From Psychroflexus gondwanensis ACAM 44 (GTDB lineage: Bacteria; Bacteroidota; Bacteroidia; Flavobacteriales; Flavobacteriaceae), in the NCBI RefSeq assembly GCF_000355905.1, contig NZ_APLF01000010.1, positions 1 to 64,000 on the forward strand: a stretch of 64,000 nucleotides of DNA. Direction: 5' to 3'. Below the pieces are notes generated by a model, which was not told the DNA's origin, did not search any database, and saw nothing but the letters and a program-made list of their open reading frames with translations. The position numbers and the translations under genes were made by a program. Below are positions 1 through 64,000 of the stretch, piece by piece. Position 1 is the stretch's first letter; every line of letters begins with the position of its first letter.

Positions 1-2
1 AC

Positions 3-30
3 GGATAAGACAACAAGTTGTGTTATATCC
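3..30. repeat. Imperfect palindrome (hairpin) beyond the integrase 3' end
   Basis: An imperfect inverted repeat: the outer arms GGATAA and TTATatCC enclose perfect inner arms ACAAC and GTTGT around a two-base loop. It lies 15 bases past the stop of the minus-strand recombinase, so it may be its transcription terminator (no long T run follows) or one end of a mobile unit whose remainder lies outside the window. Confidence 0.4.
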
Positions 31-44
31 ATTTTATCAAAGCA

Positions 45-1172
45 CTAATCTAAGGGATTTTTTATTGTTTTAAAAGTATTTGTTGCCACATGAGTGTAAA
101 TTTCTGTCGTTTTAGTCGATTGATGCCCTAATAGTACCTGTATTTGTCTTAAGTCAACCCCTGCTTCTAATAGATGCGTAGCAAAACTATGCCTCAGCAT
201 ATGTGGCGTTACTGTAATTTTAATATTAGCTTTAAAAGCCGCTTTCTTTACTACGTTAACAACAGCTTGACCACTATATTTACCGCCTTTCTGCCCTTCA
301 AACAGATACTTTTTCGGTTTCCAATCTTTATAATAGCAGCGTAAATCTAACAATGCATTTTGTGATAATAAGGTAAGCCTATCCTTATTCCCTTTACCTT
401 GTTTTATCCGTACAAGCATACGTTTACTATCTATATCTTCAATTTTTAAATTGATCAATTCGCTTCGGCGTAAACCAGAGCCGTAGAGCAGTTCAACAAT
501 ACACCTGTGTTTAAGGTTATTGGTTTGGGCGATAAGGGCCAAAACATCTTCCTTGGAAATTATAATAGGTAGCTTGAACTCTTTTCTGGGTCTTTCTACC
601 TCATAAAACCGATTGGGCATACCCAATACAACTTCATAATAAAATTTGATGGCGTTGATGGCTTGATTAATGCAAGAGTTGGACTTATGCTGGCGAATAA
701 GCAGTTGTAGATACCCCCGTATATGGCTTTCATTAATGGCGTGCAAATCTATATCTGGATACTGGTTTATGAAGTGTTCAAAAAAATGAACATAAGTGCG
801 TATCGTGCTATTTGCATAGCGTTTAAGCTCTAGTTTTAATAAGTATTCTTCTGGACAACGACGGTGCTGTTCTGTGACTTTTCGCCTTCTGTACCAGTCA
901 ATATCTACCTCTTCATTAGTCGTATGAATAGGTCTATTGGTCAGAAATCGATTATAATTAATCCAAGCGACTCCTTTGAAAGTAGTGTAAATAGTAGACA
1001 GGTTGTTTTTGGTATTTAAAACATAGGCCATATTATAATGCGCACTCCATTTAGGATTATCCAGACTTTTTATAAGCGCCTGTAAAACCTTATCGGGTGT
1101 AAACTTGATGCCTATCATTTTTTTATTGTTGATCATCAAATGATAGAGAGTAATGTTCTTGAGCATATTCAT
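45..1172 (-). CDS. Tyrosine recombinase / integrase (XerD-like, N-terminally extended)
   Basis: Site-specific DNA recombinase of the lambda-integrase family, 375 residues against about 300 for XerC/XerD. The C-terminal catalytic domain shows the full set of residues: Arg235 (in GSGLRRSE), Lys260 (GKGNK), the HMLR box with His324 and Arg327, His350 (LLGHQS) and the nucleophile Tyr359 (EIYTHV). A SAM-like core-binding domain covers about residues 105-190. The first ~100 residues form an extra region typical of some solitary Bacteroidota integrases; the IntI-specific insertion is absent, so it is not an integron integrase. It diverges from a zinc-ribbon gene 64 bp away, and the gap holds two perfect inverted repeats. 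It is intact and probably active; what it moves is not visible, and the window edge cuts off its downstream side. Confidence 0.92.
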   Translation of the reverse strand: MNMLKNITLYHLMINNKKMIGIKFTPDKVLQALIKSLDNPKWSAHYNMAYVLNTKNNLSTIYTTFKGVAWINYNRFLTNRPIHTTNEEVDIDWYRRRKVTEQHRRCPEEYLLKLELKRYANSTIRTYVHFFEHFINQYPDIDLHAINESHIRGYLQLLIRQHKSNSCINQAINAIKFYYEVVLGMPNRFYEVERPRKEFKLPIIISKEDVLALIAQTNNLKHRCIVELLYGSGLRRSELINLKIEDIDSKRMLVRIKQGKGNKDRLTLLSQNALLDLRCYYKDWKPKKYLFEGQKGGKYSGQAVVNVVKKAAFKANIKITVTPHMLRHSFATHLLEAGVDLRQIQVLLGHQSTKTTEIYTHVATNTFKTIKNPLD

Positions 1173-1185
1173 AATTCAATACTAC

Positions 1186-1201
1186 ATTAGTTTTAACTAA
1201 T
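1186..1201. repeat. Perfect inverted repeat in the integrase / zinc-ribbon divergent promoter
   Basis: ATTAGTT and AACTAAT, 7-bp arms separated by TT, immediately upstream of the integrase start. It could be an operator controlling the divergent pair or part of an arm site for the recombinase. Confidence 0.5.
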
Positions 1202-1234
1202 AAAAAGTATATTAGCCGTATAATATACGTTTAA
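1201..1234. promoter_or_regulatory. dif-like inverted repeat, candidate recombinase core site or operator
   Basis: Two 14-bp half sites at 1201-1214 and 1221-1234 match as inverted repeats at 12 of 14 positions around a 6-bp centre (GCCGTA). The inner 8 bp of each arm (GTATATTA / TAATATAC) are perfect, and over 11 bp there is one mismatch. An 11-6-11 layout is that of Xer dif sites, and the repeat sits between a tyrosine recombinase gene and its divergent neighbour. A transcriptional operator is the main alternative. Confidence 0.5.
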
Positions 1235-1236
1235 CA

Positions 1237-1614
1237 ATGATTGATCATAAAATCTGTCCAGTTTGTGAATCTCCCCTCAAAGGAAGATCAGATAAGAAGT
1301 TTTGCTCTACAAAATGCAAGTCGATTCACCAGTACGAAACTCGGCAGGAAAAAGAAGCCTTCTATTTGGAAGTAGACCGACGATTGAAAACGAATCGGAA
1401 AGTTTTAAAAACATATAATTTTAGGGGATTTACTACTGTGCGGAAAGAATTGCTTATCAACGATGGGTTTGATCCTAATTTTTTCACGCACTACTGGAAA
1501 AATAGCAAAGGAGATATCTATCTTTTCGTTTACGATTATGGATTTTTAGACCTTAAAAAGTCAGGGAAGGACAAATACCTTATTGTACAATGGCAAGAGT
1601 ATATGAGAAAATAA
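1237..1614 (+). CDS. Small zinc-ribbon protein (DUF2116-like), paralogue of the gene at 10138-10488
   Basis: A 125-residue cytoplasmic protein of unknown function. A zinc ribbon at the N-terminus uses Cys7, Cys10, Cys23 and Cys27 (CPVC...CSTKC), with the signature KKFCS. The rest is a basic domain containing GFDPNFFTHYW and IYLFVYDYGFLDL. The window holds a second, divergent copy (10138-10488) with the same ribbon spacing and the same C-terminal pattern (FxYFT, YYFIYDQGYLPL). This copy diverges from the integrase with a dif-like repeat directly in front of its ATG, which suggests it travels with or is regulated alongside the integrase. No signal peptide or membrane segment. Its role is not known; binding of nucleic acid is only a guess from the ribbon. 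Confidence 0.8.
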   Translation: MIDHKICPVCESPLKGRSDKKFCSTKCKSIHQYETRQEKEAFYLEVDRRLKTNRKVLKTYNFRGFTTVRKELLINDGFDPNFFTHYWKNSKGDIYLFVYDYGFLDLKKSGKDKYLIVQWQEYMRK

Positions 1615-2200
1615 ATACTTTAGAACGCTTAGCTAGTTTCTCAGCAATCAAGAAAAAAAACTCCCGCCAACCTCTAGGATAGATTAAAGAAGTTTAAATG
1701 CATAAGTCAGAATCAAAAAAACTCTTAAAGTAGATAGTTTGTAATGTCCCTGAGCGAGAACAAGCTTACGTGCCTTGGAAGGCAGGTCGGACCACTTACA
1801 TGAATTTTGACTTTAGTAATTTCAATTTTCTTTTGCCACTTCCTCCTTTCCAATACTTTTCTCTTCTCCTAGCTTCTTTTCTATCCACACATTCTTCAGT
1901 ATAAATCAGCAAAAAAGGAGCCTAAGCTTTGTCGATTTGTTAAGTCTCTTTTGATGGGTTTGAGATCTTTGAAGAACGTTAGATTAAAGACTTTAGGATT
2001 AGATGGTGCTTTAAAGTATGTAAATAAATCCTCAGAACTTTTAAGCTACTCATCTCAATTCAAGCTTCTTCAAGATATAAATCTCTATCGCTTTGGATAA
2101 TAAAGTTGAGAAAAAACTTTAAGAAATGTATCTAAAGAAATGAAAGCAAACTAGAGTAAATTCAAAATAAAGAAAGAAACAGAAAGTACTTAAAACAAAA
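1615..2200. other. Gene-poor stretch
   Basis: About 590 bp with no convincing gene. A palindrome TGCCTT-GG-AAGGCA lies at 1771-1784. One frame on the plus strand stays open from 1873 to 2100, with an ATG at 1954 that would give 48 residues; it has no recognisable motif and no homologue known to me. The position next to an integrase and near a tRNA gene fits an eroded or variable region, but no att-type repeat of the tRNA end was found by eye. Confidence 0.5.
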
Positions 2201-2225
2201 AAGCCTTCCAATAAAGGAAGGCTTT
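2201..2225 (-). terminator. Rho-independent terminator of tRNA-Leu
   Basis: Perfect 9-bp stem AAGCCTTCC / GGAAGGCTT with an AATAAA loop. On the minus strand it directly follows the tRNA 3' end and is followed by a run of T residues (TTTTTTGTTTT). Confidence 0.85.
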
Positions 2226-2226
2226 G

Positions 2227-2308
2227 TACCTAGGGCGGGAATCGAACCCGCACATCGTAAGATACTGGGTTTTGAATCCAGCGCGTCTACCAATTCCGCC
2301 ACCTAGGC
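2227..2308 (-). tRNA. tRNA-Leu (CAA)
   Basis: Read on the minus strand the sequence folds as a class II tRNA: the acceptor GCCTAGG pairs with CCTAGGT (one G-T pair), the D-arm contains GGTAGACGC, the anticodon loop is TTCAAAA giving anticodon CAA, a variable arm follows, and the T-arm contains GGTTCGATTCC. The discriminator base is A and no CCA is encoded. The bottom pair of the anticodon stem is an A-C mismatch. It decodes UUG. Confidence 0.93.
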
Positions 2309-2391
2309 AATTGGAATGGTAAAAATATGAAAATATTTCTTTTCTCATCGAAAATAGTGCTGTTATTTATCCCCAACTTCAATTATTTATC

Positions 2392-2399
2392 TAAATTTG
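2392..2399 (+). promoter_or_regulatory. -7 promoter element of prs
   Basis: TAAATTTG matches the Bacteroidota -7 consensus TAnnTTTG and lies 42 bp before the ATG at 2441. It falls inside the longer open frame that begins at 2327, which argues that the true prs start is 2441. Confidence 0.6.
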
Positions 2400-2440
2400 C
2401 AATCCATAAAATCGGATATCCTCCAAAAGGTCAATTAGTT

Positions 2441-3382
2441 ATGGCAGACGTAGAAAAAGTAGCAAAAATTTTCGCTTGTTCACAAAGCGAAACTCTAGCA
2501 AAATCCATCGCAGAATCCTATGGTATTCCATTAGGGAATATCAATACGATGCATTTTAGCGATGGAGAGTTTCAGCCTTCATTCGAGGAAAGCGTAAGAG
2601 GCTCTCGAGTATTTATTATTGGCTCTACCAATCCTAACGCAGACAACTTGATGGAGATGCTCTTGATGTTGGATGCTGCAAAGCGCTCTTCTGCAAGGCA
2701 CATTACCGCAGTCCTCCCCTATTTTGGTTGGGCTCGCCAAGATAGAAAAGATAAGCCAAGAGTTCCTATTGCTGCCAAAATGGTGGCCAAAATGCTAGAA
2801 ACCGCTGGAGCAACCCGTATTATAACTATGGACCTTCACGCAGACCAGATCCAAGGCTTTTTTGAAAAACCTGTGGATCACCTGTATGCGTCTACTGTCT
2901 TTTTACCCTATCTCAGAAGCCTCAACTTAAGTGATCTTACAATAGCTTCTCCCGATATGGGCGGATCTAAAAGAGCTTATGCCTATTCCAAATTTTTAGA
3001 AAGTGATGTCGTTATCTGTTACAAACAGCGGGCAAAAGCCAATAAGATTTTGCATATGGAATTGATTGGTGACGTGACTGGTAAGAATGTAGTGCTAGTC
3101 GATGATATGGTAGATACCGCAGGAACTTTGACCCATGCTGCCAATTTGATGATAGAAAGAGGTGCTAAAAGTGTAAGAGCAGTATGCTCACACCCTGTAT
3201 TGTCTGGAAATGCTTATGAAAAGCTAGAAGAATCCAAATTAGAAGAATTGATTGTCACGGATAGTATTCCGTTGAAAAAAGACAGTCCAAAAATAAAAGT
3301 ACTGAGCTGTGCAGATTTGTTTGCAGATGTGATGAAAGCCGTCCATTATAACAAATCCATCAGCGGTAAGTTTTTAATGTAG
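2441..3382 (+). CDS. prs: Ribose-phosphate pyrophosphokinase (PRPP synthetase)
   Basis: Makes 5-phosphoribosyl-1-pyrophosphate from ribose 5-phosphate and ATP, for purine, pyrimidine, histidine, tryptophan and NAD synthesis in the cytoplasm. Recognisable blocks are SDGEFQPSFEESVRG, the flexible-loop region YFGWARQDRKDKPR, MDLHADQIQGFF and the PRPP-binding loop VVLVDDMVDTAGT. The frame is open from 2327, but the start at 2441 gives 313 residues, the family's usual length, and follows a good -7 element at 2392-2399; the extra 38 residues would precede the transcription start. rplY follows after 20 bp, so the two are probably one transcript. Confidence 0.96.
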   Translation: MADVEKVAKIFACSQSETLAKSIAESYGIPLGNINTMHFSDGEFQPSFEESVRGSRVFIIGSTNPNADNLMEMLLMLDAAKRSSARHITAVLPYFGWARQDRKDKPRVPIAAKMVAKMLETAGATRIITMDLHADQIQGFFEKPVDHLYASTVFLPYLRSLNLSDLTIASPDMGGSKRAYAYSKFLESDVVICYKQRAKANKILHMELIGDVTGKNVVLVDDMVDTAGTLTHAANLMIERGAKSVRAVCSHPVLSGNAYEKLEESKLEELIVTDSIPLKKDSPKIKVLSCADLFADVMKAVHYNKSISGKFLM

Positions 3383-3402
3383 TTTAATTTAATTTAATTT
3401 TT

Positions 3403-4059
3403 ATGAAATCGATTACGATCAATGGATCTAAAAGAGAAAGCGTAGGCAAAAAAGCTACGAAAGCCTTACGTAATGCTGGAGAGGTCCCTTGCGTTATTTA
3501 CGGGGGGGATAATATCGTGCATTTTTCTGCGTCAGAAGTGTCTTTCAATAAGTTGATTTACACGCCAGATGTACACACCGTAGTAGTTGCCCTAGATGGC
3601 ACCAATACGAATGCTGTACTTCAAGATATTCAATTCCACCCTGTGACAGATGACATTCTGCACATTGATTTCTACGAATTCCACGAAGGACAGGAAATCA
3701 CTATGGAAATTCCTGTTCATTCTGAAGGTGTTCCTAAAGGAGTGAAAAATGGTGGGGTATTGAGATTTAACTTAAGACGTATGATGGTAAGAGGTCTTGC
3801 AAAAAACCTACCAGATTTTATCTTAGCAGATGTAACTCCGCTTAAAATTGGACAAAAAATGTATGTCACGGCGGTTGCAAGTGAAGATTATAAAATCATG
3901 CACCCAGACAATACATTAATTTGTCAAGTGAGAACCTCTAGAAATGTATCGCTTATCGGCGTTGATGAAGACGAAGACGATGAAAACGAAGAAGGAGCAG
4001 AAGGTGAAGAAAATGCTGCTGAAGGAGAGGGAAACTCTTCTGAAGATAGCAAAGAATAA
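3403..4059 (+). CDS. rplY: 50S ribosomal protein L25/general stress protein Ctc
   Basis: 5S-rRNA-binding protein of the large ribosomal subunit, in the long CTC form: an N-terminal L25 beta-barrel (about residues 1-90, with the motif [10 protein letters not shown]), a C-terminal TL5 domain (about 95-185, with [18 protein letters not shown]), and a low-complexity acidic tail rich in Glu, Asp and Asn from about residue 188 to 218. Acidic tails of this kind are common in flavobacterial L25. It lies downstream of prs, a pairing that is widespread in bacteria, and is followed at once by a terminator. Confidence 0.96.
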
Positions 4060-4080
4060 ATCTGAAGCTTATAATTTATT

Positions 4081-4110
4081 AAAAGCATCCTGTTTTTTCA
4101 GGATGCTTTT
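4081..4110 (+). terminator. Rho-independent terminator after rplY
   Basis: AAAAGCATCCTG pairs with CAGGATGCTTTT around a T-rich loop, and a T-rich tract follows. It closes the prs-rplY transcript; pth begins 20 bp later and so needs its own promoter or read-through. Confidence 0.85.
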
Positions 4111-4130
4111 TTATTTTTACAAAAAATCGA

Positions 4131-4754
4131 ATGAGAGCTTTTTTTGCCAGACTTCTAACCAAGGATAAAAAAGAAGAGGAAAACCCTATGAAGAAATTTT
4201 TGATTGTTGGTCTAGGTAACCCTGGCCCAAAATATGAAAATACCCGACACAACATCGGTTTTAAGATTCTGGATGCCTTGGCAGAAAAAAAAGAAGTGAG
4301 TTTTGAACCAGATCGCTATGGGGATAAAGCCGAAGTGTCTTTTAAAGGTCGTAAGTTTATTCTCATAAAACCCAGTACATTTATGAACCTGAGTGGTAAA
4401 GCCGTAAGATATTGGCTCGATAAAGAAAACATCGCCATAGACAACCTTATGGTGGTCACCGATGACCTGAACCTCAACTTTGGGATTTTTCGCCTCAAGG
4501 CAAAAGGAAGCGACGGTGGACATAATGGTCTTAAACATATCCAAAGCATACTCCAAACTACTCAATACCCGCGATTCCGGTTTGGAATAAGTGATGAGTT
4601 TTCCAAAGGAAGACAAATTGATTATGTCCTAAGCGAATGGAGTGACGAAGAAAAAAACCAACTCAAAGAACGATTGGACGCCTCTGCAGAGCTAATTTTA
4701 TCTTTTGGAACCGCAGGAATCCATAATACTATGAACGCCTTTAATGGAAAATAG
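4131..4754 (+). CDS. pth: Peptidyl-tRNA hydrolase
   Basis: Releases tRNA from peptidyl-tRNA that drops off the ribosome. The core begins MKKFLIVGLGNPG (ATG at 4188) and shows the family signatures NTRHNIGF (the catalytic His is in this block), KPSTFMNLSGKAV, DDLNLNFG and GSDGGHNGLK. The frame opens 19 residues earlier, at 4131, with a basic extension (RAFFARLLTKDKKEEE); related flavobacterial Pth proteins often carry such an extension, so either start is possible (207 or 188 residues). ribF starts 6 bp after the stop, so these form an operon with ribF and the HTTM gene. Confidence 0.95.
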   Translation: MRAFFARLLTKDKKEEENPMKKFLIVGLGNPGPKYENTRHNIGFKILDALAEKKEVSFEPDRYGDKAEVSFKGRKFILIKPSTFMNLSGKAVRYWLDKENIAIDNLMVVTDDLNLNFGIFRLKAKGSDGGHNGLKHIQSILQTTQYPRFRFGISDEFSKGRQIDYVLSEWSDEEKNQLKERLDASAELILSFGTAGIHNTMNAFNGK

Positions 4755-4760
4755 ATACGC

Positions 4761-5699
4761 GTGAAAATTTACAATAATGTTTCAGAATTCGATTCTAGTA
4801 TTCCAACGGTAGTGACCATTGGAACCTTCGACGGAGTGCATTTGGGCCACAGAAAGATCATAAAACGCCTTATTGATTCTACAGAAAAAGGTCACTTACA
4901 AACCGCCCTACTCACCTTCTACCCTCATCCTAGGATGGTCTTGCAACAAAGCGAAGACTTAAAATTGATCAATACCATTGAGGAACGAAAATTAATCTTG
5001 GAGGAAACTGGCTTGGAACACCTCATCGTGCATCCCTTTACTATGGATTTTTCAAGGTTATCTGCCCGAGAATATGTCGAAGAGATTTTAGTGAAATCCT
5101 TGAATGCCAAAAAAATAGTGATTGGCTACGATCATCACTTTGGAAGAAATAGAACCGCAAATATCGAAGACCTTAAGGAATTTGGTAAAGAGTTCAATTT
5201 TGAAGTTCTTGAAATCTCGAAACAAGATATCGAAGATGTAGCGGTGAGCTCTACCAAAATACGCCGATCTTTGGAAGATGGCGATCTGGAGACTGCCAAT
5301 AAATACCTTTCCCTCCCCTTTTTCCTCTCTGGAGAAATCGTAAGAGGTAAAGGCCTTGGAAAAAATATGGGATATCCCACCGCCAATATGGACATAGAAG
5401 AGTCCTATAAACTCATCCCCAAAGAAGGGGTGTATGTGGTCGCGTCTGTGATAAACGGCGATAAGCACTTTGGTATGATGAATATAGGGACCAATCCCAC
5501 CGTTGGCGGACAAAACCGCAGCATAGAAACCTATTTCTTTGACTTGGACAAGGATTTATACGGGCAACACCTTCATATCCAATTGCTGAAACGCATACGA
5601 AGTGAAGTGAAATTCGATGGTTTAGACGCCTTAGTTGAAGCCATGAGAGCCGATGAGGTCTTTGCGAAAAACTACATAAAGGTCTTCAATAATGAATAA
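4761..5699 (+). CDS. ribF: Bifunctional riboflavin kinase / FAD synthetase
   Basis: Converts riboflavin to FMN and then to FAD. The N-terminal nucleotidyltransferase domain carries TIGTFDGVHLGH and FYPHPRMVL, then GYDHHFGRNR and VSSTKIRRSL. The C-terminal flavokinase domain carries RGKGLGKNMGYPTANM and GMMNIGTNPTVGG. At 312 residues it has the normal length. It starts with GTG, 6 bp after pth; no in-frame ATG fits better because MKIYNN aligns with the family N-terminus. Its last 8 bp overlap the start of the HTTM gene, so translation of the two is likely coupled. Confidence 0.97.
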   Translation: MKIYNNVSEFDSSIPTVVTIGTFDGVHLGHRKIIKRLIDSTEKGHLQTALLTFYPHPRMVLQQSEDLKLINTIEERKLILEETGLEHLIVHPFTMDFSRLSAREYVEEILVKSLNAKKIVIGYDHHFGRNRTANIEDLKEFGKEFNFEVLEISKQDIEDVAVSSTKIRRSLEDGDLETANKYLSLPFFLSGEIVRGKGLGKNMGYPTANMDIEESYKLIPKEGVYVVASVINGDKHFGMMNIGTNPTVGGQNRSIETYFFDLDKDLYGQHLHIQLLKRIRSEVKFDGLDALVEAMRADEVFAKNYIKVFNNE

Positions 5700-7008
5700 A
5701 CTCCTCTTTAAGCAAGTTGATAATTCTCCACTCATCGTGTTTAGAATTATTTTTGGTTTGCTTATTGCCTTGGAGGCTTGGGGAGCTATAGCTACAGGTT
5801 GGGTTCGCAGAACTTTAGTCGAACCTAAGTTTACCTTCAACTTTATAGGATTCGATTTTTTGCAGCCTATTCCAGAACCAGGAATGTATATCTACTTTGG
5901 ACTCATGGGGTCCTTTGGCATCTTAATCATGCTTGGAGTCAAATATAGATTGAGCGTTATTGCCTATACCGTGTTGTGGACTTGCGTGTACTTAATGCAA
6001 AAAACTTCCTACAATAATCACTATTACCTTCTTATCCTTCTCCTTATCTTTATGTGTATTGTTCCTGCACATACTTACTTGTCTTATGATGCTAGAAAAA
6101 ATCCGAATCTGAGGTCTATAAAAATGCCCAACTGGGTCGTTCTATTTTTAATAGCTCAAGTCTGGATTGTGTATACCTATGCAAGTCTGGCCAAATTTTA
6201 TCCAGACTGGTTAGACGGGACTTTTCCAGAACTTTTAATGAAAGGTCGAGCACATTATTGGCTCATTGGAGACCTCCTCCAACACCAATGGACGCATGTG
6301 GGCATCACTTATTTTGGCATTTTATTCGATTTACTCGTCGTTCCTCTACTCTTATGGAAGAGAACACGGGTAACTGTGTTCTGGATCAGTGTATTCTTCC
6401 ATCTCTTCAACAGCATCGTGTTTCAGATTGGAATTTTCCCCTACATGTCGCTGGCATTTACGGTATTCTTTTTCCCAAAGCAGTATATCCAACAGACGTT
6501 TCTTAAATCCAAGCCATTTTACAGTAAAGACGCCTACGATTCTCCAAAATCAGCTCCATTAATCAAAACTTTTTTTGCAGTGTGGTTTATACTCCAGCTG
6601 CTCTTGCCACTACGTCATCATTTCATAAAAGGAGAGGTTCTATGGACCGAAGAAGGCCATAGAATGAGCTGGAGAATGATGCTAAGGTCAAAAACAGGTT
6701 ACTCGAGCTTTAGGATAAAAAACCTCACCACCGGCGAAACCAATTACGTTGAACTTGAGCAGTATTTAACTCAAAAGCAAAGACGACAACTTATTAAACC
6801 CGATGGGATTTGGCAATTTACCCAACACCTTAAAGAAGAGTATGCCGCAAAGGAAATTCCTATAGAAATATACGCTCGTATAAAAGTGGGTATTAATGGA
6901 AGACAGCCTCAATTTCTTATAGATCCTAAATTAGATTTGACGACCATCACTTGGAACTATTTTTCTCATAACGATTGGATTTTACCTCAGCCTGAATCGA
7001 TACCTTAA
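5692..7008 (+). CDS. HTTM domain membrane protein (vitamin K-dependent gamma-carboxylase-like)
   Basis: An inner-membrane protein of 438 residues with several hydrophobic segments between about residues 15 and 310, followed by a soluble C-terminal region (about 315-438). The N-terminal half (LIVFRIIFGLLIALEAW, then YNNHYYL and YASLAKFYPDW) is that of the HTTM family, related to animal vitamin K-dependent gamma-glutamyl carboxylase. Bacterial members are common in marine Flavobacteria but their reaction is not established. It overlaps ribF by 8 bp. Its stop overlaps the stop of the convergent SDR gene by 4 bp, so there is no room for a terminator between them. Confidence 0.85.
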   Translation: MNKLLFKQVDNSPLIVFRIIFGLLIALEAWGAIATGWVRRTLVEPKFTFNFIGFDFLQPIPEPGMYIYFGLMGSFGILIMLGVKYRLSVIAYTVLWTCVYLMQKTSYNNHYYLLILLLIFMCIVPAHTYLSYDARKNPNLRSIKMPNWVVLFLIAQVWIVYTYASLAKFYPDWLDGTFPELLMKGRAHYWLIGDLLQHQWTHVGITYFGILFDLLVVPLLLWKRTRVTVFWISVFFHLFNSIVFQIGIFPYMSLAFTVFFFPKQYIQQTFLKSKPFYSKDAYDSPKSAPLIKTFFAVWFILQLLLPLRHHFIKGEVLWTEEGHRMSWRMMLRSKTGYSSFRIKNLTTGETNYVELEQYLTQKQRRQLIKPDGIWQFTQHLKEEYAAKEIPIEIYARIKVGINGRQPQFLIDPKLDLTTITWNYFSHNDWILPQPESIP

Positions 7009-7814
7009 ACCTTGTTCTCTAATTCAATACCAAGGGTTTTTGACGTCCCATCCATTCGTATAGTTTTGCCTTTGGTGGTTTGTGTATATTCAAATTCTGG
7101 AGGAACAAGATCATACTCTTTAGCTTTTTTAGCATAATAAGCCTGCTTAGAAAGTTGAATGATTTCTACACCATGAAAAATCTCTCCAAATTGATCTTGA
7201 CTTATCACTTCTAAAATCAATCGAATACAGTTGGATAAATGAATCAAATTCACTGGCCCTTCTGGATTTTGCAAGCCTTTTCTTCCTGCGAGAAAGTGAA
7301 TAGGATGCCTGCCTTCTCCCACCAAACCTCCAAATCTTAACACACTAGCTTTGGCCGGGCTCAAATTCAGGATAAGTTGTTCTGCCTCTACAAGGGGATT
7401 CGCCTTGATTTCTGAAGAGCTAAATACATACTGCTCGCTATAGTCAGGAATACTTTCATGATCTTCAAAAACACCGGTAGAACTGATGTATAAAACTTTT
7501 GAAAGTGATGAAGCTGAAATAGCCTGTAACAAAGGCTTGACCTTAGCGATATAATTGGAGTTGGGATTTCGCCTTAAGCCTGGTGGAATATCGATAATCA
7601 AAATTTCAGAACCTTCAAGAAAGCTAGCGATATCGCCAAGGATTTTCTCCTCCTTCAATTCAATTTTGAAAGGCTGAATCCCTGCTGACTTAAGCACTTC
7701 TAATTTATCTTCAGAAGTCGAAGAGCCTTTGATAGTATATCCTTTTTCAATCAAGGATTTTGCCAATGGTATTCCTAACCAACCACATCCTAAAATAGAA
7801 ATCTGTGTGGACAT
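7005..7814 (-). CDS. NAD(P)-dependent epimerase/dehydratase-like (SDR) protein
   Basis: An extended short-chain dehydrogenase/reductase-like protein of 269 residues. The nucleotide-binding glycine motif is GCGWLGIPLA at about residues 9-18, and the strand with ILIIDIPPG plus the segment VLYISSTGVFED (about 112-125) is typical of YeeZ-type proteins. Where SDR enzymes have Tyr-x3-Lys, only YSEQYVF is seen, so catalytic activity is uncertain. It is the last gene of a three-gene minus-strand operon: its ATG shares one base with the stop of the M28 peptidase gene (TAATG). Substrate unknown. Confidence 0.82.
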   Translation of the reverse strand: MSTQISILGCGWLGIPLAKSLIEKGYTIKGSSTSEDKLEVLKSAGIQPFKIELKEEKILGDIASFLEGSEILIIDIPPGLRRNPNSNYIAKVKPLLQAISASSLSKVLYISSTGVFEDHESIPDYSEQYVFSSSEIKANPLVEAEQLILNLSPAKASVLRFGGLVGEGRHPIHFLAGRKGLQNPEGPVNLIHLSNCIRLILEVISQDQFGEIFHGVEIIQLSKQAYYAKKAKEYDLVPPEFEYTQTTKGKTIRMDGTSKTLGIELENKV

Positions 7815-10138
7815 TATAAATTCAATTTTTGTTGGGTTATAATAGCATCGTTCACGATAAATGGTTTGGGGATCATTTCTACAGGGCGTTTTTTTACTGA
7901 AAATAAAGGATGACTCAACAAATCAAAACTGATTTCATTAAAGGTAAACTCAACAGGTTGTGTTTTGTCCACTTCAAATTCAAATGACAATGGAACTTGG
8001 TTCACTACATAATAGTCGATGATGTTTTTCTGAAACCGATTGGTGTGCACATGGGCACTTTCTTCATCATTTGCTTCATAAAAATCGGCGGTGACTCCAT
8101 TAACTGTGAATGATTTAAAATTGGCTCTTGTAGCTTCTGACACTACAATTCTATTTAAATTTCGTTGAAAATCTACTTGTATTCTGAATTTTTTAAACCT
8201 TGGGCTTGAAGGTTCTAAGGTATCCACTTGAATTTGAGAACTAGGGATGGCTTTCAAGTCTGCTATTGACGATTTGGTATAGGCCGAATTGTATTTACTC
8301 TGGTAATCTAGTGAAGCGGTTAAGTCCTTGGCTTCTTTAAAATAAGGGGAAGTCCACGAGTCTAACTCATCGTCGTAAGTGAACCAATGGGCTGTATCGG
8401 TACTAGAGTCTAAAGCATAGACTAAGCTATTAGGAAGCGGCTGCGTTTCAGAAAAACCAGACCCAAGATGCGCTTTTATAAAAAAACCTATCGCCACCAG
8501 TAAAGCTAAAGTGGCAACCCCTTTTTTAATAGAAAAATAGCCAAAGATGGGCAATAAGTTACCAAATAACAAAACGGTGAAAACAGCACTCACCACTCCC
8601 ATTTTAAGACCTAATCCCACGGGGAAAAATTGAATAAATGGAGCTATAATGCTTAAGGAAGGCAGTATCAAAATCAGAAGAAAAAGATAAGACGGCACTT
8701 GAAGCCTTACCATTAAGAAAAAAGCAAAGAGCGTAAAAAGTAAGGGGATAATAAAAAAGGCTGCTCCTTTAAGAAATATATTCAATAAAAACAAAACTAT
8801 AAACCAGGTTAGAAGAGGAGCAATCATAGCGTTTTTAGGGTTTAACCTATGGTCGAAAAACTGATAGATACTAAACACCAAGAACAAAGAAAAGGCTACA
8901 AAAACAACGATATAATCATGCCCATTATAGGGGAATCCCTGTAAAATGGTGGAGTACTCTGGATAAATCTGTAGCAATAATGGCCAGGCAAAATAGATGA
9001 GGAATCCAGATAAAAATAAACTGAGCAACCAAGGGACAAAACCTAAGAAAATTTCTTTTCTGGTCAACGACTTGGTTTTTAGTCCATAAATTAAGATAAA
9101 GATGAAGATCGCAAAAGCAACAGCATAAATGATCCACACCCATGAAAATGGATAATGAAAAAGTCCCAAACCTGTTACTGTAAAATAGACTTGATCCTGC
9201 TGGGAGGTTAAGTCTGAAAGATCTGTATTGGAAAAGGCTTTTAGTGAAGACATCAGGTAATCCCCTTGATGGGATAAAGAACCTTTGTCCAGCCGACTTG
9301 GTGTATCCAAGGCGGTATGGTAATCGAAATGATCGTCTATAAAGGCAAAGAAAAAGCTGGGGACATCTGCAATTTCTCTAAATACTGTAGAGTCTGTGTC
9401 GTTGGGTAGAAGTTTATACACGCTATACATAAGAGAGTTGGCGAGCGGATGTTGGCCTTGGGATTCTCCAAAAAGGTCAATCAGTTTAGAATTCCCATAA
9501 TTGGTCTCCACAATCATATTACTTGGGCCTCCACTTCCTCGAGATTCAAAATTCAGAACCAAACCCACCTCATTGATCCATGGGTGCTCTTTGGCAAATA
9601 ATTCTGCCCCAGAAAGGCCTACTTCTTCACCATCGGAAAAAAGAATAATAATGTCATTTTGAAAAGAAGGCTTGCTCGCTTTAAAAGCTCTTACTGCTTC
9701 TAGTATGGCAGCTACTCCAGAAGCTGCATCGCTAGCTCCGGGCGAGGAATGAACGGCAGAATCGTAGTGAGAAAGGAGTAATAAAGCCTTAGAGTTTGGC
9801 AATGGATCGGTGGCTTCTAGCCTTGTAATAATATTTTCTGGAGCGGTGAGTACCCCCTTCTTGGAGAGCACAAAGCCTTGCTGAGTTTGAACTTGAAGAT
9901 CCATTTTTTCAAGTTCATTTACAATATAATTTCGTTTGGAATTATGGGCGTCAGAACCTATGTAGTGGGGTTCGTCACCAATATTTTTGACGTGCTCAAA
10001 AGCCCTTAAGGTTGAAAAATCTTTAGATTGAGTGGATAAATCGGTGATTTCTGAAGGATAAAGGTCGTAAAAGACATACCAAACGGCAGTAACGATCACA
10101 AGTAAACTTATAATGGCTTTATAATCTTTTTTTCTCAT
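7814..10138 (-). CDS. M28-family metallopeptidase with C-terminal membrane domain
   Basis: 774 residues. One membrane anchor at about residues 8-26 is followed by an extracytoplasmic M28 aminopeptidase domain (about 50-310). The zinc ligands and catalytic residues are visible in SHYDSAVHSSPGASDAASG, SDGEEVGLSGAELF, NFESRGSGG and HFDYHTALDTP. About eight to nine hydrophobic segments follow (about 330-570) and then a soluble domain (about 575-774). This architecture resembles the Fxna/ERMP1 type of membrane M28 peptidase. It likely trims peptides outside the cytoplasmic membrane. Its start overlaps the stop of the zinc-ribbon gene by one base, and its stop overlaps the SDR start in the same way. 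Confidence 0.9.
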   Translation of the reverse strand: MRKKDYKAIISLLVIVTAVWYVFYDLYPSEITDLSTQSKDFSTLRAFEHVKNIGDEPHYIGSDAHNSKRNYIVNELEKMDLQVQTQQGFVLSKKGVLTAPENIITRLEATDPLPNSKALLLLSHYDSAVHSSPGASDAASGVAAILEAVRAFKASKPSFQNDIIILFSDGEEVGLSGAELFAKEHPWINEVGLVLNFESRGSGGPSNMIVETNYGNSKLIDLFGESQGQHPLANSLMYSVYKLLPNDTDSTVFREIADVPSFFFAFIDDHFDYHTALDTPSRLDKGSLSHQGDYLMSSLKAFSNTDLSDLTSQQDQVYFTVTGLGLFHYPFSWVWIIYAVAFAIFIFILIYGLKTKSLTRKEIFLGFVPWLLSLFLSGFLIYFAWPLLLQIYPEYSTILQGFPYNGHDYIVVFVAFSLFLVFSIYQFFDHRLNPKNAMIAPLLTWFIVLFLLNIFLKGAAFFIIPLLFTLFAFFLMVRLQVPSYLFLLILILPSLSIIAPFIQFFPVGLGLKMGVVSAVFTVLLFGNLLPIFGYFSIKKGVATLALLVAIGFFIKAHLGSGFSETQPLPNSLVYALDSSTDTAHWFTYDDELDSWTSPYFKEAKDLTASLDYQSKYNSAYTKSSIADLKAIPSSQIQVDTLEPSSPRFKKFRIQVDFQRNLNRIVVSEATRANFKSFTVNGVTADFYEANDEESAHVHTNRFQKNIIDYYVVNQVPLSFEFEVDKTQPVEFTFNEISFDLLSHPLFSVKKRPVEMIPKPFIVNDAIITQQKLNL

Positions 10139-10488
10139 TAGTCCCTTTTTACCAAAGCATAATAATCCTCCTCCAAAGGTAGATAACCTTGGTCATAAAT
10201 GAAGTAATACACCCGACCAGATTTTGTGGTGTAGAGATTCGTGAAATAGGTAAAATTAAAGCCTTTTTCTAAGAGTTTGTCTCGAGTGGTTTTCGTTTTT
10301 TGATCTGTATTGATGCTTTGTAAAATTCTGTAATTTTTTTTAAGCTTATTGTTGACGTTCCTTACTATCTTCCTAGACTCACTATTCAGCCTATTATTGT
10401 AGGTACTCCTACAATAATCGGAACAGAACTTTTTGTCGATTCTTCCCGACAGCGGTTCCTCACAGGAGAGGCATTTGGGTTTTTCCAT
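10138..10488 (-). CDS. Small zinc-ribbon protein (DUF2116-like), paralogue of the gene at 1237-1614
   Basis: 116 residues with a zinc ribbon at Cys6, Cys9, Cys22 and Cys26 (CLSC...CSDYC), then a basic domain with KGFNFTYFTNLY and YYFIYDQGYLPL. It matches the gene next to the integrase along its whole length but has diverged. Here it is the first gene of a chromosomal operon with an M28 peptidase and an SDR protein, and its stop overlaps the peptidase start as TAATG. It has no signal peptide, so unlike its operon partner it acts in the cytoplasm. Function unknown. Confidence 0.8.
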   Translation of the reverse strand: MEKPKCLSCEEPLSGRIDKKFCSDYCRSTYNNRLNSESRKIVRNVNNKLKKNYRILQSINTDQKTKTTRDKLLEKGFNFTYFTNLYTTKSGRVYYFIYDQGYLPLEEDYYALVKRD

Positions 10489-10523
10489 AGCTTAAGGGGT
10501 TAAGTGCATGGTAAATATAAAAA

Positions 10524-10551
10524 AATCCCTCAATAGTTATATTGAGGGATT
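10524..10551 (-). terminator. Rho-independent terminator after the OmpA-family gene
   Basis: Perfect 11-bp stem AATCCCTCAAT / ATTGAGGGATT with the loop AGTTAT. On the minus strand a T run follows. It separates the PorP/OmpA operon from the zinc-ribbon operon. Confidence 0.88.
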
Positions 10552-10571
10552 GGAAGACTTACTGTCAAGAC

Positions 10572-12476
10572 CTAGTCTACAATTTTAAATTCTGAACGTC
10601 GATTTTCTTCGTGTTCTTCGTCACTACATCCAGAAGTACAATCGTTTATTGGCTCAGTTTTCCCTTTACCTTCAGAGGATAATCTTTCGGGATCAACTCC
10701 GTTATCGGTTAAGTAGTCTACTGTACTTTTAGCTCTGTCTTGAGATAATTTCATGTTGTAAGCTTCAGAACCTCTTTCATCGGTATGGCTCACCACTTGA
10801 ATGTTAATGTCTCCATTTTCTTTAAGAATTTCAATTAGCTTATCCAATTCCAAAGCGGCTTCAGGTCGAATATCAGCTTTGTCGTAATCAAAAAAGATGC
10901 GTCCCTGAAGAATAAGAATCTCCGCTTCAGTAGAGGTCATCTCTGGCACTAAAGCGACTCTCATCACCATTTGTAATTGAGGAACTTCAAAAGAATTGGA
11001 TTGACTCTCATAGCCTTCAGCATTCACTTGCAAATCAAATTTCTTTCCGGTTGGTAAAAAGTTGTTGCTATTCCCACTAGCATCGGTTCTGCTCCTAGAA
11101 TATTCGTTTTGGGTAGTATCGTAGAAAATAAGTTGTGCATCTTGGATATGAACTTCAGTATGAGCATCCACAACTTCAACCAATACAGAAGTTTGTTCTA
11201 GTGGGCTTACCAATTTCGCCCCATATATATTATCGGTTCGTTCTTCTTTTTTAGTGCTGGTCCTATTAGAAGACACAAAGCCCAACTCTACGTTGCCGTT
11301 ATAAGTAAACGCAAAATCATCGGCATTACTGTTTAACGGCAGACCTAAGTTTTGAGGAGGTGTAAAGTCTCCAGAATCTTTTTTAGAATAGAAAACATCC
11401 AAACCACCAAGACCTAGATGTCCATCGCTTGAGAAATACAGCATATCCTCTTCATCGACAAATGGAAAGTTTTCTCTTCCCTCTGTATTGACAGTGGGGC
11501 CTAAGTTCTGCGGAGATCCGTAAGTTCCATCGGCATTAATATCCACAACATAGAGATCTGAAGATCCATAACCTCCGGCTCTATCACTTGAAAAATAAAG
11601 CTGACTCCCGTCTGGGCTTAACGCTGGGTTTGCATTGGAAAATGAAATATCATTAAAAGGCAAGTCTTGGATATCTTGAAACATTCCGTTAACAAGGCTT
11701 GCTTTATAAATTTTAAGGTGGTTCACTCCATTGTCATCTTTTCTATACTTTTCCTCTAAAAAGTCGTTTCTGGTAAAGTATAAAGTCGATCTATCCTTAG
11801 TGATAGCAATAGAGCCTTCGTGGTATTTGGTATTGATATCTCCTGTGATTTCAATTGGATTTTTGAACGTCCCCCCAATATTTTCAGCCACAAAAATATC
11901 TAGAGAAGGTTCGTTATCCCATCCGTAGGTTTTGCGAGATTCGTTCCTTGCGGAAACGAAATAAAGTTTTCCATCAAACTGGTAAGCTCCAAAATCTGAG
12001 AAATCCGAGCTTAAACTGAGTTTATTCAATTCAAATCTTGGGGTCATCGATTGTAAGTCCATCAGGTAGTCTGGATTTTCTAAAAAGGCCTTTGCCCTTT
12101 CATCTCTTGGCGCTTTTTCGGCAAAATCGAGCATTGCTTTTTTGAAATCATCGTACTCTTCGTTAATCAAAAGAGTTTGAGCGTAATTAAAATAATCTAT
12201 TGCATCTGGATTCCTAGTACTTCTAAGATAACGCTTGAATAATCGCTCAGACGCCTCGAAGTTGGAAGTCTTCATATTTGCTATTGCCAATTGTTTATAA
12301 ACGTAAGCATTTGCTTTTCCCTTTTGAATTAATTTTTCGTAAGCTTCAATCGCATCGACATAGGCAAAGCGGTCGAAGTATTTATCTGCTTTTTGGGTAT
12401 CGCTGTTCTGTGACCAAAGCATGGTTGATGCCAAGCAACAGAAAATACTCAATATATATAGGTTTTTCATAATCAT
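10572..12476 (-). CDS. OmpA-family protein with TPR and PD40 repeats (T9SS/gliding-associated)
   Basis: 634 residues; exported, with a signal peptide ending near SQNSDTQKA. In order: TPR-like helices (about residues 25-130), WD40-like PD40 beta-propeller repeats (about 150-415; motifs LSPDGSQLYFSSDR and EEDMLYFSSDG), a carboxypeptidase-regulatory-like fold (about 425-505) and an OmpA peptidoglycan-binding domain (about 520-634; FFDYDKADIRPEA, VVSHTDERGSEAYN, LSQDRAKSTVDYL). This is the PorE-like layout that anchors type IX secretion components to peptidoglycan. It follows the PorP/SprF gene by 12 bp in the same direction, the usual pairing in Flavobacteria. An ATG two codons downstream is an equally good start. 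Confidence 0.93.
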   Translation of the reverse strand: MIMKNLYILSIFCCLASTMLWSQNSDTQKADKYFDRFAYVDAIEAYEKLIQKGKANAYVYKQLAIANMKTSNFEASERLFKRYLRSTRNPDAIDYFNYAQTLLINEEYDDFKKAMLDFAEKAPRDERAKAFLENPDYLMDLQSMTPRFELNKLSLSSDFSDFGAYQFDGKLYFVSARNESRKTYGWDNEPSLDIFVAENIGGTFKNPIEITGDINTKYHEGSIAITKDRSTLYFTRNDFLEEKYRKDDNGVNHLKIYKASLVNGMFQDIQDLPFNDISFSNANPALSPDGSQLYFSSDRAGGYGSSDLYVVDINADGTYGSPQNLGPTVNTEGRENFPFVDEEDMLYFSSDGHLGLGGLDVFYSKKDSGDFTPPQNLGLPLNSNADDFAFTYNGNVELGFVSSNRTSTKKEERTDNIYGAKLVSPLEQTSVLVEVVDAHTEVHIQDAQLIFYDTTQNEYSRSRTDASGNSNNFLPTGKKFDLQVNAEGYESQSNSFEVPQLQMVMRVALVPEMTSTEAEILILQGRIFFDYDKADIRPEAALELDKLIEILKENGDINIQVVSHTDERGSEAYNMKLSQDRAKSTVDYLTDNGVDPERLSSEGKGKTEPINDCTSGCSDEEHEENRRSEFKIVD

Positions 12477-12488
12477 GTGGATTTCAGT

Positions 12489-13415
12489 TTAAAAATAACG
12501 AGGAGAAACGTAAGTTTTCTTATTGAAGAAAATATCGAAAATAATAAAGGCCTCGTAAGAAGGTTCTTTTAGGTTTGAAGTAGTAGCATCATAAGCAAAA
12601 CCAACTTGTATCCAGTCTGTAGCTCTAACGCTGGCTAAAGCACTAATTGCATCTTCATATCTGTAGGAAGCGCCTACTTCAAACTTGTCGTAGAATAAAA
12701 AATTGGCATTCAAATCAAAAGAGACTGCTGAACTCAATTCAGATTTCACTAAAGTAGAGGGTTTGAATTTGATAAAATCATTGACATCAAACACATAACC
12801 TGCTGTAACGAAATAGTGTTGTTTTTCTGAACCAAAATCTCTTCCATCCACCTCTAAGTGAGTAGAACTTAAGAAATTTGGCATAGAAAGACCTACATAA
12901 AATTTGTCTGTATAATATAAAACCCCAGCACCTACACTAGGATAGGTTCCACTAATATCCTCTTGAAAAGCAGGATCCATTTCATCTTGGAAATACAAGT
13001 CTGTAAAGTTACTACTTTGCAGTGTTGCTCCAGCTTTTATACCAAAAGCCAACTTGCTATTAGCCCCAACATCTATAGTATAAGATATATCTGCGTAAAG
13101 ATTGGTTTCATCTACAGGACCTATTTGATCACTAATAGCTGATAATCCAACGCCAAGACCGTTTCCTAAAGGGGTATGGGCATTAAAGGTGAATGTTTGG
13201 GGAGCGCCCTCTATTCCAGACCACTGCTCTCTGTACAAAGCACCAATAGAAAGGCTTTCTTTAGAGCCCGCATAAGCTGGGTTAATGACGTTCATATTAT
13301 ACATGTATTGCGTATACTGAGGATCTTGCTGCGCTGTAACAGTGGTGATAGTAAACAAACACAAGATGGCGAAAAGAGGTATATATATTTTTTTCATGGA
13401 TAGGGTTTTCTTCAA
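12489..13415 (-). CDS. Type IX secretion system outer-membrane protein, PorP/SprF family
   Basis: 308 residues. A signal peptide (KKIYIPLFAILCLF...TAQQ) is followed by the conserved PorP/SprF opening DPQYTQYMYNMNVINPAYAG and a predicted outer-membrane beta-barrel ending in a terminal aromatic (RYF). SprF-type proteins are needed for secretion or surface attachment of proteins with type B C-terminal domains. The next gene upstream (13431-13814) encodes exactly such a domain, 15 bp away, and an OmpA-PD40 partner lies downstream, so this is a complete small T9SS accessory cluster. A start 6 codons in (13397) gives a cleaner signal peptide. Confidence 0.95.
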   Translation of the reverse strand: MKKTLSMKKIYIPLFAILCLFTITTVTAQQDPQYTQYMYNMNVINPAYAGSKESLSIGALYREQWSGIEGAPQTFTFNAHTPLGNGLGVGLSAISDQIGPVDETNLYADISYTIDVGANSKLAFGIKAGATLQSSNFTDLYFQDEMDPAFQEDISGTYPSVGAGVLYYTDKFYVGLSMPNFLSSTHLEVDGRDFGSEKQHYFVTAGYVFDVNDFIKFKPSTLVKSELSSAVSFDLNANFLFYDKFEVGASYRYEDAISALASVRATDWIQVGFAYDATTSNLKEPSYEAFIIFDIFFNKKTYVSPRYF

Positions 13416-13430
13416 CTAAGCTATAAAGAC

Positions 13431-13814
13431 TTATTGTTCTACATTAATGTACAGGTCTCCTTTTGTATTGAAACCGTATTCGGGATCTTCGGTTTCGAAA
13501 GTAATATCATAAAAATAAGTCCCTGTCACCAAGCTATTTCCGTTATCGGAATCTCCGATAAATTCGTCTCTATAGTTGTCTTTCTCGTAAATCTTTCGAC
13601 CATTTCTGTCGAAAATTTCTAAAGTGGCAATTCCAGTTCGGTCTGCAAGACAAGACAAATCAAAATTATCATTAAGCCCATCTTCATTTGGAGAAATTCC
13701 CTTAGAAATTTTACATTCATTTTGATTGGCATTAAGTTCATCTGAATCATCTGAGCTACACGAAGAAGCTAAAATTAAGCAGGAGAAAATAATAAGGTAG
13801 GTTTTGAAATTCAT
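13431..13814 (-). CDS. Lipoprotein consisting mainly of a T9SS type B (gliding motility-associated) C-terminal domain
   Basis: 127 residues. A lipoprotein-type signal ends at Cys19 (ILASSC), then a short acidic linker. From about residue 38 to the end lies a single CHU_C / TIGR04131-type domain: ISPNEDGLND at 40-49, LEIFDRNGRKIYEKDNY and GTYFYDITF. In known loci this domain is the last ~90 residues of adhesins thousands of residues long such as SprB, upstream of SprF and OmpA genes. Here gene order is conserved but the adhesin part is absent. No frameshift or leftover coding sequence is seen upstream (hflX begins 178 bp away on the other strand). Confidence 0.88.
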   Translation of the reverse strand: MNFKTYLIIFSCLILASSCSSDDSDELNANQNECKISKGISPNEDGLNDNFDLSCLADRTGIATLEIFDRNGRKIYEKDNYRDEFIGDSDNGNSLVTGTYFYDITFETEDPEYGFNTKGDLYINVEQ

Positions 13815-13967
13815 AAAGTTTGATTATTTATAATAAACGAATTAAGGAAATTTTTAGTATTTAAAGTCTAAATTTAGTCAATAAAGTTAAAAGAAAAATA
13901 AAAGGCCACCTCCATTTCTTTAAATTTCCAAAATCTTAAAGTGAGAAGTGAACTGAAGTATTTTTCA

Positions 13968-13975
13968 TAATTTTG
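13968..13975 (+). promoter_or_regulatory. -7 promoter element of hflX
   Basis: TAATTTTG matches TAnnTTTG and lies 16 bp before the hflX ATG, implying a very short leader. No clear -33 TTG was found. Confidence 0.45.
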
Positions 13976-13991
13976 TTTTATAAAATAAACC

Positions 13992-15230
13992 ATGATAGAC
14001 GCTCAAAATACAACCTATGAAACAGCAGTCCTTATTGGGATTGTTAATCAGTTTCAAGATGAAGAAAAATCCAAGGAATATCTAGACGAATTAGAATTCC
14101 TTACCTATACTGCTGGTGGAGAAGTTTTGAAACGTTTTCAACAAAAATTGGAGGTTCCAAATCCTAAAACTTTTATAGGAAAAGGAAAATTAGAACAGGT
14201 AAGAGATTATGTGGAAGAACATCAAGTAGGTACTGCTATTTTTGATGACGAATTATCTCCTGGTCAACAAAGGAGTATCGAAAAAATACTCAAGTGCAAA
14301 GTAGTCGATAGAACCTACCTCATTCTCGATATTTTCGCTCAACGGGCAAAAACAAGTAACGCAAGCACTCAAGTAGAACTCGCACAGTACGAATATTTAT
14401 TACCAAGGCTGGCCGGTCTTTGGACTCACTTGGAGAGACAACGTGGTGGTATTGGTATGCGAGGCCCTGGTGAAACTGAAATTGAAACCGATAGACGGAT
14501 TGTAAGAGATAAAATCACTTTGCTTAAGAAAAAGCTAAAAACCATAGACAAGCAGATGGCTGTTCAACGCGGGAACAGAGGAAGCCTTGTAAGAGTTGCT
14601 CTCGTAGGCTATACCAATGTTGGTAAATCTACGCTGATGAATGTGATAAGCAAAAGTGAAGTTTTTGCAGAAAATAAGTTGTTCGCTACCTTAGATACCA
14701 CGGTAAGAAAAGTAGTGATTCGTAATCTTCCCTTCTTGCTTACCGATACAGTAGGCTTTATAAGAAAGTTACCCACTCAACTTGTGGAGTCTTTCAAATC
14801 CACCTTAGATGAAGTCAGAGAGGCCGACTTGCTTTTGCATGTAGTCGATATCTCTCATGAAAATTTCGAAGATCACATCGAGTCTGTAAATAGTATTTTA
14901 GACGATATTAATGCTAAAGATAAACCTTGTATCATGGTCTTTAATAAGATTGACAATTACGAGCCTGAAGTGATCGAAAAAGATGATTTGATGGTTGAAA
15001 AATCTTATCAACATTACACTCTTGAGGAGTGGAAAAAAACTTGGATGCAGCGGGAAGGCGATAATGTTTTATTTATCTCAGCAACAGAGAAAGAAAATAT
15101 TGAAGAGTTTAGAAAGAAAGTCTACGAAACCGTTAGAAAGATTCACATCACCCGTTTTCCATATAACAACTTCTTATATCCAGAATACGAAGCTTATACT
15201 GGGGATGAGGAGGAGGAAATAGAGGATTAG
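13992..15230 (+). CDS. hflX: GTPase HflX
   Basis: Ribosome-associated GTPase that splits stalled or hibernating ribosomes. 412 residues. The N-terminal HflX domain contains FIGKGKLEQV and IFDDELSPGQQR; a helical linker carries GIGMRGPGETEIETDRR; the G domain has G1 GYTNVGKST (about 206-214), G3 DTVGF and G4 NKID. Its stop lies 9 bp from the stop of the convergent receiver gene, without a terminator between them. Confidence 0.97.
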   Translation: MIDAQNTTYETAVLIGIVNQFQDEEKSKEYLDELEFLTYTAGGEVLKRFQQKLEVPNPKTFIGKGKLEQVRDYVEEHQVGTAIFDDELSPGQQRSIEKILKCKVVDRTYLILDIFAQRAKTSNASTQVELAQYEYLLPRLAGLWTHLERQRGGIGMRGPGETEIETDRRIVRDKITLLKKKLKTIDKQMAVQRGNRGSLVRVALVGYTNVGKSTLMNVISKSEVFAENKLFATLDTTVRKVVIRNLPFLLTDTVGFIRKLPTQLVESFKSTLDEVREADLLLHVVDISHENFEDHIESVNSILDDINAKDKPCIMVFNKIDNYEPEVIEKDDLMVEKSYQHYTLEEWKKTWMQREGDNVLFISATEKENIEEFRKKVYETVRKIHITRFPYNNFLYPEYEAYTGDEEEEIED

Positions 15231-15239
15231 ATCCAACTC

Positions 15240-15644
15240 TTAATTTTCAAAAAAGGGCTGAAGCTCTTTAAGCTGTTTCAAGTCCTTGAGTTTTTCAACA
15301 TTAATAGGTTTTTCTACAAAATCGATAACGACTGGATAGGTGTCAGATTTTTCTTTATCGGAAAGATCTATTGAAGAGGTAACAACCAAAACATAACAGT
15401 ATTTGGTTAATCCGTGAGTTTTGAGTTCATCCATAAATTGCCAGCCATCAAGGTTTGGCATATTTACATCTAGAAAAATCAAAAACTTTGTATCCTCATT
15501 CTTGTATTCTGAAATATAATCTAAAGTCTCATATCCGTTTAAGAACGACTTAGGATGACTAGAAAATCCCGCATGATTCATCATTTTCTCATGGATGAAA
15601 AGGACCATTTTGTCATCGTCCACATTTAAAACTTCTAATTTCAT
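15240..15644 (-). CDS. Single-domain response regulator
   Basis: 134 residues, a receiver domain alone. The acidic pocket is VDDD (8-11), the phosphoacceptor is Asp59 in FLDVNMPNLDGWQF, the switch Ser/Thr lies in VVTSS and the conserved Lys in FVEKPI. With no output domain it probably acts by protein contact or as a phosphorelay intermediate. It is the last gene of a three-gene minus-strand cluster with a histidine kinase (57 bp upstream) and a multi-PAS protein, so its phosphate donor is most likely the adjacent kinase. Confidence 0.93.
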   Translation of the reverse strand: MKLEVLNVDDDKMVLFIHEKMMNHAGFSSHPKSFLNGYETLDYISEYKNEDTKFLIFLDVNMPNLDGWQFMDELKTHGLTKYCYVLVVTSSIDLSDKEKSDTYPVVIDFVEKPINVEKLKDLKQLKELQPFFEN

Positions 15645-15701
15645 GCGTTTATTTTTATTGAGTTTTAAGTAAGGTACTCATAAATTAAAGATTTTTTTGG
15701 C

Positions 15702-16910
15702 TTATAAGTCTTGTTTAGGAAGATTAAAACTAAACGTACTTCCGGAGCCTGATTCAGAAGTTACCCAGATGTCACCTCCTAGGTTTAAGATGATTTTTTT
15801 ACAAACTGCTAGCCCCATCCCTACTCCAGCATCGCTTTGGGAATCTTCCTTGTAAAAGGGTCTAAAGATTTTGACTAGGTTTGAGTCTTTTATACCCAAC
15901 CCATTATCAGAAATATGAACAACCCATTGATCAGTTTCATCATCAATCTTTATTTCAATGACTAAGGATTTTTCTTTAGATCTGTACTTTATAGCATTAC
16001 CTATTAAATTCCGTAAGACTATTGAAAATAGGGTTTTAGAGGTCTGAATTTTAGGAAGTTCAGAATAGTTTATGGCAATAGTATTAGATTTGATAATTGG
16101 TAAATTAAGATCTATAATACTTTCTATAATCGGCTCTACATCTACGTTTTCAATGACATTTTTCTGAGAGGTCAATTTGGCAAAAGCAAGTATCTCATAG
16201 ATAAGCGCTGTCATTTTATGAGTGCTTTGTGTGGCGTAGTTGATGTATTGCAAAGCCTCTTCACCAAGGCTTGTTCCTGTTTCTCTTTGCAATAGTTCTA
16301 AAAATCCTTGAATGCTATCTAAAGGGTTTTTAAGATCGTGAGCTATAGCATATGCAATTTCTTCGGTTTGATTCTTTTGAGCTTCCAATTGAGAATAGAC
16401 TTTTTCTAACTCTAAAGATTTCTTACGAGACTCAAAAAGGCGTTCTACAAGTTTTGCTAGAGATTTAAGAGCCTGTATTTGTGATGTAGATAAGACTTTA
16501 GGCTTGTTATCGATAACACACAGGGTACCTAAGGCATAGCCGTCCTTACTCATAAGAGGCATGCCCGCATAAAAAGCAATTTTCGGGTCTTTTGTAACTA
16601 AGGGGTTTTCTTTAAATCTGTCATCTAAAGTAGCATCATTGACAATAAGTAGTTTTTCTGGAGTATTAATAGCATGTGCGCAAAAGGCCGTATCTCTTGA
16701 AGTTTCCTTCAAATCTATTCCTTGACTAGATTTAAAGACTTGCTTTTTGGAATCAATTAGTGTGATAAGTGATATGGAAGTACCACAAATGTCTGAAGCT
16801 AGTTTTGTAATTAAATCATAATCTTCATCTGAAAGATTTTCAAGTAACTGGTGGCTTTGTAAAGCTTTTAAGCGTTCTACTTCATTATCTGGAATCGGCG
16901 GCTTTTTCAT
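15702..16910 (-). CDS. GAF-domain sensor histidine kinase
   Basis: 402 residues, cytoplasmic (no membrane segment). A GAF domain (about residues 20-165) is followed by a coiled linker, a HisKA dimerisation domain with His191 (AIAHDLKNPLDS), and a HATPase_c domain with the N box NLIGNAIKY, G1 ISDNGLGI and the G2 lid GVGMGLAVCKKI. A receiver gene follows 57 bp downstream and a multi-PAS protein without kinase domain lies 183 bp upstream on the same strand. Ligand unknown; the start gives the usual N-terminus of this family (NEVERLKAL). Confidence 0.95.
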   Translation of the reverse strand: MKKPPIPDNEVERLKALQSHQLLENLSDEDYDLITKLASDICGTSISLITLIDSKKQVFKSSQGIDLKETSRDTAFCAHAINTPEKLLIVNDATLDDRFKENPLVTKDPKIAFYAGMPLMSKDGYALGTLCVIDNKPKVLSTSQIQALKSLAKLVERLFESRKKSLELEKVYSQLEAQKNQTEEIAYAIAHDLKNPLDSIQGFLELLQRETGTSLGEEALQYINYATQSTHKMTALIYEILAFAKLTSQKNVIENVDVEPIIESIIDLNLPIIKSNTIAINYSELPKIQTSKTLFSIVLRNLIGNAIKYRSKEKSLVIEIKIDDETDQWVVHISDNGLGIKDSNLVKIFRPFYKEDSQSDAGVGMGLAVCKKIILNLGGDIWVTSESGSGSTFSFNLPKQDL

Positions 16911-17093
16911 ATAAATGTGACTTTTAGGGAATCTTTTTGTTGAAATCCTCCCGTCATCAACTTTTAAATTGAAGTTAATTTCATTCGTCTAAATTAGGCA
17001 TATTTTCTCAAAACAAAGCAATTAAAAGTGTTTTTACAGGAATCCTTTTTGAGGGAAATCCCACTCAAAAATTTTAGATGTGATTTTGGGTTT

Positions 17094-20000
17094 CTACTCT
17101 TTTATATTGGAGATATCTTGCAAGCTTCCAACCATTCTTAAGGCCTTTCCCCGATCATCTCTAATGATAGTTCCTCTATCCAAAACAGAAGTATAAGTCC
17201 CATCACTTTTCATAAGACGGTAGGATTCCTTCCAATGATCGGCAGTTGAATCTTTGAGAGAAGCTTCAAAAGAAATTTGAATCCTTTCTCTTTCTTCGGG
17301 ATGGATTTTGTTTAACCACATTACTTCACTGTCTCTAAACTCTTTGGGATCATATCCAAAAAGTTTTTTAAGACCAAGACCCCAGGATAAAGAATTGTTT
17401 TGAATATCAAGATCCCAAACGGCATCTATAACGGTTTCTGAGAGAATTTCAAACTTTTCAATTTGTGTTCTTAGATCTTCAACAATCGCCTTCTTATCTG
17501 TTGTGTCTCTAAAATAGATTGAAAGTAGCTTCTTAGAAGGATAAGCACTCACCTCAAACCATTTTTTTAAATTTTCAAAATAGCTTTCAAAATGAATGCT
17601 TTCTTGTTTCTCCATAGATTCCCTATACTTTATATCGAGTGTATTTCCATTAAAGTCATCAAAAACCTCCCATAAATGTTTTCCTAGAATTTCTGATTTC
17701 TTTACAGATAAAATTTCCTCAGCACTTTTATTCCAATATTTAACAATCCATTGTTCATCAACCACAAAAAAACCATCGGTAATATTATCTAGAATCTGAT
17801 TCTTTTCCTGAAGGAGTTTCTTCTCTTTCAATTCAGACTCCTTATAGCCTTGTATATTTTGTAAAGATCCAAACAACTTGACTAGAATGTTATTCTCAAA
17901 TTCTTGTTCTACAACAATTCGAAACCAATTCTTTGTACCATCAGGAAGGGCAATCTGGGTGTCAAACTCCTCAATTTGTTTCGTTTCAATTTTTGAAGAT
18001 CTTAGCTTAGCTAGGTCGTGATTCAAATTTAACAGTGAATTTAGTTCAGATATCCTACCAACAAAAGACTCTTTTTGACCAAGCATGAATTTTGCATTTT
18101 CACTTAAATACGTTTTATCATTTTCTAAATCAAGTTCCCAAGTTCCCGTTTTAGAGAGTATATTAGTTTTTTCGAGTAACTCCTCTAACTTAATTTTCTC
18201 TGTAATATCCCTTCCTACACAATAAACATCGTCACTTCCTTTTAAGCTAAACACCCTCCAAGAAACATATAACATAGTGTTATTTTGAGAATTTAAGCGT
18301 ATATCGGTATAGTGATTTCCAGGCAGTTGGCTGGCAGCAAAAAGTGTTTCTTGAGCTTCGTTCCGATCTTCATTATGGATAAACTCTAGGAAGGGCGTCG
18401 ACAAAAACTCATCTTTGCTGATGCCAAGAAAATCGGAAGCGTGTTTATTCACCTTCTTTAAATAGCCGTCTTTTCCAGTGATGCACATAAAATCTGGAGC
18501 ATATTCAAAGAAGCTGGTCAATTCATTTTCAGCTTGTTTTCTAGAAATTTCATTGGCCAATTGTATAGAAAAATCATCAAAAATAGAACGAAGGCTTTCC
18601 TCTCGAGAATAAGTATGAGTAAAGCCTAGTAGCACTACTCCCAAAATAGAACCGTGAGACTGAATTGGAAAGGCATAACTCAATTTTATATTTGTGCCTT
18701 CCTCCAAATGTATATCATCTTCATGAATCGTGATGAGCGGTTCATTCGTTTTAATTATTTTCTCCACAACACTTTTGTAGAATATGCTAGTGCCGTGGCT
18801 TTCCAAATCGACAACTTTTCCTCCCCTAAGCTCTACAGATTTGGTTATTTTTTTGGAATAGGAATCGAAAAGCCAAATCTCATTCACATAAGACCCTAAT
18901 TGATTTTCTATCTCTTGCAGGACCTTTACTAATAAGGTGTCTAAAGGTATATATTCCGCAAAAATTTTATGAGTCTGAGAGAGAAGCTGACGCTTTGTTA
19001 TACTATTCTTCAGGTCATTAATATCTCTATTGATCACTACCCAGTGTGTATACCAGCCTTGATTATCCATGATGGGAGTGATGGATAGATTGTTCCAAAA
19101 CTCTAGGTTTTGTTTTGTAAAATTTAAAAGGTCAATTTCTACTGGATCCCAATTTTTCAATTTTTTATTTAAATCTGTAAATGCTGCTTTGTTTTTATCG
19201 GTCACATAAAACTCGAGTGGGGTTTTACCGATGATGTCTGAGCTATCATAACCAAATAAGTCTTGGAAGCTAGAATTGGCATAAATAATCTCTGAGTCTA
19301 GAAAATTATCGTTGTGGACTTTGGCCATCAAAATGGAATCTTTTGCTCCTGCTACCAATTTTTCTAAAAGACCCAGATGGTCTTCTCGCTTTACCGCTTT
19401 AGTGATGTCTTGCAGAGCTCCAACAAGTCGAGTAGCTTCTCCTTCCTTATTTCTGATGATGATTACGTTCTCTCTTACATTGGCATAGGATCCATCCTTT
19501 TTCAAAAATCTATAGTCGAACGTCCATTTCTTTAAGTCTTTATCTTCTTTTGCTAGTTTTAAACTATTCAAAAAAGAGCGGACGTCATTAGGATGGATCT
19601 TAGACTCCCAGAAAGACTTTGAAACTATATTGCCCTCTTTTTTGTATCCAAAAAGTCGCTCATAGCCTTCCCCCCAGTACAATTTATCGCTTTTTAAATC
19701 ACATTCCCATACAGCATCCGAGGTAGCTTGAGAAGCAAAATCGAACCTGCTTTTTGCTTGCTCTAGTTCTTCCCTAGCATAATAACTTTCAGTGACATCT
19801 GTCACTGTAGAAATCATAAGATTCTGATCATACAAAGGGATATTTTTAGCATCAATAATTTTTACCTGATTTGATTTTGTGGTGATCCTTAAATTTTGCC
19901 ACTGCATTTTTTCAGGATTTCGAGAGGCGATATCACTTAAGATTCTTTCCGAAATCTCTTTCCTATAATTAACCTCTGGATATACTTTTTCAAAAAATTC

Positions 20001-20552
20001 TGATACATTTTGAAGCTCTTCAGCTTTCCTGCCATAGATGTTTTCAAACTTTTTGTTGATGTAAACCGTGGTATTATCGTCTATTTTATTGACAGCAATA
20101 CCTAAGGGAAGAGATTCAAAAATTCTTTGAAAAAAAGCAGTATCTAAAGTTTTGTTGATATTATTGAAGCGAGATTTCTCCTTATAGCTTTGAGTGACCA
20201 TAACAAAGAAATATGGTGTCTCTTTAATGCCAACGCGTTCACATTTGAAATTGAAATCCTTGTGATTGAAACTCAGTTGGAACTCTGCTATTGATGACGA
20301 TTTAGGTTTTTTTGAAAGGGACTCTAATTGAGATGCAATGAATTTTGAAGATTTTTCGTCAATTCGCAGTGTTTCTTTTAAAAACGAAGCCAAACTTACT
20401 CTGGAATCTTTATGACTCAAGCAATCAAAAAATATTTTAAATTTTTGGCTACACCCCGCTGCTTCAAGGCCTTTTTTAGAACTTCTTACCAAAAATGCCG
20501 GAGATTCAAAATAATCCAGTATCTGCTTTAATTCAATAAACTCCTCGGACAT
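17094..20552 (-). CDS. Very large multi-PAS/GAF protein lacking any output domain
   Basis: 1152 residues, soluble. Reading along the protein: a degenerate PAS-like N-terminus (1-120), PAS (about 140-255), PAS with PAC motif (about 265-385, ending MVGALQDIT), PAS (about 390-510), a GAF domain (about 530-680), and four further PAS segments (about 685-800, 800-905, 910-1030 and 1030-1150), the last ending MVGSLQDIS only four residues before the stop. There is no HisKA, HATPase, GGDEF, EAL or DNA-binding domain. In relatives such arrays usually run on into a histidine kinase. Here the separate kinase gene lies 183 bp downstream on the same strand. A -7 element lies upstream at 20626-20633. Confidence 0.9.
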   Translation of the reverse strand: MSEEFIELKQILDYFESPAFLVRSSKKGLEAAGCSQKFKIFFDCLSHKDSRVSLASFLKETLRIDEKSSKFIASQLESLSKKPKSSSIAEFQLSFNHKDFNFKCERVGIKETPYFFVMVTQSYKEKSRFNNINKTLDTAFFQRIFESLPLGIAVNKIDDNTTVYINKKFENIYGRKAEELQNVSEFFEKVYPEVNYRKEISERILSDIASRNPEKMQWQNLRITTKSNQVKIIDAKNIPLYDQNLMISTVTDVTESYYAREELEQAKSRFDFASQATSDAVWECDLKSDKLYWGEGYERLFGYKKEGNIVSKSFWESKIHPNDVRSFLNSLKLAKEDKDLKKWTFDYRFLKKDGSYANVRENVIIIRNKEGEATRLVGALQDITKAVKREDHLGLLEKLVAGAKDSILMAKVHNDNFLDSEIIYANSSFQDLFGYDSSDIIGKTPLEFYVTDKNKAAFTDLNKKLKNWDPVEIDLLNFTKQNLEFWNNLSITPIMDNQGWYTHWVVINRDINDLKNSITKRQLLSQTHKIFAEYIPLDTLLVKVLQEIENQLGSYVNEIWLFDSYSKKITKSVELRGGKVVDLESHGTSIFYKSVVEKIIKTNEPLITIHEDDIHLEEGTNIKLSYAFPIQSHGSILGVVLLGFTHTYSREESLRSIFDDFSIQLANEISRKQAENELTSFFEYAPDFMCITGKDGYLKKVNKHASDFLGISKDEFLSTPFLEFIHNEDRNEAQETLFAASQLPGNHYTDIRLNSQNNTMLYVSWRVFSLKGSDDVYCVGRDITEKIKLEELLEKTNILSKTGTWELDLENDKTYLSENAKFMLGQKESFVGRISELNSLLNLNHDLAKLRSSKIETKQIEEFDTQIALPDGTKNWFRIVVEQEFENNILVKLFGSLQNIQGYKESELKEKKLLQEKNQILDNITDGFFVVDEQWIVKYWNKSAEEILSVKKSEILGKHLWEVFDDFNGNTLDIKYRESMEKQESIHFESYFENLKKWFEVSAYPSKKLLSIYFRDTTDKKAIVEDLRTQIEKFEILSETVIDAVWDLDIQNNSLSWGLGLKKLFGYDPKEFRDSEVMWLNKIHPEERERIQISFEASLKDSTADHWKESYRLMKSDGTYTSVLDRGTIIRDDRGKALRMVGSLQDISNIKE

Positions 20553-20625
20553 ATATTAATAGTATTGATTAAGTGTAAATTCTACAGCTATATACATATT
20601 AAATCAACAAAAAAATTGAAGATCT

Positions 20626-20633
20626 CAAATATA
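20626..20633 (-). promoter_or_regulatory. -7 promoter element of the PAS / kinase / receiver cluster
   Basis: On the minus strand the sequence reads TATATTTG, a full match to TAnnTTTG, about 74 bp before the start of the PAS gene. No clear -33 element. Confidence 0.5.
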
Positions 20634-20676
20634 AAACTCGTTATTATTACATAAATTTAACGAAAAAATAATTACA

Positions 20677-21663
20677 ATGGACTTAAGGTATCTTATAATA
20701 TTCTGTGTTATAGCTTGTTGGAAGAGTTATGGTCAAAAGCCAGCCAATTCAGATAAGTTTGCTCATACATTCTCTATCATCGCTCAAGATCCTGTTACTG
20801 GCGATATGGCTGTAGGTGTGCAAAGCCATTGGTTTTCTGTAGGAACTGCTGTCCCTTGGGGAAAATCTGGAGTGGGAGTTGTTGCCACTCAATCTTTTGT
20901 GAATGAACGCTACGGACACGAAGGCTTGGAACTGATGCAAAAGGGACTCAATGCTAAGGAAGCTATGGAAAAACTCAAAAAAGAAGATGCCGGTGTTCAC
21001 TATAGACAAGTCGCTATGCTTTCCAGAGACGGAACTATTGCCGCCTTTACAGGTGAAAAATGTGTTGAAGCCGCATTGCACCTTATTGGAGATCACTACA
21101 GCATCCAAGCCAATATGATGGAAGACAAAAACGTGGTTTATGCTATGAGACAGGCCTTTGAGGAAAATGATGATTTAGACCTAGCAGAACGTATCGTCGC
21201 TGCTATGGAGGCTGCTCAAAACAGTGGCGGAGATATTCGTGGGAAACAATCTTCTGCACTCATCCTTGTTGGCAAGGACCCCGCAGAACACCCCTGGTTA
21301 GACAAAAAGATAGATCTACGGGTAGATGATCACAAAACGCCCGTAGAAGAATTATCGCGTTTACTCAATAGCCATAGAGCCTATGAGTTTATGGCTAGTG
21401 GAGATGTTGCCATGGAGAATAAAGATGCCGAAGCTGCCCTGAAAGCTTACAATTCTGCCGAAAAGTTGCTTCCCAATAATGAGGAAATTAAATTTTGGAA
21501 GGCAGTTGCACTAGTGAATTCAAATCAAGTCAAGATGTCTATTCCTATTTTTGAACGTCTGTTCATGAATGATAAACGATGGCAACGCCTCTTAAAACGC
21601 TTACCAGAATCTGACTTAATAACAATAGAAAAATCAGCATTGGATTACTTATTAAACTTATAA
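20677..21663 (+). CDS. Secreted DUF1028 protein with C-terminal TPR-like region
   Basis: 328 residues with a signal peptide (LRYLIIFCVIACW...SYGQ). The DUF1028 domain (about 25-220) starts FAHTFSIIAQDPVTGDMAVGVQSHWFSVG (quoted in part) and includes SVGTAVPWGKSGVGVVATQ; the family is thought to have an Ntn-hydrolase-like fold but its reaction is not established. The C-terminal ~100 residues are helical with one TPR-like repeat (MENKDAEAALKAYNSAEKLLP). An isoaspartyl peptidase / asparaginase gene, also an Ntn hydrolase and also exported, follows after 12 bp, so the two are co-transcribed. Confidence 0.88.
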   Translation: MDLRYLIIFCVIACWKSYGQKPANSDKFAHTFSIIAQDPVTGDMAVGVQSHWFSVGTAVPWGKSGVGVVATQSFVNERYGHEGLELMQKGLNAKEAMEKLKKEDAGVHYRQVAMLSRDGTIAAFTGEKCVEAALHLIGDHYSIQANMMEDKNVVYAMRQAFEENDDLDLAERIVAAMEAAQNSGGDIRGKQSSALILVGKDPAEHPWLDKKIDLRVDDHKTPVEELSRLLNSHRAYEFMASGDVAMENKDAEAALKAYNSAEKLLPNNEEIKFWKAVALVNSNQVKMSIPIFERLFMNDKRWQRLLKRLPESDLITIEKSALDYLLNL

Positions 21664-21675
21664 CCTTATAACCTT

Positions 21676-22704
21676 ATGAAAAATTATCTTTTATTACTTG
21701 CCAGTATATTACTTATCGCTTGTCACGATAGCCCAAAGCTTAGTAAAGAAAAAAATGTCCCTAAACCCGCAAAATTCGGTATTGTTATTCATGGTGGCGC
21801 TGGTGTTATCAAAAAAGAATTTATGACAGACTCTTTGCAAAAAGCTTATGAGGACAAATTAAAAGAAGCTATAGAAGTGGGACATACCATCCTTTCTGAA
21901 GGAGGCACTGCTTTGGAAGCGGTCCAAAGAACCATTAATATCATGGAAGATTCTCCTCTGTTCAATTCTGGAAAAGGAGCAGTGTTGAATGCAGATGGTA
22001 TTGCCGAACTAGATGCCTCGATAATGGATGGAAAAACCAGAAATGCAGGAGCTATTTCTGGTGTACAACATATCAAAAACCCTATTAACCTCGCTTTTAA
22101 AGTCATGGAAGAATCCGATCATGTGATGCTAAGTGCTGCAGGTGCTGAAGATTTTGCCAAGCTAAATGGACTAGAATTTGTAGAAAACTCATATTTTATA
22201 ACAGACAATAGAAAAAAAGCACTGGAAGCTTCAAAAGCAAAAGAGCAAGGAGTCTCTAATGGAAATAAGTTTTTCTTGAGCAATGAAAAATTTGGGACTG
22301 TTGGCTGTGCTGCTTTAGACCAGGAAGGCAACTTAGCCGCAGGCACCTCTACTGGTGGAATGACCAACAAAAAATATGGAAGAATTGGAGACTCGCCTAT
22401 CATTGGCGCTGGTACTTATGCCAATAATAAAACCTGTGCAATTTCTGCAACGGGTCATGGCGAATACTTTATTAGAGGGGTGGTTGCTTACGATATTTCT
22501 GCACTTATGGAATACCAAGGCATCAGTCTAGAGCAAGCAGCAAAACGAGTGATCCAAAAGAAACTTACCGATATGGGGGGAACAGGCGGCATCATAGGTA
22601 TTGATAATGAAGGAAAAATGGTCATGGAATTCAATACTCCAGGAATGTTTAGAGCGTCTAAAACCATGAAAGGTGAAACCATTATTAAAATGTACGAGGA
22701 CTAA
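21676..22704 (+). CDS. Isoaspartyl peptidase / L-asparaginase, lipoprotein
   Basis: 342 residues; plant-type (type 2) asparaginase of the Ntn-hydrolase superfamily, made as a precursor that cleaves itself. The lipobox is ILLIAC with Cys16. The N-terminal block is VIHGGAGVI; the autocleavage and nucleophile Thr is Thr208 in EKFGTVGCAALD; downstream GTSTGGMTNKKYGRIGDSP and SATGHGEYFIR form the substrate site. It removes isoaspartyl residues from damaged peptides or deaminates asparagine, here on the outer side of a membrane. It ends 2 bp from the stop of the convergent thioredoxin-domain gene. Confidence 0.95.
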   Translation: MKNYLLLLASILLIACHDSPKLSKEKNVPKPAKFGIVIHGGAGVIKKEFMTDSLQKAYEDKLKEAIEVGHTILSEGGTALEAVQRTINIMEDSPLFNSGKGAVLNADGIAELDASIMDGKTRNAGAISGVQHIKNPINLAFKVMEESDHVMLSAAGAEDFAKLNGLEFVENSYFITDNRKKALEASKAKEQGVSNGNKFFLSNEKFGTVGCAALDQEGNLAAGTSTGGMTNKKYGRIGDSPIIGAGTYANNKTCAISATGHGEYFIRGVVAYDISALMEYQGISLEQAAKRVIQKKLTDMGGTGGIIGIDNEGKMVMEFNTPGMFRASKTMKGETIIKMYED

Positions 22705-22706
22705 CC

Positions 22707-24740
22707 TTAACCTTTGATTTCTAGTTGTTCCTTGGCAACATCAACATCTATTGTAGGCTGCTGACACGTTTTGTGTTCACAGACATATATTTTAGTTTCT
22801 GAAAGTTCTCGAGGTAATTTTCCTTTTAAAAGTGCCAAGTTTTCTTCATGTCCGCCCAAGAAAATAGAATTTTGACAGAAGCTATGCTGAAGTTCCAATG
22901 CTTTTTGCTTAGCCTCTTTCCCCATGATAGCCACTTCATAGAAGGGATGTGAAAACCACCCGGACAGGATTTGCCAATTGGCATAGTAAGGCCCCGATTT
23001 ATGAAGTTTTGATCTGACTTGGTTCCACATTTTCTCTGATGCTTTGGTATAAATTGAGTCGTCAAAAAAGTGCCCCATCAAAAACAAAGATTTAGCTAAA
23101 GACGAGTTGGAGGCAGGAATCACATTATCATTAATTTCAAAGGTTTTTGAAATAAGCTGCTCTCCTTTGGTCGATGAGTAATAAAATAGTCCTGTTGAAG
23201 AGTCCAAGAAGTCTTCTAGACAAATGTTCACCAAATCTTTAGCTGTGTTTAAATAAAGTATATTAAAACTCACTTGGTATACCTTAATAAGCGCCTCCAC
23301 CAAAAAAGCATAGTCATCCAAAAAACCATATATAAACTTAGAGTCTGAACTTTTGGTTCGTAGTAATTTTCCATTTTCAGTCATCATAGACGCTAATAAA
23401 AACTGGGCATTCTTTTCTGCTAAGTCTAAGTATTCTGGTTCTTTCAAGGCTGTATACGCATCCACCAATCCCGTAATCATCATCGCATTCCACGAGGTGA
23501 TAATTTTATGATCTAGCGGAGGATGGGGCCTTTCCCATCGAATCTGATATAATTTGTGCTTCAGTTGATTGAGATCACTTTGGAATTTTTCAGGATTTAA
23601 ATTTTTAGCTTTTGCATAAGAGTCTGGTGTTTGTTGACTAAACAAAATATTCCTGGGCGATTCCCAGTTACCTCGCTCAGTTACATTATAAAAGCTTTGA
23701 GCTAGGTTTAATTCTTCTTCGGTTAACACCTCAGAAAGTTCTTTATAAGACCACACGTAATACTTTCCTTCTTCCCCTTCACTATCGGCATCTAGAGAAG
23801 CATAAAACCCATAATCCTTGCTCATGAGCTCTTTGCTCACGAAATCAATAGTGTCTGTAATCACTTGTTTGTATATGGGCTTGGGCGCCAACTTTTGGGT
23901 GTTCGCGTACAAACTAATCGACAAAGCATTATCGTAAAGCATTTTTTCAAAATGTGGCGAAAACCAATCAGCATCCACAGAATATCTTGAGAATCCACCG
24001 CCAATTTGATCATAAATACCTCCCAGAGCCATTTCATCTAATGTTTTCGTTACCATCTCTAGAACCGAATGCTCTTTGGTAAAATCATAGTATTGAAGTA
24101 AAAACTGCCAAGAGTTGGCCATTGGAAATTTAGGCGCCCCCTTAAAACCTCCGCGATCTCCATCTACTATTTTTTGCCAGTTCACCATTAGGTCTTGGTA
24201 TTCTGATTTGGAAAATTGAATGTCTCCTTCCTCTGCTGGACTCAATTCTTGAGCCAACTGTATACCGTCTGTTAACTTTTCTGCAGTGTCCAGAAGAGAC
24301 TTATAATCTCGAGAATAGGCTTTAGCGATGTTTGACAACACTTTTTTCCAGTTTTCTTTAGGAAAATAAGTGGCTGCATAAAAAGGTCTACCGTCTGGTA
24401 AGGCAAAGGCATTGAGCGGCCAGCCTCCACGACCTGTTAGCATTTGAGCCGCCTCCATATAAATATGATCAATATCTGGGCGCTCTTCCCTATCAATTTT
24501 AATACAAATGAAGTGGGTATTCATGAGCTCGGCTACTCCAGTATCCTCAAAAGATTCATGAGCCATAACGTGACACCAATGGCAAGCGGCATAGCCTACA
24601 CTAATCAAAATAGGCTTGTTTTCCTGCTGCGCACGCTCCAAAACTTCAGGACTCCATTCCTCCCAATTCACAGGATTCTCTGCATGTTGCAATAAATAGG
24701 GACTTGAAGCAAATTGAAGATCATTTTTGAATCCAGACAT
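22707..24740 (-). CDS. Thioredoxin-domain protein, YyaL/SSP411 (DUF255) family
   Basis: 677 residues; cytoplasmic. The N-terminal thioredoxin-like DUF255 domain (about 1-165) carries LLQHAENPVNWEEWS and the dithiol motif Cys53-His-Trp-Cys56 (AACHWCHVM). An (alpha/alpha)6-barrel-like region follows, with GGIYDQIGGGFSRYSVDADW, HFEKMLYDNA and DADSEGEEGKYYVW. The family is near-universal but its role is not settled. The start follows a complete Bacteroidota promoter. Confidence 0.93.
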   Translation of the reverse strand: MSGFKNDLQFASSPYLLQHAENPVNWEEWSPEVLERAQQENKPILISVGYAACHWCHVMAHESFEDTGVAELMNTHFICIKIDREERPDIDHIYMEAAQMLTGRGGWPLNAFALPDGRPFYAATYFPKENWKKVLSNIAKAYSRDYKSLLDTAEKLTDGIQLAQELSPAEEGDIQFSKSEYQDLMVNWQKIVDGDRGGFKGAPKFPMANSWQFLLQYYDFTKEHSVLEMVTKTLDEMALGGIYDQIGGGFSRYSVDADWFSPHFEKMLYDNALSISLYANTQKLAPKPIYKQVITDTIDFVSKELMSKDYGFYASLDADSEGEEGKYYVWSYKELSEVLTEEELNLAQSFYNVTERGNWESPRNILFSQQTPDSYAKAKNLNPEKFQSDLNQLKHKLYQIRWERPHPPLDHKIITSWNAMMITGLVDAYTALKEPEYLDLAEKNAQFLLASMMTENGKLLRTKSSDSKFIYGFLDDYAFLVEALIKVYQVSFNILYLNTAKDLVNICLEDFLDSSTGLFYYSSTKGEQLISKTFEINDNVIPASNSSLAKSLFLMGHFFDDSIYTKASEKMWNQVRSKLHKSGPYYANWQILSGWFSHPFYEVAIMGKEAKQKALELQHSFCQNSIFLGGHEENLALLKGKLPRELSETKIYVCEHKTCQQPTIDVDVAKEQLEIKG

Positions 24741-24756
24741 AAGGTAAGTTTTTTAT

Positions 24757-24785
24757 CAAAATTACATTTTATTACTGCCTTCAAA
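24757..24785 (-). promoter_or_regulatory. Promoter of the thioredoxin-domain gene (-33 TTTG, -7 TAATTTTG)
   Basis: On the minus strand TTTG (24782-24785), a 17-bp spacer, then TAATTTTG (24757-24764), 16 bp before the ATG. Both elements and the spacing fit the Bacteroidota sigma-ABfr consensus. Confidence 0.6.
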
Positions 24786-24912
24786 ATCTAAAACCATCTT
24801 AAAACTGATAATTTTAAAACTTAACCTGATTGAGTTAAGTTCACTCAACGAAGCCCTATAAAATTGGAAAGCGTTTTAAAATTCTGTATTTTCAACCTAA
24901 ATTAATAAACTC

Positions 24913-25608
24913 ATGATCAATAAAACTGTAAATAATGTTACCGAAGCTTTAGAGGGCATTCACGATGGAATGACCTTTATGCTTGGAGGCTTCGGCCTTA
25001 GCGGTATTCCCGAAAATTGTATTCAAGAACTTGTGAAACGCAATGTGAAAGACGTGACTTGCATCTCAAACAATGCCGGTGTTGACGATTTTGGACTAGG
25101 CTTGCTTCTGAAGAAAAAACAAATCAAAAAAATGATCTCTTCCTATGTAGGAGAAAACGCTGAATTTGAGAGACAAATGCTCAGCGGAGAATTGGAAGTA
25201 GATTTAATTCCACAAGGCACTTTAGCCGAACGATGTAGAGCTGCGCAAAATGGTATTCCTGCCTTTTATACCCCTGCCGGTTATGGTACCGAAGTCGCCG
25301 AAGGAAAGGAAGTTAGAGATTTTGATGGAAAACCGCATATCATGGAAGAGGCTTTCAAGGCTGACTTTGCATTTGTAAAAGCATGGAAAGGAGATGAAGC
25401 TGGAAATCTTATTTTTAAAGGTACCGCTAGAAACTTCAATCCATTAATGTGTGGAGCAGCCAAAGTTACTGTGGTGGAAGTCGAACAACTTGTAAAACCA
25501 GGAGAACTCGATCCTAATTTCATCCATATCCCAGGTATTTTTGTTCAGCGCATTTTTCAAGGAGAGAAGTACGAAAAGCGAATTGAACAGAGAACCACAC
25601 AATCTTAA
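24913..25608 (+). CDS. scoA: 3-oxoacid CoA-transferase subunit A
   Basis: 231 residues. Alpha subunit of a succinyl-CoA:3-ketoacid CoA-transferase, which moves CoA between succinyl-CoA and acetoacetate in ketone-body and amino-acid breakdown. Signatures: [15 protein letters not shown] at the N-terminus, [33 protein letters not shown] and [16 protein letters not shown]. The beta subunit gene follows after 26 bp. 172 bp upstream separate it from the divergent thioredoxin-domain gene. Confidence 0.95.
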
Positions 25609-25634
25609 AAATCAACTTTTGAAACCAAAGACTT

Positions 25635-26288
25635 ATGTTAGATAAAAATGGAATTGCAAAACGGATTGCCCAAGAAGTCCAAGATGGCTTTTACGTAAAT
25701 CTGGGCATTGGTATACCTACTCTCGTAGCCAATTATGTGAGAGACGACATTGAATTAGAATTCCAAAGCGAAAATGGAATTTTGGGAATGGGGCCTTTCC
25801 CGAGGGAAGAAGATGTAGATGCAGACCTCATTAACGCCGGAAAACAAACGATTACTGCATTACCCAGCGCTAGTTTTTTCGACTCAGCTCTCAGCTTTGG
25901 CATGATTCGCGGTCAACACGTTGACTTAACCATTTTAGGGGCGATGGAAGTCGCTCAAAATGGAAATATCGCCAATTGGAAAATCCCAGGTAAGATGGTG
26001 AAAGGAATGGGCGGCGCTATGGATCTTGTAGGCTCTGCAAAAAACATAATTGTAGCGATGATGCACACCAATAAAGCTGGAGACTCTAAGCTTTTAAAGA
26101 CCTGTTCTTTACCGTTAACGGGAGTTGAATGCGTTACTAAAATAGTAACCAATTTGGCCGTCCTCGATATTGTAGATAAAAAATTCAGACTTTTGGAAAG
26201 AGCTCCAGGAGTAAGTGTAGAAGCTATTCAACAAGCAACCGAAGGAGATTTAATCGTAGAAGGAGACATTCCTGAAATGAAATTATAA
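25635..26288 (+). CDS. scoB: 3-oxoacid CoA-transferase subunit B
   Basis: 217 residues. Beta subunit with the catalytic glutamate, Glu46, in FQSENGILGMGP; also VNLGIGIPTLVANYV, the oxyanion-side block GMIRGQHVDLTILGAMEV, and KGMGGAMDL. With scoA it forms one enzyme. It ends ahead of a strong terminator shared with the convergent atpC. Confidence 0.96.
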   Translation: MLDKNGIAKRIAQEVQDGFYVNLGIGIPTLVANYVRDDIELEFQSENGILGMGPFPREEDVDADLINAGKQTITALPSASFFDSALSFGMIRGQHVDLTILGAMEVAQNGNIANWKIPGKMVKGMGGAMDLVGSAKNIIVAMMHTNKAGDSKLLKTCSLPLTGVECVTKIVTNLAVLDIVDKKFRLLERAPGVSVEAIQQATEGDLIVEGDIPEMKL

Positions 26289-26310
26289 GCCTTATACTTC
26301 ATAAAAACTA

Positions 26311-26340
26311 AAAAGCGCTAACCTTAAGATTAGCGCTTTT
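26311..26340. terminator. Bidirectional rho-independent terminator between scoB and atpC
   Basis: Perfect 11-bp stem AAAAGCGCTAA / TTAGCGCTTTT around an 8-base loop, with T runs on both strands. It serves scoAB on the plus strand and atpDC on the minus strand. Confidence 0.92.
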
Positions 26341-26364
26341 ATTTTTTTATGAAACCGAGGTTAA

Positions 26365-26640
26365 TTAGTCTATAAGAATAACAACTTTATTATCGTTCAA
26401 TTCAATAACACCTCCAGAAATATCAAAACACATTTTTGAATCTTCTTGATAAAACTTATCTTTTGAACCCTTAGGTAAGTTTACAGAAGAGTCTAGCTTG
26501 ATAGATCCACTCTTTAAGACGGACACCACGGGAGCGTGATTGTCCAACATCTGGAACTCTCCATTAATTCCTGGAACGCTGACGGATTTTACCTCATCGC
26601 TTAGAATTATTTGCTCTGGACTTACTATTTCTAAATGCAT
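26365..26640 (-). CDS. atpC: F1Fo ATP synthase subunit epsilon (short form)
   Basis: 91 residues, consisting of the N-terminal beta-sandwich only (MHLEIVSPEQIILS, then SVPGINGEFQMLDNHAPVVS and CFDISGGVIELNDNKVVIL). The C-terminal helical hairpin of the ~135-residue epsilon subunits, which acts as a brake on ATP hydrolysis, is absent; short epsilon is usual in Bacteroidota. It lies 16 bp after atpD. The remaining ATP synthase genes are not in this window, as is common in the phylum, where atpDC stands apart. Confidence 0.95.
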   Translation of the reverse strand: MHLEIVSPEQIILSDEVKSVSVPGINGEFQMLDNHAPVVSVLKSGSIKLDSSVNLPKGSKDKFYQEDSKMCFDISGGVIELNDNKVVILID

Positions 26641-26656
26641 GTGTTTAAGTTTCAGA

Positions 26657-28168
<1,512 letters not shown>

Positions 28169-28186
28169 CTAAGGATTTTATTTGAT

Positions 28187-28204
28187 GGCTTTTCTAAAAA
28201 AGCC
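28187..28204 (-). other. Hairpin in the atpD leader
   Basis: GGCTTTT pairs with AAAAGCC around a 4-base loop. It lies between the -7 element (28221-28228) and the atpD start (28165), so it would be in the 5' untranslated RNA, about 20 bases before the ATG. It could also be a weak terminator for read-through from glmS. Confidence 0.4.
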
Positions 28205-28220
28205 GTATTTAAAATTTTTG

Positions 28221-28228
28221 CAAATATA
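28221..28228 (-). promoter_or_regulatory. -7 promoter element of atpDC
   Basis: On the minus strand TATATTTG matches TAnnTTTG, 55 bp before the atpD ATG. A TTTG lies 25 bp further upstream, longer than the usual spacing, so the -33 is unsure. Confidence 0.55.
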
Positions 28229-28284
28229 TATTATTTAAATAAATCTTTTATAACAAAGACCTATTTTATAAAAAATGATTGATT

Positions 28285-30132
28285 CTATTCTACGGTTACA
28301 GATTTCGCAAGATTCCTGGGTTGATCGACGTTCTTACCGAGCATAACTGCAATATGGTAGGAGAAAAGTTGCAAAGGAATAGTCGTTAGCAAGGGAGTAA
28401 GAGCTTCAAAAGTTTCAGGAACCTCTATGACGTGGTCTGCGATGTTCTTCACAGACGTATCCCCTTCAGTGACAACCGCTATAATTTTACCCTTTCGAGA
28501 TTTAATTTCTTGGATATTACTCACTACCTTTTCGTAATGCCCTTTTTTAGTAGCAATAACAACTACAGGCATATGTTCATCTATAAGAGCGATTGGGCCA
28601 TGTTTCATCTCTGCAGCTGGGTAACCTTCTGCATGGATGTATGAAATTTCTTTAAGCTTAAGTGCCCCTTCAAGCGCAACAGGGAAATTATAACCTCTAC
28701 CAAGGTATAGGCAATTTTTAGCATTTTTATAAACAGCGGCAACTTTCATAATATGATCGTTGGACTGTAAAGCTTTCTCTATTTTTGAAGGTATTTGCTC
28801 CATTTCATTCAAATACATGTGATAATCTGAATTGGAAATCGACCCTTTAGCTTTTCCTAGTTTTAGTGCCATTAAACTCAAAATAGTAATTTGAGTGGTA
28901 AAGGCTTTTGTCGAGGCTACACCTATTTCTGGGCCCGCATGGGTATAAGCACCTGCATGGGTTTCCCTAGATATTGAAGACCCTACAACATTACAAACTC
29001 CAAAAACAAAAGCTCCGTTCTCTTTGGCTAGCTTGATAGCCGCCATCGTATCTGCGGTTTCACCACTTTGAGAAATTGCAATCACGACATCGTCTTTGTT
29101 GATCACAGGATTACGATACCTAAATTCTGAGGCATATTCAACTTCGACTGGGATTCTAGCCAAGTCTTCAAAAATATATTCGGAGACCAAGCCAGCATGC
29201 CAAGAGGTTCCGCAAGCCACGACTATAATTCGCTTAGCGTTTAAAAATTTTTCTAAGTTATCATCAACACCAGCCATCCTTATGATTCCACGGTCTGCAA
29301 GCATTCTACCTCTGTAGGTGTCTTTTATGGCGCTAGGCTGCTCATAAATTTCTTTCAGCATGAAATGTTCATACCCTGCTTTCTCTATTTGATCAAGGTT
29401 CAATTGAAGCTTTTGAACATAAGGGTCTACTAAAGAATCATCCTTAATTTTTCTAACTTTAATCTTCTTCCCTAATCTCACAACAGCCATTTCGCCATCT
29501 TCAAGATAAATGGCCTTTTTGGTATATTCAATAAAAGGGGAAGCGTCGGAAGCTATATAATATTCGTCGTCACCTACACCAATAGCTAAAGGGCTACCAA
29601 GTCTAGCCACGACAATCTCATTGGGTTTGGTTCTGTCAAAAACAGCTATGGCATAAGCGCCTATGGTTTGGTTAAGGGCAATTTGTACTGCTTTACCGAG
29701 CTTTACTTTCTCATTGATCATGATATCTTCTATCAAATTGACCAACACTTCAGTATCTGTGTCTGATGAAAATATATATCCTCTGTTTTGTAATTCTGTT
29801 TTTAGAGATTCATAATTTTCAATAATTCCATTATGAATAATCGCCAGTTTACCTGAATTAGAACAATGAGGATGTGAGTTCACATCATTAGGCTCCCCGT
29901 GGGTAGCCCAACGGGTATGACCTATTCCAACGGTTCCTTTAAGCGCAATTTCAGATTCACATTTATGCTGTAAATCTGCTACTTTGCCTTTTGTTTTACA
30001 AATATTAAGGTCGTTTCCATCGTAAATAGCTATGCCGGCGCTGTCGTATCCTCTATATTCAAGACGCTTTAAGCCTTTTAAAATAATGGGATAAGCTTGC
30101 TCTTTTCCTATATATCCTACAATTCCGCACAT
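28285..30132 (-). CDS. glmS: Glutamine--fructose-6-phosphate aminotransferase (isomerising)
   Basis: 615 residues. Makes glucosamine 6-phosphate for peptidoglycan and LPS. The N-terminal class II glutaminase domain begins MCGIVGYIG, with Cys2 as nucleophile, and contains GHTRWATHGEPN. Two SIS isomerase domains follow, with CGTSWHAGL, SQSGETADTMAA and EGALKLKEISYIHAEGY, ending in the conserved tail PRNLAKSVTVE. It lies 9 bp after the DUF4270 gene and ends the glycogen synthase / DUF4270 / glmS operon. No glmS ribozyme is expected, since the leader is only an intergenic 9 bp. Confidence 0.98.
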   Translation of the reverse strand: MCGIVGYIGKEQAYPIILKGLKRLEYRGYDSAGIAIYDGNDLNICKTKGKVADLQHKCESEIALKGTVGIGHTRWATHGEPNDVNSHPHCSNSGKLAIIHNGIIENYESLKTELQNRGYIFSSDTDTEVLVNLIEDIMINEKVKLGKAVQIALNQTIGAYAIAVFDRTKPNEIVVARLGSPLAIGVGDDEYYIASDASPFIEYTKKAIYLEDGEMAVVRLGKKIKVRKIKDDSLVDPYVQKLQLNLDQIEKAGYEHFMLKEIYEQPSAIKDTYRGRMLADRGIIRMAGVDDNLEKFLNAKRIIVVACGTSWHAGLVSEYIFEDLARIPVEVEYASEFRYRNPVINKDDVVIAISQSGETADTMAAIKLAKENGAFVFGVCNVVGSSISRETHAGAYTHAGPEIGVASTKAFTTQITILSLMALKLGKAKGSISNSDYHMYLNEMEQIPSKIEKALQSNDHIMKVAAVYKNAKNCLYLGRGYNFPVALEGALKLKEISYIHAEGYPAAEMKHGPIALIDEHMPVVVIATKKGHYEKVVSNIQEIKSRKGKIIAVVTEGDTSVKNIADHVIEVPETFEALTPLLTTIPLQLFSYHIAVMLGKNVDQPRNLAKSVTVE

Positions 30133-30141
30133 AATATTGTA

Positions 30142-31725
30142 TTAGTTAGTTTCTGTATAAAATATGTTCAACTTGAGTTTTTTAGCTTCTACAGCAGATC
30201 GGTTACCGTGAATTACAATACCCCTTGGAGTCTCTACCATGCTTCTTGGAACAAACTCAAAAGCCTCTGATTGAGAATTCCTAGTGTTAACCAAACTGGT
30301 TTGATTCACGTTGGAAGAAACATAAAGACCTAGTCGCACATTAGTTGAATCGTTATTTAAAATATTGCTGATGTAAGATGTTAATCTTATTTTATAAAAA
30401 GGCTCACCGTTTTCATCTAACCTTAAAGGACCTAGATGAACTTGTCTTGATAAATTAGGATTATCAGCAGCTGTAGGATCTCTTCTATAATCTTCAAGAA
30501 CTCTTTGATCGTCTAAATTTGTCAAGAAAACTCTATTAATCCTATTTTTATTAGATGGCGCTACCTCTTCATTTAAATAAAGATTCAAGTTGGCCTCATT
30601 AATCAACCAGTTGTTTTCTCTTAATTGATCTAACTCATCAGACACGCCATTTCCATCTGTATCTGGCCCTGTAAAAAGTTCTATCACTGCAGAAGAGCCT
30701 TCTCCTCCTTTCAAATAAATATTTTCTTCTCCTTCTTCTATATTCTGGTTAGATAAATCTACATTGAAATTATTATCGTATAAATTCAACTTATTTCCAC
30801 CAAAATTCAAAGCGTATTGACTATAAAGGGTGTCAGTTGTAGTCGTTCCATCCTCTTCCTCAACCTGAGTTTCATTGTTATAATAAATTGTAATATTCGC
30901 ATCCGCATTCGCAAGATTGAACATTGACATGGAATACACTGGCTGTTGTTGCTCCGCTTCAATTAAAAACCCTCTCAAATAGTTTCTGAATGCATTATTA
31001 CTAACTAAAAATTGAGAATTTTCAGGAGCGAGTATTTTTTCTTGAAAATACTGAGTTGGCATTTTAATACGAATTCTAGGTGAAAGATTTAAAGTATCTA
31101 TAAGGTCTGTGGTAGTTTGCTCAAAAAGAATAACGCTGTTTGTTAAATCTGTTGGCTTTATCACGTCTGAAGTCACCAAAGGCGTATTTTCTATATTTGG
31201 GCTGAATTCATCCCCTTGATCTGAGTAGTAAATTTGATTCTCTTCAAACTCTCCATTTTCACCAGGATCTAAGTCTCTAAGAAACTGATTGGACTCGTAA
31301 ATATTAATTTTGAAACTCCCCTCTCCGTAAATAGAATCCAATTCATAAACCCCAGATTCTATCTCTCTACTAAAAAAAGGAAGAGTAAATACTACTGAAT
31401 CTATTATAGGATTTTCTCCAAAATCAGGTCTCGTTTGTGATAAACTGACTTGGGTAAGGATTTTAGTTTCGGAGATACCAAATACCGGATCTACGTATCC
31501 TCCTAAAAAGTAATTATTAAATCCATTGGTTTGTACCGAAGTATATTTCTCGCTGTAAGCCACTATATTGTCTAATTCGTAAGGTGGAGGAACTTCTAAA
31601 CTATTAATAAAGTCTGTACCGACTTCTGAATATTCATTCTCACAGGACAATAACAACACTAAAGCAAAAACTGAGGCTAAACTTCTTAAGGCAACTTTAT
31701 ACATAGAATTAATCTTCTTCTTCAT
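30142..31725 (-). CDS. DUF4270 lipoprotein
   Basis: 527 residues; exported lipoprotein with lipobox VLLLSC (Cys28 from this start) followed by ENEYSEVGTDFI, the conserved opening of DUF4270 proteins of Bacteroidota. The rest is beta-rich and Asn/Asp-rich and ends FYTETN. Function unknown; its conserved place between glycogen synthase and glmS in Flavobacteria is suggestive of a cell-envelope role. The long start overlaps the glycogen synthase gene by 17 bp; the ATG seven codons in (31704) removes the overlap and still gives a good signal peptide, so the start is uncertain. Confidence 0.9.
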   Translation of the reverse strand: MKKKINSMYKVALRSLASVFALVLLLSCENEYSEVGTDFINSLEVPPPYELDNIVAYSEKYTSVQTNGFNNYFLGGYVDPVFGISETKILTQVSLSQTRPDFGENPIIDSVVFTLPFFSREIESGVYELDSIYGEGSFKINIYESNQFLRDLDPGENGEFEENQIYYSDQGDEFSPNIENTPLVTSDVIKPTDLTNSVILFEQTTTDLIDTLNLSPRIRIKMPTQYFQEKILAPENSQFLVSNNAFRNYLRGFLIEAEQQQPVYSMSMFNLANADANITIYYNNETQVEEEDGTTTTDTLYSQYALNFGGNKLNLYDNNFNVDLSNQNIEEGEENIYLKGGEGSSAVIELFTGPDTDGNGVSDELDQLRENNWLINEANLNLYLNEEVAPSNKNRINRVFLTNLDDQRVLEDYRRDPTAADNPNLSRQVHLGPLRLDENGEPFYKIRLTSYISNILNNDSTNVRLGLYVSSNVNQTSLVNTRNSQSEAFEFVPRSMVETPRGIVIHGNRSAVEAKKLKLNIFYTETN

Positions 31726-32530
31726 TTAAAATATCTTTCAAGTAGTAGGTTTGATAAGCATTTGCCATTTCTTCTCGTTTTGTGTAAGGCAAAGTAGGAA
31801 GATCTAGCTTTTCGATATAGGCCTTCAGGTCTTCAGAGATTTCCTCGCTCCCAATCACCAAACCATCAGAATTGTCTATCGCAACTTTCAGTATATTGCT
31901 GTAAGTTGGATTATCCAAATGAGCAATAGCATCATCTTCAATTCCATCAAACAAAACTTTCTTTTTCATATCTTCATCTAACGCACCATCAAAACTTTGA
32001 TTGTATATAGACGTCACAATTTTAGATTCAGAAAATAAAGGCTCATTTCCATAATAATGTCTCAAATACATGGGAAGTAAAGAAGACATCCAACCATGAA
32101 CGTGGATAATATCTGGAGACCAGTTCAATTTCTTCACGGTTTCTATGACCCCTTTTGCAAAGAAAATGGCGCGCTCATCGTTATCTTCAAATAACACACC
32201 ATCTTCATCAGAAAACGTAGCTTTCCTCTTGAAGTAGTCTTCATTATCGATAAAATAAACTTGCATTCTTTCTTTTGGGATGGAAGCCACTTTTATGATC
32301 AGGGGCATATCCAAATCATTGATTACCAAATTCATTCCAGACAAGCGGATGACCTCATGAAGTTGATGCCTCCTCTCATTGATATTACCAAACCTTGGCA
32401 TAAAAATACGCGTTTGACCACCAGCGGCGTTTATCAGTTTTGGAGCTTCAAAAGCAGTTGAAGAAATATCATTTTCTGGCAAATAAGGTACAACCTCGGA
32501 TGAAACGTATAAAATGCGTTTATCTTTCAT
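31709..32530 (-). CDS. Glycogen/starch synthase, GT5 catalytic-domain-only form
   Basis: 273 residues. Matches the N-terminal half of GT5 glycogen synthases: RILYVSSEVVPYL at the start, then FMPRFGNINERRHQL, VYFIDNEDYF, and DIIHVHGWMSSLLPMYL. Bacterial GlgA has about 480 residues with a second Rossmann domain that supplies the ADP-glucose site and the E-x7-E motif; that half is missing here, and the gene ends naturally in the DUF4270 start. Such short forms recur in Flavobacteria, so this is unlikely to be a recent truncation, but normal synthase activity is doubtful. It diverges from panC, with a -7 element at 32568-32575. Confidence 0.88.
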   Translation of the reverse strand: MKDKRILYVSSEVVPYLPENDISSTAFEAPKLINAAGGQTRIFMPRFGNINERRHQLHEVIRLSGMNLVINDLDMPLIIKVASIPKERMQVYFIDNEDYFKRKATFSDEDGVLFEDNDERAIFFAKGVIETVKKLNWSPDIIHVHGWMSSLLPMYLRHYYGNEPLFSESKIVTSIYNQSFDGALDEDMKKKVLFDGIEDDAIAHLDNPTYSNILKVAIDNSDGLVIGSEEISEDLKAYIEKLDLPTLPYTKREEMANAYQTYYLKDILNEEED

Positions 32531-32567
32531 AAAATATTTACATTACGGATTAATGTCAAAAAGATTG

Positions 32568-32575
32568 CAAATTTA
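32568..32575 (-). promoter_or_regulatory. -7 promoter element of the glycogen synthase / DUF4270 / glmS operon
   Basis: TAAATTTG on the minus strand, 37 bp before the ATG at 32530. Confidence 0.55.
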
Positions 32576-32606
32576 CAAAAATTTATGCGGTTTCCCGTTA
32601 AAATAT

Positions 32607-32614
32607 TAATATTG
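32607..32614 (+). promoter_or_regulatory. Probable -7 element of panC
   Basis: TAATATTG differs from TAnnTTTG at one position and lies 25 bp before the panC GTG. The divergent element of the glycogen synthase operon is 31 bp away, so the two promoters face apart within about 110 bp. Confidence 0.4.
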
Positions 32615-32639
32615 CAGATCCAAAACAGATACACTACTT

Positions 32640-33482
32640 GTGGTAATAAAATCGAAAGAATTCCTTCATAAAACTTTGGAGATCAATAAAAACAAAGGAG
32701 AGACTATTGGGCTAGTACCCACAATGGGGGCTCTTCACGACGGGCACCTAGCCCTCATAAGCTTCGCCTATAAATTTTGTGATGTCGTTGTCGTTAGTAT
32801 TTTTGTAAATCCAACGCAGTTCAATAATGCCTCAGATTTGGAAAAATACCCTAGACATATAGAAAAAGATGCTGCTTTTTTAAAAAAACACAACTCTAAA
32901 ACTCTAGTTTTCACTCCAAATGTTGAAGAGGTGTATGCAGATGGCCTTAAATCTGAGTCCTATAACTTTGGCAGTATAGTAGACTTCATGGAAGGCGAGT
33001 TTAGAGCTGGTCATTTTGATGGGGTTGGTAGTGTTTTAAAAAGGTTATTCACTATTGTTGATCCAGACAAAGCCTTTTTTGGCGAAAAAGATTATCAACA
33101 GCTCATGGCAGTCAAAAAGCTAGTAACCATCACCGGTCAGAAGGTCGAAATCATAGGATGTCCAACCAACAGAAATGAATTTGGTCTCGCACAAAGTTCT
33201 CGAAACTTCAGGCTTAACGACACTCAGCTCAAACAGGCTGAATTGATTTTTGAAGCATTAACTCAGGCCAGAAGTATGTTCGATGATTACAGTATTCTAG
33301 ACATTGAAAAAGAAGTCAAGAAGAGATTTCAACAAAGCGCACTGGAGCTGGAGTACTTTTCGATTGTAAAAACGAAAGACCTTATCCCAACAACAACCAA
33401 AGAACCAAAAGAAGCCTACAGAGGATTTATAGCCGCATTCCTTGGCGACGTAAGACTAATAGATAATATGGCTCTCAACTAA
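32640..33482 (+). CDS. panC: Pantothenate synthetase
   Basis: 280 residues; joins pantoate and beta-alanine in an ATP-dependent step of pantothenate/CoA synthesis. The nucleotidyltransferase motifs are [16 protein letters not shown] (HIGH-like), [26 protein letters not shown] and the KMSKS-like region FGLAQSSRN. It starts with GTG; no upstream ATG is in frame, and this start gives the family's usual length. panD follows 7 bp later and supplies its beta-alanine. Confidence 0.96.
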
Positions 33483-33489
33483 TTTTAAT

Positions 33490-33837
33490 ATGCAAATACA
33501 CCTCGTTAAATCTAAAATCCACCGAGTGACTGTCACTGGTGCAGACCTCAATTATATTGGAAGTATTACTATAGATGAAGATCTTATGGATGCTGCCAAC
33601 CTAGTGGAAGGAGAAAAAATACAAGTCGTTAACAATTCTAATGGCGAACGACTTGAAACTTATGCAATACCTGGGGAAAGAGGAAGTGGTGAAATCACTT
33701 TAAATGGTGCTGCTGCTCGAAAAGTATCGCCTGGAGATATTCTTATCTTGATGGCTTATGCCATGATGACTCCAGAAGAAGCGAAAACATTTCAACCTAA
33801 GTTGGTTTTCCCTAATGAGAAAAATCTATTGAAATAA
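33490..33837 (+). CDS. panD: Aspartate 1-decarboxylase
   Basis: 115 residues; makes beta-alanine from aspartate for PanC. It is a pyruvoyl enzyme: the precursor cleaves itself between Gly24 and Ser25 in [10 protein letters not shown], with Ser25 becoming the pyruvoyl group. Other conserved blocks are [22 protein letters not shown] and [12 protein letters not shown]. Located between panC and a flippase-like membrane gene, 5 bp ahead of the latter. Confidence 0.97.
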
Positions 33838-33842
33838 CCATT

Positions 33843-34805
33843 ATGAAAAAAGCCATCAAAAAATGGGTGAGAACAGTTGGCCCAATGGCATTAGGCCTGT
33901 TTTTTATATGGTTTTCCTTGTCCAAATTCACCTCGGAAGAGCTCGGTCAATTGTGGTTTAACATTAAAAATGTAGACATCACCTGGGTTGCTTTTTCCTT
34001 AGTCATGGGTATTGCTTCTCATTTGTCTAGGGCATATCGCTGGAGATTTTTACTGGAACCTGTTCAAATCTTTCCAAAGTTCTACAATTGTTTCCTGTCC
34101 TTGATGCTAGGGTATTTGGCGAATTTGGGCATCCCCAGATCTGGTGAAGTTTTAAGAGGTGCTACTTTAGCCTCTTATGAAGAGGTCAAGTTCGAAAAAA
34201 CCTTCGGGACTATCATTACCGAAAGGCTGGTGGATCTCATAATGCTGCTTTCTATTGTGGGAATAGCCTCCCTCTCACAAAGCGATAAAATTTTTAGTTT
34301 TTTTAAAAGTCAAAATATCAATCCTTTTTTTGGAGGAATCATCATTGTTTCCATGATTTTAATGCTAATCATCGGCTTTAGAATTATAAAAAATAGCAAA
34401 AATACCTTGGTCCAAAAGCTCAAAAGTTTCATTGAAGAACTCTTTAAAGGAATGAAAAGTGTCTTTTCAATGAAGAAAAAAAAGCAGTTTTTACTACATA
34501 CGTTTTTTATTTGGGGACTTTATGTCGGTATGTTTTACGTCTTAAAATTTGCTTTTCCAGATACACAGGACTTAGGAATACAGGCCACTTTGGTCGCTTT
34601 CATCTTTGGAGCCTTTGCAATGTCTATCACCAATGGTGGTATAGGCTTGTATCCTATCGCCATAGGTATAGCATTCAACGCTTTTGGTGTTTCCAACGCC
34701 ACAGGAGAAGCCTTTGGATGGGTGATGTGGGGAACACAAACTGCCCTAGTCATTGTCTTAGGAGGGCTTTCCTTTATAATTTTGCCCCTATTAAATAGAC
34801 GATAA
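33843..34805 (+). CDS. Lysylphosphatidylglycerol synthase TM-region / flippase-like membrane protein (UPF0104)
   Basis: 320 residues with about seven or eight membrane segments. Motifs such as AYRWRFLLEPV, MLGYLANLGIPRSGEVLRG and ERLVDLIMLL identify the family, which includes the membrane part of MprF and polyprenyl-linked sugar transport proteins. The aminoacyl-transfer domain of MprF is absent, so it is probably a lipid or lipid-linked substrate translocase; the substrate is unknown. It follows panD by 5 bp and precedes the esterase-fold gene. Confidence 0.9.
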   Translation: MKKAIKKWVRTVGPMALGLFFIWFSLSKFTSEELGQLWFNIKNVDITWVAFSLVMGIASHLSRAYRWRFLLEPVQIFPKFYNCFLSLMLGYLANLGIPRSGEVLRGATLASYEEVKFEKTFGTIITERLVDLIMLLSIVGIASLSQSDKIFSFFKSQNINPFFGGIIIVSMILMLIIGFRIIKNSKNTLVQKLKSFIEELFKGMKSVFSMKKKKQFLLHTFFIWGLYVGMFYVLKFAFPDTQDLGIQATLVAFIFGAFAMSITNGGIGLYPIAIGIAFNAFGVSNATGEAFGWVMWGTQTALVIVLGGLSFIILPLLNRR

Positions 34806-34837
34806 TTTTAGTACATTAGCAGTCCAAACCAACAACT

Positions 34838-35983
34838 ATGAAGCTAATTTTACTTCTATTTATTTGCTTTTTTTTTCAACATTCTGAAGTTTTTTCCCAA
34901 ACCGAATACATAGAAGTCAATTCATCTATTCTGAAGGAGTCCCGACAAATCAAACTTCAATTACCCAGAAATTACAACTCAAGTGAAAAAGAGTATCCTA
35001 TTCTTATTGTCTTGGATGGTGATTATTTATTCGAACCCTTTGCAGGCAATGTCGACTATTTGAGTTACTGGGAAATCATTCCAGAAGCCATCGTTGTAGG
35101 GATCAATCAAGCTGGACACCGCCGTGAAGATGGACTTCTAGACGAAGTGGATGAGTTGCCTACCTCCACTGGAGCAGATTTCTATGAGTTTATTGGTTTA
35201 GAAGTTTTAAAATATCTAGACGATAATTACAGAACTACTCCATTTGCTATCATTGCAGGTTTGGACTATATGGCCAACTTTTCAAACTTTTATCTTCTAA
35301 AGCAAAACCCTCTTTTCAGCGGTTATATCAATTTCAGTCCAGACGTTACCCCACTATTACCAGAACGGCTTAAAAGAAAATTGGATAAAATTGACAATAA
35401 GATTTGGTATTACTTGGGAACGGCAGAAAATGATATCCCTGAATTAAAAAATAAAATAAAAACCTTGGATTCCTACTTAGCAATTTGTAAAAATCCTAAT
35501 GTCAATTATCGCTTTGAGACTTTTGAAGATAAAGATCATTTTAGCTTTGTAGCAGATGCGATTCCAAAAGCCTTGACCTCCATTTTCGAAACCTATGGTC
35601 CTATATCAGACTTAGAATATCAATCTAAATTACTTACCTCTTCATCTCCTTCCACTTACCTAGAAGATAAATACTTTACAATCCAAGAATTATATGCTTT
35701 AGAAATTCCTGTAAGAGTGGTGGATTTTCTTAAAACAGCAGATGCTATAGAAGAAAAAGAACTTTGGGATGATTACCAAAACTTGAGTAAACTTGCCAAA
35801 AAGGAAGTTTCGGGTACTGTTTTACACCACTATTTTCAAGGGCGCTATTTTGAGAAAGCTGGCCAGCCAAAAAGAGCCATCAAGGAATATCAAGCGGCTT
35901 ATGGCCTAGAAAGTGCTGGATACCTCAACAGTGATGTTCTGTTAGGAAAGGCAGATGCACTTATACAAACATTTGGATATTAA
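34838..35983 (+). CDS. Exported esterase-fold (alpha/beta hydrolase) protein with degraded nucleophile site
   Basis: 381 residues with a signal peptide ending SEVFSQT. The N-terminal ~260 residues match the IroE/esterase D family: EYPILIVLDGDYLF, AIVVGINQAGHRREDG, GYINFSPD. The nucleophile elbow should read G-x-S-x-G-G, but here it reads A-G-L-D-Y-M-A (141-146 around Asp143), without a serine. The late histidine is kept (His234 in DKDHFSF). The C-terminal ~110 residues are TPR-like helices. It may be a pseudoenzyme or use another residue. It lies between the flippase-like gene and radA, whose start it slightly precedes (4 bp). Confidence 0.8.
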   Translation: MKLILLLFICFFFQHSEVFSQTEYIEVNSSILKESRQIKLQLPRNYNSSEKEYPILIVLDGDYLFEPFAGNVDYLSYWEIIPEAIVVGINQAGHRREDGLLDEVDELPTSTGADFYEFIGLEVLKYLDDNYRTTPFAIIAGLDYMANFSNFYLLKQNPLFSGYINFSPDVTPLLPERLKRKLDKIDNKIWYYLGTAENDIPELKNKIKTLDSYLAICKNPNVNYRFETFEDKDHFSFVADAIPKALTSIFETYGPISDLEYQSKLLTSSSPSTYLEDKYFTIQELYALEIPVRVVDFLKTADAIEEKELWDDYQNLSKLAKKEVSGTVLHHYFQGRYFEKAGQPKRAIKEYQAAYGLESAGYLNSDVLLGKADALIQTFGY

Positions 35984-35987
35984 TTTT

Positions 35988-37349
35988 ATGGCAAAAACCA
36001 AAACCACCTATTTCTGTCAAAACTGCGGGGCTCAATATGCCAGATGGCAAGGACAATGTAACGCTTGTAAAGAATGGAATACGCTGGCAGAAGAAGTGGT
36101 AGAAAAGAAACCTGAGAAAACCTGGAAACCCTACACCTCCAATTCTCCCAAAAGGATTTCGAAACCACAACGCATCAATGACATCAAGATTGGAAAAGAA
36201 ATAAGAATTCCGACTTCCAATCAAGAGTTCAATAGGGTTTTAGGAGGAGGGATAGTCCCCGGCAGCATCACCCTACTAGGAGGTGAACCCGGGGTTGGTA
36301 AAAGTACATTGTTGCTTCAGCTATCCTTGAGCTTCAAACAAAAAGTCCTCTATGTGTCAGGGGAGGAAAGTCAACAGCAGATTAAGATGCGAGCAGAGCG
36401 AATCAATAAACAGGAGTCCAACTGTTTTATTCTTTCTGAGACCAAAACCCAACTTATTTTCTCTCAAATAGAAACTTTAGAGCCAGAAATTTTAATCATA
36501 GATTCTATACAAACCCTACATACCGATTATGTAGAAAGTTCACCAGGTAGCGTTTCTCAAGTAAGAGAATGTACCGCCGAGCTTATAAAATACGCCAAAG
36601 AAACCAATGTCCCCGTCATTTTGATAGGGCATATCAACAAAGAAGGAAGCATTGCAGGACCCAAGGTTTTGGAACATATGGTAGATACTGTTCTTCAGTT
36701 TGAGGGAGATAAAAACTACGCTTACCGAATCCTAAGAGCTCACAAAAATCGATTTGGATCCACCCACGAATTGGGTATTTATGAAATGCAAGCAGGGGGT
36801 CTGGTAGAAGTTTCCAATCCTTCTGACATACTTATCTCAAAAACTGAAACTCACCTAAGTGGAACAGCCATTGCTGCAACTCTCGAAGGAATGAGGCCTA
36901 TGATGATTGAAATCCAAGCGCTGGTGAGCTCTGCTGTTTATGGCACTCCTCAACGATCTGCAACGGGTTATAACCTTAAACGGCTCAACATGATTTTGGC
37001 AGTTTTAGAGAAGAGAGCAGGATTTCGACTAGGGGCCAAAGACGTGTTTCTAAACATCACAGGAGGTATTAGTATAGACGACCCCGCCATAGACTTGGCC
37101 GTCGTCGCCGCTATTTTATCTTCCAACGAAGATGTTTCTATTTCAAAAGACATTTGCTTTGCTGCCGAAGTCGGTTTAGCAGGAGAAATAAGGCCGGTTA
37201 CTCGCGTAGAACAGCGGGTTATAGAAGCAGAAAAACTTGGTTTTGCTTCCATATTAATTGCGAAACAGAGTAAACTCCCAAAAACCGATTATAAAATCAA
37301 TATCCTCCGTGTCGCCAAAATTGAAGACGTCGTCGATGTTTTATTTTAA
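35988..37349 (+). CDS. radA: DNA repair protein RadA
   Basis: 453 residues from this start. A RecA-like branch-migration helicase in recombinational repair. In order: a C4 zinc finger (FCQNCGAQY...GQCNACKEW), a RecA-type ATPase with Walker A GGEPGVGKSTLL and Walker B region EILIIDSIQTL, the RadA-specific KNRFG motif (AHKNRFGSTHELG), and a Lon-like C-terminal domain (GISIDDPAIDLAVVAAIL). The frame is open from 35955, but the ATG at 35988 matches the family N-terminus (MAKTKTTYFC) and avoids overlap with the previous gene. Confidence 0.97.
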   Translation: MAKTKTTYFCQNCGAQYARWQGQCNACKEWNTLAEEVVEKKPEKTWKPYTSNSPKRISKPQRINDIKIGKEIRIPTSNQEFNRVLGGGIVPGSITLLGGEPGVGKSTLLLQLSLSFKQKVLYVSGEESQQQIKMRAERINKQESNCFILSETKTQLIFSQIETLEPEILIIDSIQTLHTDYVESSPGSVSQVRECTAELIKYAKETNVPVILIGHINKEGSIAGPKVLEHMVDTVLQFEGDKNYAYRILRAHKNRFGSTHELGIYEMQAGGLVEVSNPSDILISKTETHLSGTAIAATLEGMRPMMIEIQALVSSAVYGTPQRSATGYNLKRLNMILAVLEKRAGFRLGAKDVFLNITGGISIDDPAIDLAVVAAILSSNEDVSISKDICFAAEVGLAGEIRPVTRVEQRVIEAEKLGFASILIAKQSKLPKTDYKINILRVAKIEDVVDVLF

Positions 37350-37561
37350 AAAATTTTCTTCAATGCTTTTTTCTTCGGAATTTAATGCAGCAAGTTTAAA
37401 AGCCTAGATACTTACCTCAACTTAATGTAAGCTTCAATCTTGCGTCTAGACATCGTAAAGAAAAACTGAAGTTAAGTTGAATTGAAACTTCTGAAGCACT
37501 TGGATAGGGATAAAATATGATAGTTTTATCCTGAAGTCTTAAGTTCGTTTCAGGATTTTGT

Positions 37562-37581
37562 AAACTATAAAGCCATAGTTT
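37562..37581 (+). terminator. Weak terminator-like hairpin downstream of radA
   Basis: 7-bp stem AAACTAT / ATAGTTT with the loop AAAGCC, followed by TTTAGC. The stem is AT-rich and the T run short, so termination would be weak. Confidence 0.3.
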
Positions 37582-37666
37582 TTAGCTTTATCCTCGGCGT
37601 GAAAATTTAAAATAAAGTTCATTTTTAGATTTTCCAATTACAGCAGTGTCATTTGGATAAAATCCT

Positions 37667-37674
37667 TATTTTTG
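37667..37674 (+). promoter_or_regulatory. -7 promoter element of ileS
   Basis: TATTTTTG matches TAnnTTTG. It ends 24 bp before the ATG at 37699 and overlaps the first base pairs of the longer open frame (37672), which rules out that earlier start. Confidence 0.6.
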
Positions 37675-37698
37675 CGAACTATTAGAAATCGAGCAAAA

Positions 37699-40600
37699 AT
37701 GAGCAACAAATTTCCTGAGTATAAAGGACTTGACCTTCCAAGAATCGCAGATGATATCATCACTTTTTGGGATGAAAATGCTATTTTTAAGAAAAGTGTA
37801 GACGAGCGAGAAGGTGCAGAACCATTCATTTTCTTTGAAGGCCCACCATCTGCCAATGGAATGCCTGGGATACATCACGTGATGGCTCGAAGCATTAAAG
37901 ACATTTTTTGCAGATACAAAACCCAAAAAGGATTTCAAGTTAAACGTAAGGCAGGCTGGGATACGCATGGCTTACCCGTAGAACTTAAAGTTGAAAAAGA
38001 ACTTGGAATTTCTAAAGAAGACATAGGAACCAAAATTTCGGTAGAAGATTACAACAAAGCCTGTAAGGAAGCTGTAATGCGTTATACCGACGTATGGAAC
38101 GACTTAACCAAGAAGATTGGTTATTGGGTAGATATGGAAAATCCATATGTGAGCTACAAGTCCAAATACATGGAAACCGTATGGTGGCTATTATCCGAGA
38201 TTTATAAAAAAGGCCTGATTTACAAAGGCTACACTATACAGCCTTATTCACCAAAAGCAGGAACTGGCTTAAGTTCTCATGAGCTTAATCAGCCAGGAAC
38301 CTATCAAGATGTGACCGACACAACGGTAACAGCTCAGTTCAAAGCTATTAAATCTACATTACCAAAAGACTTACAAGATATAGAAGGGGAGATTTACTTC
38401 TTAGCCTGGACCACAACCCCTTGGACACTGCCAAGTAATACAGCACTTACCGTAGGAAAAAAAATTGATTATGTTGTTGTAAAATCTTACAACCAATACA
38501 CTTTCGAACCTACCAATGTCATAGCTGCCAAAGACCTCGTCTCTTCACTTTTCAAAAAGAAGTTTGTGAAAGTCGACTCAGAAGAAGAACTTCATAGCTA
38601 TAAAGAAAGCGATAAAAAAATTCCTTACTTAATTTCGAAAGCTGTTAAAGGAAAAGATCTAGTAGAATCCAGATATGAGCAATTAATGAAGTTTGCTCAG
38701 CCGTATTACACTCCAGAAAACGCATTTAGAGTTATCGCAGGAGACTTTGTTACTACTGAAGACGGAACAGGTATAGTGCATACCGCTCCCACTTTTGGTG
38801 CAGATGATGCGATGGTTTGTAAACAAACTCAACCAGAAGTTCCGGGAATGCTCGTGAAGGATGAAAATGATAACCTAGTTCCTCTCGTCGATCTGAAAGG
38901 GAGATTCCGATCGGAAGTTGGACATCTTGCAGGTAAGTATGTCAAAAACGAATACTACGAGGATGGAGAAGCTCCTGAGAAATCTGTAGATGTAGAAATC
39001 GCCATTCAGTTGAAGGAAGAAAATAAAGCCTTTTTAGTAGAAAAATACGTTCACTCTTATCCAAATTGTTGGAGAACCGATAAGCCTATCCTCTATTATC
39101 CTTTGGATTCCTGGTTTATTAAAGTAACTGACTTTAAAGATAGGATGCACGACCTCAACAAAACAATCAATTGGAAGCCCGCTTCTACTGGCGAAGGTCG
39201 TTTTGGGAACTGGTTGGCAAATGCCAACGATTGGAACCTATCTCGCTCAAGATATTGGGGAATTCCTCTCCCCATCTGGAGAACCGAAGAAGGCAAAGAA
39301 GAAATTATCATTGGGTCTATAAAAGAGCTTAAAGAAGAAATACAAAAAGCCATAGACGCTGGGATAATGGAGTCCGATCCTTTTGAAAAATTCGATATCA
39401 ACGATCTGAGTGATGAGAACTACGAAACTGTAGATTTACATAAAAATATCGTTGACCAAATCACCTTAGTATCTCCTTCTGGACACCCCATGAAGAGAGA
39501 AGCAGACCTTATAGATGTGTGGTTCGATTCTGGATCTATGCCTTATGCTCAGTGGCATTATCCTTTTGAAAATAAAGAAAAAGTCGAAAACACCTGGCGA
39601 TCTGCAGACTTTATCGCTGAAGGTGTAGACCAAACCCGAGGTTGGTTTTATACCTTACATGCTATTGCTACGATGATTTTTGATGATGTAGCCTATAAAA
39701 ATGTCGTCTCCAACGGACTGGTTTTAGATAAAAACGGACAAAAAATGTCCAAGCGTTTAGGGAATGCTGCCGATCCTTTTGAAACTTTGAAAACCTACGG
39801 CCCAGATGCTACTCGCTGGTATATGATAACCAATGCAAACCCTTGGGATAATTTGAAGTTTGATTTAGATGGTATTGGAGAGGTTCAGCGTAAATTTTTT
39901 GGAACACTCTACAACACCTATTCCTTCTTCTCTATGTATGCCAATTTGGATCATTTTGAGTACAAAGAAGACGATATTGAATTGGCTAAGCGGCCTGAAA
40001 TTGACCGCTGGATACTTTCAGAATTAAACACGCTTATACAAACCGTTGATGGGCTATATGCGAGTTATGAACCTACAAAGGCCACGCGAGCAATTTCAGA
40101 ATTTGTTCAAGAAAATATGAGTAATTGGTATGTGAGATTAAGTCGAAGACGCTTCTGGAAAGGAGAGTACAAAAGCGATAAAATTTCAGCCTACCAAACC
40201 CTGTTTACGTGTTTAAAGACCATTGCACAGCTCTCTGCTCCAGTAGCTCCTTTCTTTTCTGATAGGCTGTACAAAGATTTAACATCAAGTACTATTGGGG
40301 ATCACAAAGAGAGCGTACATTTGGCCGAATTTCCAAAACAAGATCTTTCCCTTATCGACAAAGAATTAGAGCACAAGATGCAGATGGCACAGGCTATCTC
40401 ATCGCTTGCCCTATCCTTGAGAAAGAAGGAAATGATAAAAGTAAGGCAACCTTTAAAAAGGATAATGATTCCAGTTTTGGATCCTACTATTAAAGAACAA
40501 ATCGCTGAAGTGGCTGAGCTTATTAAATCTGAAATTAATGTGAAAACCATAGAGTTTATAGACGACACCTCGGGTATTCTCGTGAAAGATATCAAGCCTA

Positions 40601-41106
40601 ACTTTAAAGTATTAGGCCCTCGATTTGGAAAGAATATGAAGCATGTAGCACAAGCTATCCAAAAGATGGATGCGAAGGCTATCGCTCACCTTGAACGCCA
40701 AAAAGCAATTGAACTACAGGTAAATGGAGAGGCGACCATGATCAGCCTAGAAGAAGTTGAAATCCTTTCTCAAGATATTGAAGGATGGCTGGTTGCTAGT
40801 GGAAATGGATTGACAGTAGCACTGGATGTGACCCTTAACGAGGAACTCGTAAATGAGGGAATTGCTAGAGAACTGGTCAACAGGATTCAAAACCTAAGAA
40901 AAGATTCTGGCCTTGAAGTGACCGATAGAATCGTTATCAACCTTCAAGACGGAAACCATCTTTCTAAAGCTGTTCACGATAACTTAGACTATATAAAAAC
41001 AGAAACCCTAACCAATACTATAAATCTAACAGAGAAAGTTGAAAACGGATTACAGATAGAATTTGATGATGTAGTCACCGTTTTAGCTATTGAAAAACAA
41101 ACGTAA
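37699..41106 (+). CDS. ileS: Isoleucine--tRNA ligase
   Basis: 1135 residues; charges tRNA-Ile and edits valine. Class I signatures: the HIGH-type motif in GPPSANGMPGIHHVMARS and KMSKR in DKNGQKMSKRLGNAADP; the editing domain contains YFLAWTTTPWTLPSNTAL; the anticodon-binding domain contains MSNWYVRLSRRRFW. The length is that of the longer IleS type seen in Bacteroidota and eukaryotes. The start at 37699 is preferred over the open frame from 37672 because of the promoter. The DksA-like gene begins right after the stop. Confidence 0.97.
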   Translation: MSNKFPEYKGLDLPRIADDIITFWDENAIFKKSVDEREGAEPFIFFEGPPSANGMPGIHHVMARSIKDIFCRYKTQKGFQVKRKAGWDTHGLPVELKVEKELGISKEDIGTKISVEDYNKACKEAVMRYTDVWNDLTKKIGYWVDMENPYVSYKSKYMETVWWLLSEIYKKGLIYKGYTIQPYSPKAGTGLSSHELNQPGTYQDVTDTTVTAQFKAIKSTLPKDLQDIEGEIYFLAWTTTPWTLPSNTALTVGKKIDYVVVKSYNQYTFEPTNVIAAKDLVSSLFKKKFVKVDSEEELHSYKESDKKIPYLISKAVKGKDLVESRYEQLMKFAQPYYTPENAFRVIAGDFVTTEDGTGIVHTAPTFGADDAMVCKQTQPEVPGMLVKDENDNLVPLVDLKGRFRSEVGHLAGKYVKNEYYEDGEAPEKSVDVEIAIQLKEENKAFLVEKYVHSYPNCWRTDKPILYYPLDSWFIKVTDFKDRMHDLNKTINWKPASTGEGRFGNWLANANDWNLSRSRYWGIPLPIWRTEEGKEEIIIGSIKELKEEIQKAIDAGIMESDPFEKFDINDLSDENYETVDLHKNIVDQITLVSPSGHPMKREADLIDVWFDSGSMPYAQWHYPFENKEKVENTWRSADFIAEGVDQTRGWFYTLHAIATMIFDDVAYKNVVSNGLVLDKNGQKMSKRLGNAADPFETLKTYGPDATRWYMITNANPWDNLKFDLDGIGEVQRKFFGTLYNTYSFFSMYANLDHFEYKEDDIELAKRPEIDRWILSELNTLIQTVDGLYASYEPTKATRAISEFVQENMSNWYVRLSRRRFWKGEYKSDKISAYQTLFTCLKTIAQLSAPVAPFFSDRLYKDLTSSTIGDHKESVHLAEFPKQDLSLIDKELEHKMQMAQAISSLALSLRKKEMIKVRQPLKRIMIPVLDPTIKEQIAEVAELIKSEINVKTIEFIDDTSGILVKDIKPNFKVLGPRFGKNMKHVAQAIQKMDAKAIAHLERQKAIELQVNGEATMISLEEVEILSQDIEGWLVASGNGLTVALDVTLNEELVNEGIARELVNRIQNLRKDSGLEVTDRIVINLQDGNHLSKAVHDNLDYIKTETLTNTINLTEKVENGLQIEFDDVVTVLAIEKQT

Positions 41107-41107
41107 A

Positions 41108-41494
41108 ATGATAGAACAAAGTAAACAAAAGGAATATTATTCCGATAACGACCTAGCAGAATTCAAAAAACTGATTCTCGACAAAATTGAAAAAGCTCAA
41201 AAGCAACTACAGTTATACGAAGATGCTTACAAGAACGGAAGCAGCAACGATACAGAAGATACTGCTCCAACCTTTAAATCCTTTGACGACGGGAGTAACA
41301 CCTTAAGTAAAGAGGCCAATTCTCAATTGGCTATTCGCCAAGGTAAATTTATCCGTGATTTGAAAAATGCACTCATCCGTATTGAAAATAAAACATATGG
41401 AATCTGCCGTGTGACTGGAAAGTTGATTCGTAAAGAACGTTTAATCTTAGTCCCGCATGCCACCTTGAGCATAGAGGCCAAAAACAAACAATAA
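41108..41494 (+). CDS. TraR/DksA-family protein with a cysteine-poor finger
   Basis: 128 residues from the ATG just after the ileS stop (an in-frame ATG at 41090 lies inside ileS). Helical coiled-coil N-terminus (about 10-80) with the acidic tip region ending DTAPTFKSFDDG, then the finger region YGICRVTGKLIRKERL followed by VPHATLSIEAK. DksA proteins bind zinc through four cysteines; only one is left here, so zinc binding is unlikely. This cysteine-poor form is a recurring Bacteroidota variant and usually sits next to ileS. It may bind the RNA polymerase secondary channel and affect transcription, but the DxxDxA tip is not clearly present. Confidence 0.88.
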   Translation: MIEQSKQKEYYSDNDLAEFKKLILDKIEKAQKQLQLYEDAYKNGSSNDTEDTAPTFKSFDDGSNTLSKEANSQLAIRQGKFIRDLKNALIRIENKTYGICRVTGKLIRKERLILVPHATLSIEAKNKQ

Positions 41495-41531
41495 TAAATT
41501 TAGAGTTTTACCTAAAGTGAATAAAAAGTAA

Positions 41532-41554
41532 AAAACTCCCAGTTAGGGAGTTTT
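41532..41554. terminator. Bidirectional terminator between the DksA-like and CYTH genes
   Basis: Perfect 9-bp stem AAAACTCCC / GGGAGTTTT around AGTTA, flanked by A and T runs. The stop codon of the minus-strand CYTH gene lies in the loop. Confidence 0.85.
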
Positions 41555-42028
41555 ATATACCCACTGTTTGTAGGGGTTTTTAGAAAGCATAGAGTTGTAA
41601 TATTTGGGTTCGCCAGTTACTTCAGGCCCTAACCAAGCAGGCGTCTCGAAAGTTTCATCCTCCGCCGAAAGTTCAATTTCAGCGATGGTTAACCCTTGGT
41701 TTTCTCCATAAAATTCGTCGACTTCAAAAATATGCTGTCCCACATTAACGTAATAGCGCCTCTTTTCAATTTGACCAGGCTCACATAATTTAAGCAAGGC
41801 TTTTGCCTCTTCATAAGAAACTTCAGTTTCCCACTCAAATCTAGATAATCCAGAAGCTGAGCTTAGCCCTTTGACCGTCAGGAAGCCTTTTTTATCTGTC
41901 ATACGAACCCTCACTGTTCTGGACTTTTCAGAATTGAGAAAGCCCTGAGCAATTCTTAAGCTTTTGAAAGCTTCCCGCTTATAAGCATCGGAATGGACTA
42001 GGAATTTACGTTCAATCTCTTGCATCAA
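41543..42028 (-). CDS. CYTH-domain protein
   Basis: 161 residues, a single CYTH (triphosphate tunnel) domain. The signature ExExK is present as EIERKFLV at residues 4-11, and later charged strands (RTVRVRMTDKKGFLTVKG, EVDEFYGENQGLTIAEIEL) line the tunnel. Family members hydrolyse inorganic triphosphate or other triphosphates; adenylate cyclase activity is less likely for this short class. Its start overlaps the stop of the HIT gene by 4 bp, so the two are co-translated. Confidence 0.92.
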   Translation of the reverse strand: MMQEIERKFLVHSDAYKREAFKSLRIAQGFLNSEKSRTVRVRMTDKKGFLTVKGLSSASGLSRFEWETEVSYEEAKALLKLCEPGQIEKRRYYVNVGQHIFEVDEFYGENQGLTIAEIELSAEDETFETPAWLGPEVTGEPKYYNSMLSKNPYKQWVYKTP

Positions 42029-42420
42029 ATAATAATCTTTTCTCTAATCGATTTTGCTAATTCTTGAAACTCATCTTCTGTTAAAGACACTTTCTTTTCA
42101 AAACGCATGTCATCCATCGTTTGTAACGGAATAAGGTGCACGTGGACGTGTGGGACTTCAAGACCCACTACAGCCATACCAATTCGTTTGCAATTAACAA
42201 CAGACTCGAGACCATGGGCGACTTTCTTGGAAAAGGCCATAAGCTTCAAATAGGTCTCATCGCCTAGATCAAAAATCTTATCGACTTCCACCTTGGGAAC
42301 GCAAAGAGTATGGCCCTTAGCATTGGGGTTTATATCCAGAAAAGCGATAAAGTCATCGTTTTCTGCTACTTTATAGGAGGGTATGTCTCCTGAAATAATT
42401 TTAGAAAATAATGTTGACAT
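42025..42420 (-). CDS. HIT-family nucleotide hydrolase
   Basis: 131 residues. Histidine-triad protein of the HINT/protein kinase C inhibitor-like branch: FSKIISGDIPSYKV at the N-terminus and the catalytic triad in PHVHVHLIPL. Hydrolyses AMP-linked phosphoramidates or related nucleotides. It lies 10 bp after the OlsF-like gene and overlaps the CYTH gene by 4 bp. Confidence 0.95.
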   Translation of the reverse strand: MSTLFSKIISGDIPSYKVAENDDFIAFLDINPNAKGHTLCVPKVEVDKIFDLGDETYLKLMAFSKKVAHGLESVVNCKRIGMAVVGLEVPHVHVHLIPLQTMDDMRFEKKVSLTEDEFQELAKSIREKIII

Positions 42421-42430
42421 AGGTTTCTGT

Positions 42431-44233
42431 TTAATTAGAGTTACGCTGCTCCAGTTCGACCTGAAATTCTTCCATAACCGGTTTTACAGTGCTTTCAGGA
42501 ATATCTTCTATCCGGATATACATGAGCCCATCTACAGAATTATTGAAGAGTGGATCCACATTAAAAGCAACAACTTTAGCATTTTGCTTAATATACTTTT
42601 TGATGAGAACTGGAAGCCTGAGGTTACCAGGTTCAATTTCATCTATAATTTTATCAAATTTATTCAAATTAGCCTTAGTAGAATCAAAAATAAAATCCTT
42701 GTCGGCATCTTTTAGCTTCACTTTAAACTCTTTTTTGGGTCTTACAAATTGAGCCACGTAGGGATCGTAATAATTGGATTTCATAAATTCAATCATCATA
42801 GATTTTGAAAAGTTAGAGAATTTATTACTGATGCTCACTCCACCAATAAGGTATTTATGTTCTGGATACCTCAGCGTACAATGTACAATTCCTTTCCAGA
42901 GTAAAAAAAGGGGCATTGGCTTTTGTTGGTACTCGGCGGTTATGAACGCCCGACCCATTTCTATGGACTCGCTCAACATTTTATGCAATTCGGGTTCAAA
43001 TCGGAAAAGCTCATTGAGATAGAAACCATCAATTCCGTGTTTTTTATAAATATCCTTTCCTAGACCCATTCTATAAGCTCCCACCAATTTCTTGGCTTGG
43101 TTATCCCACAAAAACATGTGCTGATAGAAGTCATCGTAATGGTCTAGGTCTACAGATTTATTAGTCCCCTCACCCACAGACCTAAAGGTGATTTCCCTTA
43201 GCCTGCCTATTTCTAAGACTATATTTGGGATGTACTTTCGCTCTGCAATAAAAACCTCGTAATTATTGCTCACCAGAAGCCGTCTTGATTGGTCTCTGCA
43301 AGCTTGTACTTCTCCTTCTAAGGCCTCGCAAGCTATTTCGTTGGCGATGGTCTTAGGGGGTCGTTTTATAGGGAATTTAATCTGCTTAGGTAAATTTTCT
43401 AATAGCGTTTTCTTTTCGTATGAATTTGCTAAGAAATAGGTTTTTTGCCTTAAAAAACTGGAGTAGTTATCCAAGTCTGTTAGGTCATTTTGATCTGCTA
43501 CCGAAATTGGATTTCCTATCCTTACCCGAATAGGTCTATGTCCTTGATTAAGCGTTTCGCTAGGGAGCTTTGCAGTTCTAAGCGCATCATTCAGCTTGGA
43601 TAAGCGATAAAATGAAGCGGAATTCCTAGCGTGAAAATATACTGGAATCACAGGGACTTCTACTTTTTTAATCAACTTCATCGCCTCGTCGGACCAGGGT
43701 TTATCTACCACCCTTCGCCCTTCCTGATAGGTCGACACTTCTCCGGCAGGAAAAACCCCAAAAGGACTTCCAGACTGTATATGAGCTAGAGCTTGCTTTA
43801 ACCCAGAAAGGCTCGACTTTACCTCTTTTCTAGTTTCAAACGGGTTTACAGGCATGATGTAGGGCTTTAAAGGCAGTAACCGATGGAGCAAAAAATTGGC
43901 GACTACCTTAAAGTCAGGTCGGTGTTCTAAAAATAATTTAATAAGGATTAAGCCATCTACAGCTCCTAAAGGATGATTAGAAATCGTAACAAAAGGTCCT
44001 GTTTTAGGAATACGCTTGAGGTCTTTTTCGGGAATTTCGAACTCTACATCGAGATGCAAAAGAACGGCATCTATAAATTCAAGCCCCTCCAAGTGAGCAT
44101 ATTCATCGTAAATGTCATTGAGTTCTGAAATCCTAGTCGTCTGCATAATGAAGTTACCCATTACATTGCCAAGTATCCCAAATTTGGATAAATTGAGACC
44201 ATTTGCAATTTCACTCGCAGTAATAAAACCCAT
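42431..44233 (-). CDS. OlsF-type bifunctional acyltransferase (ornithine/amino-acid lipid synthesis)
   Basis: 600 residues made of two enzymes. N-terminal PlsC-type lysophospholipid acyltransferase (about 55-270): NHPLGAVDG with His87 and Asp93, later FGVFPAGEVSTYQ and VIPVYFHARNS. C-terminal GNAT-like hemolysin/OlsB domain (about 300-500): YEVFIAERKYIPNIVLEIGRLREITFR and MEMGRAFI-type block SIEMGRAFITAEYQ. The same fusion order defines OlsF, shown in Serratia and Flavobacterium johnsoniae to make ornithine lipids: the GNAT part adds the 3-hydroxy fatty acid to the amino acid and the PlsC part adds the second chain. Glycine lipids are an alternative product. First gene of a three-gene operon with HIT and CYTH. 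Confidence 0.85.
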   Translation of the reverse strand: MGFITASEIANGLNLSKFGILGNVMGNFIMQTTRISELNDIYDEYAHLEGLEFIDAVLLHLDVEFEIPEKDLKRIPKTGPFVTISNHPLGAVDGLILIKLFLEHRPDFKVVANFLLHRLLPLKPYIMPVNPFETRKEVKSSLSGLKQALAHIQSGSPFGVFPAGEVSTYQEGRRVVDKPWSDEAMKLIKKVEVPVIPVYFHARNSASFYRLSKLNDALRTAKLPSETLNQGHRPIRVRIGNPISVADQNDLTDLDNYSSFLRQKTYFLANSYEKKTLLENLPKQIKFPIKRPPKTIANEIACEALEGEVQACRDQSRRLLVSNNYEVFIAERKYIPNIVLEIGRLREITFRSVGEGTNKSVDLDHYDDFYQHMFLWDNQAKKLVGAYRMGLGKDIYKKHGIDGFYLNELFRFEPELHKMLSESIEMGRAFITAEYQQKPMPLFLLWKGIVHCTLRYPEHKYLIGGVSISNKFSNFSKSMMIEFMKSNYYDPYVAQFVRPKKEFKVKLKDADKDFIFDSTKANLNKFDKIIDEIEPGNLRLPVLIKKYIKQNAKVVAFNVDPLFNNSVDGLMYIRIEDIPESTVKPVMEEFQVELEQRNSN

Positions 44234-44311
44234 AGATAAATTGATTTAAAAGTAAAGATACTAAAGATTAATAATTCGTTTAGGATTGTTTTGCTTTATA
44301 AATCATTGATG

Positions 44312-44435
44312 GATATTATTTTTTAGACTTATTTTGTTCCTCAAGTAAATCACGTATTTCAGCTAAAAGTTCAATGTTTTTAGGAGTAGTTTCAGCCGGA
44401 TTGGTTTCATCCTCAGACCTTGTTCTTAATCTATT
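44312..44435 (-). pseudogene. Orphan 3' fragment of mscL
   Basis: A copy of the last 38-40 codons of mscL: read on the minus strand it encodes TRSEDETNPAETTPKNIE and LLAEIRDLL, then EEQNKSKK and a TAA stop. Compared with the intact gene (48526-48957) 111 of 115 bases match. It has no 5' part and no start. Its ending (SKK-stop) is probably the original mscL end, because the intact gene now ends SKI with its stop contributed by the neighbouring inserted sequence. Confidence 0.88.
44321..44435. repeat. Direct repeat, left copy (mscL 3' end)
   Basis: 115 bp in direct orientation relative to 48531-48645, with four base differences (at 44342, 44349, 44382 and 44419). Homology stops abruptly at both ends. 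Confidence 0.95.
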
Positions 44436-44776
44436 AAAGGACAAGTGTATAGCACTTTACTACGAAATTTAAAATTTACGGTTAAACCGTAATAAATGTA
44501 CGGTCAAACCGTAATTATAAGAGGATAGTAAGTTTTATCTTTATAAAAATTAAAGTATAAGATTAAAATCAAAATTTGAAAAAGGAGAATGTTTCTACAA
44601 GGTAGAAGCACTCCCAGTAAATTGACATGTTTAAACTACATCGTATTTCGAAAAAAAGATAGGGTTTTACATGAGAACTCCAATCTGCTTATTAAGATAA
44701 ATTAGCCTTGTTAAGTAATAATTAACCTACTTATGTTATAAAACTGAGTATAACTATATATTTAAAATTTACGAAA
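44436..44776. other. Non-coding leader of the inserted segment
   Basis: 340 bp with the palindrome pair, a further inverted repeat GTTAA-N7-TTAAC at 44710-44726 and a near-consensus -7 (TATATTTA, 44757-44764) only 12 bp before the first ATG. A 38-codon frame from 44589 has no recognisable features and is not annotated as a gene. Confidence 0.45.
44476..44513. promoter_or_regulatory. Two tandem palindromes 22 bp apart (possible operator pair)
   Basis: TTACGGTTAAACCGTAA at 44476-44492 is a perfect palindrome. TACGGTCAAACCGTA at 44499-44513 is a second, differing at one base of the shared 15. Their centres lie 22 bp apart, about two helical turns. They sit 40 bp inside the left end of the inserted segment and about 265 bp ahead of its first gene. 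Confidence 0.6.
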
Positions 44777-45031
44777 ATGAAAAATTTATTTTTTACCCTA
44801 ATATTGTTGTTAATTGGAAATGTTACTTTTGCAGACAATAAGCTTAATTTCAATGATATTGAAATTTTTAGAAGTTGTACAATAGCTATAACGACAACTA
44901 CAACTAATATGTTTGGTCAACAAGAAACAAGTACATCTTATCATTATCTTGGTGAGGTTGCAAATAATGGTTTCGGCAATTTAGATTGTCAAATGAGAGC
45001 TGATAGATACTTAGCCTTATACGCAGACTAG
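44777..45031 (+). CDS. Small secreted protein with two cysteines
   Basis: 84 residues. A typical signal peptide (KNLFFTLILLLIGNVTFA) is predicted to be cut near residue 19, leaving about 65 residues. The mature part holds a threonine run (ITTTTTNMFGQQ) and exactly two cysteines, Cys34 and Cys71, which could form a disulphide. No family recognised. It is the first gene of the three-gene set in the inserted segment and lies 21 bp before the GLPGLI gene, so it is probably expressed with it. Possible roles are a substrate or ligand for the two envelope proteins that follow; this is a guess from position. Confidence 0.7.
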   Translation: MKNLFFTLILLLIGNVTFADNKLNFNDIEIFRSCTIAITTTTTNMFGQQETSTSYHYLGEVANNGFGNLDCQMRADRYLALYAD

Positions 45032-45052
45032 TAACAAATAATTAAATCAGTT

Positions 45053-45829
45053 ATGAAATCAATTTTATCAAATATCCTTATTATTTTTCCTTTTTTTGTG
45101 TTTGGACAAAACACTATTATGGCTGAATATTTACATACGTCTGAAACATCTAATGCTAAAATGTCTAAGCGGATAGTGCTATATGCAAGTAATGAAAAGG
45201 CCAAGCAAGTACATTTTAAATCTCAACTTAATGAGGAAAATGAGTATGGCGCAAGCTTAAAGGAGGATGGGAGTATTTCTATCATAGAAAAACCGAGCGA
45301 TTTTAATAATGTGTGGTATTATAAAGCTTCAACAAAAGATATTGTAAAATCTGTAGTAAACTCCAATACCAATTATATTGTTTATGATACAGGTCTAGAC
45401 TATGATTGGGAAATTACTGATGAAGTTGATAGCGTTGGAAACTATCAAGTGATAAAAGCAACTACCTATTTTAGGGGTAGAGCTTTAATCGCTTGGTTCG
45501 CTCCAGCGATTCCTATAAGTTTTGGCCCTTGGAAGATCAATGGACTCCCAGGCTTGATTCTGAAGATGTATGACGAAGATCGAAAATTTACTTGGACAGT
45601 TACCAAACTTAATCTTAATGCAGAGCTAACAGAAGATAGTCTTGAGCCTCAAATTAGCGATGAAGCTAAAGAAATGACTTATCAAGAGGGCCTAAATATG
45701 TCTAGAAAAGCTTATGATGAAAAACAAAAACGAATCAATACAAAATTAGGTGGAAGAGGGGGAAACTTTAGGACTGTTCGACATAGAGACCAAGATTTGG
45801 AAAGAAAATATGAATGGGAAGAAAATTAA
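45053..45829 (+). CDS. GLPGLI-family exported protein
   Basis: 258 residues. A signal peptide (KSILSNILIIFPFFVFGQ) precedes a beta-rich protein. The family motif is KINGLPGLILKM with GLPGLI at 164-169, preceded by the conserved block AWFAPAIPISFGPW. GLPGLI proteins are found only in Bacteroidota and have no assigned function; they are often encoded next to a carboxypeptidase-regulatory / outer-membrane beta-barrel protein, as here (7 bp gap). The C-terminus is basic and charged (KRINTKLGGRGG, LERKYEWEEN). Confidence 0.92.
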   Translation: MKSILSNILIIFPFFVFGQNTIMAEYLHTSETSNAKMSKRIVLYASNEKAKQVHFKSQLNEENEYGASLKEDGSISIIEKPSDFNNVWYYKASTKDIVKSVVNSNTNYIVYDTGLDYDWEITDEVDSVGNYQVIKATTYFRGRALIAWFAPAIPISFGPWKINGLPGLILKMYDEDRKFTWTVTKLNLNAELTEDSLEPQISDEAKEMTYQEGLNMSRKAYDEKQKRINTKLGGRGGNFRTVRHRDQDLERKYEWEEN

Positions 45830-45836
45830 GTAAACA

Positions 45837-48536
45837 TTGAATAAACTATCCATATTAAAACATATACTACCATTCCTATTTGTTTTGATAGGAATGTTTA
45901 GTTATTCCCAAACCCAAATTGAAGGAACTATACAAGACAGCTTAGGAAATCCTATAGGCTACGTGAACGTATTACTTCAGCCAGTTGAGAGCAGCAGAAT
46001 TTTGGCTTATACCGCTACTCAACAAGATGGCAATTATCAACTCAACGTTAACAAAATAGGTGAGTTGAAAGTAGTATTTGTCTCTTTAGGCTATTCCAAA
46101 AAAGAAATCATAATCAACCTCAACGGTCAAGAGTCCATTGAAGTTAATGCCGTCCTTTTTGAAGAAGAAATGCTATTAGAGAATGTTAATATTGAGGGAG
46201 AACGACCCATTTCTATAAAAAAGGACACTATAATATTCGATGCGGATAGTTTTAGACGTGGTAGTGAAGTAGTGGTTGAAGATTTACTCAAAAATCTGCC
46301 TGGTGTGCAAGTCGACGGCGATGGCACCATAAAAGTAGGTGATCGTGAAATTGAACGACTCATGGTAGATGGCGACGATTTGTTTGAAAAAGGCTACAAA
46401 GTCTTGAGTAAGAATATGACTTCGGATGCCGTAGATAAAATTGAAATCTATGATAAGTATTCAAGTAACAAGCTACTCAAAGGCATTGAGGAGAGTGACC
46501 GGGTTGCTATGAATATTAAACTAAAAGACGACTACAACCAACAGTGGTTTGGAAATGCAGATGTTGGTATTGGAGGTTTGGATAAATTATACCAAAAAAA
46601 CAGAGTAAACCTGATGTCTTTTGGTAAAAAAAGTAAGTACTACTTCTTAGGTAATTCTAATAATATAGGCGAAGACGCTATTGGAGATGTGAGCCAAATG
46701 ATTAGGCCAATGCGGTTTAATCAACCAGGAAGTGTTGGGGATGGCGAACGTGCCAGTTCTTTAATCAGTCTTTATACAAATGTACCTCAATTAAAACGAG
46801 AGCGTACCAATTTTAATGACTCCAGACTGGTTTCCTTAAATGCGATTCATAATCTGAGTGAGGATATGAAACTGCGAACACTTGGATTTTTCAATTGGGA
46901 CAAAAATGAATTTTTCAGAAACACTGCAACTCAGTTTTTACTCAACGATAAAAACTTTACCAATACAGAAGATTTTTCCCTCACAAAAAACAAGTTTTTA
47001 GGTTTTGGAAAAATGGATTACACCTATGATATTTCAGACAACCAAATGCTAGAATATACGGGAAGTTTCAATAGTAGTGATATAAATTCTGACAGCAACT
47101 TGATTTTCAATGGAAATTCTACTCTAGAAAGCTTGCAAGATGATAATCAACAGATAGACCAAAAATTGTTGTACACCCATAAACTCAATGAGAAAGAAGT
47201 ACTTTTGTTGAGCGGAAGATACATCAATGATAAAAGTCCTCAAACTTATGTCAACAATCAATTTCTATTTGCTGATCTATTTGAGGATGAAAATAATATT
47301 GAGAATGTGGGTCAATTCAGTCAAAACACCATGGATTTTTATGGTACCGAAATTGAATATAAAAATCGTAAAGAGAACAAAAATTTAATTGAAGTGGTCG
47401 TAGGAGCAACTTACCGTAAAGACCAATTAGAATCTACTTTTCAATTAATAGACGAAAATGAAATCCGCATTGAACCTGAAGACTTTCAAAATCTAACGAA
47501 TTACGAAGTTTTAGACTTTTATGCCAAAGGAGATTACCTTTATAAATTAGGAGAAAACCTCAACCTAACCGGGAAAATTGAAGCACATCAATTGATGAAT
47601 AGTCTGGAAAATATCAATCAGGTAAATCAAAACCAAGACTTTTTTTATTTGCAACCCCAGTTAGGCATACGTTGGAAGTTGAATGACCAAAATACTCTTT
47701 TAGGCAGTTATACCTACTCTACCAATAATGCTTCTATCATCGATGTATATCCAAATAATATTTTGACCAACTTCAGGGGATTTATTCTTGGCTTTGGGAA
47801 GCCTACACAACTTAATTCGAGCAATTATATCCTAAACTATAGACTAGGTAACTTTGGGGATAAATTCTTTGCAAATGCGAGTGTCAATTATATCCAAAAT
47901 CATGATTTTTTCTCCAACCGTTCTTTCATTCAGCAAGAATTTCAAATCAATGAGAAGATATTAATTGAAAATCAGGAATTGTTTTCTGCAAATACCACTG
48001 TTGACCGCTATATAAAAGCTATTTCGTCTAACCTGAAGTTGAAATTGAATTATAGCCAGACCAACTTTATCAACTTTGTGAATCAGTCTGGACAACGTGA
48101 AATCAAAAACCAGAGTTATAGTTATGGACTGGAGTTAAGATCGGGTTTCCTATCGGGGTTTAATTACCATGTAGGGACAGAATTTAGAACTTCTGAAGTA
48201 AAGACCTTACAGAACAATTTCAGCAACACCTTCAGCAATACGGATAACTTTACTTTTTTAGATTTAAGTTATGTGTTTTCAGACCGATTTAATATGTCGC
48301 TGAATACAGAGTATTATTACTTTGGAAATCTGGAAAGCGATAACGACTATTATTTTTCAGACTTATCTGCTATGTACATTACTAAAAACAAAAAACTCAA
48401 TTTTGGCTTAAGTGCCAAAAACCTTTTTGACACTCGAACCTTTAGGAACTTCAATATTACAGATATTTCTACAAGTACAACTAGCTATAGACTTCTCCCA
48501 AGAATTATCTTGCTTAATGTGAATTTTAAATTTTAG
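45837..48536 (+). CDS. Outer-membrane beta-barrel protein, TonB-receptor-like, with CarboxypepD-regulatory domain
   Basis: 899 residues. Signal peptide ending FSYSQT, then a carboxypeptidase-regulatory-like fold (about 25-110; IEGTIQDSLGNPIGYVNVLL), a plug-like domain (about 120-230; VVEDLLKNLPGVQVDGDG, ERLMVDGDDLF) and a beta-barrel to the end, with terminal residue Phe (NVNFKF). It starts with TTG; no ATG fits the signal peptide. It probably imports, exports or binds a ligand together with the GLPGLI protein. The last 6 bp, including its stop, lie within the right copy of the mscL repeat, and it overlaps the end of mscL by 11 bp on the opposite strand. Confidence 0.9.
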   Translation: MNKLSILKHILPFLFVLIGMFSYSQTQIEGTIQDSLGNPIGYVNVLLQPVESSRILAYTATQQDGNYQLNVNKIGELKVVFVSLGYSKKEIIINLNGQESIEVNAVLFEEEMLLENVNIEGERPISIKKDTIIFDADSFRRGSEVVVEDLLKNLPGVQVDGDGTIKVGDREIERLMVDGDDLFEKGYKVLSKNMTSDAVDKIEIYDKYSSNKLLKGIEESDRVAMNIKLKDDYNQQWFGNADVGIGGLDKLYQKNRVNLMSFGKKSKYYFLGNSNNIGEDAIGDVSQMIRPMRFNQPGSVGDGERASSLISLYTNVPQLKRERTNFNDSRLVSLNAIHNLSEDMKLRTLGFFNWDKNEFFRNTATQFLLNDKNFTNTEDFSLTKNKFLGFGKMDYTYDISDNQMLEYTGSFNSSDINSDSNLIFNGNSTLESLQDDNQQIDQKLLYTHKLNEKEVLLLSGRYINDKSPQTYVNNQFLFADLFEDENNIENVGQFSQNTMDFYGTEIEYKNRKENKNLIEVVVGATYRKDQLESTFQLIDENEIRIEPEDFQNLTNYEVLDFYAKGDYLYKLGENLNLTGKIEAHQLMNSLENINQVNQNQDFFYLQPQLGIRWKLNDQNTLLGSYTYSTNNASIIDVYPNNILTNFRGFILGFGKPTQLNSSNYILNYRLGNFGDKFFANASVNYIQNHDFFSNRSFIQQEFQINEKILIENQELFSANTTVDRYIKAISSNLKLKLNYSQTNFINFVNQSGQREIKNQSYSYGLELRSGFLSGFNYHVGTEFRTSEVKTLQNNFSNTFSNTDNFTFLDLSYVFSDRFNMSLNTEYYYFGNLESDNDYYFSDLSAMYITKNKKLNFGLSAKNLFDTRTFRNFNITDISTSTTSYRLLPRIILLNVNFKF

Positions 48537-48957
48537 ACTTATTTTGTTCCTTAAGTAAGTCACGTATTTCAGCTAAAAGTTCAATGTTTTTGGGAGTAGT
48601 TTCAGCCGGATTGGTTTCATCCTCAGACTTTGTTCTTAATCTATTTATGATCTTGATGACTGCAAAAATAGATAAGGCAATGATCAAAAAGTCTATGGAC
48701 GTTTGGAAAAAGTTACCGTAGGTTAATTGCATAGCCTCATGAGTGATGACGCCATTTTGTATAATTTCCTCTCTTAAGACTAGGCTAAGCTCTTTAAAAT
48801 TGACATTTCCTATTACAATACCCAAAAGTGGCATCACGACATCATCCACCAAGGAGGTCACAATTTTGCTAAAGGCGGTCCCGATAATGATACCGATTGC
48901 CATATCGAACATATTCCCCTTAATAGCGAATTCTTTAAATTCTTTAATGATTTTCAT
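48526..48957 (-). CDS. mscL: Large-conductance mechanosensitive channel
   Basis: 143 residues; the homopentameric channel that opens under membrane tension to release solutes on osmotic downshock. N-terminal amphipathic helix (KEFKEFAIKGNMFDMAIG), first membrane helix with the gate region (IGIIIGTAFSKIVTSLVDD), second membrane helix (IDFLIIALSIFAVIKII) and a charged C-terminal helix (LLAEIRDLLKEQ). The final codon and stop come from sequence outside the repeated block, so this gene appears to have been re-ended by the insertion; the protein differs from the putative ancestral form only in its last residue. Confidence 0.96.
   Translation of the reverse strand: MKIIKEFKEFAIKGNMFDMAIGIIIGTAFSKIVTSLVDDVVMPLLGIVIGNVNFKELSLVLREEIIQNGVITHEAMQLTYGNFFQTSIDFLIIALSIFAVIKIINRLRTKSEDETNPAETTPKNIELLAEIRDLLKEQNKSKI
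48531..48645. repeat. Direct repeat, right copy (within intact mscL)
   Basis: Counterpart of 44321-44435, 4210 bp away; 111 of 115 bases identical. This copy is joined to the rest of mscL. Confidence 0.95.
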
Positions 48958-48996
48958 CTGAAAGTAATTTTAATTTAAACTGAAAAAGTTAAGTCT

Positions 48997-49992
48997 TTAA
49001 GAAAGATGAATTTCGGTAGGCATTTCAAAAGTAATAGGCTTGGAGGTAAGGTCTTTAGACTCCAGTCTGTTAATGAGTAATTCTGCAGCTTTAGATCCAA
49101 TTTTCATTGCATTTTGATCTATATAGTCGATTCTTGGATAGCTCAAAAGTGAGTTTTTCTCGTCTGAAAATCCAATCAGCGGGATTTCAGAACTGGTATT
49201 AGGCTTTTCTGATTTTAAAATACTCTTAAACATGAGGGAAGAGGTATTATCTGCTGAAATGACACCATCGATCTCCTGCATAGATAAAAAGGCTTTAATG
49301 AGCCCATGAGGGTCTGAAGATGCCGTAAGGTCTAAACTTAGACTGTGGTTGACTTCTATGCCCTTATCCCTAAGAGCGTTTTCATAACCTTCTTTTCTCA
49401 ACTGACCTAAGTTTAGGTCCTCGATATTGCTTACAAAAGCAATTTTAGTTTTGCCTTTAGAAATTAAAATTCGCGTGGCATCATAAACCGATTTCTTATC
49501 ATCAATCACCACCTTATCGCAGTCAACTTGATCTGTAGTCCGATCAAACAACACTAATCCTTTTTTATTCAGTGCAATTTGGTCTATATGTTTAAAATCA
49601 TCCTGAGCTAGACTTTCTGAAGATAACGAAAGAATAAAACCATCTACTCGTCCTTGCATCAATAAATCAAGACTTTGCGCCTCTTTTTTCAACTGGTCGT
49701 GACTTACGCAGACGATGGTATCGTAATTATGTTCCGCCGCATAGTCTTCTATGCCATGAAGTACTTGAGCGAAAAAAGGATTGAGGATATCAGGGATAAT
49801 CACCCCTATCGTATTGGTTTTATTTACTTTAAGTGCAAGAGCTGTTTTATTGGGTCTATAATTATAAAGTTCAGCTGCTTCTTTGATTCGCTTTTTGGTG
49901 CCTTCACTAATATCTTTAGCATCGTGAAGTGCCTTAGACACTGTTGAGACAGAGACGTTTAGTTGCTTGGCAAGTTCTTTTAGAGTGATCAT
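48997..49992 (-). CDS. LacI-family transcriptional regulator
   Basis: 331 residues. The N-terminal LacI helix-turn-helix and hinge helix (ITLKELAKQLNVSVSTVSKAL, about 1-50, with the hinge at YRPNKTALAL) is followed by a periplasmic-binding-protein-like effector domain (TIGVIIPDILNPFFAQVL, VDGFILSLSSES). It lies next to the GH3 beta-glucosidase gene, so its effector is probably a sugar from the locus. Its own promoter contains an inverted repeat overlapping the -7 element, which suggests autoregulation. Confidence 0.95.
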   Translation of the reverse strand: MITLKELAKQLNVSVSTVSKALHDAKDISEGTKKRIKEAAELYNYRPNKTALALKVNKTNTIGVIIPDILNPFFAQVLHGIEDYAAEHNYDTIVCVSHDQLKKEAQSLDLLMQGRVDGFILSLSSESLAQDDFKHIDQIALNKKGLVLFDRTTDQVDCDKVVIDDKKSVYDATRILISKGKTKIAFVSNIEDLNLGQLRKEGYENALRDKGIEVNHSLSLDLTASSDPHGLIKAFLSMQEIDGVISADNTSSLMFKSILKSEKPNTSSEIPLIGFSDEKNSLLSYPRIDYIDQNAMKIGSKAAELLINRLESKDLTSKPITFEMPTEIHLS

Positions 49993-49999
49993 AACAGAT

Positions 50000-50032
50000 T
50001 AGCGTATCCTTAATATGATCAAACATACGCTA
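50000..50032 (-). promoter_or_regulatory. Inverted repeat overlapping the lacI-type promoter (candidate operator)
   Basis: TAGCGTAT (50000-50007) and ATACGCTA (50025-50032) are perfect 8-bp arms separated by 17 bp. The right arm overlaps the minus-strand -7 element TATGTTTG (50020-50027). The gene starts at 49992, so the left arm covers the leader. Confidence 0.55.
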
Positions 50033-50193
50033 TTTTAATAAGTCTTTAAATTTATTTTTTTACTAATTTAATAGATTTTAAACCATCTTTTACCTGACTA
50101 TTAGCCTAATAGAGTTAATAGCCTTGGCCTCCCAATCACATAATTTTGAGCGATCAAAACCAGTAGTGATTGAGACAACTCCCTTCAAAACTT

Positions 50194-52467
50194 TTAGAGT
50201 TCAAAAGAGCTTGAAAGTTGAGCTTGAGAATCTTCACCAACATAAACCTGAAAACTTCCCTCTTCTATTAAAAATTCACCGTCGTTGTTATAAAATCCAA
50301 GCTGTTTATCTTGAAGTTGAAAGCTTAAAACCCTGCTTTCTCCTGTGTTAAGCTCCACCTGTTCAAAAGCTTTTAATTCTCTAACGGGTCTAGTGACACT
50401 TGCAAATTCATCCTGCAGATAAAGTTGTGTAGTGACTTTTCCAGATTTTTGGCCTGTGTTTGTCACCCTTACAGAGACACTCACAGTCTTGTTTTCGGTA
50501 TATGAATTATCAATTGTTAACTCCTCAAAATCGAAAGTAGTATAACTTAACCCAAAGCCAAAAGGATATAAGGGCGTGTGCTTTTCATCGGTGTAGTGAG
50601 ACCAAAATACCTCTCCAGGAGATGGGAGTTTAGGTCTTCCGGTCGATTTATGGTTGTAATAAATAGGAACTTGCCCGACATGACGTGGAAACGTCATCGG
50701 TAATTTTCCACTAGGATTGTAATCCCCATAAAGGATTTCAGCGATCGCGTTACCACTTTCAGATCCTAAATGCCATGCTTCTACTATCGCGGGGATGTGC
50801 TCATCTGCCCAAGGTATAGCTAGAGGTCTTCCATTTTGTAAAACCAAGACAATGTTGGGGTTTACCTTATACACTTGCTCTAAGAGGTCTTGTTGTACTC
50901 CTGGCAAATCCAATCGAGTTCTGCTTCGACCTTCTCCGCTCTGTAAACCATGCTCCCCTAACACCATGATGACTACATCCGCAGATTTGGCTGTAGCAAT
51001 AGCCTCAGGAAAACCACTTTTATCGGTGTTATTTATAGTTAGCTCTTGTGTAAATTGCTTTTTCCCCGTGACCACATCTGCACCCTTAGAATAACTATAG
51101 TTATTTTTAGTGTACGCATTTAGACCTTCTAAAACAGAAACAGCAGTGCCATCATCCGCAGCGATTCTCCAACTCCCTAAAGGAGACGTTTTATCATCTG
51201 CTAAAGCTCCAATCACTGCAATGTTTTGTCCTGAAGATTTTAGAGGTAACGTATTGTTCTCATTTTTTAAGAGAACAATCGATTTTTTGGCCATATCCAA
51301 AACATCTTTTTTGAACTTTGGATTGTAAATTGTTTCCTTTTCCCTTTCTATTGAACAATACTTATAGGGATCTTCAAAAAGACCTAATTCGAATTTAACT
51401 TTCAGAATACGACGTGCGGCATCAGTGATAAGTGCTTCATCGACTTCACCATCTTTCACAAGACTCACCAATTGCTCTACATAATGGTAGGATTCCATGT
51501 CCATATCGGATCCTGCAATAACTCCTGACTTAGCTGCTTCACGGCCATTTTTTGCAAGACCATGTGCAACCATTTCACCTACAGAATCCCAGTCTGAAAC
51601 CACAAAACCCTGAAAGTCCCATTTCTCTTTTAAAATATCTCTTAGCAGAAATTTATCTCCAGTAGAAGGAATCCCGTTAACCACATTAAAGGCGTTCATC
51701 ACCGTCTTTACCTCTGCGTCTAAAGAAGCTCGAAAAGGGGGGAACACCACATTGTAAAGAGTTGAAGTTCCAATATCTACTGTATTGTATTCTCGACCTG
51801 CCTCTGCAAACCCGTAGGCTGCAAAATGTTTTGCAGTAGCGGCAACCGTGTTCACCGCAGATAAATCATCGCCTTGAAACCCTCGTATTCTAGCTTTAGC
51901 AATTTCGCTTCCCAAAAAAGGATCTTCACCAGCTCCTTCCATAACACGACCCCAACGAGCGTCTCTAGAAATATCAACCATTGGTGCAAACGTCCAATTG
52001 ATGCCGGCCGCAGAAGCTTCTTCAGCAGCGACTTCTGCAGATCTTTGGATGGCTTTTAGATCCCAACTTGCGGCTTCGGCAAGTGGAATAGGGCTTATAG
52101 TCTTATATCCATGAATTACATCGAAGCCAAAAATTAGCGGGATCCCCAATCTGCTTTCTTCTACTGCTAGTTTTTGAACAGCCTTGATGTTTTCTACTCC
52201 ATGAACGTTTAGCATGGAACCAACCAAGCCTTTTTTAATCTGTTCTAGCTTATTGGCCGCTCTGCCTTCATTGGGTTGAGGCCCCGTAAAGTCCATAAAC
52301 CCACTGTACTGGTTCATCTGGCCAATTTTCTCTTCCAGAGTCATTTTAGCCAAAAGCTCTTGCACTTGGGCGTCGATAGTTTTGGAGGAATTTATATTTG
52401 CAGGGTTTTGCTGACAAGATAAAATGAGTATAGCAATACTCATATAAATAAAATGTTTAAAATTCAT
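50194..52467 (-). CDS. bglX: GH3 beta-glucosidase (BglX-like), exported lipoprotein
   Basis: 757 residues. Lipobox AILILSC (Cys18). Glycoside hydrolase family 3: the N-terminal TIM barrel has GIPLIFGFDVIHGYKT, KHFAAYG and the nucleophile Asp292 in GFVVSDWDS; the C-terminal domain has VMVLGEHGLQSGEGRSR with the likely acid/base Glu region; a fibronectin III-like domain ends the protein. It releases glucose from the non-reducing end of beta-gluco-oligosaccharides in the periplasm or at the surface. It follows the SusCD operon terminator and so has its own promoter, and precedes the LacI-family gene. Confidence 0.95.
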   Translation of the reverse strand: MNFKHFIYMSIAILILSCQQNPANINSSKTIDAQVQELLAKMTLEEKIGQMNQYSGFMDFTGPQPNEGRAANKLEQIKKGLVGSMLNVHGVENIKAVQKLAVEESRLGIPLIFGFDVIHGYKTISPIPLAEAASWDLKAIQRSAEVAAEEASAAGINWTFAPMVDISRDARWGRVMEGAGEDPFLGSEIAKARIRGFQGDDLSAVNTVAATAKHFAAYGFAEAGREYNTVDIGTSTLYNVVFPPFRASLDAEVKTVMNAFNVVNGIPSTGDKFLLRDILKEKWDFQGFVVSDWDSVGEMVAHGLAKNGREAAKSGVIAGSDMDMESYHYVEQLVSLVKDGEVDEALITDAARRILKVKFELGLFEDPYKYCSIEREKETIYNPKFKKDVLDMAKKSIVLLKNENNTLPLKSSGQNIAVIGALADDKTSPLGSWRIAADDGTAVSVLEGLNAYTKNNYSYSKGADVVTGKKQFTQELTINNTDKSGFPEAIATAKSADVVIMVLGEHGLQSGEGRSRTRLDLPGVQQDLLEQVYKVNPNIVLVLQNGRPLAIPWADEHIPAIVEAWHLGSESGNAIAEILYGDYNPSGKLPMTFPRHVGQVPIYYNHKSTGRPKLPSPGEVFWSHYTDEKHTPLYPFGFGLSYTTFDFEELTIDNSYTENKTVSVSVRVTNTGQKSGKVTTQLYLQDEFASVTRPVRELKAFEQVELNTGESRVLSFQLQDKQLGFYNNDGEFLIEEGSFQVYVGEDSQAQLSSSFEL

Positions 52468-52588
52468 GTGTTGTTTATTGTGCGGTTTACTTATTCGAAT
52501 GATTAATTAGATTTTACAAATACTTGTTTAAAAATAGTATTCATAAAAGAACGTTTGACAAATCAAATCAGACTTATTTAAAGCAATA

Positions 52589-52627
52589 ATATCAAAAAGA
52601 GGATGTTTGAATCCTCTTTTTTGATAT
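52589..52627 (-). terminator. Long hairpin terminator after the SusCD operon
   Basis: ATATCAAAAAGAGGAT pairs with ATCCTCTTTTTTGATAT around GTTTGA, with one bulged base. It follows the last lipoprotein gene of the operon on the minus strand and separates it from bglX. Confidence 0.85.
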
Positions 52628-52652
52628 TGATAAGAAACTTATGATATTATGC

Positions 52653-53579
52653 CTATTCTTCTGAAGTAATTATAAACCACCAGTCAAACTCAGAATTACC
52701 ATCAGTTATCTTTAAAGTCATTTCATTAGGCTCAGAACGATCAAATATTTGATAATTGTGTGTACCCGTATAGTAACCTATAAACCCTAGTCCTGATAGA
52801 CTAATAGTTTCTGCACCACCAGGATTGATGAGTTGCCAGGTAGTTTGAAAATCTTCAAGAGGTAAATTTTCTATATCATCACCATTAGGCGTTCCGCCGG
52901 AGCTGCCCAATTGATCTACATAAGCACCTCGTCCAAATACAGTCCCTGAAGTATCATCGTTATTGACGTTTGTAATAAGCTTGAAGGTTCCGTCTGAATC
53001 AAAAATATAGCGATCATCATACATTCCTACACCAACTTTTTCTTCAGGAGCTACACCGAAAAATTCAACAGGTATATTCCCACCAACAGGACCTAGACCA
53101 AAATGACCTGGCACTGAAGATTTAATTCTCCATGTTTTTGAAGTGACAGCATCAGGATTATTGGGATCAAAATCATAGAGCTTAGCCTTTAATTCTACAG
53201 GCGGTTCATAAGTTGCTAAAACCTCAACATCAAATGTTTCAGATGAAGAAACACCACCTTTACCGTAAGCTATAACGGAAATAGTATAAGAATTAACACC
53301 TAAAGTGGAAAATATAAAAGATGCTGATCCTGATGGGGCATTCTTTTTATTGGATTGGTAAACAAAACCATAAGAGATTGCATTGTCTGCTTTGGCTGTA
53401 AAAATAACTTCTCCAGAGCCATCGCCATTAGGATTTTCGCTATCGGCACCAATGATTTCTGCAGTAATATCAATATTTGATGGGGCATTAATTTCCCCAA
53501 ATTGTTGATCATCATCCTGGCAACTTACTATAACAAGCAGTACAAGAAGACTTAGAATTATGTGATTATATTTTTTCAT
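52653..53579 (-). CDS. PUL surface lipoprotein, probable glycan-binding protein
   Basis: 308 residues. Lipobox VIVSC (Cys20) followed by an Asp-rich stretch (QDDDQQ), typical of surface-exported Bacteroidota lipoproteins. A PKD/fibronectin-like domain (about 30-125) precedes a unique domain (about 140-308) with KTWRIKSSVPGHFGLGPVGG, VGVGMYDDRYIFDSDGTF and a terminal EFDWWFIITSEE. No catalytic motif is recognised. The place right after SusD and the PKD lipoprotein suggests a surface glycan-binding role. Similar domains are found in front of GH16 laminarinases of marine Flavobacteria as I recall, but that cannot be verified here. Confidence 0.8.
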   Translation of the reverse strand: MKKYNHIILSLLVLLVIVSCQDDDQQFGEINAPSNIDITAEIIGADSENPNGDGSGEVIFTAKADNAISYGFVYQSNKKNAPSGSASFIFSTLGVNSYTISVIAYGKGGVSSSETFDVEVLATYEPPVELKAKLYDFDPNNPDAVTSKTWRIKSSVPGHFGLGPVGGNIPVEFFGVAPEEKVGVGMYDDRYIFDSDGTFKLITNVNNDDTSGTVFGRGAYVDQLGSSGGTPNGDDIENLPLEDFQTTWQLINPGGAETISLSGLGFIGYYTGTHNYQIFDRSEPNEMTLKITDGNSEFDWWFIITSEE

Positions 53580-53590
53580 TGTCTAAAAAT

Positions 53591-55168
53591 TTAATTGTAA
53601 AAATAGAAGTTATCGATATACACTGTATCGTCTGCATCTGCTTCAACTAGGTTATCAAAAATTAACTGAGTAACAGCAGAAAGATCCATATCAAAATCCG
53701 CAAGTGGGATATCCACACTTACCCATTCTCCTAAAGTTAAAGCTCCAGCATTTGCTAAGTCCTCCTGTACTGGGTCTAAAGCAGTATTCACTAGCTTAAG
53801 TCCTAAACTTTCTGCATTTGGGGACCAATAGTCAAAATGGACATGTGTCATACTTGTTAAATCAGTAGGATTACCATAATCTGTAACAATTCCTAAGAAA
53901 TCAAAGTTTGTAAATAACATGGCATTATTTCCATCTACTGCAACCTCCTCATAGCCTGAACCAGACCATACAGTTGGTAGTTCACTTACAGTAATGGATG
54001 TATATGCATCACTATAGATTGAAATTACGTTTGAAGCGTCTTGCGTAGGAACTGGAGCTGATGCAGTTGGCTGTTGTGCTACATCTTTTGAAAAGTATAA
54101 GTTATCGATATAAACAGTAGCAGGGTTTCCTGCGGTATCAAACAATAACTGAGTCACTTGGGATCTATCCATAGCATAATCTGCTAGAGGAAATTTTACG
54201 CTCACCCACTGGCCTGAAGTAATAGGTTCTACAAATTCTATATCTTCTTCACCAATGACAGTATTAACTAATTTAAAACCTAGTGCAGAAGCATCGGGAG
54301 TCCAGTAGTCAAAATGCACATAGTCCATATCAGTTAAGTCAGTTGGATTTCCATAGTCCGTTACAATACCGGTAAAAGCAAGATTAGAATACTTAATAGT
54401 ATTATCACCCTCAATTATAACTTCTTCAAAGTTAGTGTCCGACCACTCTGTTGGTAATTCCGTAACCGTGATTGGTGTATATCTATCACTATAGATAGCA
54501 ATAACATTTGGAGAAGGTTCCGCTGGTCTTGGTGCAGCAACAACTGGCACTAAAATCTCTTCTACAAAAAAGTCTTCTTCTACATAAGTTGTGGTTTGTG
54601 ATGCAGCACCCATAACTTCAACTGAAATCGTATATGCTCCAGATTGTTGATACGTGTAAGATAATGTTTCTTCGATTGAACCACTAACTACAGACTCAAC
54701 ACCCTCTTCACCAAAATCAACTTCAAAGCTTGTCGCAAAGTCAGCAGTTACAGAAACATTTACAGTATTGGATTCAACTCCATCATTTTCGATGGTAACT
54801 TCAAGATTTTCGGGTGCATTGAAGGACACTTCTATAGGTTGAACTGACTCTGTTTGCTTATCAGCCGCATTCATGGCTACAAGAGTTAAATCAAAAGTGC
54901 CTTCCGCATAAATGTGCGAAAGTGATTCTCCAACACTGATGGTATCTGAAAGTTCACTTCCATCGCCAAAATCAGCATAAAAAAGGTTCACATTTTCAGC
55001 TTTAGGCAGGATAGTCACCAGTCCTGAATTATCTTGAGTAAAACTGATCTTAGCATCAATATTGGAAGGAGCCCCAATTGGTATATCTTGAAGACCCTCA
55101 TCATCAGAACATGATACAGTAAACACTGCAATCATGAGTAGGTATAATATTAAAAATTGCTTTTTCAT
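53591..55168 (-). CDS. PUL lipoprotein with PKD-like domains and two tandem carbohydrate-binding-like modules
   Basis: 525 residues. Signal ends at a lipobox (FTVSC, Cys20) with SDDEG after it. Two PKD-like domains (about 30-110 and 115-205) are followed by two copies of a ~145-residue beta-sandwich-like module (about 220-365 and 375-525). Each copy has IAIYSDRYT or ISIYSDAYT, VTDYGNPTDLT, VHFDYW, the block L-G-[FL]-K-L-V-N-T and a final VYIDN-x-YF. No catalytic residues are evident, so it is probably a surface glycan-binding protein. It is 12 bp downstream of susD and 11 bp before the next lipoprotein gene, in the same operon. Confidence 0.85.
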   Translation of the reverse strand: MKKQFLILYLLMIAVFTVSCSDDEGLQDIPIGAPSNIDAKISFTQDNSGLVTILPKAENVNLFYADFGDGSELSDTISVGESLSHIYAEGTFDLTLVAMNAADKQTESVQPIEVSFNAPENLEVTIENDGVESNTVNVSVTADFATSFEVDFGEEGVESVVSGSIEETLSYTYQQSGAYTISVEVMGAASQTTTYVEEDFFVEEILVPVVAAPRPAEPSPNVIAIYSDRYTPITVTELPTEWSDTNFEEVIIEGDNTIKYSNLAFTGIVTDYGNPTDLTDMDYVHFDYWTPDASALGFKLVNTVIGEEDIEFVEPITSGQWVSVKFPLADYAMDRSQVTQLLFDTAGNPATVYIDNLYFSKDVAQQPTASAPVPTQDASNVISIYSDAYTSITVSELPTVWSGSGYEEVAVDGNNAMLFTNFDFLGIVTDYGNPTDLTSMTHVHFDYWSPNAESLGLKLVNTALDPVQEDLANAGALTLGEWVSVDIPLADFDMDLSAVTQLIFDNLVEADADDTVYIDNFYFYN

Positions 55169-55180
55169 CTCTGTTATGTA

Positions 55181-56680
55181 TTAGTAGTTTGCGTTTTGTT
55201 CCCAATTTCCTTGAGAAAATTGAATTTCTTCAAGTGGTACAGGGAAAACTTCATTTTTGTTTGGAGTAAATCCATCAATCACGTTGGCTGCTCTTCCAGT
55301 TCTCACTAAATCAAAGAAACGGTGTCCTTCACCTACAAGCTCTAGTCGTCTTTGAGTATATATCTCTTCAGTTAACTGGCCTCCTGATAAATTCACATCA
55401 TCTAATCCTGCTCTTTCACGAACTTCGTTCACATAATCTAATGCTAATTGATCGTTGATACCTCCTCTATTTAAAGCTTCAGCTGCCATCAATAGAACAT
55501 CAGCATAACGGATAGCTCTGTAATTGTTTGGCTGTGTCAAATTAGCATCCCCTAAATTATCATTTTGTCTAGGGATATACTTTCTATTGTAATACCCGGT
55601 ATGACCTGTTGTAGGGTCTTGGTTTCCTATGGTAAAAGTTGCTCCTGTGTCTGCAGCCCAAGCTTCAATGTTCAAGATAGAAACATCTCTTCTTAAGTCG
55701 TCTAAATCAAAGGCATTATAAGTTTCTTCAGTAGGTAAATTAAAGCCAAATCCAGATTCAAAGACAGGACCGTTGTAGCCTCTTACACCACTAAATCCTA
55801 CCATGACATTACCTTCACTACATTGTAAACAATCAAAACTAGCTCCTTGGGCTTGACCGGAATATTGAATTTCAAAAACAGATTCTGCACTATTTTCAGC
55901 TTCAAATTCAAAAAGGTCTTCGTATTCTTCATCGCCTTCTGTTCCATACAAATGAAACTGTTGTGAACCAATAACAGCATCAAACAAAGGGGCCGCTAGA
56001 TTAAATTCATCTTGGTACAAGTGCACCTTACCAAGAAGTGCCTGGGCAGAAGCTTTGGAAGCTCGTCCTATTTCTAAAGCCTGGGAAGACATATTCGGTA
56101 TGGCCAGAGAAAGATCATTCTCGATATATTGGTATACTAAATCAATCGATGTTCTGGGCAGAGATGTTTCTTCACCTAGTTCAAATTTACCTTCTGGCTT
56201 AATAGGTATAGCCCCGAACCATTTTACTAGTTCAAAATTGAAATAAGCTCTTAAAAAACGTGCTTCAGCAATAATTTGCTCCTTACCTTCAAAATCTATC
56301 TTATCAGCATTTTCAAGGATATAAGATGCTCTGTAAACACCAGCGAAATTGAAATCCCAAATATCATCCAGATTATTGTTATCTGGGGTATGAGCCATTC
56401 TATCTACCTGCTGCCATCCTACAACGTCGGTTGCACTTTCTCCTCCGGCATGCGTATTGTCTGAAGCAATTTCTCCAAGAATAACATTAACATAAGTAGA
56501 CTGCAAAATATCATAGGAGCCAATCAATGCGTTTTGAAAGTCTTCTTCATCCTCAAAAAAGTTTTCTGAGGTAAGTCGGTAAGGTGGTTCTAGTTCCACA
56601 AAATCGTCTGAGCATGATACTAAGGCTAATGCCATTAAAATCATGAACCATTGGTTATATATTGTCTTTGCCATTTTCAT
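55181..56680 (-). CDS. SusD/RagB-family surface glycan-binding lipoprotein
   Basis: About 499 residues. The frame is open from 56698, but the ATG at 56680 avoids overlap with the susC stop (56685) and still gives a clean lipoprotein signal (ILMALALVSC) followed by SDDFVELEPPYRLTSENFF. Four TPR units and the SusD fold are indicated by ARFLRAYFNFELVKWFGAIP (about 140-160), ADVLLMAAEALNRGG and the conserved C-terminal ERLELVGEGHRFFDLVRTG-type block (RRLELVGEGHRFFDLV). It forms the lid over SusC and captures oligosaccharides. Confidence 0.96.
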   Translation of the reverse strand: MKMAKTIYNQWFMILMALALVSCSDDFVELEPPYRLTSENFFEDEEDFQNALIGSYDILQSTYVNVILGEIASDNTHAGGESATDVVGWQQVDRMAHTPDNNNLDDIWDFNFAGVYRASYILENADKIDFEGKEQIIAEARFLRAYFNFELVKWFGAIPIKPEGKFELGEETSLPRTSIDLVYQYIENDLSLAIPNMSSQALEIGRASKASAQALLGKVHLYQDEFNLAAPLFDAVIGSQQFHLYGTEGDEEYEDLFEFEAENSAESVFEIQYSGQAQGASFDCLQCSEGNVMVGFSGVRGYNGPVFESGFGFNLPTEETYNAFDLDDLRRDVSILNIEAWAADTGATFTIGNQDPTTGHTGYYNRKYIPRQNDNLGDANLTQPNNYRAIRYADVLLMAAEALNRGGINDQLALDYVNEVRERAGLDDVNLSGGQLTEEIYTQRRLELVGEGHRFFDLVRTGRAANVIDGFTPNKNEVFPVPLEEIQFSQGNWEQNANY

Positions 56681-56684
56681 TCGT

Positions 56685-59600
56685 TTAAAGTTTAACATTT
56701 AGTCCAAGTGTATAGGTTCTTGGCAGCGGATAGAATCCAAGATCAATTCCTCCTCCAATTGGAGCTCCTGTGGAGGCTGTAGGATCGTATCCGGAGTATT
56801 CTGTAAAGGTAAATGCGTTATCAACTTTAGCATAAATTTTAACTCCATTGATACCAAAAGCCTTTAAGTTTTCAACGGGAACATTATAACCCAGAGAAAT
56901 GGTTTGTATTCTTAAAAAGGAACCGTCCTCAACAAAATAGTCTGAAAATAATTTATTGGCTGTAGCTCCAGTTGTCACTCGAGGCTCTGTAGAAGAGGTC
57001 CCAGGACCTGTCCAACGATTTAATCGTCTACTTAACATATTAACGTTGATCTGATCTCTTTCAAAATTTCTTACAATTTCATTGCCTAAGTTAGCAAAAG
57101 AATAAGCGCTAAAGTCGAAGTTTTTGTAAGTAAAAGATAAATTCAGACCCATGGTTACATCTGGTATTGGGTCACCAATATACGTTCTATCATCTTGACT
57201 TATAACACCATCTCCGTTCGTATCTACAAACCTTAAATCACCAGGACTAGCTTCAACACCTGCAAGTTGAGATTGAGAAGGATGTGCCTCTACTTCAGCT
57301 TGAGACTGGAATATTCCATCAGTCTTAAGACCGTAAAAATATCCTAAAGGTAATCCTACTTCCATTCTGGATGGAGGTTGCTGACCTACACTAAACTGGC
57401 CACCTTCTAGGAACTCTGCACCGTTAATTTGAGTAACCTCGTTATCGATAGTACTTACGTTATAATTGATAGAGAATGAAAAGTCATCACTAAAATCTTT
57501 ACTATATCCCAATGTGGCTTCAAAACCAGTGTTTTTAACTGTACCTGCGTTGATGGTTGGAGCAGAGCTCCCTGGAGCTGCTATTCCAAATATACCTGAG
57601 GTTGGTATTCCTGGTATCAGTAGATCTTCCCTTGTGTTATCGTAATAATCTAATGTTATGTCCAGGTCATTATTGAATAATTGAAGATCTAGACCTATAT
57701 CCAATTTCTTAGCGGTTTCCCACTTCACGCTTGGATTAGCTAAGGGACCTAGAGCTTGTCCAGTAGTCAGACCTTGGTCTGGACCAAATAAGTACTCTGC
57801 TTCACCACTCAGAACAGATAAAAAGAGAAAATCTCCAATCTGGTCATTTCCAAGTTCACCGTAACTTGCTCTTAGCTTAGCAAAATTTAAAATATCATTA
57901 GTTCCAATAAAATCCTCTTCAGTCAATAACCATCCGGCTGTTACTGAAGGAAACCATCCAGTAGAATTATTAGGTCCAAATCGAGATGAAGTATCCCTTC
58001 TTAATATGGCCGAAAACAAATATTTATCTTGATAATCAAATTCAAATCTTGTGAAGTAAGATAATCTTCTAAACTCGCTTACAAATGATCCATTAGTTTG
58101 ATTTCCTTCTCCAACACCAGTAGCAGAACCTAAGTCAGCAAAGTCATAGCTATTCCTTAGAACGCCTGTTCTAGAACCAAATAAACCTTCTCCATGAGAC
58201 CTAAACACGGTTAAACCTGTTGTGTTTGTGACGTCCAATTCACCAAAAAATGTTTTTTCTATGGTATTGAACAAGTCAAATGTGTAATCATAAAAATCTT
58301 GCTGATCCAGATCGACTTGATTGACAGGTCTATTAAATACTTTTCCCGTTCCGAAATTAAACTCTGGGAAAAATTCTCTATTATTTAATTTAGAAGAATT
58401 GAATCCATATCTGGCGGTTAATTTAAAATCCTTGATATACTCTAGCTCAGCTTGAAAGGATCCACTTAGTCGATTACTCTCAAAATCGTTGAAGGTATTA
58501 TTGATTTGCGCAAGTGGGTTAACCACTTCGTTGCCCAAATCTATAGTGCCATCCAAATTATTTTGGCTCCGATTGATGACTGGAGCAATATTGATGGCGT
58601 TGAAAAGAACCGAACCCAACCCAAATGAATTTATGCCTTGAGATCTATTGTTGGTGAAGAACACATTAGCACTCACATTTAAAAAATCTCTCACATCTGT
58701 GTTTAGGGAAATGCTGGCTGTTGTTCTCTTAAAGTTAGATTTATCGGGAGCAACAATACCACCTTGGTCTAGATGAGATGCGCTAAAGGAATAATCGGTA
58801 TTCTCGGACCCACCTCTTATAGATACATTATTGCTGATGACTGTGGGAGTTTCAAAAACTTGATCTTGCCAATCTGTATTATTGTTAATTTGAGATAGAT
58901 TAGTAAATGGCAAATCTTGACCTGCGTTAGCATATTTTTCATTGGTCAGTAACACATATTCGTTGGCGTTTAATAAAGGCAATTTTCTTGTTGTTTCCTG
59001 CAGACCAACGTAAGTATTATAAGACACCACTGCAGACTGATTTCTTTTTCCTCTTTTGGTTTCGATAAGAACAACCCCATTTGCTCCTATGGAACCATAA
59101 ATAGCAGCTTGTGCATCTTTTAGGACTGTTATGGACTCAATATCTTGAGGATTAATAGAATTTAAACCACCGTCGTACTGAGCACCATTTAAGATAATTA
59201 ATGGTGAACTATTTCCATTGGTGGATACTCCTCTAATTCTAATATTGGATTCTGCCCCAGGCGCACCAGATTGAGGAGTTACACTTACCCCTGCAGAAGT
59301 TCCCTGTAATGCAGTAGCAGCATTGATGGGTTCAAGATCCTGAATAGATTCAGAATTAACAGTAGAAACAGAGCCCGTGATTTTTCGTTTACTACTAGAA
59401 CCGTATCCAATCACCACTACATCATCCAAAGACTCAGTATCGGCCTCTAGCTGAACATCAAATTGGGTTCGCCCTGCAACTTTTATCTTCAAGGTTTTAA
59501 ACCCTAAATAGGAAAATACTAAAGTTGCGCTCTCTTGGACCGAAGGCAATATAAAGTTACCGTCAAAATCTGTGGTTGTCCCTTGTGTAGTGCCCTCTAC

Positions 59601-59729
59601 GATGACATTCACTCCTAGTAAAGGCATCCCAGATTCTTTATCTGCCACACTGCCTTCTATATCTCTCTCCTGCGAAAACAGGCAAAGCGAGAAAAAGCAA
59701 AACGTCGTTAACAAAATATTTTTAATCAT
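56685..59729 (-). CDS. SusC/RagA-family TonB-linked outer-membrane transporter
   Basis: 1014 residues. Signal peptide ending CLFSQE, a carboxypeptidase-regulatory-like domain (about 22-100), a TonB-box/linker region DVVVIGYGSSSKRKITGSVS, a plug domain (about 115-235; AATALQGTSAGVSVTPQSG, TVLKDAQAAIYGSIGANGV) and a large beta-barrel ending LGLNVKL. It imports oligosaccharides using TonB energy, paired with SusD, which starts right at its stop. Regulator and sugar porter genes lie upstream on the same strand. Confidence 0.97.
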   Translation of the reverse strand: MIKNILLTTFCFFSLCLFSQERDIEGSVADKESGMPLLGVNVIVEGTTQGTTTDFDGNFILPSVQESATLVFSYLGFKTLKIKVAGRTQFDVQLEADTESLDDVVVIGYGSSSKRKITGSVSTVNSESIQDLEPINAATALQGTSAGVSVTPQSGAPGAESNIRIRGVSTNGNSSPLIILNGAQYDGGLNSINPQDIESITVLKDAQAAIYGSIGANGVVLIETKRGKRNQSAVVSYNTYVGLQETTRKLPLLNANEYVLLTNEKYANAGQDLPFTNLSQINNNTDWQDQVFETPTVISNNVSIRGGSENTDYSFSASHLDQGGIVAPDKSNFKRTTASISLNTDVRDFLNVSANVFFTNNRSQGINSFGLGSVLFNAINIAPVINRSQNNLDGTIDLGNEVVNPLAQINNTFNDFESNRLSGSFQAELEYIKDFKLTARYGFNSSKLNNREFFPEFNFGTGKVFNRPVNQVDLDQQDFYDYTFDLFNTIEKTFFGELDVTNTTGLTVFRSHGEGLFGSRTGVLRNSYDFADLGSATGVGEGNQTNGSFVSEFRRLSYFTRFEFDYQDKYLFSAILRRDTSSRFGPNNSTGWFPSVTAGWLLTEEDFIGTNDILNFAKLRASYGELGNDQIGDFLFLSVLSGEAEYLFGPDQGLTTGQALGPLANPSVKWETAKKLDIGLDLQLFNNDLDITLDYYDNTREDLLIPGIPTSGIFGIAAPGSSAPTINAGTVKNTGFEATLGYSKDFSDDFSFSINYNVSTIDNEVTQINGAEFLEGGQFSVGQQPPSRMEVGLPLGYFYGLKTDGIFQSQAEVEAHPSQSQLAGVEASPGDLRFVDTNGDGVISQDDRTYIGDPIPDVTMGLNLSFTYKNFDFSAYSFANLGNEIVRNFERDQINVNMLSRRLNRWTGPGTSSTEPRVTTGATANKLFSDYFVEDGSFLRIQTISLGYNVPVENLKAFGINGVKIYAKVDNAFTFTEYSGYDPTASTGAPIGGGIDLGFYPLPRTYTLGLNVKL

Positions 59730-59965
59730 ATCTATTGTTTGTTTAACGTAAATCTAACACTAAGTACATCACAATGAGTTTTTTATGAATTACAAAAAAA
59801 CTACAAGTTGTTAAAATATAGGATTTTTGAGACATAATAGTATCTCGTCGCCTATTTATAGTGAGCTGAATAGACTTGTTAAATTTTTAACTACAACGTT
59901 GTATTTCAGTATTTTAGTCCGTTTGTAGTGGTAATGTAGAGTAGAAAGTGGCAATTGTATTGGTT

Positions 59966-62776
59966 CTATATTTCCAAAATATAATCGGTTAGGCCAATTT
60001 CACGGGGTAAGTCCATTTTTTTACGCAAACGATATCGTTTCACTTCTACACTTTTTGTAGATATATTGAAAAGCGGAGCGATCTCTTTCGACGATAAGTT
60101 CAAACGCAAGTAAGCGCTTAGTCTTAAATCATTTGGCGTTAAGGAGTTATGTTTAGATTTCATCTTTTTCAAAAAGTCTTTATCCGCATTATTAAAGGCT
60201 TCTTCGAAGATCTTCCAATCGTCTGAATTGTTGATGTTTTTATCGATAATCTTAATCACTTTCTTAGAAGAGGCTTGTAAAGGTTTAGATTTTTGGAGTT
60301 CCTCTTTTATTGAATTTAGAAATTCATTTTTCTTAATTAAGCTCATCGTAGATACAGCCAACTCTCTATTCTTGCTTTCTATATCTTGTTTGAGCTGTTC
60401 ATTTTTAACTTGCATAAGTTCTTGTTCGTTTTCAAGCTCTTTAAGCTCCAATTCCTGGTTAGCTTTTCGCTTTAATTCAATTTTTTGCTTCTTATAATAG
60501 CGTCTATAGAAAGTGTGAACCACTGAAAAGAAAACAATTGAAATTAAAAGATAAACCATAAGCATAAGGTTTGAAAAAGCAAAAGGACGCTCTACAGTAT
60601 ATACAAACGATTTGGGACTGGTTTGGTACCGCTCCCCAATTCGTGCTCTCACCTGAAATTCATAGTCTCCATAAGACAGGTTGCTATATGTCATTTCGTT
60701 TTTTGACCCCCAAGCAGTCCAGTCTTCTAAAAACCCTTTGAGGCGAAATTGATATTCGGGAGAAAAGTATTTTTCAAAGTGCGGGACACTAAAACTAAAA
60801 TGAATGTTATTGAACTTGTTCTTCAATACTGCTGGTTGGTCTGTGGTCAATGATACCGGTTCTTTTCCATTTTCCCAATACTGTACGGAAGTGAGATTAA
60901 GAGGTTGGTCTATTTTTGATTTAGAAAATTTATTGTAATTGATGACCATATAGCCTTGTGTAAGGCCCAATAAATATTCATCGTCGTTTAACTGAAGAAT
61001 GTTTTCATAACCCGCCATCGTTCCTCTAGAGTCAGATGTAATTGGAATGGAAGCTAGCCTGTAACTATCATTTACTTTCCCTTGTAAGGTGAAATCTATA
61101 CTGTTTTTATTGAAACTCCACAGGCCGATTTCTCCATCAGTTACTGCTAATTTTCCAGAGGAGTAAGTCTCTTCTGAATACATCTGGCTTAGTAAACTGT
61201 CTTTTTGAAAAGTATTGTCATCCATCTGAAATTTCCAAATGCCTTTTTGGTGGGCGTAATACACTTGGCCTTTAAATTTAGCCAAACTAGAGTATAGGCC
61301 TTTTTCTAGATCTAAGTATTGGTAGATTTTAGAAACTTGAGTGAAATCTTTGTCTAAGCTTATCCGATAAACGCCTTTGTATTCATGATCAATTAAAACT
61401 TCATTGGGTGATATGAATTCAACAAATTTTGAGGACACGTCAAAGTTTTTAATTTTATTACGAAACTGCCATTGACCGCTCACCTTCTCTAAAACACTCA
61501 AACCTGAATAATTACCCTGTAGAATAAGGCTTGGTTGATTTGGGACTGTCTTAAAGCACCAGGTGCCTAGTAAGTCCGAGAGTTGCTCAAAATCGTTATC
61601 TCCCACCACAAACGTCCCGTTGTTATGGCCGCAAAATAAAGTATCATCAATGCTTTTAAGAGTCCATACTTGTCCTTTGGATCCTTCCACAAGTTTAAAG
61701 TCCTCGCCAGGGCTTTCAACTGTTCTATAGAAAAGGCCTTGATTTGTTCCCAAATAGAGACGATTATTGTGAACGATAGAAGTATATATGGTGCCCAAAA
61801 TTCCTTTATCGTCATTAAAAACACTGATAGACGAATTTATATTAACACAATCAATACCATTATCGAGTCCAAGCCAAACATTCCTGTCTATATCCTCAAA
61901 GACAGATAAAACAGTATTGTTGGTAAGGCTCTCCTGCTGTGAAATTTGATTTATAATGCGACCTTCGGGAGTAAGAAAAATAGCCCCTTGAGAAATAGTC
62001 CCTAAAACAAGGCCTCCATCCGTTTTTTGTAAACTTGCATATACATTGAAGGTATTAAGGCGAGTAAAATTGGAAGGCCATAATTGAGGTGCCTCCTCTA
62101 ATGTATAAATCCCTTCTGTTTCAGTTTGCACCAAGATTTGATTCTTGTAGGTATAAAGATTGGTTATAAGATTGGTTGTAAAGAAATCGTGGTTTGAGAC
62201 CAGAGAAGGAGTTCCGTCTTCAATTTTGAAGAGCCCTTTATTCACAATTTGAAAATAAAGATCGGACTCTAACTTAAACATTTTTGAAATGGAGCCTTCA
62301 ATAGAAATTTTATTGACGGACTTATCATCGGTATGATAGGTATATAAATGATCTAAAGATTGGAAAATGATCCAGTCTTCAAGACGTTCAATAGTCCAGA
62401 ATTGTTCATCTGTACCAATAGAATCAATAATATCGAGAGATAGTGAATTATAGTCAAGCTCACCTGTAGATTGTTTTTCCCAATATCCAAATTCACGATA
62501 ACTCCCCGAGTATATTTTATCATCATGAAAAAAAACGGAGCGAAGAATGGTTTGGTTAGGAGATGGATATAGCGTCCAGGCTTCCCCGTCATACTCCAAT
62601 AATCCCTTATTATTGGCAATGTAGATGTGCTTGTTTTCTCCTTGTGTAATGGACCAGTTCTGGTTGTCGGCTTGATAGTCTTTAGGCGAAAAACTTAAAA
62701 CAGGAGGTAATTCCTGTGAGTAACTACTTCCTAAAAAGCAAAAGAACAAACAAACGTGTAAACTTACACGAAACAT
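59966..62776 (-). CDS. Membrane-anchored triple-tyrosine / LuxR-type HTH regulator of the PUL
   Basis: About 936 residues. The frame opens at 62827, but the ATG at 62776 begins a good signal peptide (FRVSLHVCLFFCFLGSSYSQ) and avoids overlap with the MFS gene. A periplasmic beta-propeller of Reg_prop-type repeats (about 40-640) and a Y_Y_Y domain (about 650-725) are followed by one membrane helix, a coiled coil (about 765-830) and, at the end, a LuxR/GerE helix-turn-helix (LTPNDLRLSAYLRLNLSSKE, IAPLFNISTKSVEVKRYRLR). No kinase or receiver domain. It likely senses glycan fragments in the periplasm and controls the downstream susCD operon, starting 236 bp away. Confidence 0.9.
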   Translation of the reverse strand: MFRVSLHVCLFFCFLGSSYSQELPPVLSFSPKDYQADNQNWSITQGENKHIYIANNKGLLEYDGEAWTLYPSPNQTILRSVFFHDDKIYSGSYREFGYWEKQSTGELDYNSLSLDIIDSIGTDEQFWTIERLEDWIIFQSLDHLYTYHTDDKSVNKISIEGSISKMFKLESDLYFQIVNKGLFKIEDGTPSLVSNHDFFTTNLITNLYTYKNQILVQTETEGIYTLEEAPQLWPSNFTRLNTFNVYASLQKTDGGLVLGTISQGAIFLTPEGRIINQISQQESLTNNTVLSVFEDIDRNVWLGLDNGIDCVNINSSISVFNDDKGILGTIYTSIVHNNRLYLGTNQGLFYRTVESPGEDFKLVEGSKGQVWTLKSIDDTLFCGHNNGTFVVGDNDFEQLSDLLGTWCFKTVPNQPSLILQGNYSGLSVLEKVSGQWQFRNKIKNFDVSSKFVEFISPNEVLIDHEYKGVYRISLDKDFTQVSKIYQYLDLEKGLYSSLAKFKGQVYYAHQKGIWKFQMDDNTFQKDSLLSQMYSEETYSSGKLAVTDGEIGLWSFNKNSIDFTLQGKVNDSYRLASIPITSDSRGTMAGYENILQLNDDEYLLGLTQGYMVINYNKFSKSKIDQPLNLTSVQYWENGKEPVSLTTDQPAVLKNKFNNIHFSFSVPHFEKYFSPEYQFRLKGFLEDWTAWGSKNEMTYSNLSYGDYEFQVRARIGERYQTSPKSFVYTVERPFAFSNLMLMVYLLISIVFFSVVHTFYRRYYKKQKIELKRKANQELELKELENEQELMQVKNEQLKQDIESKNRELAVSTMSLIKKNEFLNSIKEELQKSKPLQASSKKVIKIIDKNINNSDDWKIFEEAFNNADKDFLKKMKSKHNSLTPNDLRLSAYLRLNLSSKEIAPLFNISTKSVEVKRYRLRKKMDLPREIGLTDYILEI

Positions 62777-62798
62777 TATATTATTGAGTTTGTAACTC

Positions 62799-64000
62799 TT
62801 AATCCCAAATATCTTCAAGCTCTTCAAGTGATTTGTTTTTAGTTTCTGGTATAAATTTGTAGGTGAACACTATGATAAATAGTATAAACCCTATAAATAT
62901 AAAATAAGGCAGTGATCCATTCCAAAAGCTATTCATATTGGTTTCACTTTCAGAAACGACTGGAAAAAATTGCGACACTACGTAATTCGATGCCCATTGG
63001 GCTGCTACAGCAATAGACATGGCAGCACTTCGGATTCGATTGGGGAACATCTCGGAGAGCAAAACCCAAACGACAGGTCCCATTGACATCGCAAACGACG
63101 CTATAAAAAGCAATACACCTATTAAAGAAACCAAACCAACACTTTGTTGCTGAAGACTAATACCGAGTAGAGAAAATCCAATGATCATTCCGACGCTTCC
63201 TATATAAATCAGCGGTTTTCTTCCGAATTTATCCACGGAGAACATGGCGATAAAAGTGAAAATTAAATTGATAAAAGCTAAAAGGATTTGTTGTAATAAA
63301 ACATCCTCTTTACCAAAGCCTAGGGCTTTTTCAAAAATATCTGAGCCATAGTACAACACGGCGTTTATCCCAGTAAATTGTTGTAGCATGGAAAATATAG
63401 TCCCTATACATATAATTCCTAGAATGGCTTTCGAAAAAAAGTTGACTTTAGGCTTTTCTAGATTTTGATCTATCGATTCCTGAATTTGATGAGCCTCTTT
63501 CTTGGCCAATTCGCTTCCATGGATTTTTAAAAGAGTGCCATAACCTTCTTCAGGTCTCTGCATCAAGTATAACCACCTTGGACTTTTAGGAACAAAAAAC
63601 AACAGAACCAAAAACAAGCCACTGGGAATTAACTCCGACCAAAACATCCGCCGCCAGCCAAAGGCAATATTCTCGGCGACAGTTAACTTATCGCCAATAA
63701 AGTAAGTCACCAAAAACACTACAAAAAACCCAATAACAATAGCCAATTGATAAAAGGTAACTAAAGTTCCACGCTTGTGTGACGGGGCAATTTCAGCAAT
63801 ATACATGGGAGCAGACATAGAGGCTATACCTATACCAAGACCCCCTATAATCCTAAAAACGACCAATAAACTAACGGACTCAGGTAAAAAAGAAGGCAAG
63901 CCAGAGCCCCATGCGGAAATTGTAAATAAAGCGGCAGAAATTATCAATGAATACTTTCTTCCAATTTTCATGCTCAGGTAACCCGCACTCAACGCCCCTA
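62799..64000 (-). CDS. Sugar-porter MFS transporter (N-terminus cut by window edge)
   Basis: At least 400 residues; the frame runs open to the window edge (GALSAGYLS before the first in-window start-like codon), so about 70 N-terminal residues including the first membrane helices are missing. Family signatures: GYLSMKIGRKYS (the first RXGRR-type loop), PMYIAEIAPSHKRGTLV, PESPRWLYL-like PKSPRWLYLMQ, QQFTGINAVLYYG, DKFGRKPL and the C-terminal PETKNKSLEELE. It takes up the mono- or disaccharide released by the locus, in the inner membrane. The stop lies 23 bp before the regulator's likely ATG. Confidence 0.95.
   Translation of the reverse strand, partial: GALSAGYLSMKIGRKYSLIISAALFTISAWGSGLPSFLPESVSLLVVFRIIGGLGIGIASMSAPMYIAEIAPSHKRGTLVTFYQLAIVIGFFVVFLVTYFIGDKLTVAENIAFGWRRMFWSELIPSGLFLVLLFFVPKSPRWLYLMQRPEEGYGTLLKIHGSELAKKEAHQIQESIDQNLEKPKVNFFSKAILGIICIGTIFSMLQQFTGINAVLYYGSDIFEKALGFGKEDVLLQQILLAFINLIFTFIAMFSVDKFGRKPLIYIGSVGMIIGFSLLGISLQQQSVGLVSLIGVLLFIASFAMSMGPVVWVLLSEMFPNRIRSAAMSIAVAAQWASNYVVSQFFPVVSESETNMNSFWNGSLPYFIFIGFILFIIVFTYKFIPETKNKSLEELEDIWD

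Follow-up and report, generated by a model that had tools for sequence, protein, structure and literature searches.

A duplicated mscL 3' end around an integrase-less gene module in Psychroflexus gondwanensis, a likely product of one-sided integration

In Psychroflexus gondwanensis ACAM 44 (genome G000; 3.31 Mb, 62 contigs), the last part of mscL occurs twice, once in the intact gene and once on the far side of a three-gene surface-protein module that separates mscL from its olsF-like neighbour. We consider it likely that this arrangement arose by one-sided integration of DNA from a relative through the mscL 3' end, with the other end joined without homology. The locus belongs with insertions with long target duplication, an already known kind, and the olsF-mscL interval has been swapped through homologous recombination without an integrase. 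Positions refer to the window, the 64,000-nucleotide stretch of DNA that was analysed (Table 1).

The repeat pair and the module between its copies

The two copies of the direct repeat are 115 bp long, start 4210 bp apart, and differ at four positions (96.5% identity; 44342, 44349, 44382, and 44419 in the left copy); at lower identity, the match extends to 126 bp (94%). This pair was the only direct repeat of at least 45 bp reported in a scan of the window, and the left copy, used as a query against its own genome, matched two places at E ≤ 0.001, the second with E = 2.4e-49. Homology ends sharply at both edges, inside mscL on one side and, on the other, where the receptor gene and mscL meet with their stop codons. 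The right copy forms the final 28% of an intact mscL (143 aa, protein end ...KEQNKSKI). Read in frame, the left copy ends in ...EEQNKSKK-stop and, past this native stop, continues into native spacer with a homologous counterpart in the sister genome G025.

The module is read from the + strand, and olsF and mscL from the - strand. Its G+C content is 33.0% versus 38.6% and 38.7% in the flanks, and that of the leader (44441-44776) is 25.9%; two palindromes in this leader are probably an operator pair. The product of the 84-aa ORF matched no Pfam or NCBIfam family. The 899-aa protein can be called TonB-receptor-like by size and domain only: domain scans matched no barrel family, it found no relative as a query in the related-locus search, and a search of solved structures by sequence gave no match. 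A CarboxypepD_reg protein adjoins a DUF5689 partner in the Riemerella DNA-uptake pair, as described there (PMC8459023); the partner gene here encodes a GLPGLI protein, not DUF5689, and we rejected a Riemerella-type DNA-uptake role for the receptor. The olsF-like gene matched NF052615 (OlsF) under the cut-off and was detected, once only in part, in 23 of the 27 genomes from the genus.

Scanning the three module proteins against Pfam and NCBIfam revealed no transposase or integrase, and no restriction-modification genes, the content being GLPGLI and receptor-like genes. A genome-wide search for PF00589 recombinases returned 10 matches, only one of which is on the window's contig, at 81-557. These results bear out what a sequence-only reading of the window had described, namely a 115-bp direct duplication with four differences and sharp edges, a right copy in intact mscL and a left copy with the original SKK-stop end, three genes running opposite to their neighbours, and no recombinase gene in the segment.

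Table 1. Features of the olsF-mscL region in the window
Feature	Position	Strand	Basis or remark
olsF-like acyltransferase gene, left conserved neighbour	42431..44233	-	Pfam acyltransferase and GNAT domains
Native olsF-mscL spacer, including native mscL stop	44234..44320		Homologous to sister G025
Left copy, displaced native mscL 3' end	44321..44435	-	Repeat alignment, comparison with other genomes
Module leader	44436..44776		Alignable with G001 module leader from about 44445
Two palindromes TACGGTNNAACCGTA	44477..44513		Probable operator pair
84-aa ORF, small secreted-looking protein	44777..45031	+	G001 homologue, 51%
GLPGLI family protein (TIGR01200)	45053..45829	+	NCBIfam E 5.8e-39
899-aa protein with CarboxypepD_reg domain	45837..48536	+	Gene's stop codon inside mscL end
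mscL, intact	48526..48957	-	Pfam and NCBIfam
Right copy, 3' end of intact mscL	48531..48645	-	Repeat alignment, comparison with other genomes
mscL body	48646..48957	-	72% (220/305) identical to sister G025, unlike remaining locus
LacI-family regulator, right conserved neighbour	48997..49992	-	Pfam and NCBIfam, genome comparison

The olsF-mscL interval across Psychroflexus

We surveyed the olsF-mscL junction in 27 Psychroflexus genomes, of which 11 could be scored and 16 were uninformative. The junction is uninterrupted in seven of the 27, including G025. All or most of the module is present at the junction in three (G000, G001, and G016), and in one more (G018) a single extra small gene adjoins mscL, with a receptor gene beyond it. 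Content between the conserved neighbours therefore ranges from empty, through the module, to the module plus an extra small gene. On the rpoB tree, the 11 scored states require at least three changes, with filled G000 placed beside empty G025. Among the surveyed genomes, the mscL-end duplication was found in G000 only; the module of G001 and G016 has no such repeat.

The comparison with relatives agrees with the insertion that had been proposed from the window, both in its empty junctions and in the module's presence beside other mscL 3' ends (G001 and G016, plus a nearby receptor gene in G018). The description of the module as foreign-looking was half right: it is inserted relative to an empty site, but members of the genus share it as an allele and exchange it at one and the same position. 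The distance from olsF to the left mscL match is 88 bases in G000 and 92 in G025, so resident DNA was not lost; with spacer and neighbours intact relative to G025, we found no deletion of resident DNA at this locus. In G000, G001, and G016 alike, the receptor gene abuts the mscL end at one shared position, give or take a few bases; the right module-mscL junction was therefore probably imported ready-made.

G001 and G016, two sister species, show a tract of low identity that starts within olsF and stops within the receptor gene, and the receptor tree conflicts (AU p 0.0008); on these signs the tract was evidently replaced. As far as such comparison can tell, the interval fits exchange through recombination in flanking homology, much as in the minimal mobile elements of Neisseria, whose contents differ between two conserved genes and are exchanged via recombination in the neighbours. 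Variable content between conserved neighbours and recombination in the flanks are common to both; unlike the Neisseria elements, one Psychroflexus allele additionally bears a gene-end scar.

Origin of the duplication

In the course of events that we favour, the olsF-mscL interval would be an exchange locus in Psychroflexus that needs no integrase. A fragment from a close relative, in which the module was already joined to an mscL 3' end, would have used only that end to recombine with the resident mscL, while the opposite end of the fragment, just upstream of the module operator, would have been joined without homology. Most likely, a trimmed linear fragment would have been ligated to a circle and integrated by a single crossover in the 115-bp mscL end; direct one-sided insertion would have the same outcome. 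Either would place the displaced native mscL end on the left, the module in the middle, and a working mscL on the right. We infer the direction of the event, the circle, the action of RecA, and the route of uptake. ComEC-family and DprA proteins are encoded; because each is also found in 10 of 14 control genomes, their presence favours the proposed route weakly. None of the genomes compared has the donor type, with the module beside a nearly identical mscL end.

A single-crossover footprint had also been suggested in the sequence-only reading, and such repeats do arise in this way in E. coli, where linearised DNA with homology at one end yielded a partial-target-duplication PCR product in 56 of 60 Lac- clones; the 14 sequenced duplications measured 109-950 bp and were attributed to trimming followed by re-ligation and a single crossover (PMC3240628). 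As in that account of integration of re-circularised linear DNA, the homologous end at mscL is partly duplicated. Unlike the E. coli work, a laboratory conjugation with plasmids (PMC3240628), the Psychroflexus event would be a natural one.

Flank identity between G000 and G025 is 91% on the left and 89% on the right, the diverged mscL body included. The repeat copies match G025 at 100/115 and 96/115 positions, and the best other genome reaches 83/106. The right copy has the G025 state at all four mismatch sites, and two of the four left-copy states occur in other species. With both copies nearest G025, the mismatches do not, on this alignment, indicate a distant donor, and the earlier suggestion that they hint at an incoming copy from a relative is not supported as far as a more distant relative is meant. 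We also rejected a circle carrying the mscL end of a distant species, since neither copy is nearest to another species. The two left states present elsewhere speak against a simple decay of the left copy. A single crossover is expected to leave a donor-type stretch in one copy; the copies differ at only four sites, too few for such a stretch to be visible.

Those same two states, and the position of the left copy within an intact native spacer, would also suit the reverse direction, in which an empty-type fragment (olsF-mscL end) entered a filled lineage, underwent recombination at olsF, and was attached directly before the module by a non-homologous join, so that its mscL end stayed there. 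The structure would be identical, but a chance join would be needed in the short space before the operator with the module unharmed, and the sister G025 is empty, hence an empty resident is the simpler start; we regard this direction as unlikely.

Identity to G025 also differs within mscL, between the body and the end (220/305 versus 100/115; Fisher p 0.0013). If module, mscL end, and body had all come from another species in a wider import, and the left copy had later converted the right end, this would account for a body at 72% and an end at 87%, and for G025 likeness stopping where the second copy stops. However, the copies would then have been about 70-78% alike, requiring conversion across the whole 115 bp, and none of the 11 other aligned genomes has a body closely resembling that of G000. 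Moreover, the G025 gene is itself broken: it carries stops and a roughly 42-base insertion close to where the likeness stops, and may be the deviant gene, rather than that of G000. Such a conversion is, in our judgement, improbable. One-sided integration leaves the contrast between body and end unexplained unless the broken mscL of G025 was replaced.

Direct repeats at the 3' end of a restored gene are the classic footprint of a site-specific genomic island, whose integrase could act in trans or have been lost. Its application here is very improbable: no PF00589 recombinase lies in or near the module and repeat lengths vary across related cases (68, 115, and 432 bp), on which grounds we rejected an integrase-island attachment site, and G001 and G016, whose replaced tract terminates within olsF on one side and within the receptor gene on the other, hold the module without a repeat. 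An assembly artefact, which a 62-contig draft might invite, or an old mscL paralogue, which we rejected, has next to no probability, as the left copy comprises only the last 28% of mscL at 96.5% identity, within the native olsF spacer on a continuous contig.

Known systems and other gene-end duplications

Insertions with long target duplication, as we read the kind, lack a recognised transposase or integrase of their own. They have been described in Helicobacter pylori, where the inserts are frequently restriction-modification genes (Nobusato et al. 2000; cited in PMC1643837, PMC4978471, and PMC3031569). As in those descriptions, a long direct repeat copying the target surrounds the Psychroflexus insert and an empty site exists in a relative; the cargo differs in being a receptor-like module. 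Homology-facilitated illegitimate recombination, which has been proposed for Vibrio immunity-gene arrays (PMC5361080), similarly involves one homologous and one non-homologous end, but its products, as reported, generally carry a deletion (PMC3240628), whereas the mscL locus shows a duplication. Gene-end scars record one-sided DNA entry, a trace that clean double-crossover exchange erases. The mscL locus is a natural counterpart of laboratory products and offers a handle for finding enzyme-free movement of accessory genes.

Samples of 400 kb contained 8 (G000), 19 (G016), and 3 (G033) local repeat pairs; by printed classes, none in the 1.2 Mb sampled was a clear duplication of a gene 3' end around cargo, from which we take the process to be rare. 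One G016 sample pair (175 bp, 96.6%) touches a 101-aa ORF and on inspection resembles an intergenic repeat, and one from G000, a doubtful case in a repeat-rich stretch, touches the last 3% of an ORF. Thirty-four Psychroflexus stretches, chosen rather than random and including the window (581,732 bases), held 19 pairs, among them those of the window, L073, and L066; ten of the 19 lie in a repeat array (L172), and some of these touch gene ends. Six pairs were found at 76 loci from other genera (1,259,084 bases), none of which falls on the 3' end of any ORF with at least 100 aa.

At L073, in G016, a 432-bp duplication of the 3' end of a glycosyltransferase gene encloses cargo that in turn lies between two mscL ends, a second case in favour of one-sided integration. 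In related species, one locus occurs in empty, filled, replaced, and scarred forms, and two nested scars are present at a second. It is a tentative possibility that enzyme-less cargo in Psychroflexus moves between gene 3' ends by one-sided recombination, keeping the end of its last host gene as a stamp, the G016 insert having been made in two steps (mscL, then glycosyltransferase); if so, gene-end stamps could reveal the routes by which genes have passed from one species to another. Compared with G000, the left L073 copy differs at 5 of 432 sites and the right at 13 of 432. At the 10 sites that differ between the copies, the left is G000-like at nine, and the copies resemble two haplotypes from a single donor species.

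The two copies of the mscL 3' end

A repeat scan and a search of the P. gondwanensis ACAM 44 genome (G000) confirmed that the end of mscL is directly duplicated over 115 bp with 4 mismatches, the copies lying 4210 bp apart. This pair was the only one reported in the window among direct repeats of at least 45 bp, and the genome search returned no place beyond the two copies at E <= 0.001. As the sequence-only reading had it, the right copy belongs to an intact mscL, forming its last 28%, and the left is an orphan: it holds the same part of mscL in frame, terminates in SKK-stop and then runs into the olsF spacer.

Locations of the features in the window and in loci from related genomes
Feature	Location	Strand	Remark
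Tyrosine recombinase domain	window 81-557	-	PF00589, E 4.3e-42; ~44 kb from module
Left copy	window 44321-44435		
Palindrome pair TACGGTNNAACCGTA	window 44477-44513		before module
ORF, 84 aa	between copies	+	no family matched
GLPGLI protein	between copies	+	TIGR01200, E 5.8e-39
899-aa protein	between copies	+	CarboxypepD_reg domain; TonB-receptor-like on size and domain alone
Right copy	window 48531-48645		
mscL body	window 48646-48957	-	
Low G001/G016 identity	L065 (G001), about 3751-8250		within olsF to within receptor gene
Nested duplication	L073 (G016), 9306-12783		
Tract around it	L073 (G016), 7651-9758 and 12112 to about 13800		
590-bp duplication	L066 (P. sediminis), 11938-13944		
Small-gene array	L172 (G003), 1-11005		mostly one strand

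In the sister genome G025, presumably P. torquis, 96/115 sites are the same as in the left copy and 100/115 as in the right, and the best match of either copy to 11 other genomes was 83/106 sites. Wherever the two copies differ, the right one carries the G025 state; of the four left-copy states, two were absent from all other aligned genomes, and the remaining two occurred in 10/11 and 5/11. That both copies are nearest to G025, with the right one agreeing at all four mismatches, argues that both belong to the G000 lineage. The mismatches had been taken as a hint that the incoming copy came from a relative; a distant donor is unsupported.

The flanks are 91% (left) and 89% (right, including a diverged mscL body) identical to G025. 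The body agrees with G025 at only 220/305 sites (72%), while the rest of the locus reaches ~90%; its similarity to G025 differs from that of the mscL end (Fisher p = 0.0013) and is not above its match to several other species. The G025 mscL is itself broken, with stops and a ~42-base insertion close to the point where the divergence of the body meets the end. Either of these two bodies may be the replaced one.

A module exchanged between olsF and mscL

The module has a G+C content of 33.0%, against 38.6 and 38.7% in its flanks. Its gene families invite the guess of a role in nutrients or at the surface. The palindrome TACGGTNNAACCGTA, for which 0.03 matches are expected in the window, was present at 8/263 loci: two of the window, two each at the module in G016 and G001, and the loci L042 and L059 with receptor homologues from G005 and G004 that are only distantly related. 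It was found at 5/30 receptor loci, and the pair is a probable operator accompanying some members of the receptor family.

Comparison with relatives supported the proposed insertion. The olsF-mscL junction is uninterrupted in 7/27 genus genomes (the sister G025, P. curvus G013, G004, P. sediminis G024, P. montanilacus G008, G005 and P. aestuariivivens G021) and filled by module genes in 3/27 (G000, G001 and G016). The module also occurs beside other mscL ends, which the sequence-only reading had named as support for insertion. A search for the 84-aa ORF in G016 found no homologue; the left copy is absent from both G001 and G016. In G018, on a 3.9-kb contig, one extra small gene lies between mscL and the receptor gene, and a search of this genome for olsF did not find it. 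The remaining 16/27 genomes were uninformative, olsF and mscL being non-adjacent or one of them not found. On an rpoB tree of the 27 genomes, the 11 scored states require at least three changes, with filled G000 beside empty G025. The three filled genomes, G000, G001 and G016, agree to within a few bases on the position where the receptor gene joins the mscL end, so the filled junction was probably not formed anew in each genome.

Homologous recombination exchanges the olsF-mscL interval, as the sister genomes G001 and G016 show. Between these two, olsF, mscL and LacI are 93, 94 and 97% identical, yet the receptor proteins are only 74% and the GLPGLI proteins 57% identical. Identity of their DNA is low from within olsF to within the receptor gene and is restored before mscL. 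The receptor tree (six sequences, two partial) groups G000 with G016 and G001 with G018 at supports of 99-100, and a G001+G016 receptor clade was rejected (AU p = 0.0008).

A nested duplication in G016

The most interesting part of the analysis is a nested case in G016 (L073). Here a glycosyltransferase family 2 gene has 432 bp at its 3' end duplicated, at 97.7% identity, around a cargo of three small opposite-strand genes. Two mscL 3' ends, 84% alike over 68 bp, in turn enclose this cargo, and a 66-bp fragment of the receptor gene comes after it. One cargo gene has homologues in 3/26 other genus genomes: in G018 (52%) it lies between mscL and the receptor gene, and in G003 and G008 elsewhere. 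The mscL ends, the receptor piece and the G018 position together indicate that the cargo probably derives from an mscL-receptor junction.

In 150-bp windows the surrounding tract is 91-100% identical to G000, against 59-84% to G001, G013, G024 and G008, which makes it a recent between-species import from a G000-like donor. G000 has a single glycosyltransferase copy and no cargo at the corresponding place. Compared with G000, the left copy has differences at 5/432 sites and the right at 13/432, and at sites separating the copies the left is G000-like at 9/10; in this respect the copies resemble two haplotypes from a single species.

Precedent and frequency

The anatomy would require homology on the mscL side, none on the opposite side and retention of the resident DNA. 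In an E. coli study, linear DNA that was homologous to its target at one end yielded a product with partial target duplication in 56/60 Lac- clones. The explanation given is that the DNA was trimmed, re-ligated as a circle and integrated by a single crossover; all four true one-sided illegitimate insertions described there carried deletions (PMC3240628). The 14 sequenced duplications of that study span 109-950 bp (PMC3240628), a range that includes the 115 bp of G000 and the 432 bp of L073 but not the inner 68-bp mscL pair, which may have decayed. The mscL-end duplication is a genuine scar of recombination, lies at an exchange locus, has good precedent and is of a kind already known. G000 encodes ComEC-family and DprA proteins, families that each also match in 10/14 control genomes, E. 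coli included. Of four unusual transformation proteins of Riemerella, three have listed homologues in Psychroflexus (PMC8459023). Uptake of DNA by transformation would be possible.

No clear case of a gene 3' end duplicated around cargo was found in 400 kb sampled from each of G000, G016 and the control genome G033. A DNA search of the 27 genomes with the mscL 3' end found orphans in G000 and G016 only, missing some species' own mscL ends, so diverged orphans may escape it; the second mscL fragment of L073 was detected outside this search. P. sediminis has another arrangement of similar appearance, in which a 590-bp duplication at 81% identity surrounds a 94-aa opposite-strand gene (L066). The unit comprises the end of what we take to be a HIT-like gene plus the next gene, and its second copy is decayed. 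Separately, related ~215-bp repeats, with ends resembling inverted repeats, lie between the small genes of L172 and recur in G000 contig C3 (L193, L195); L172 looks like a cassette array.
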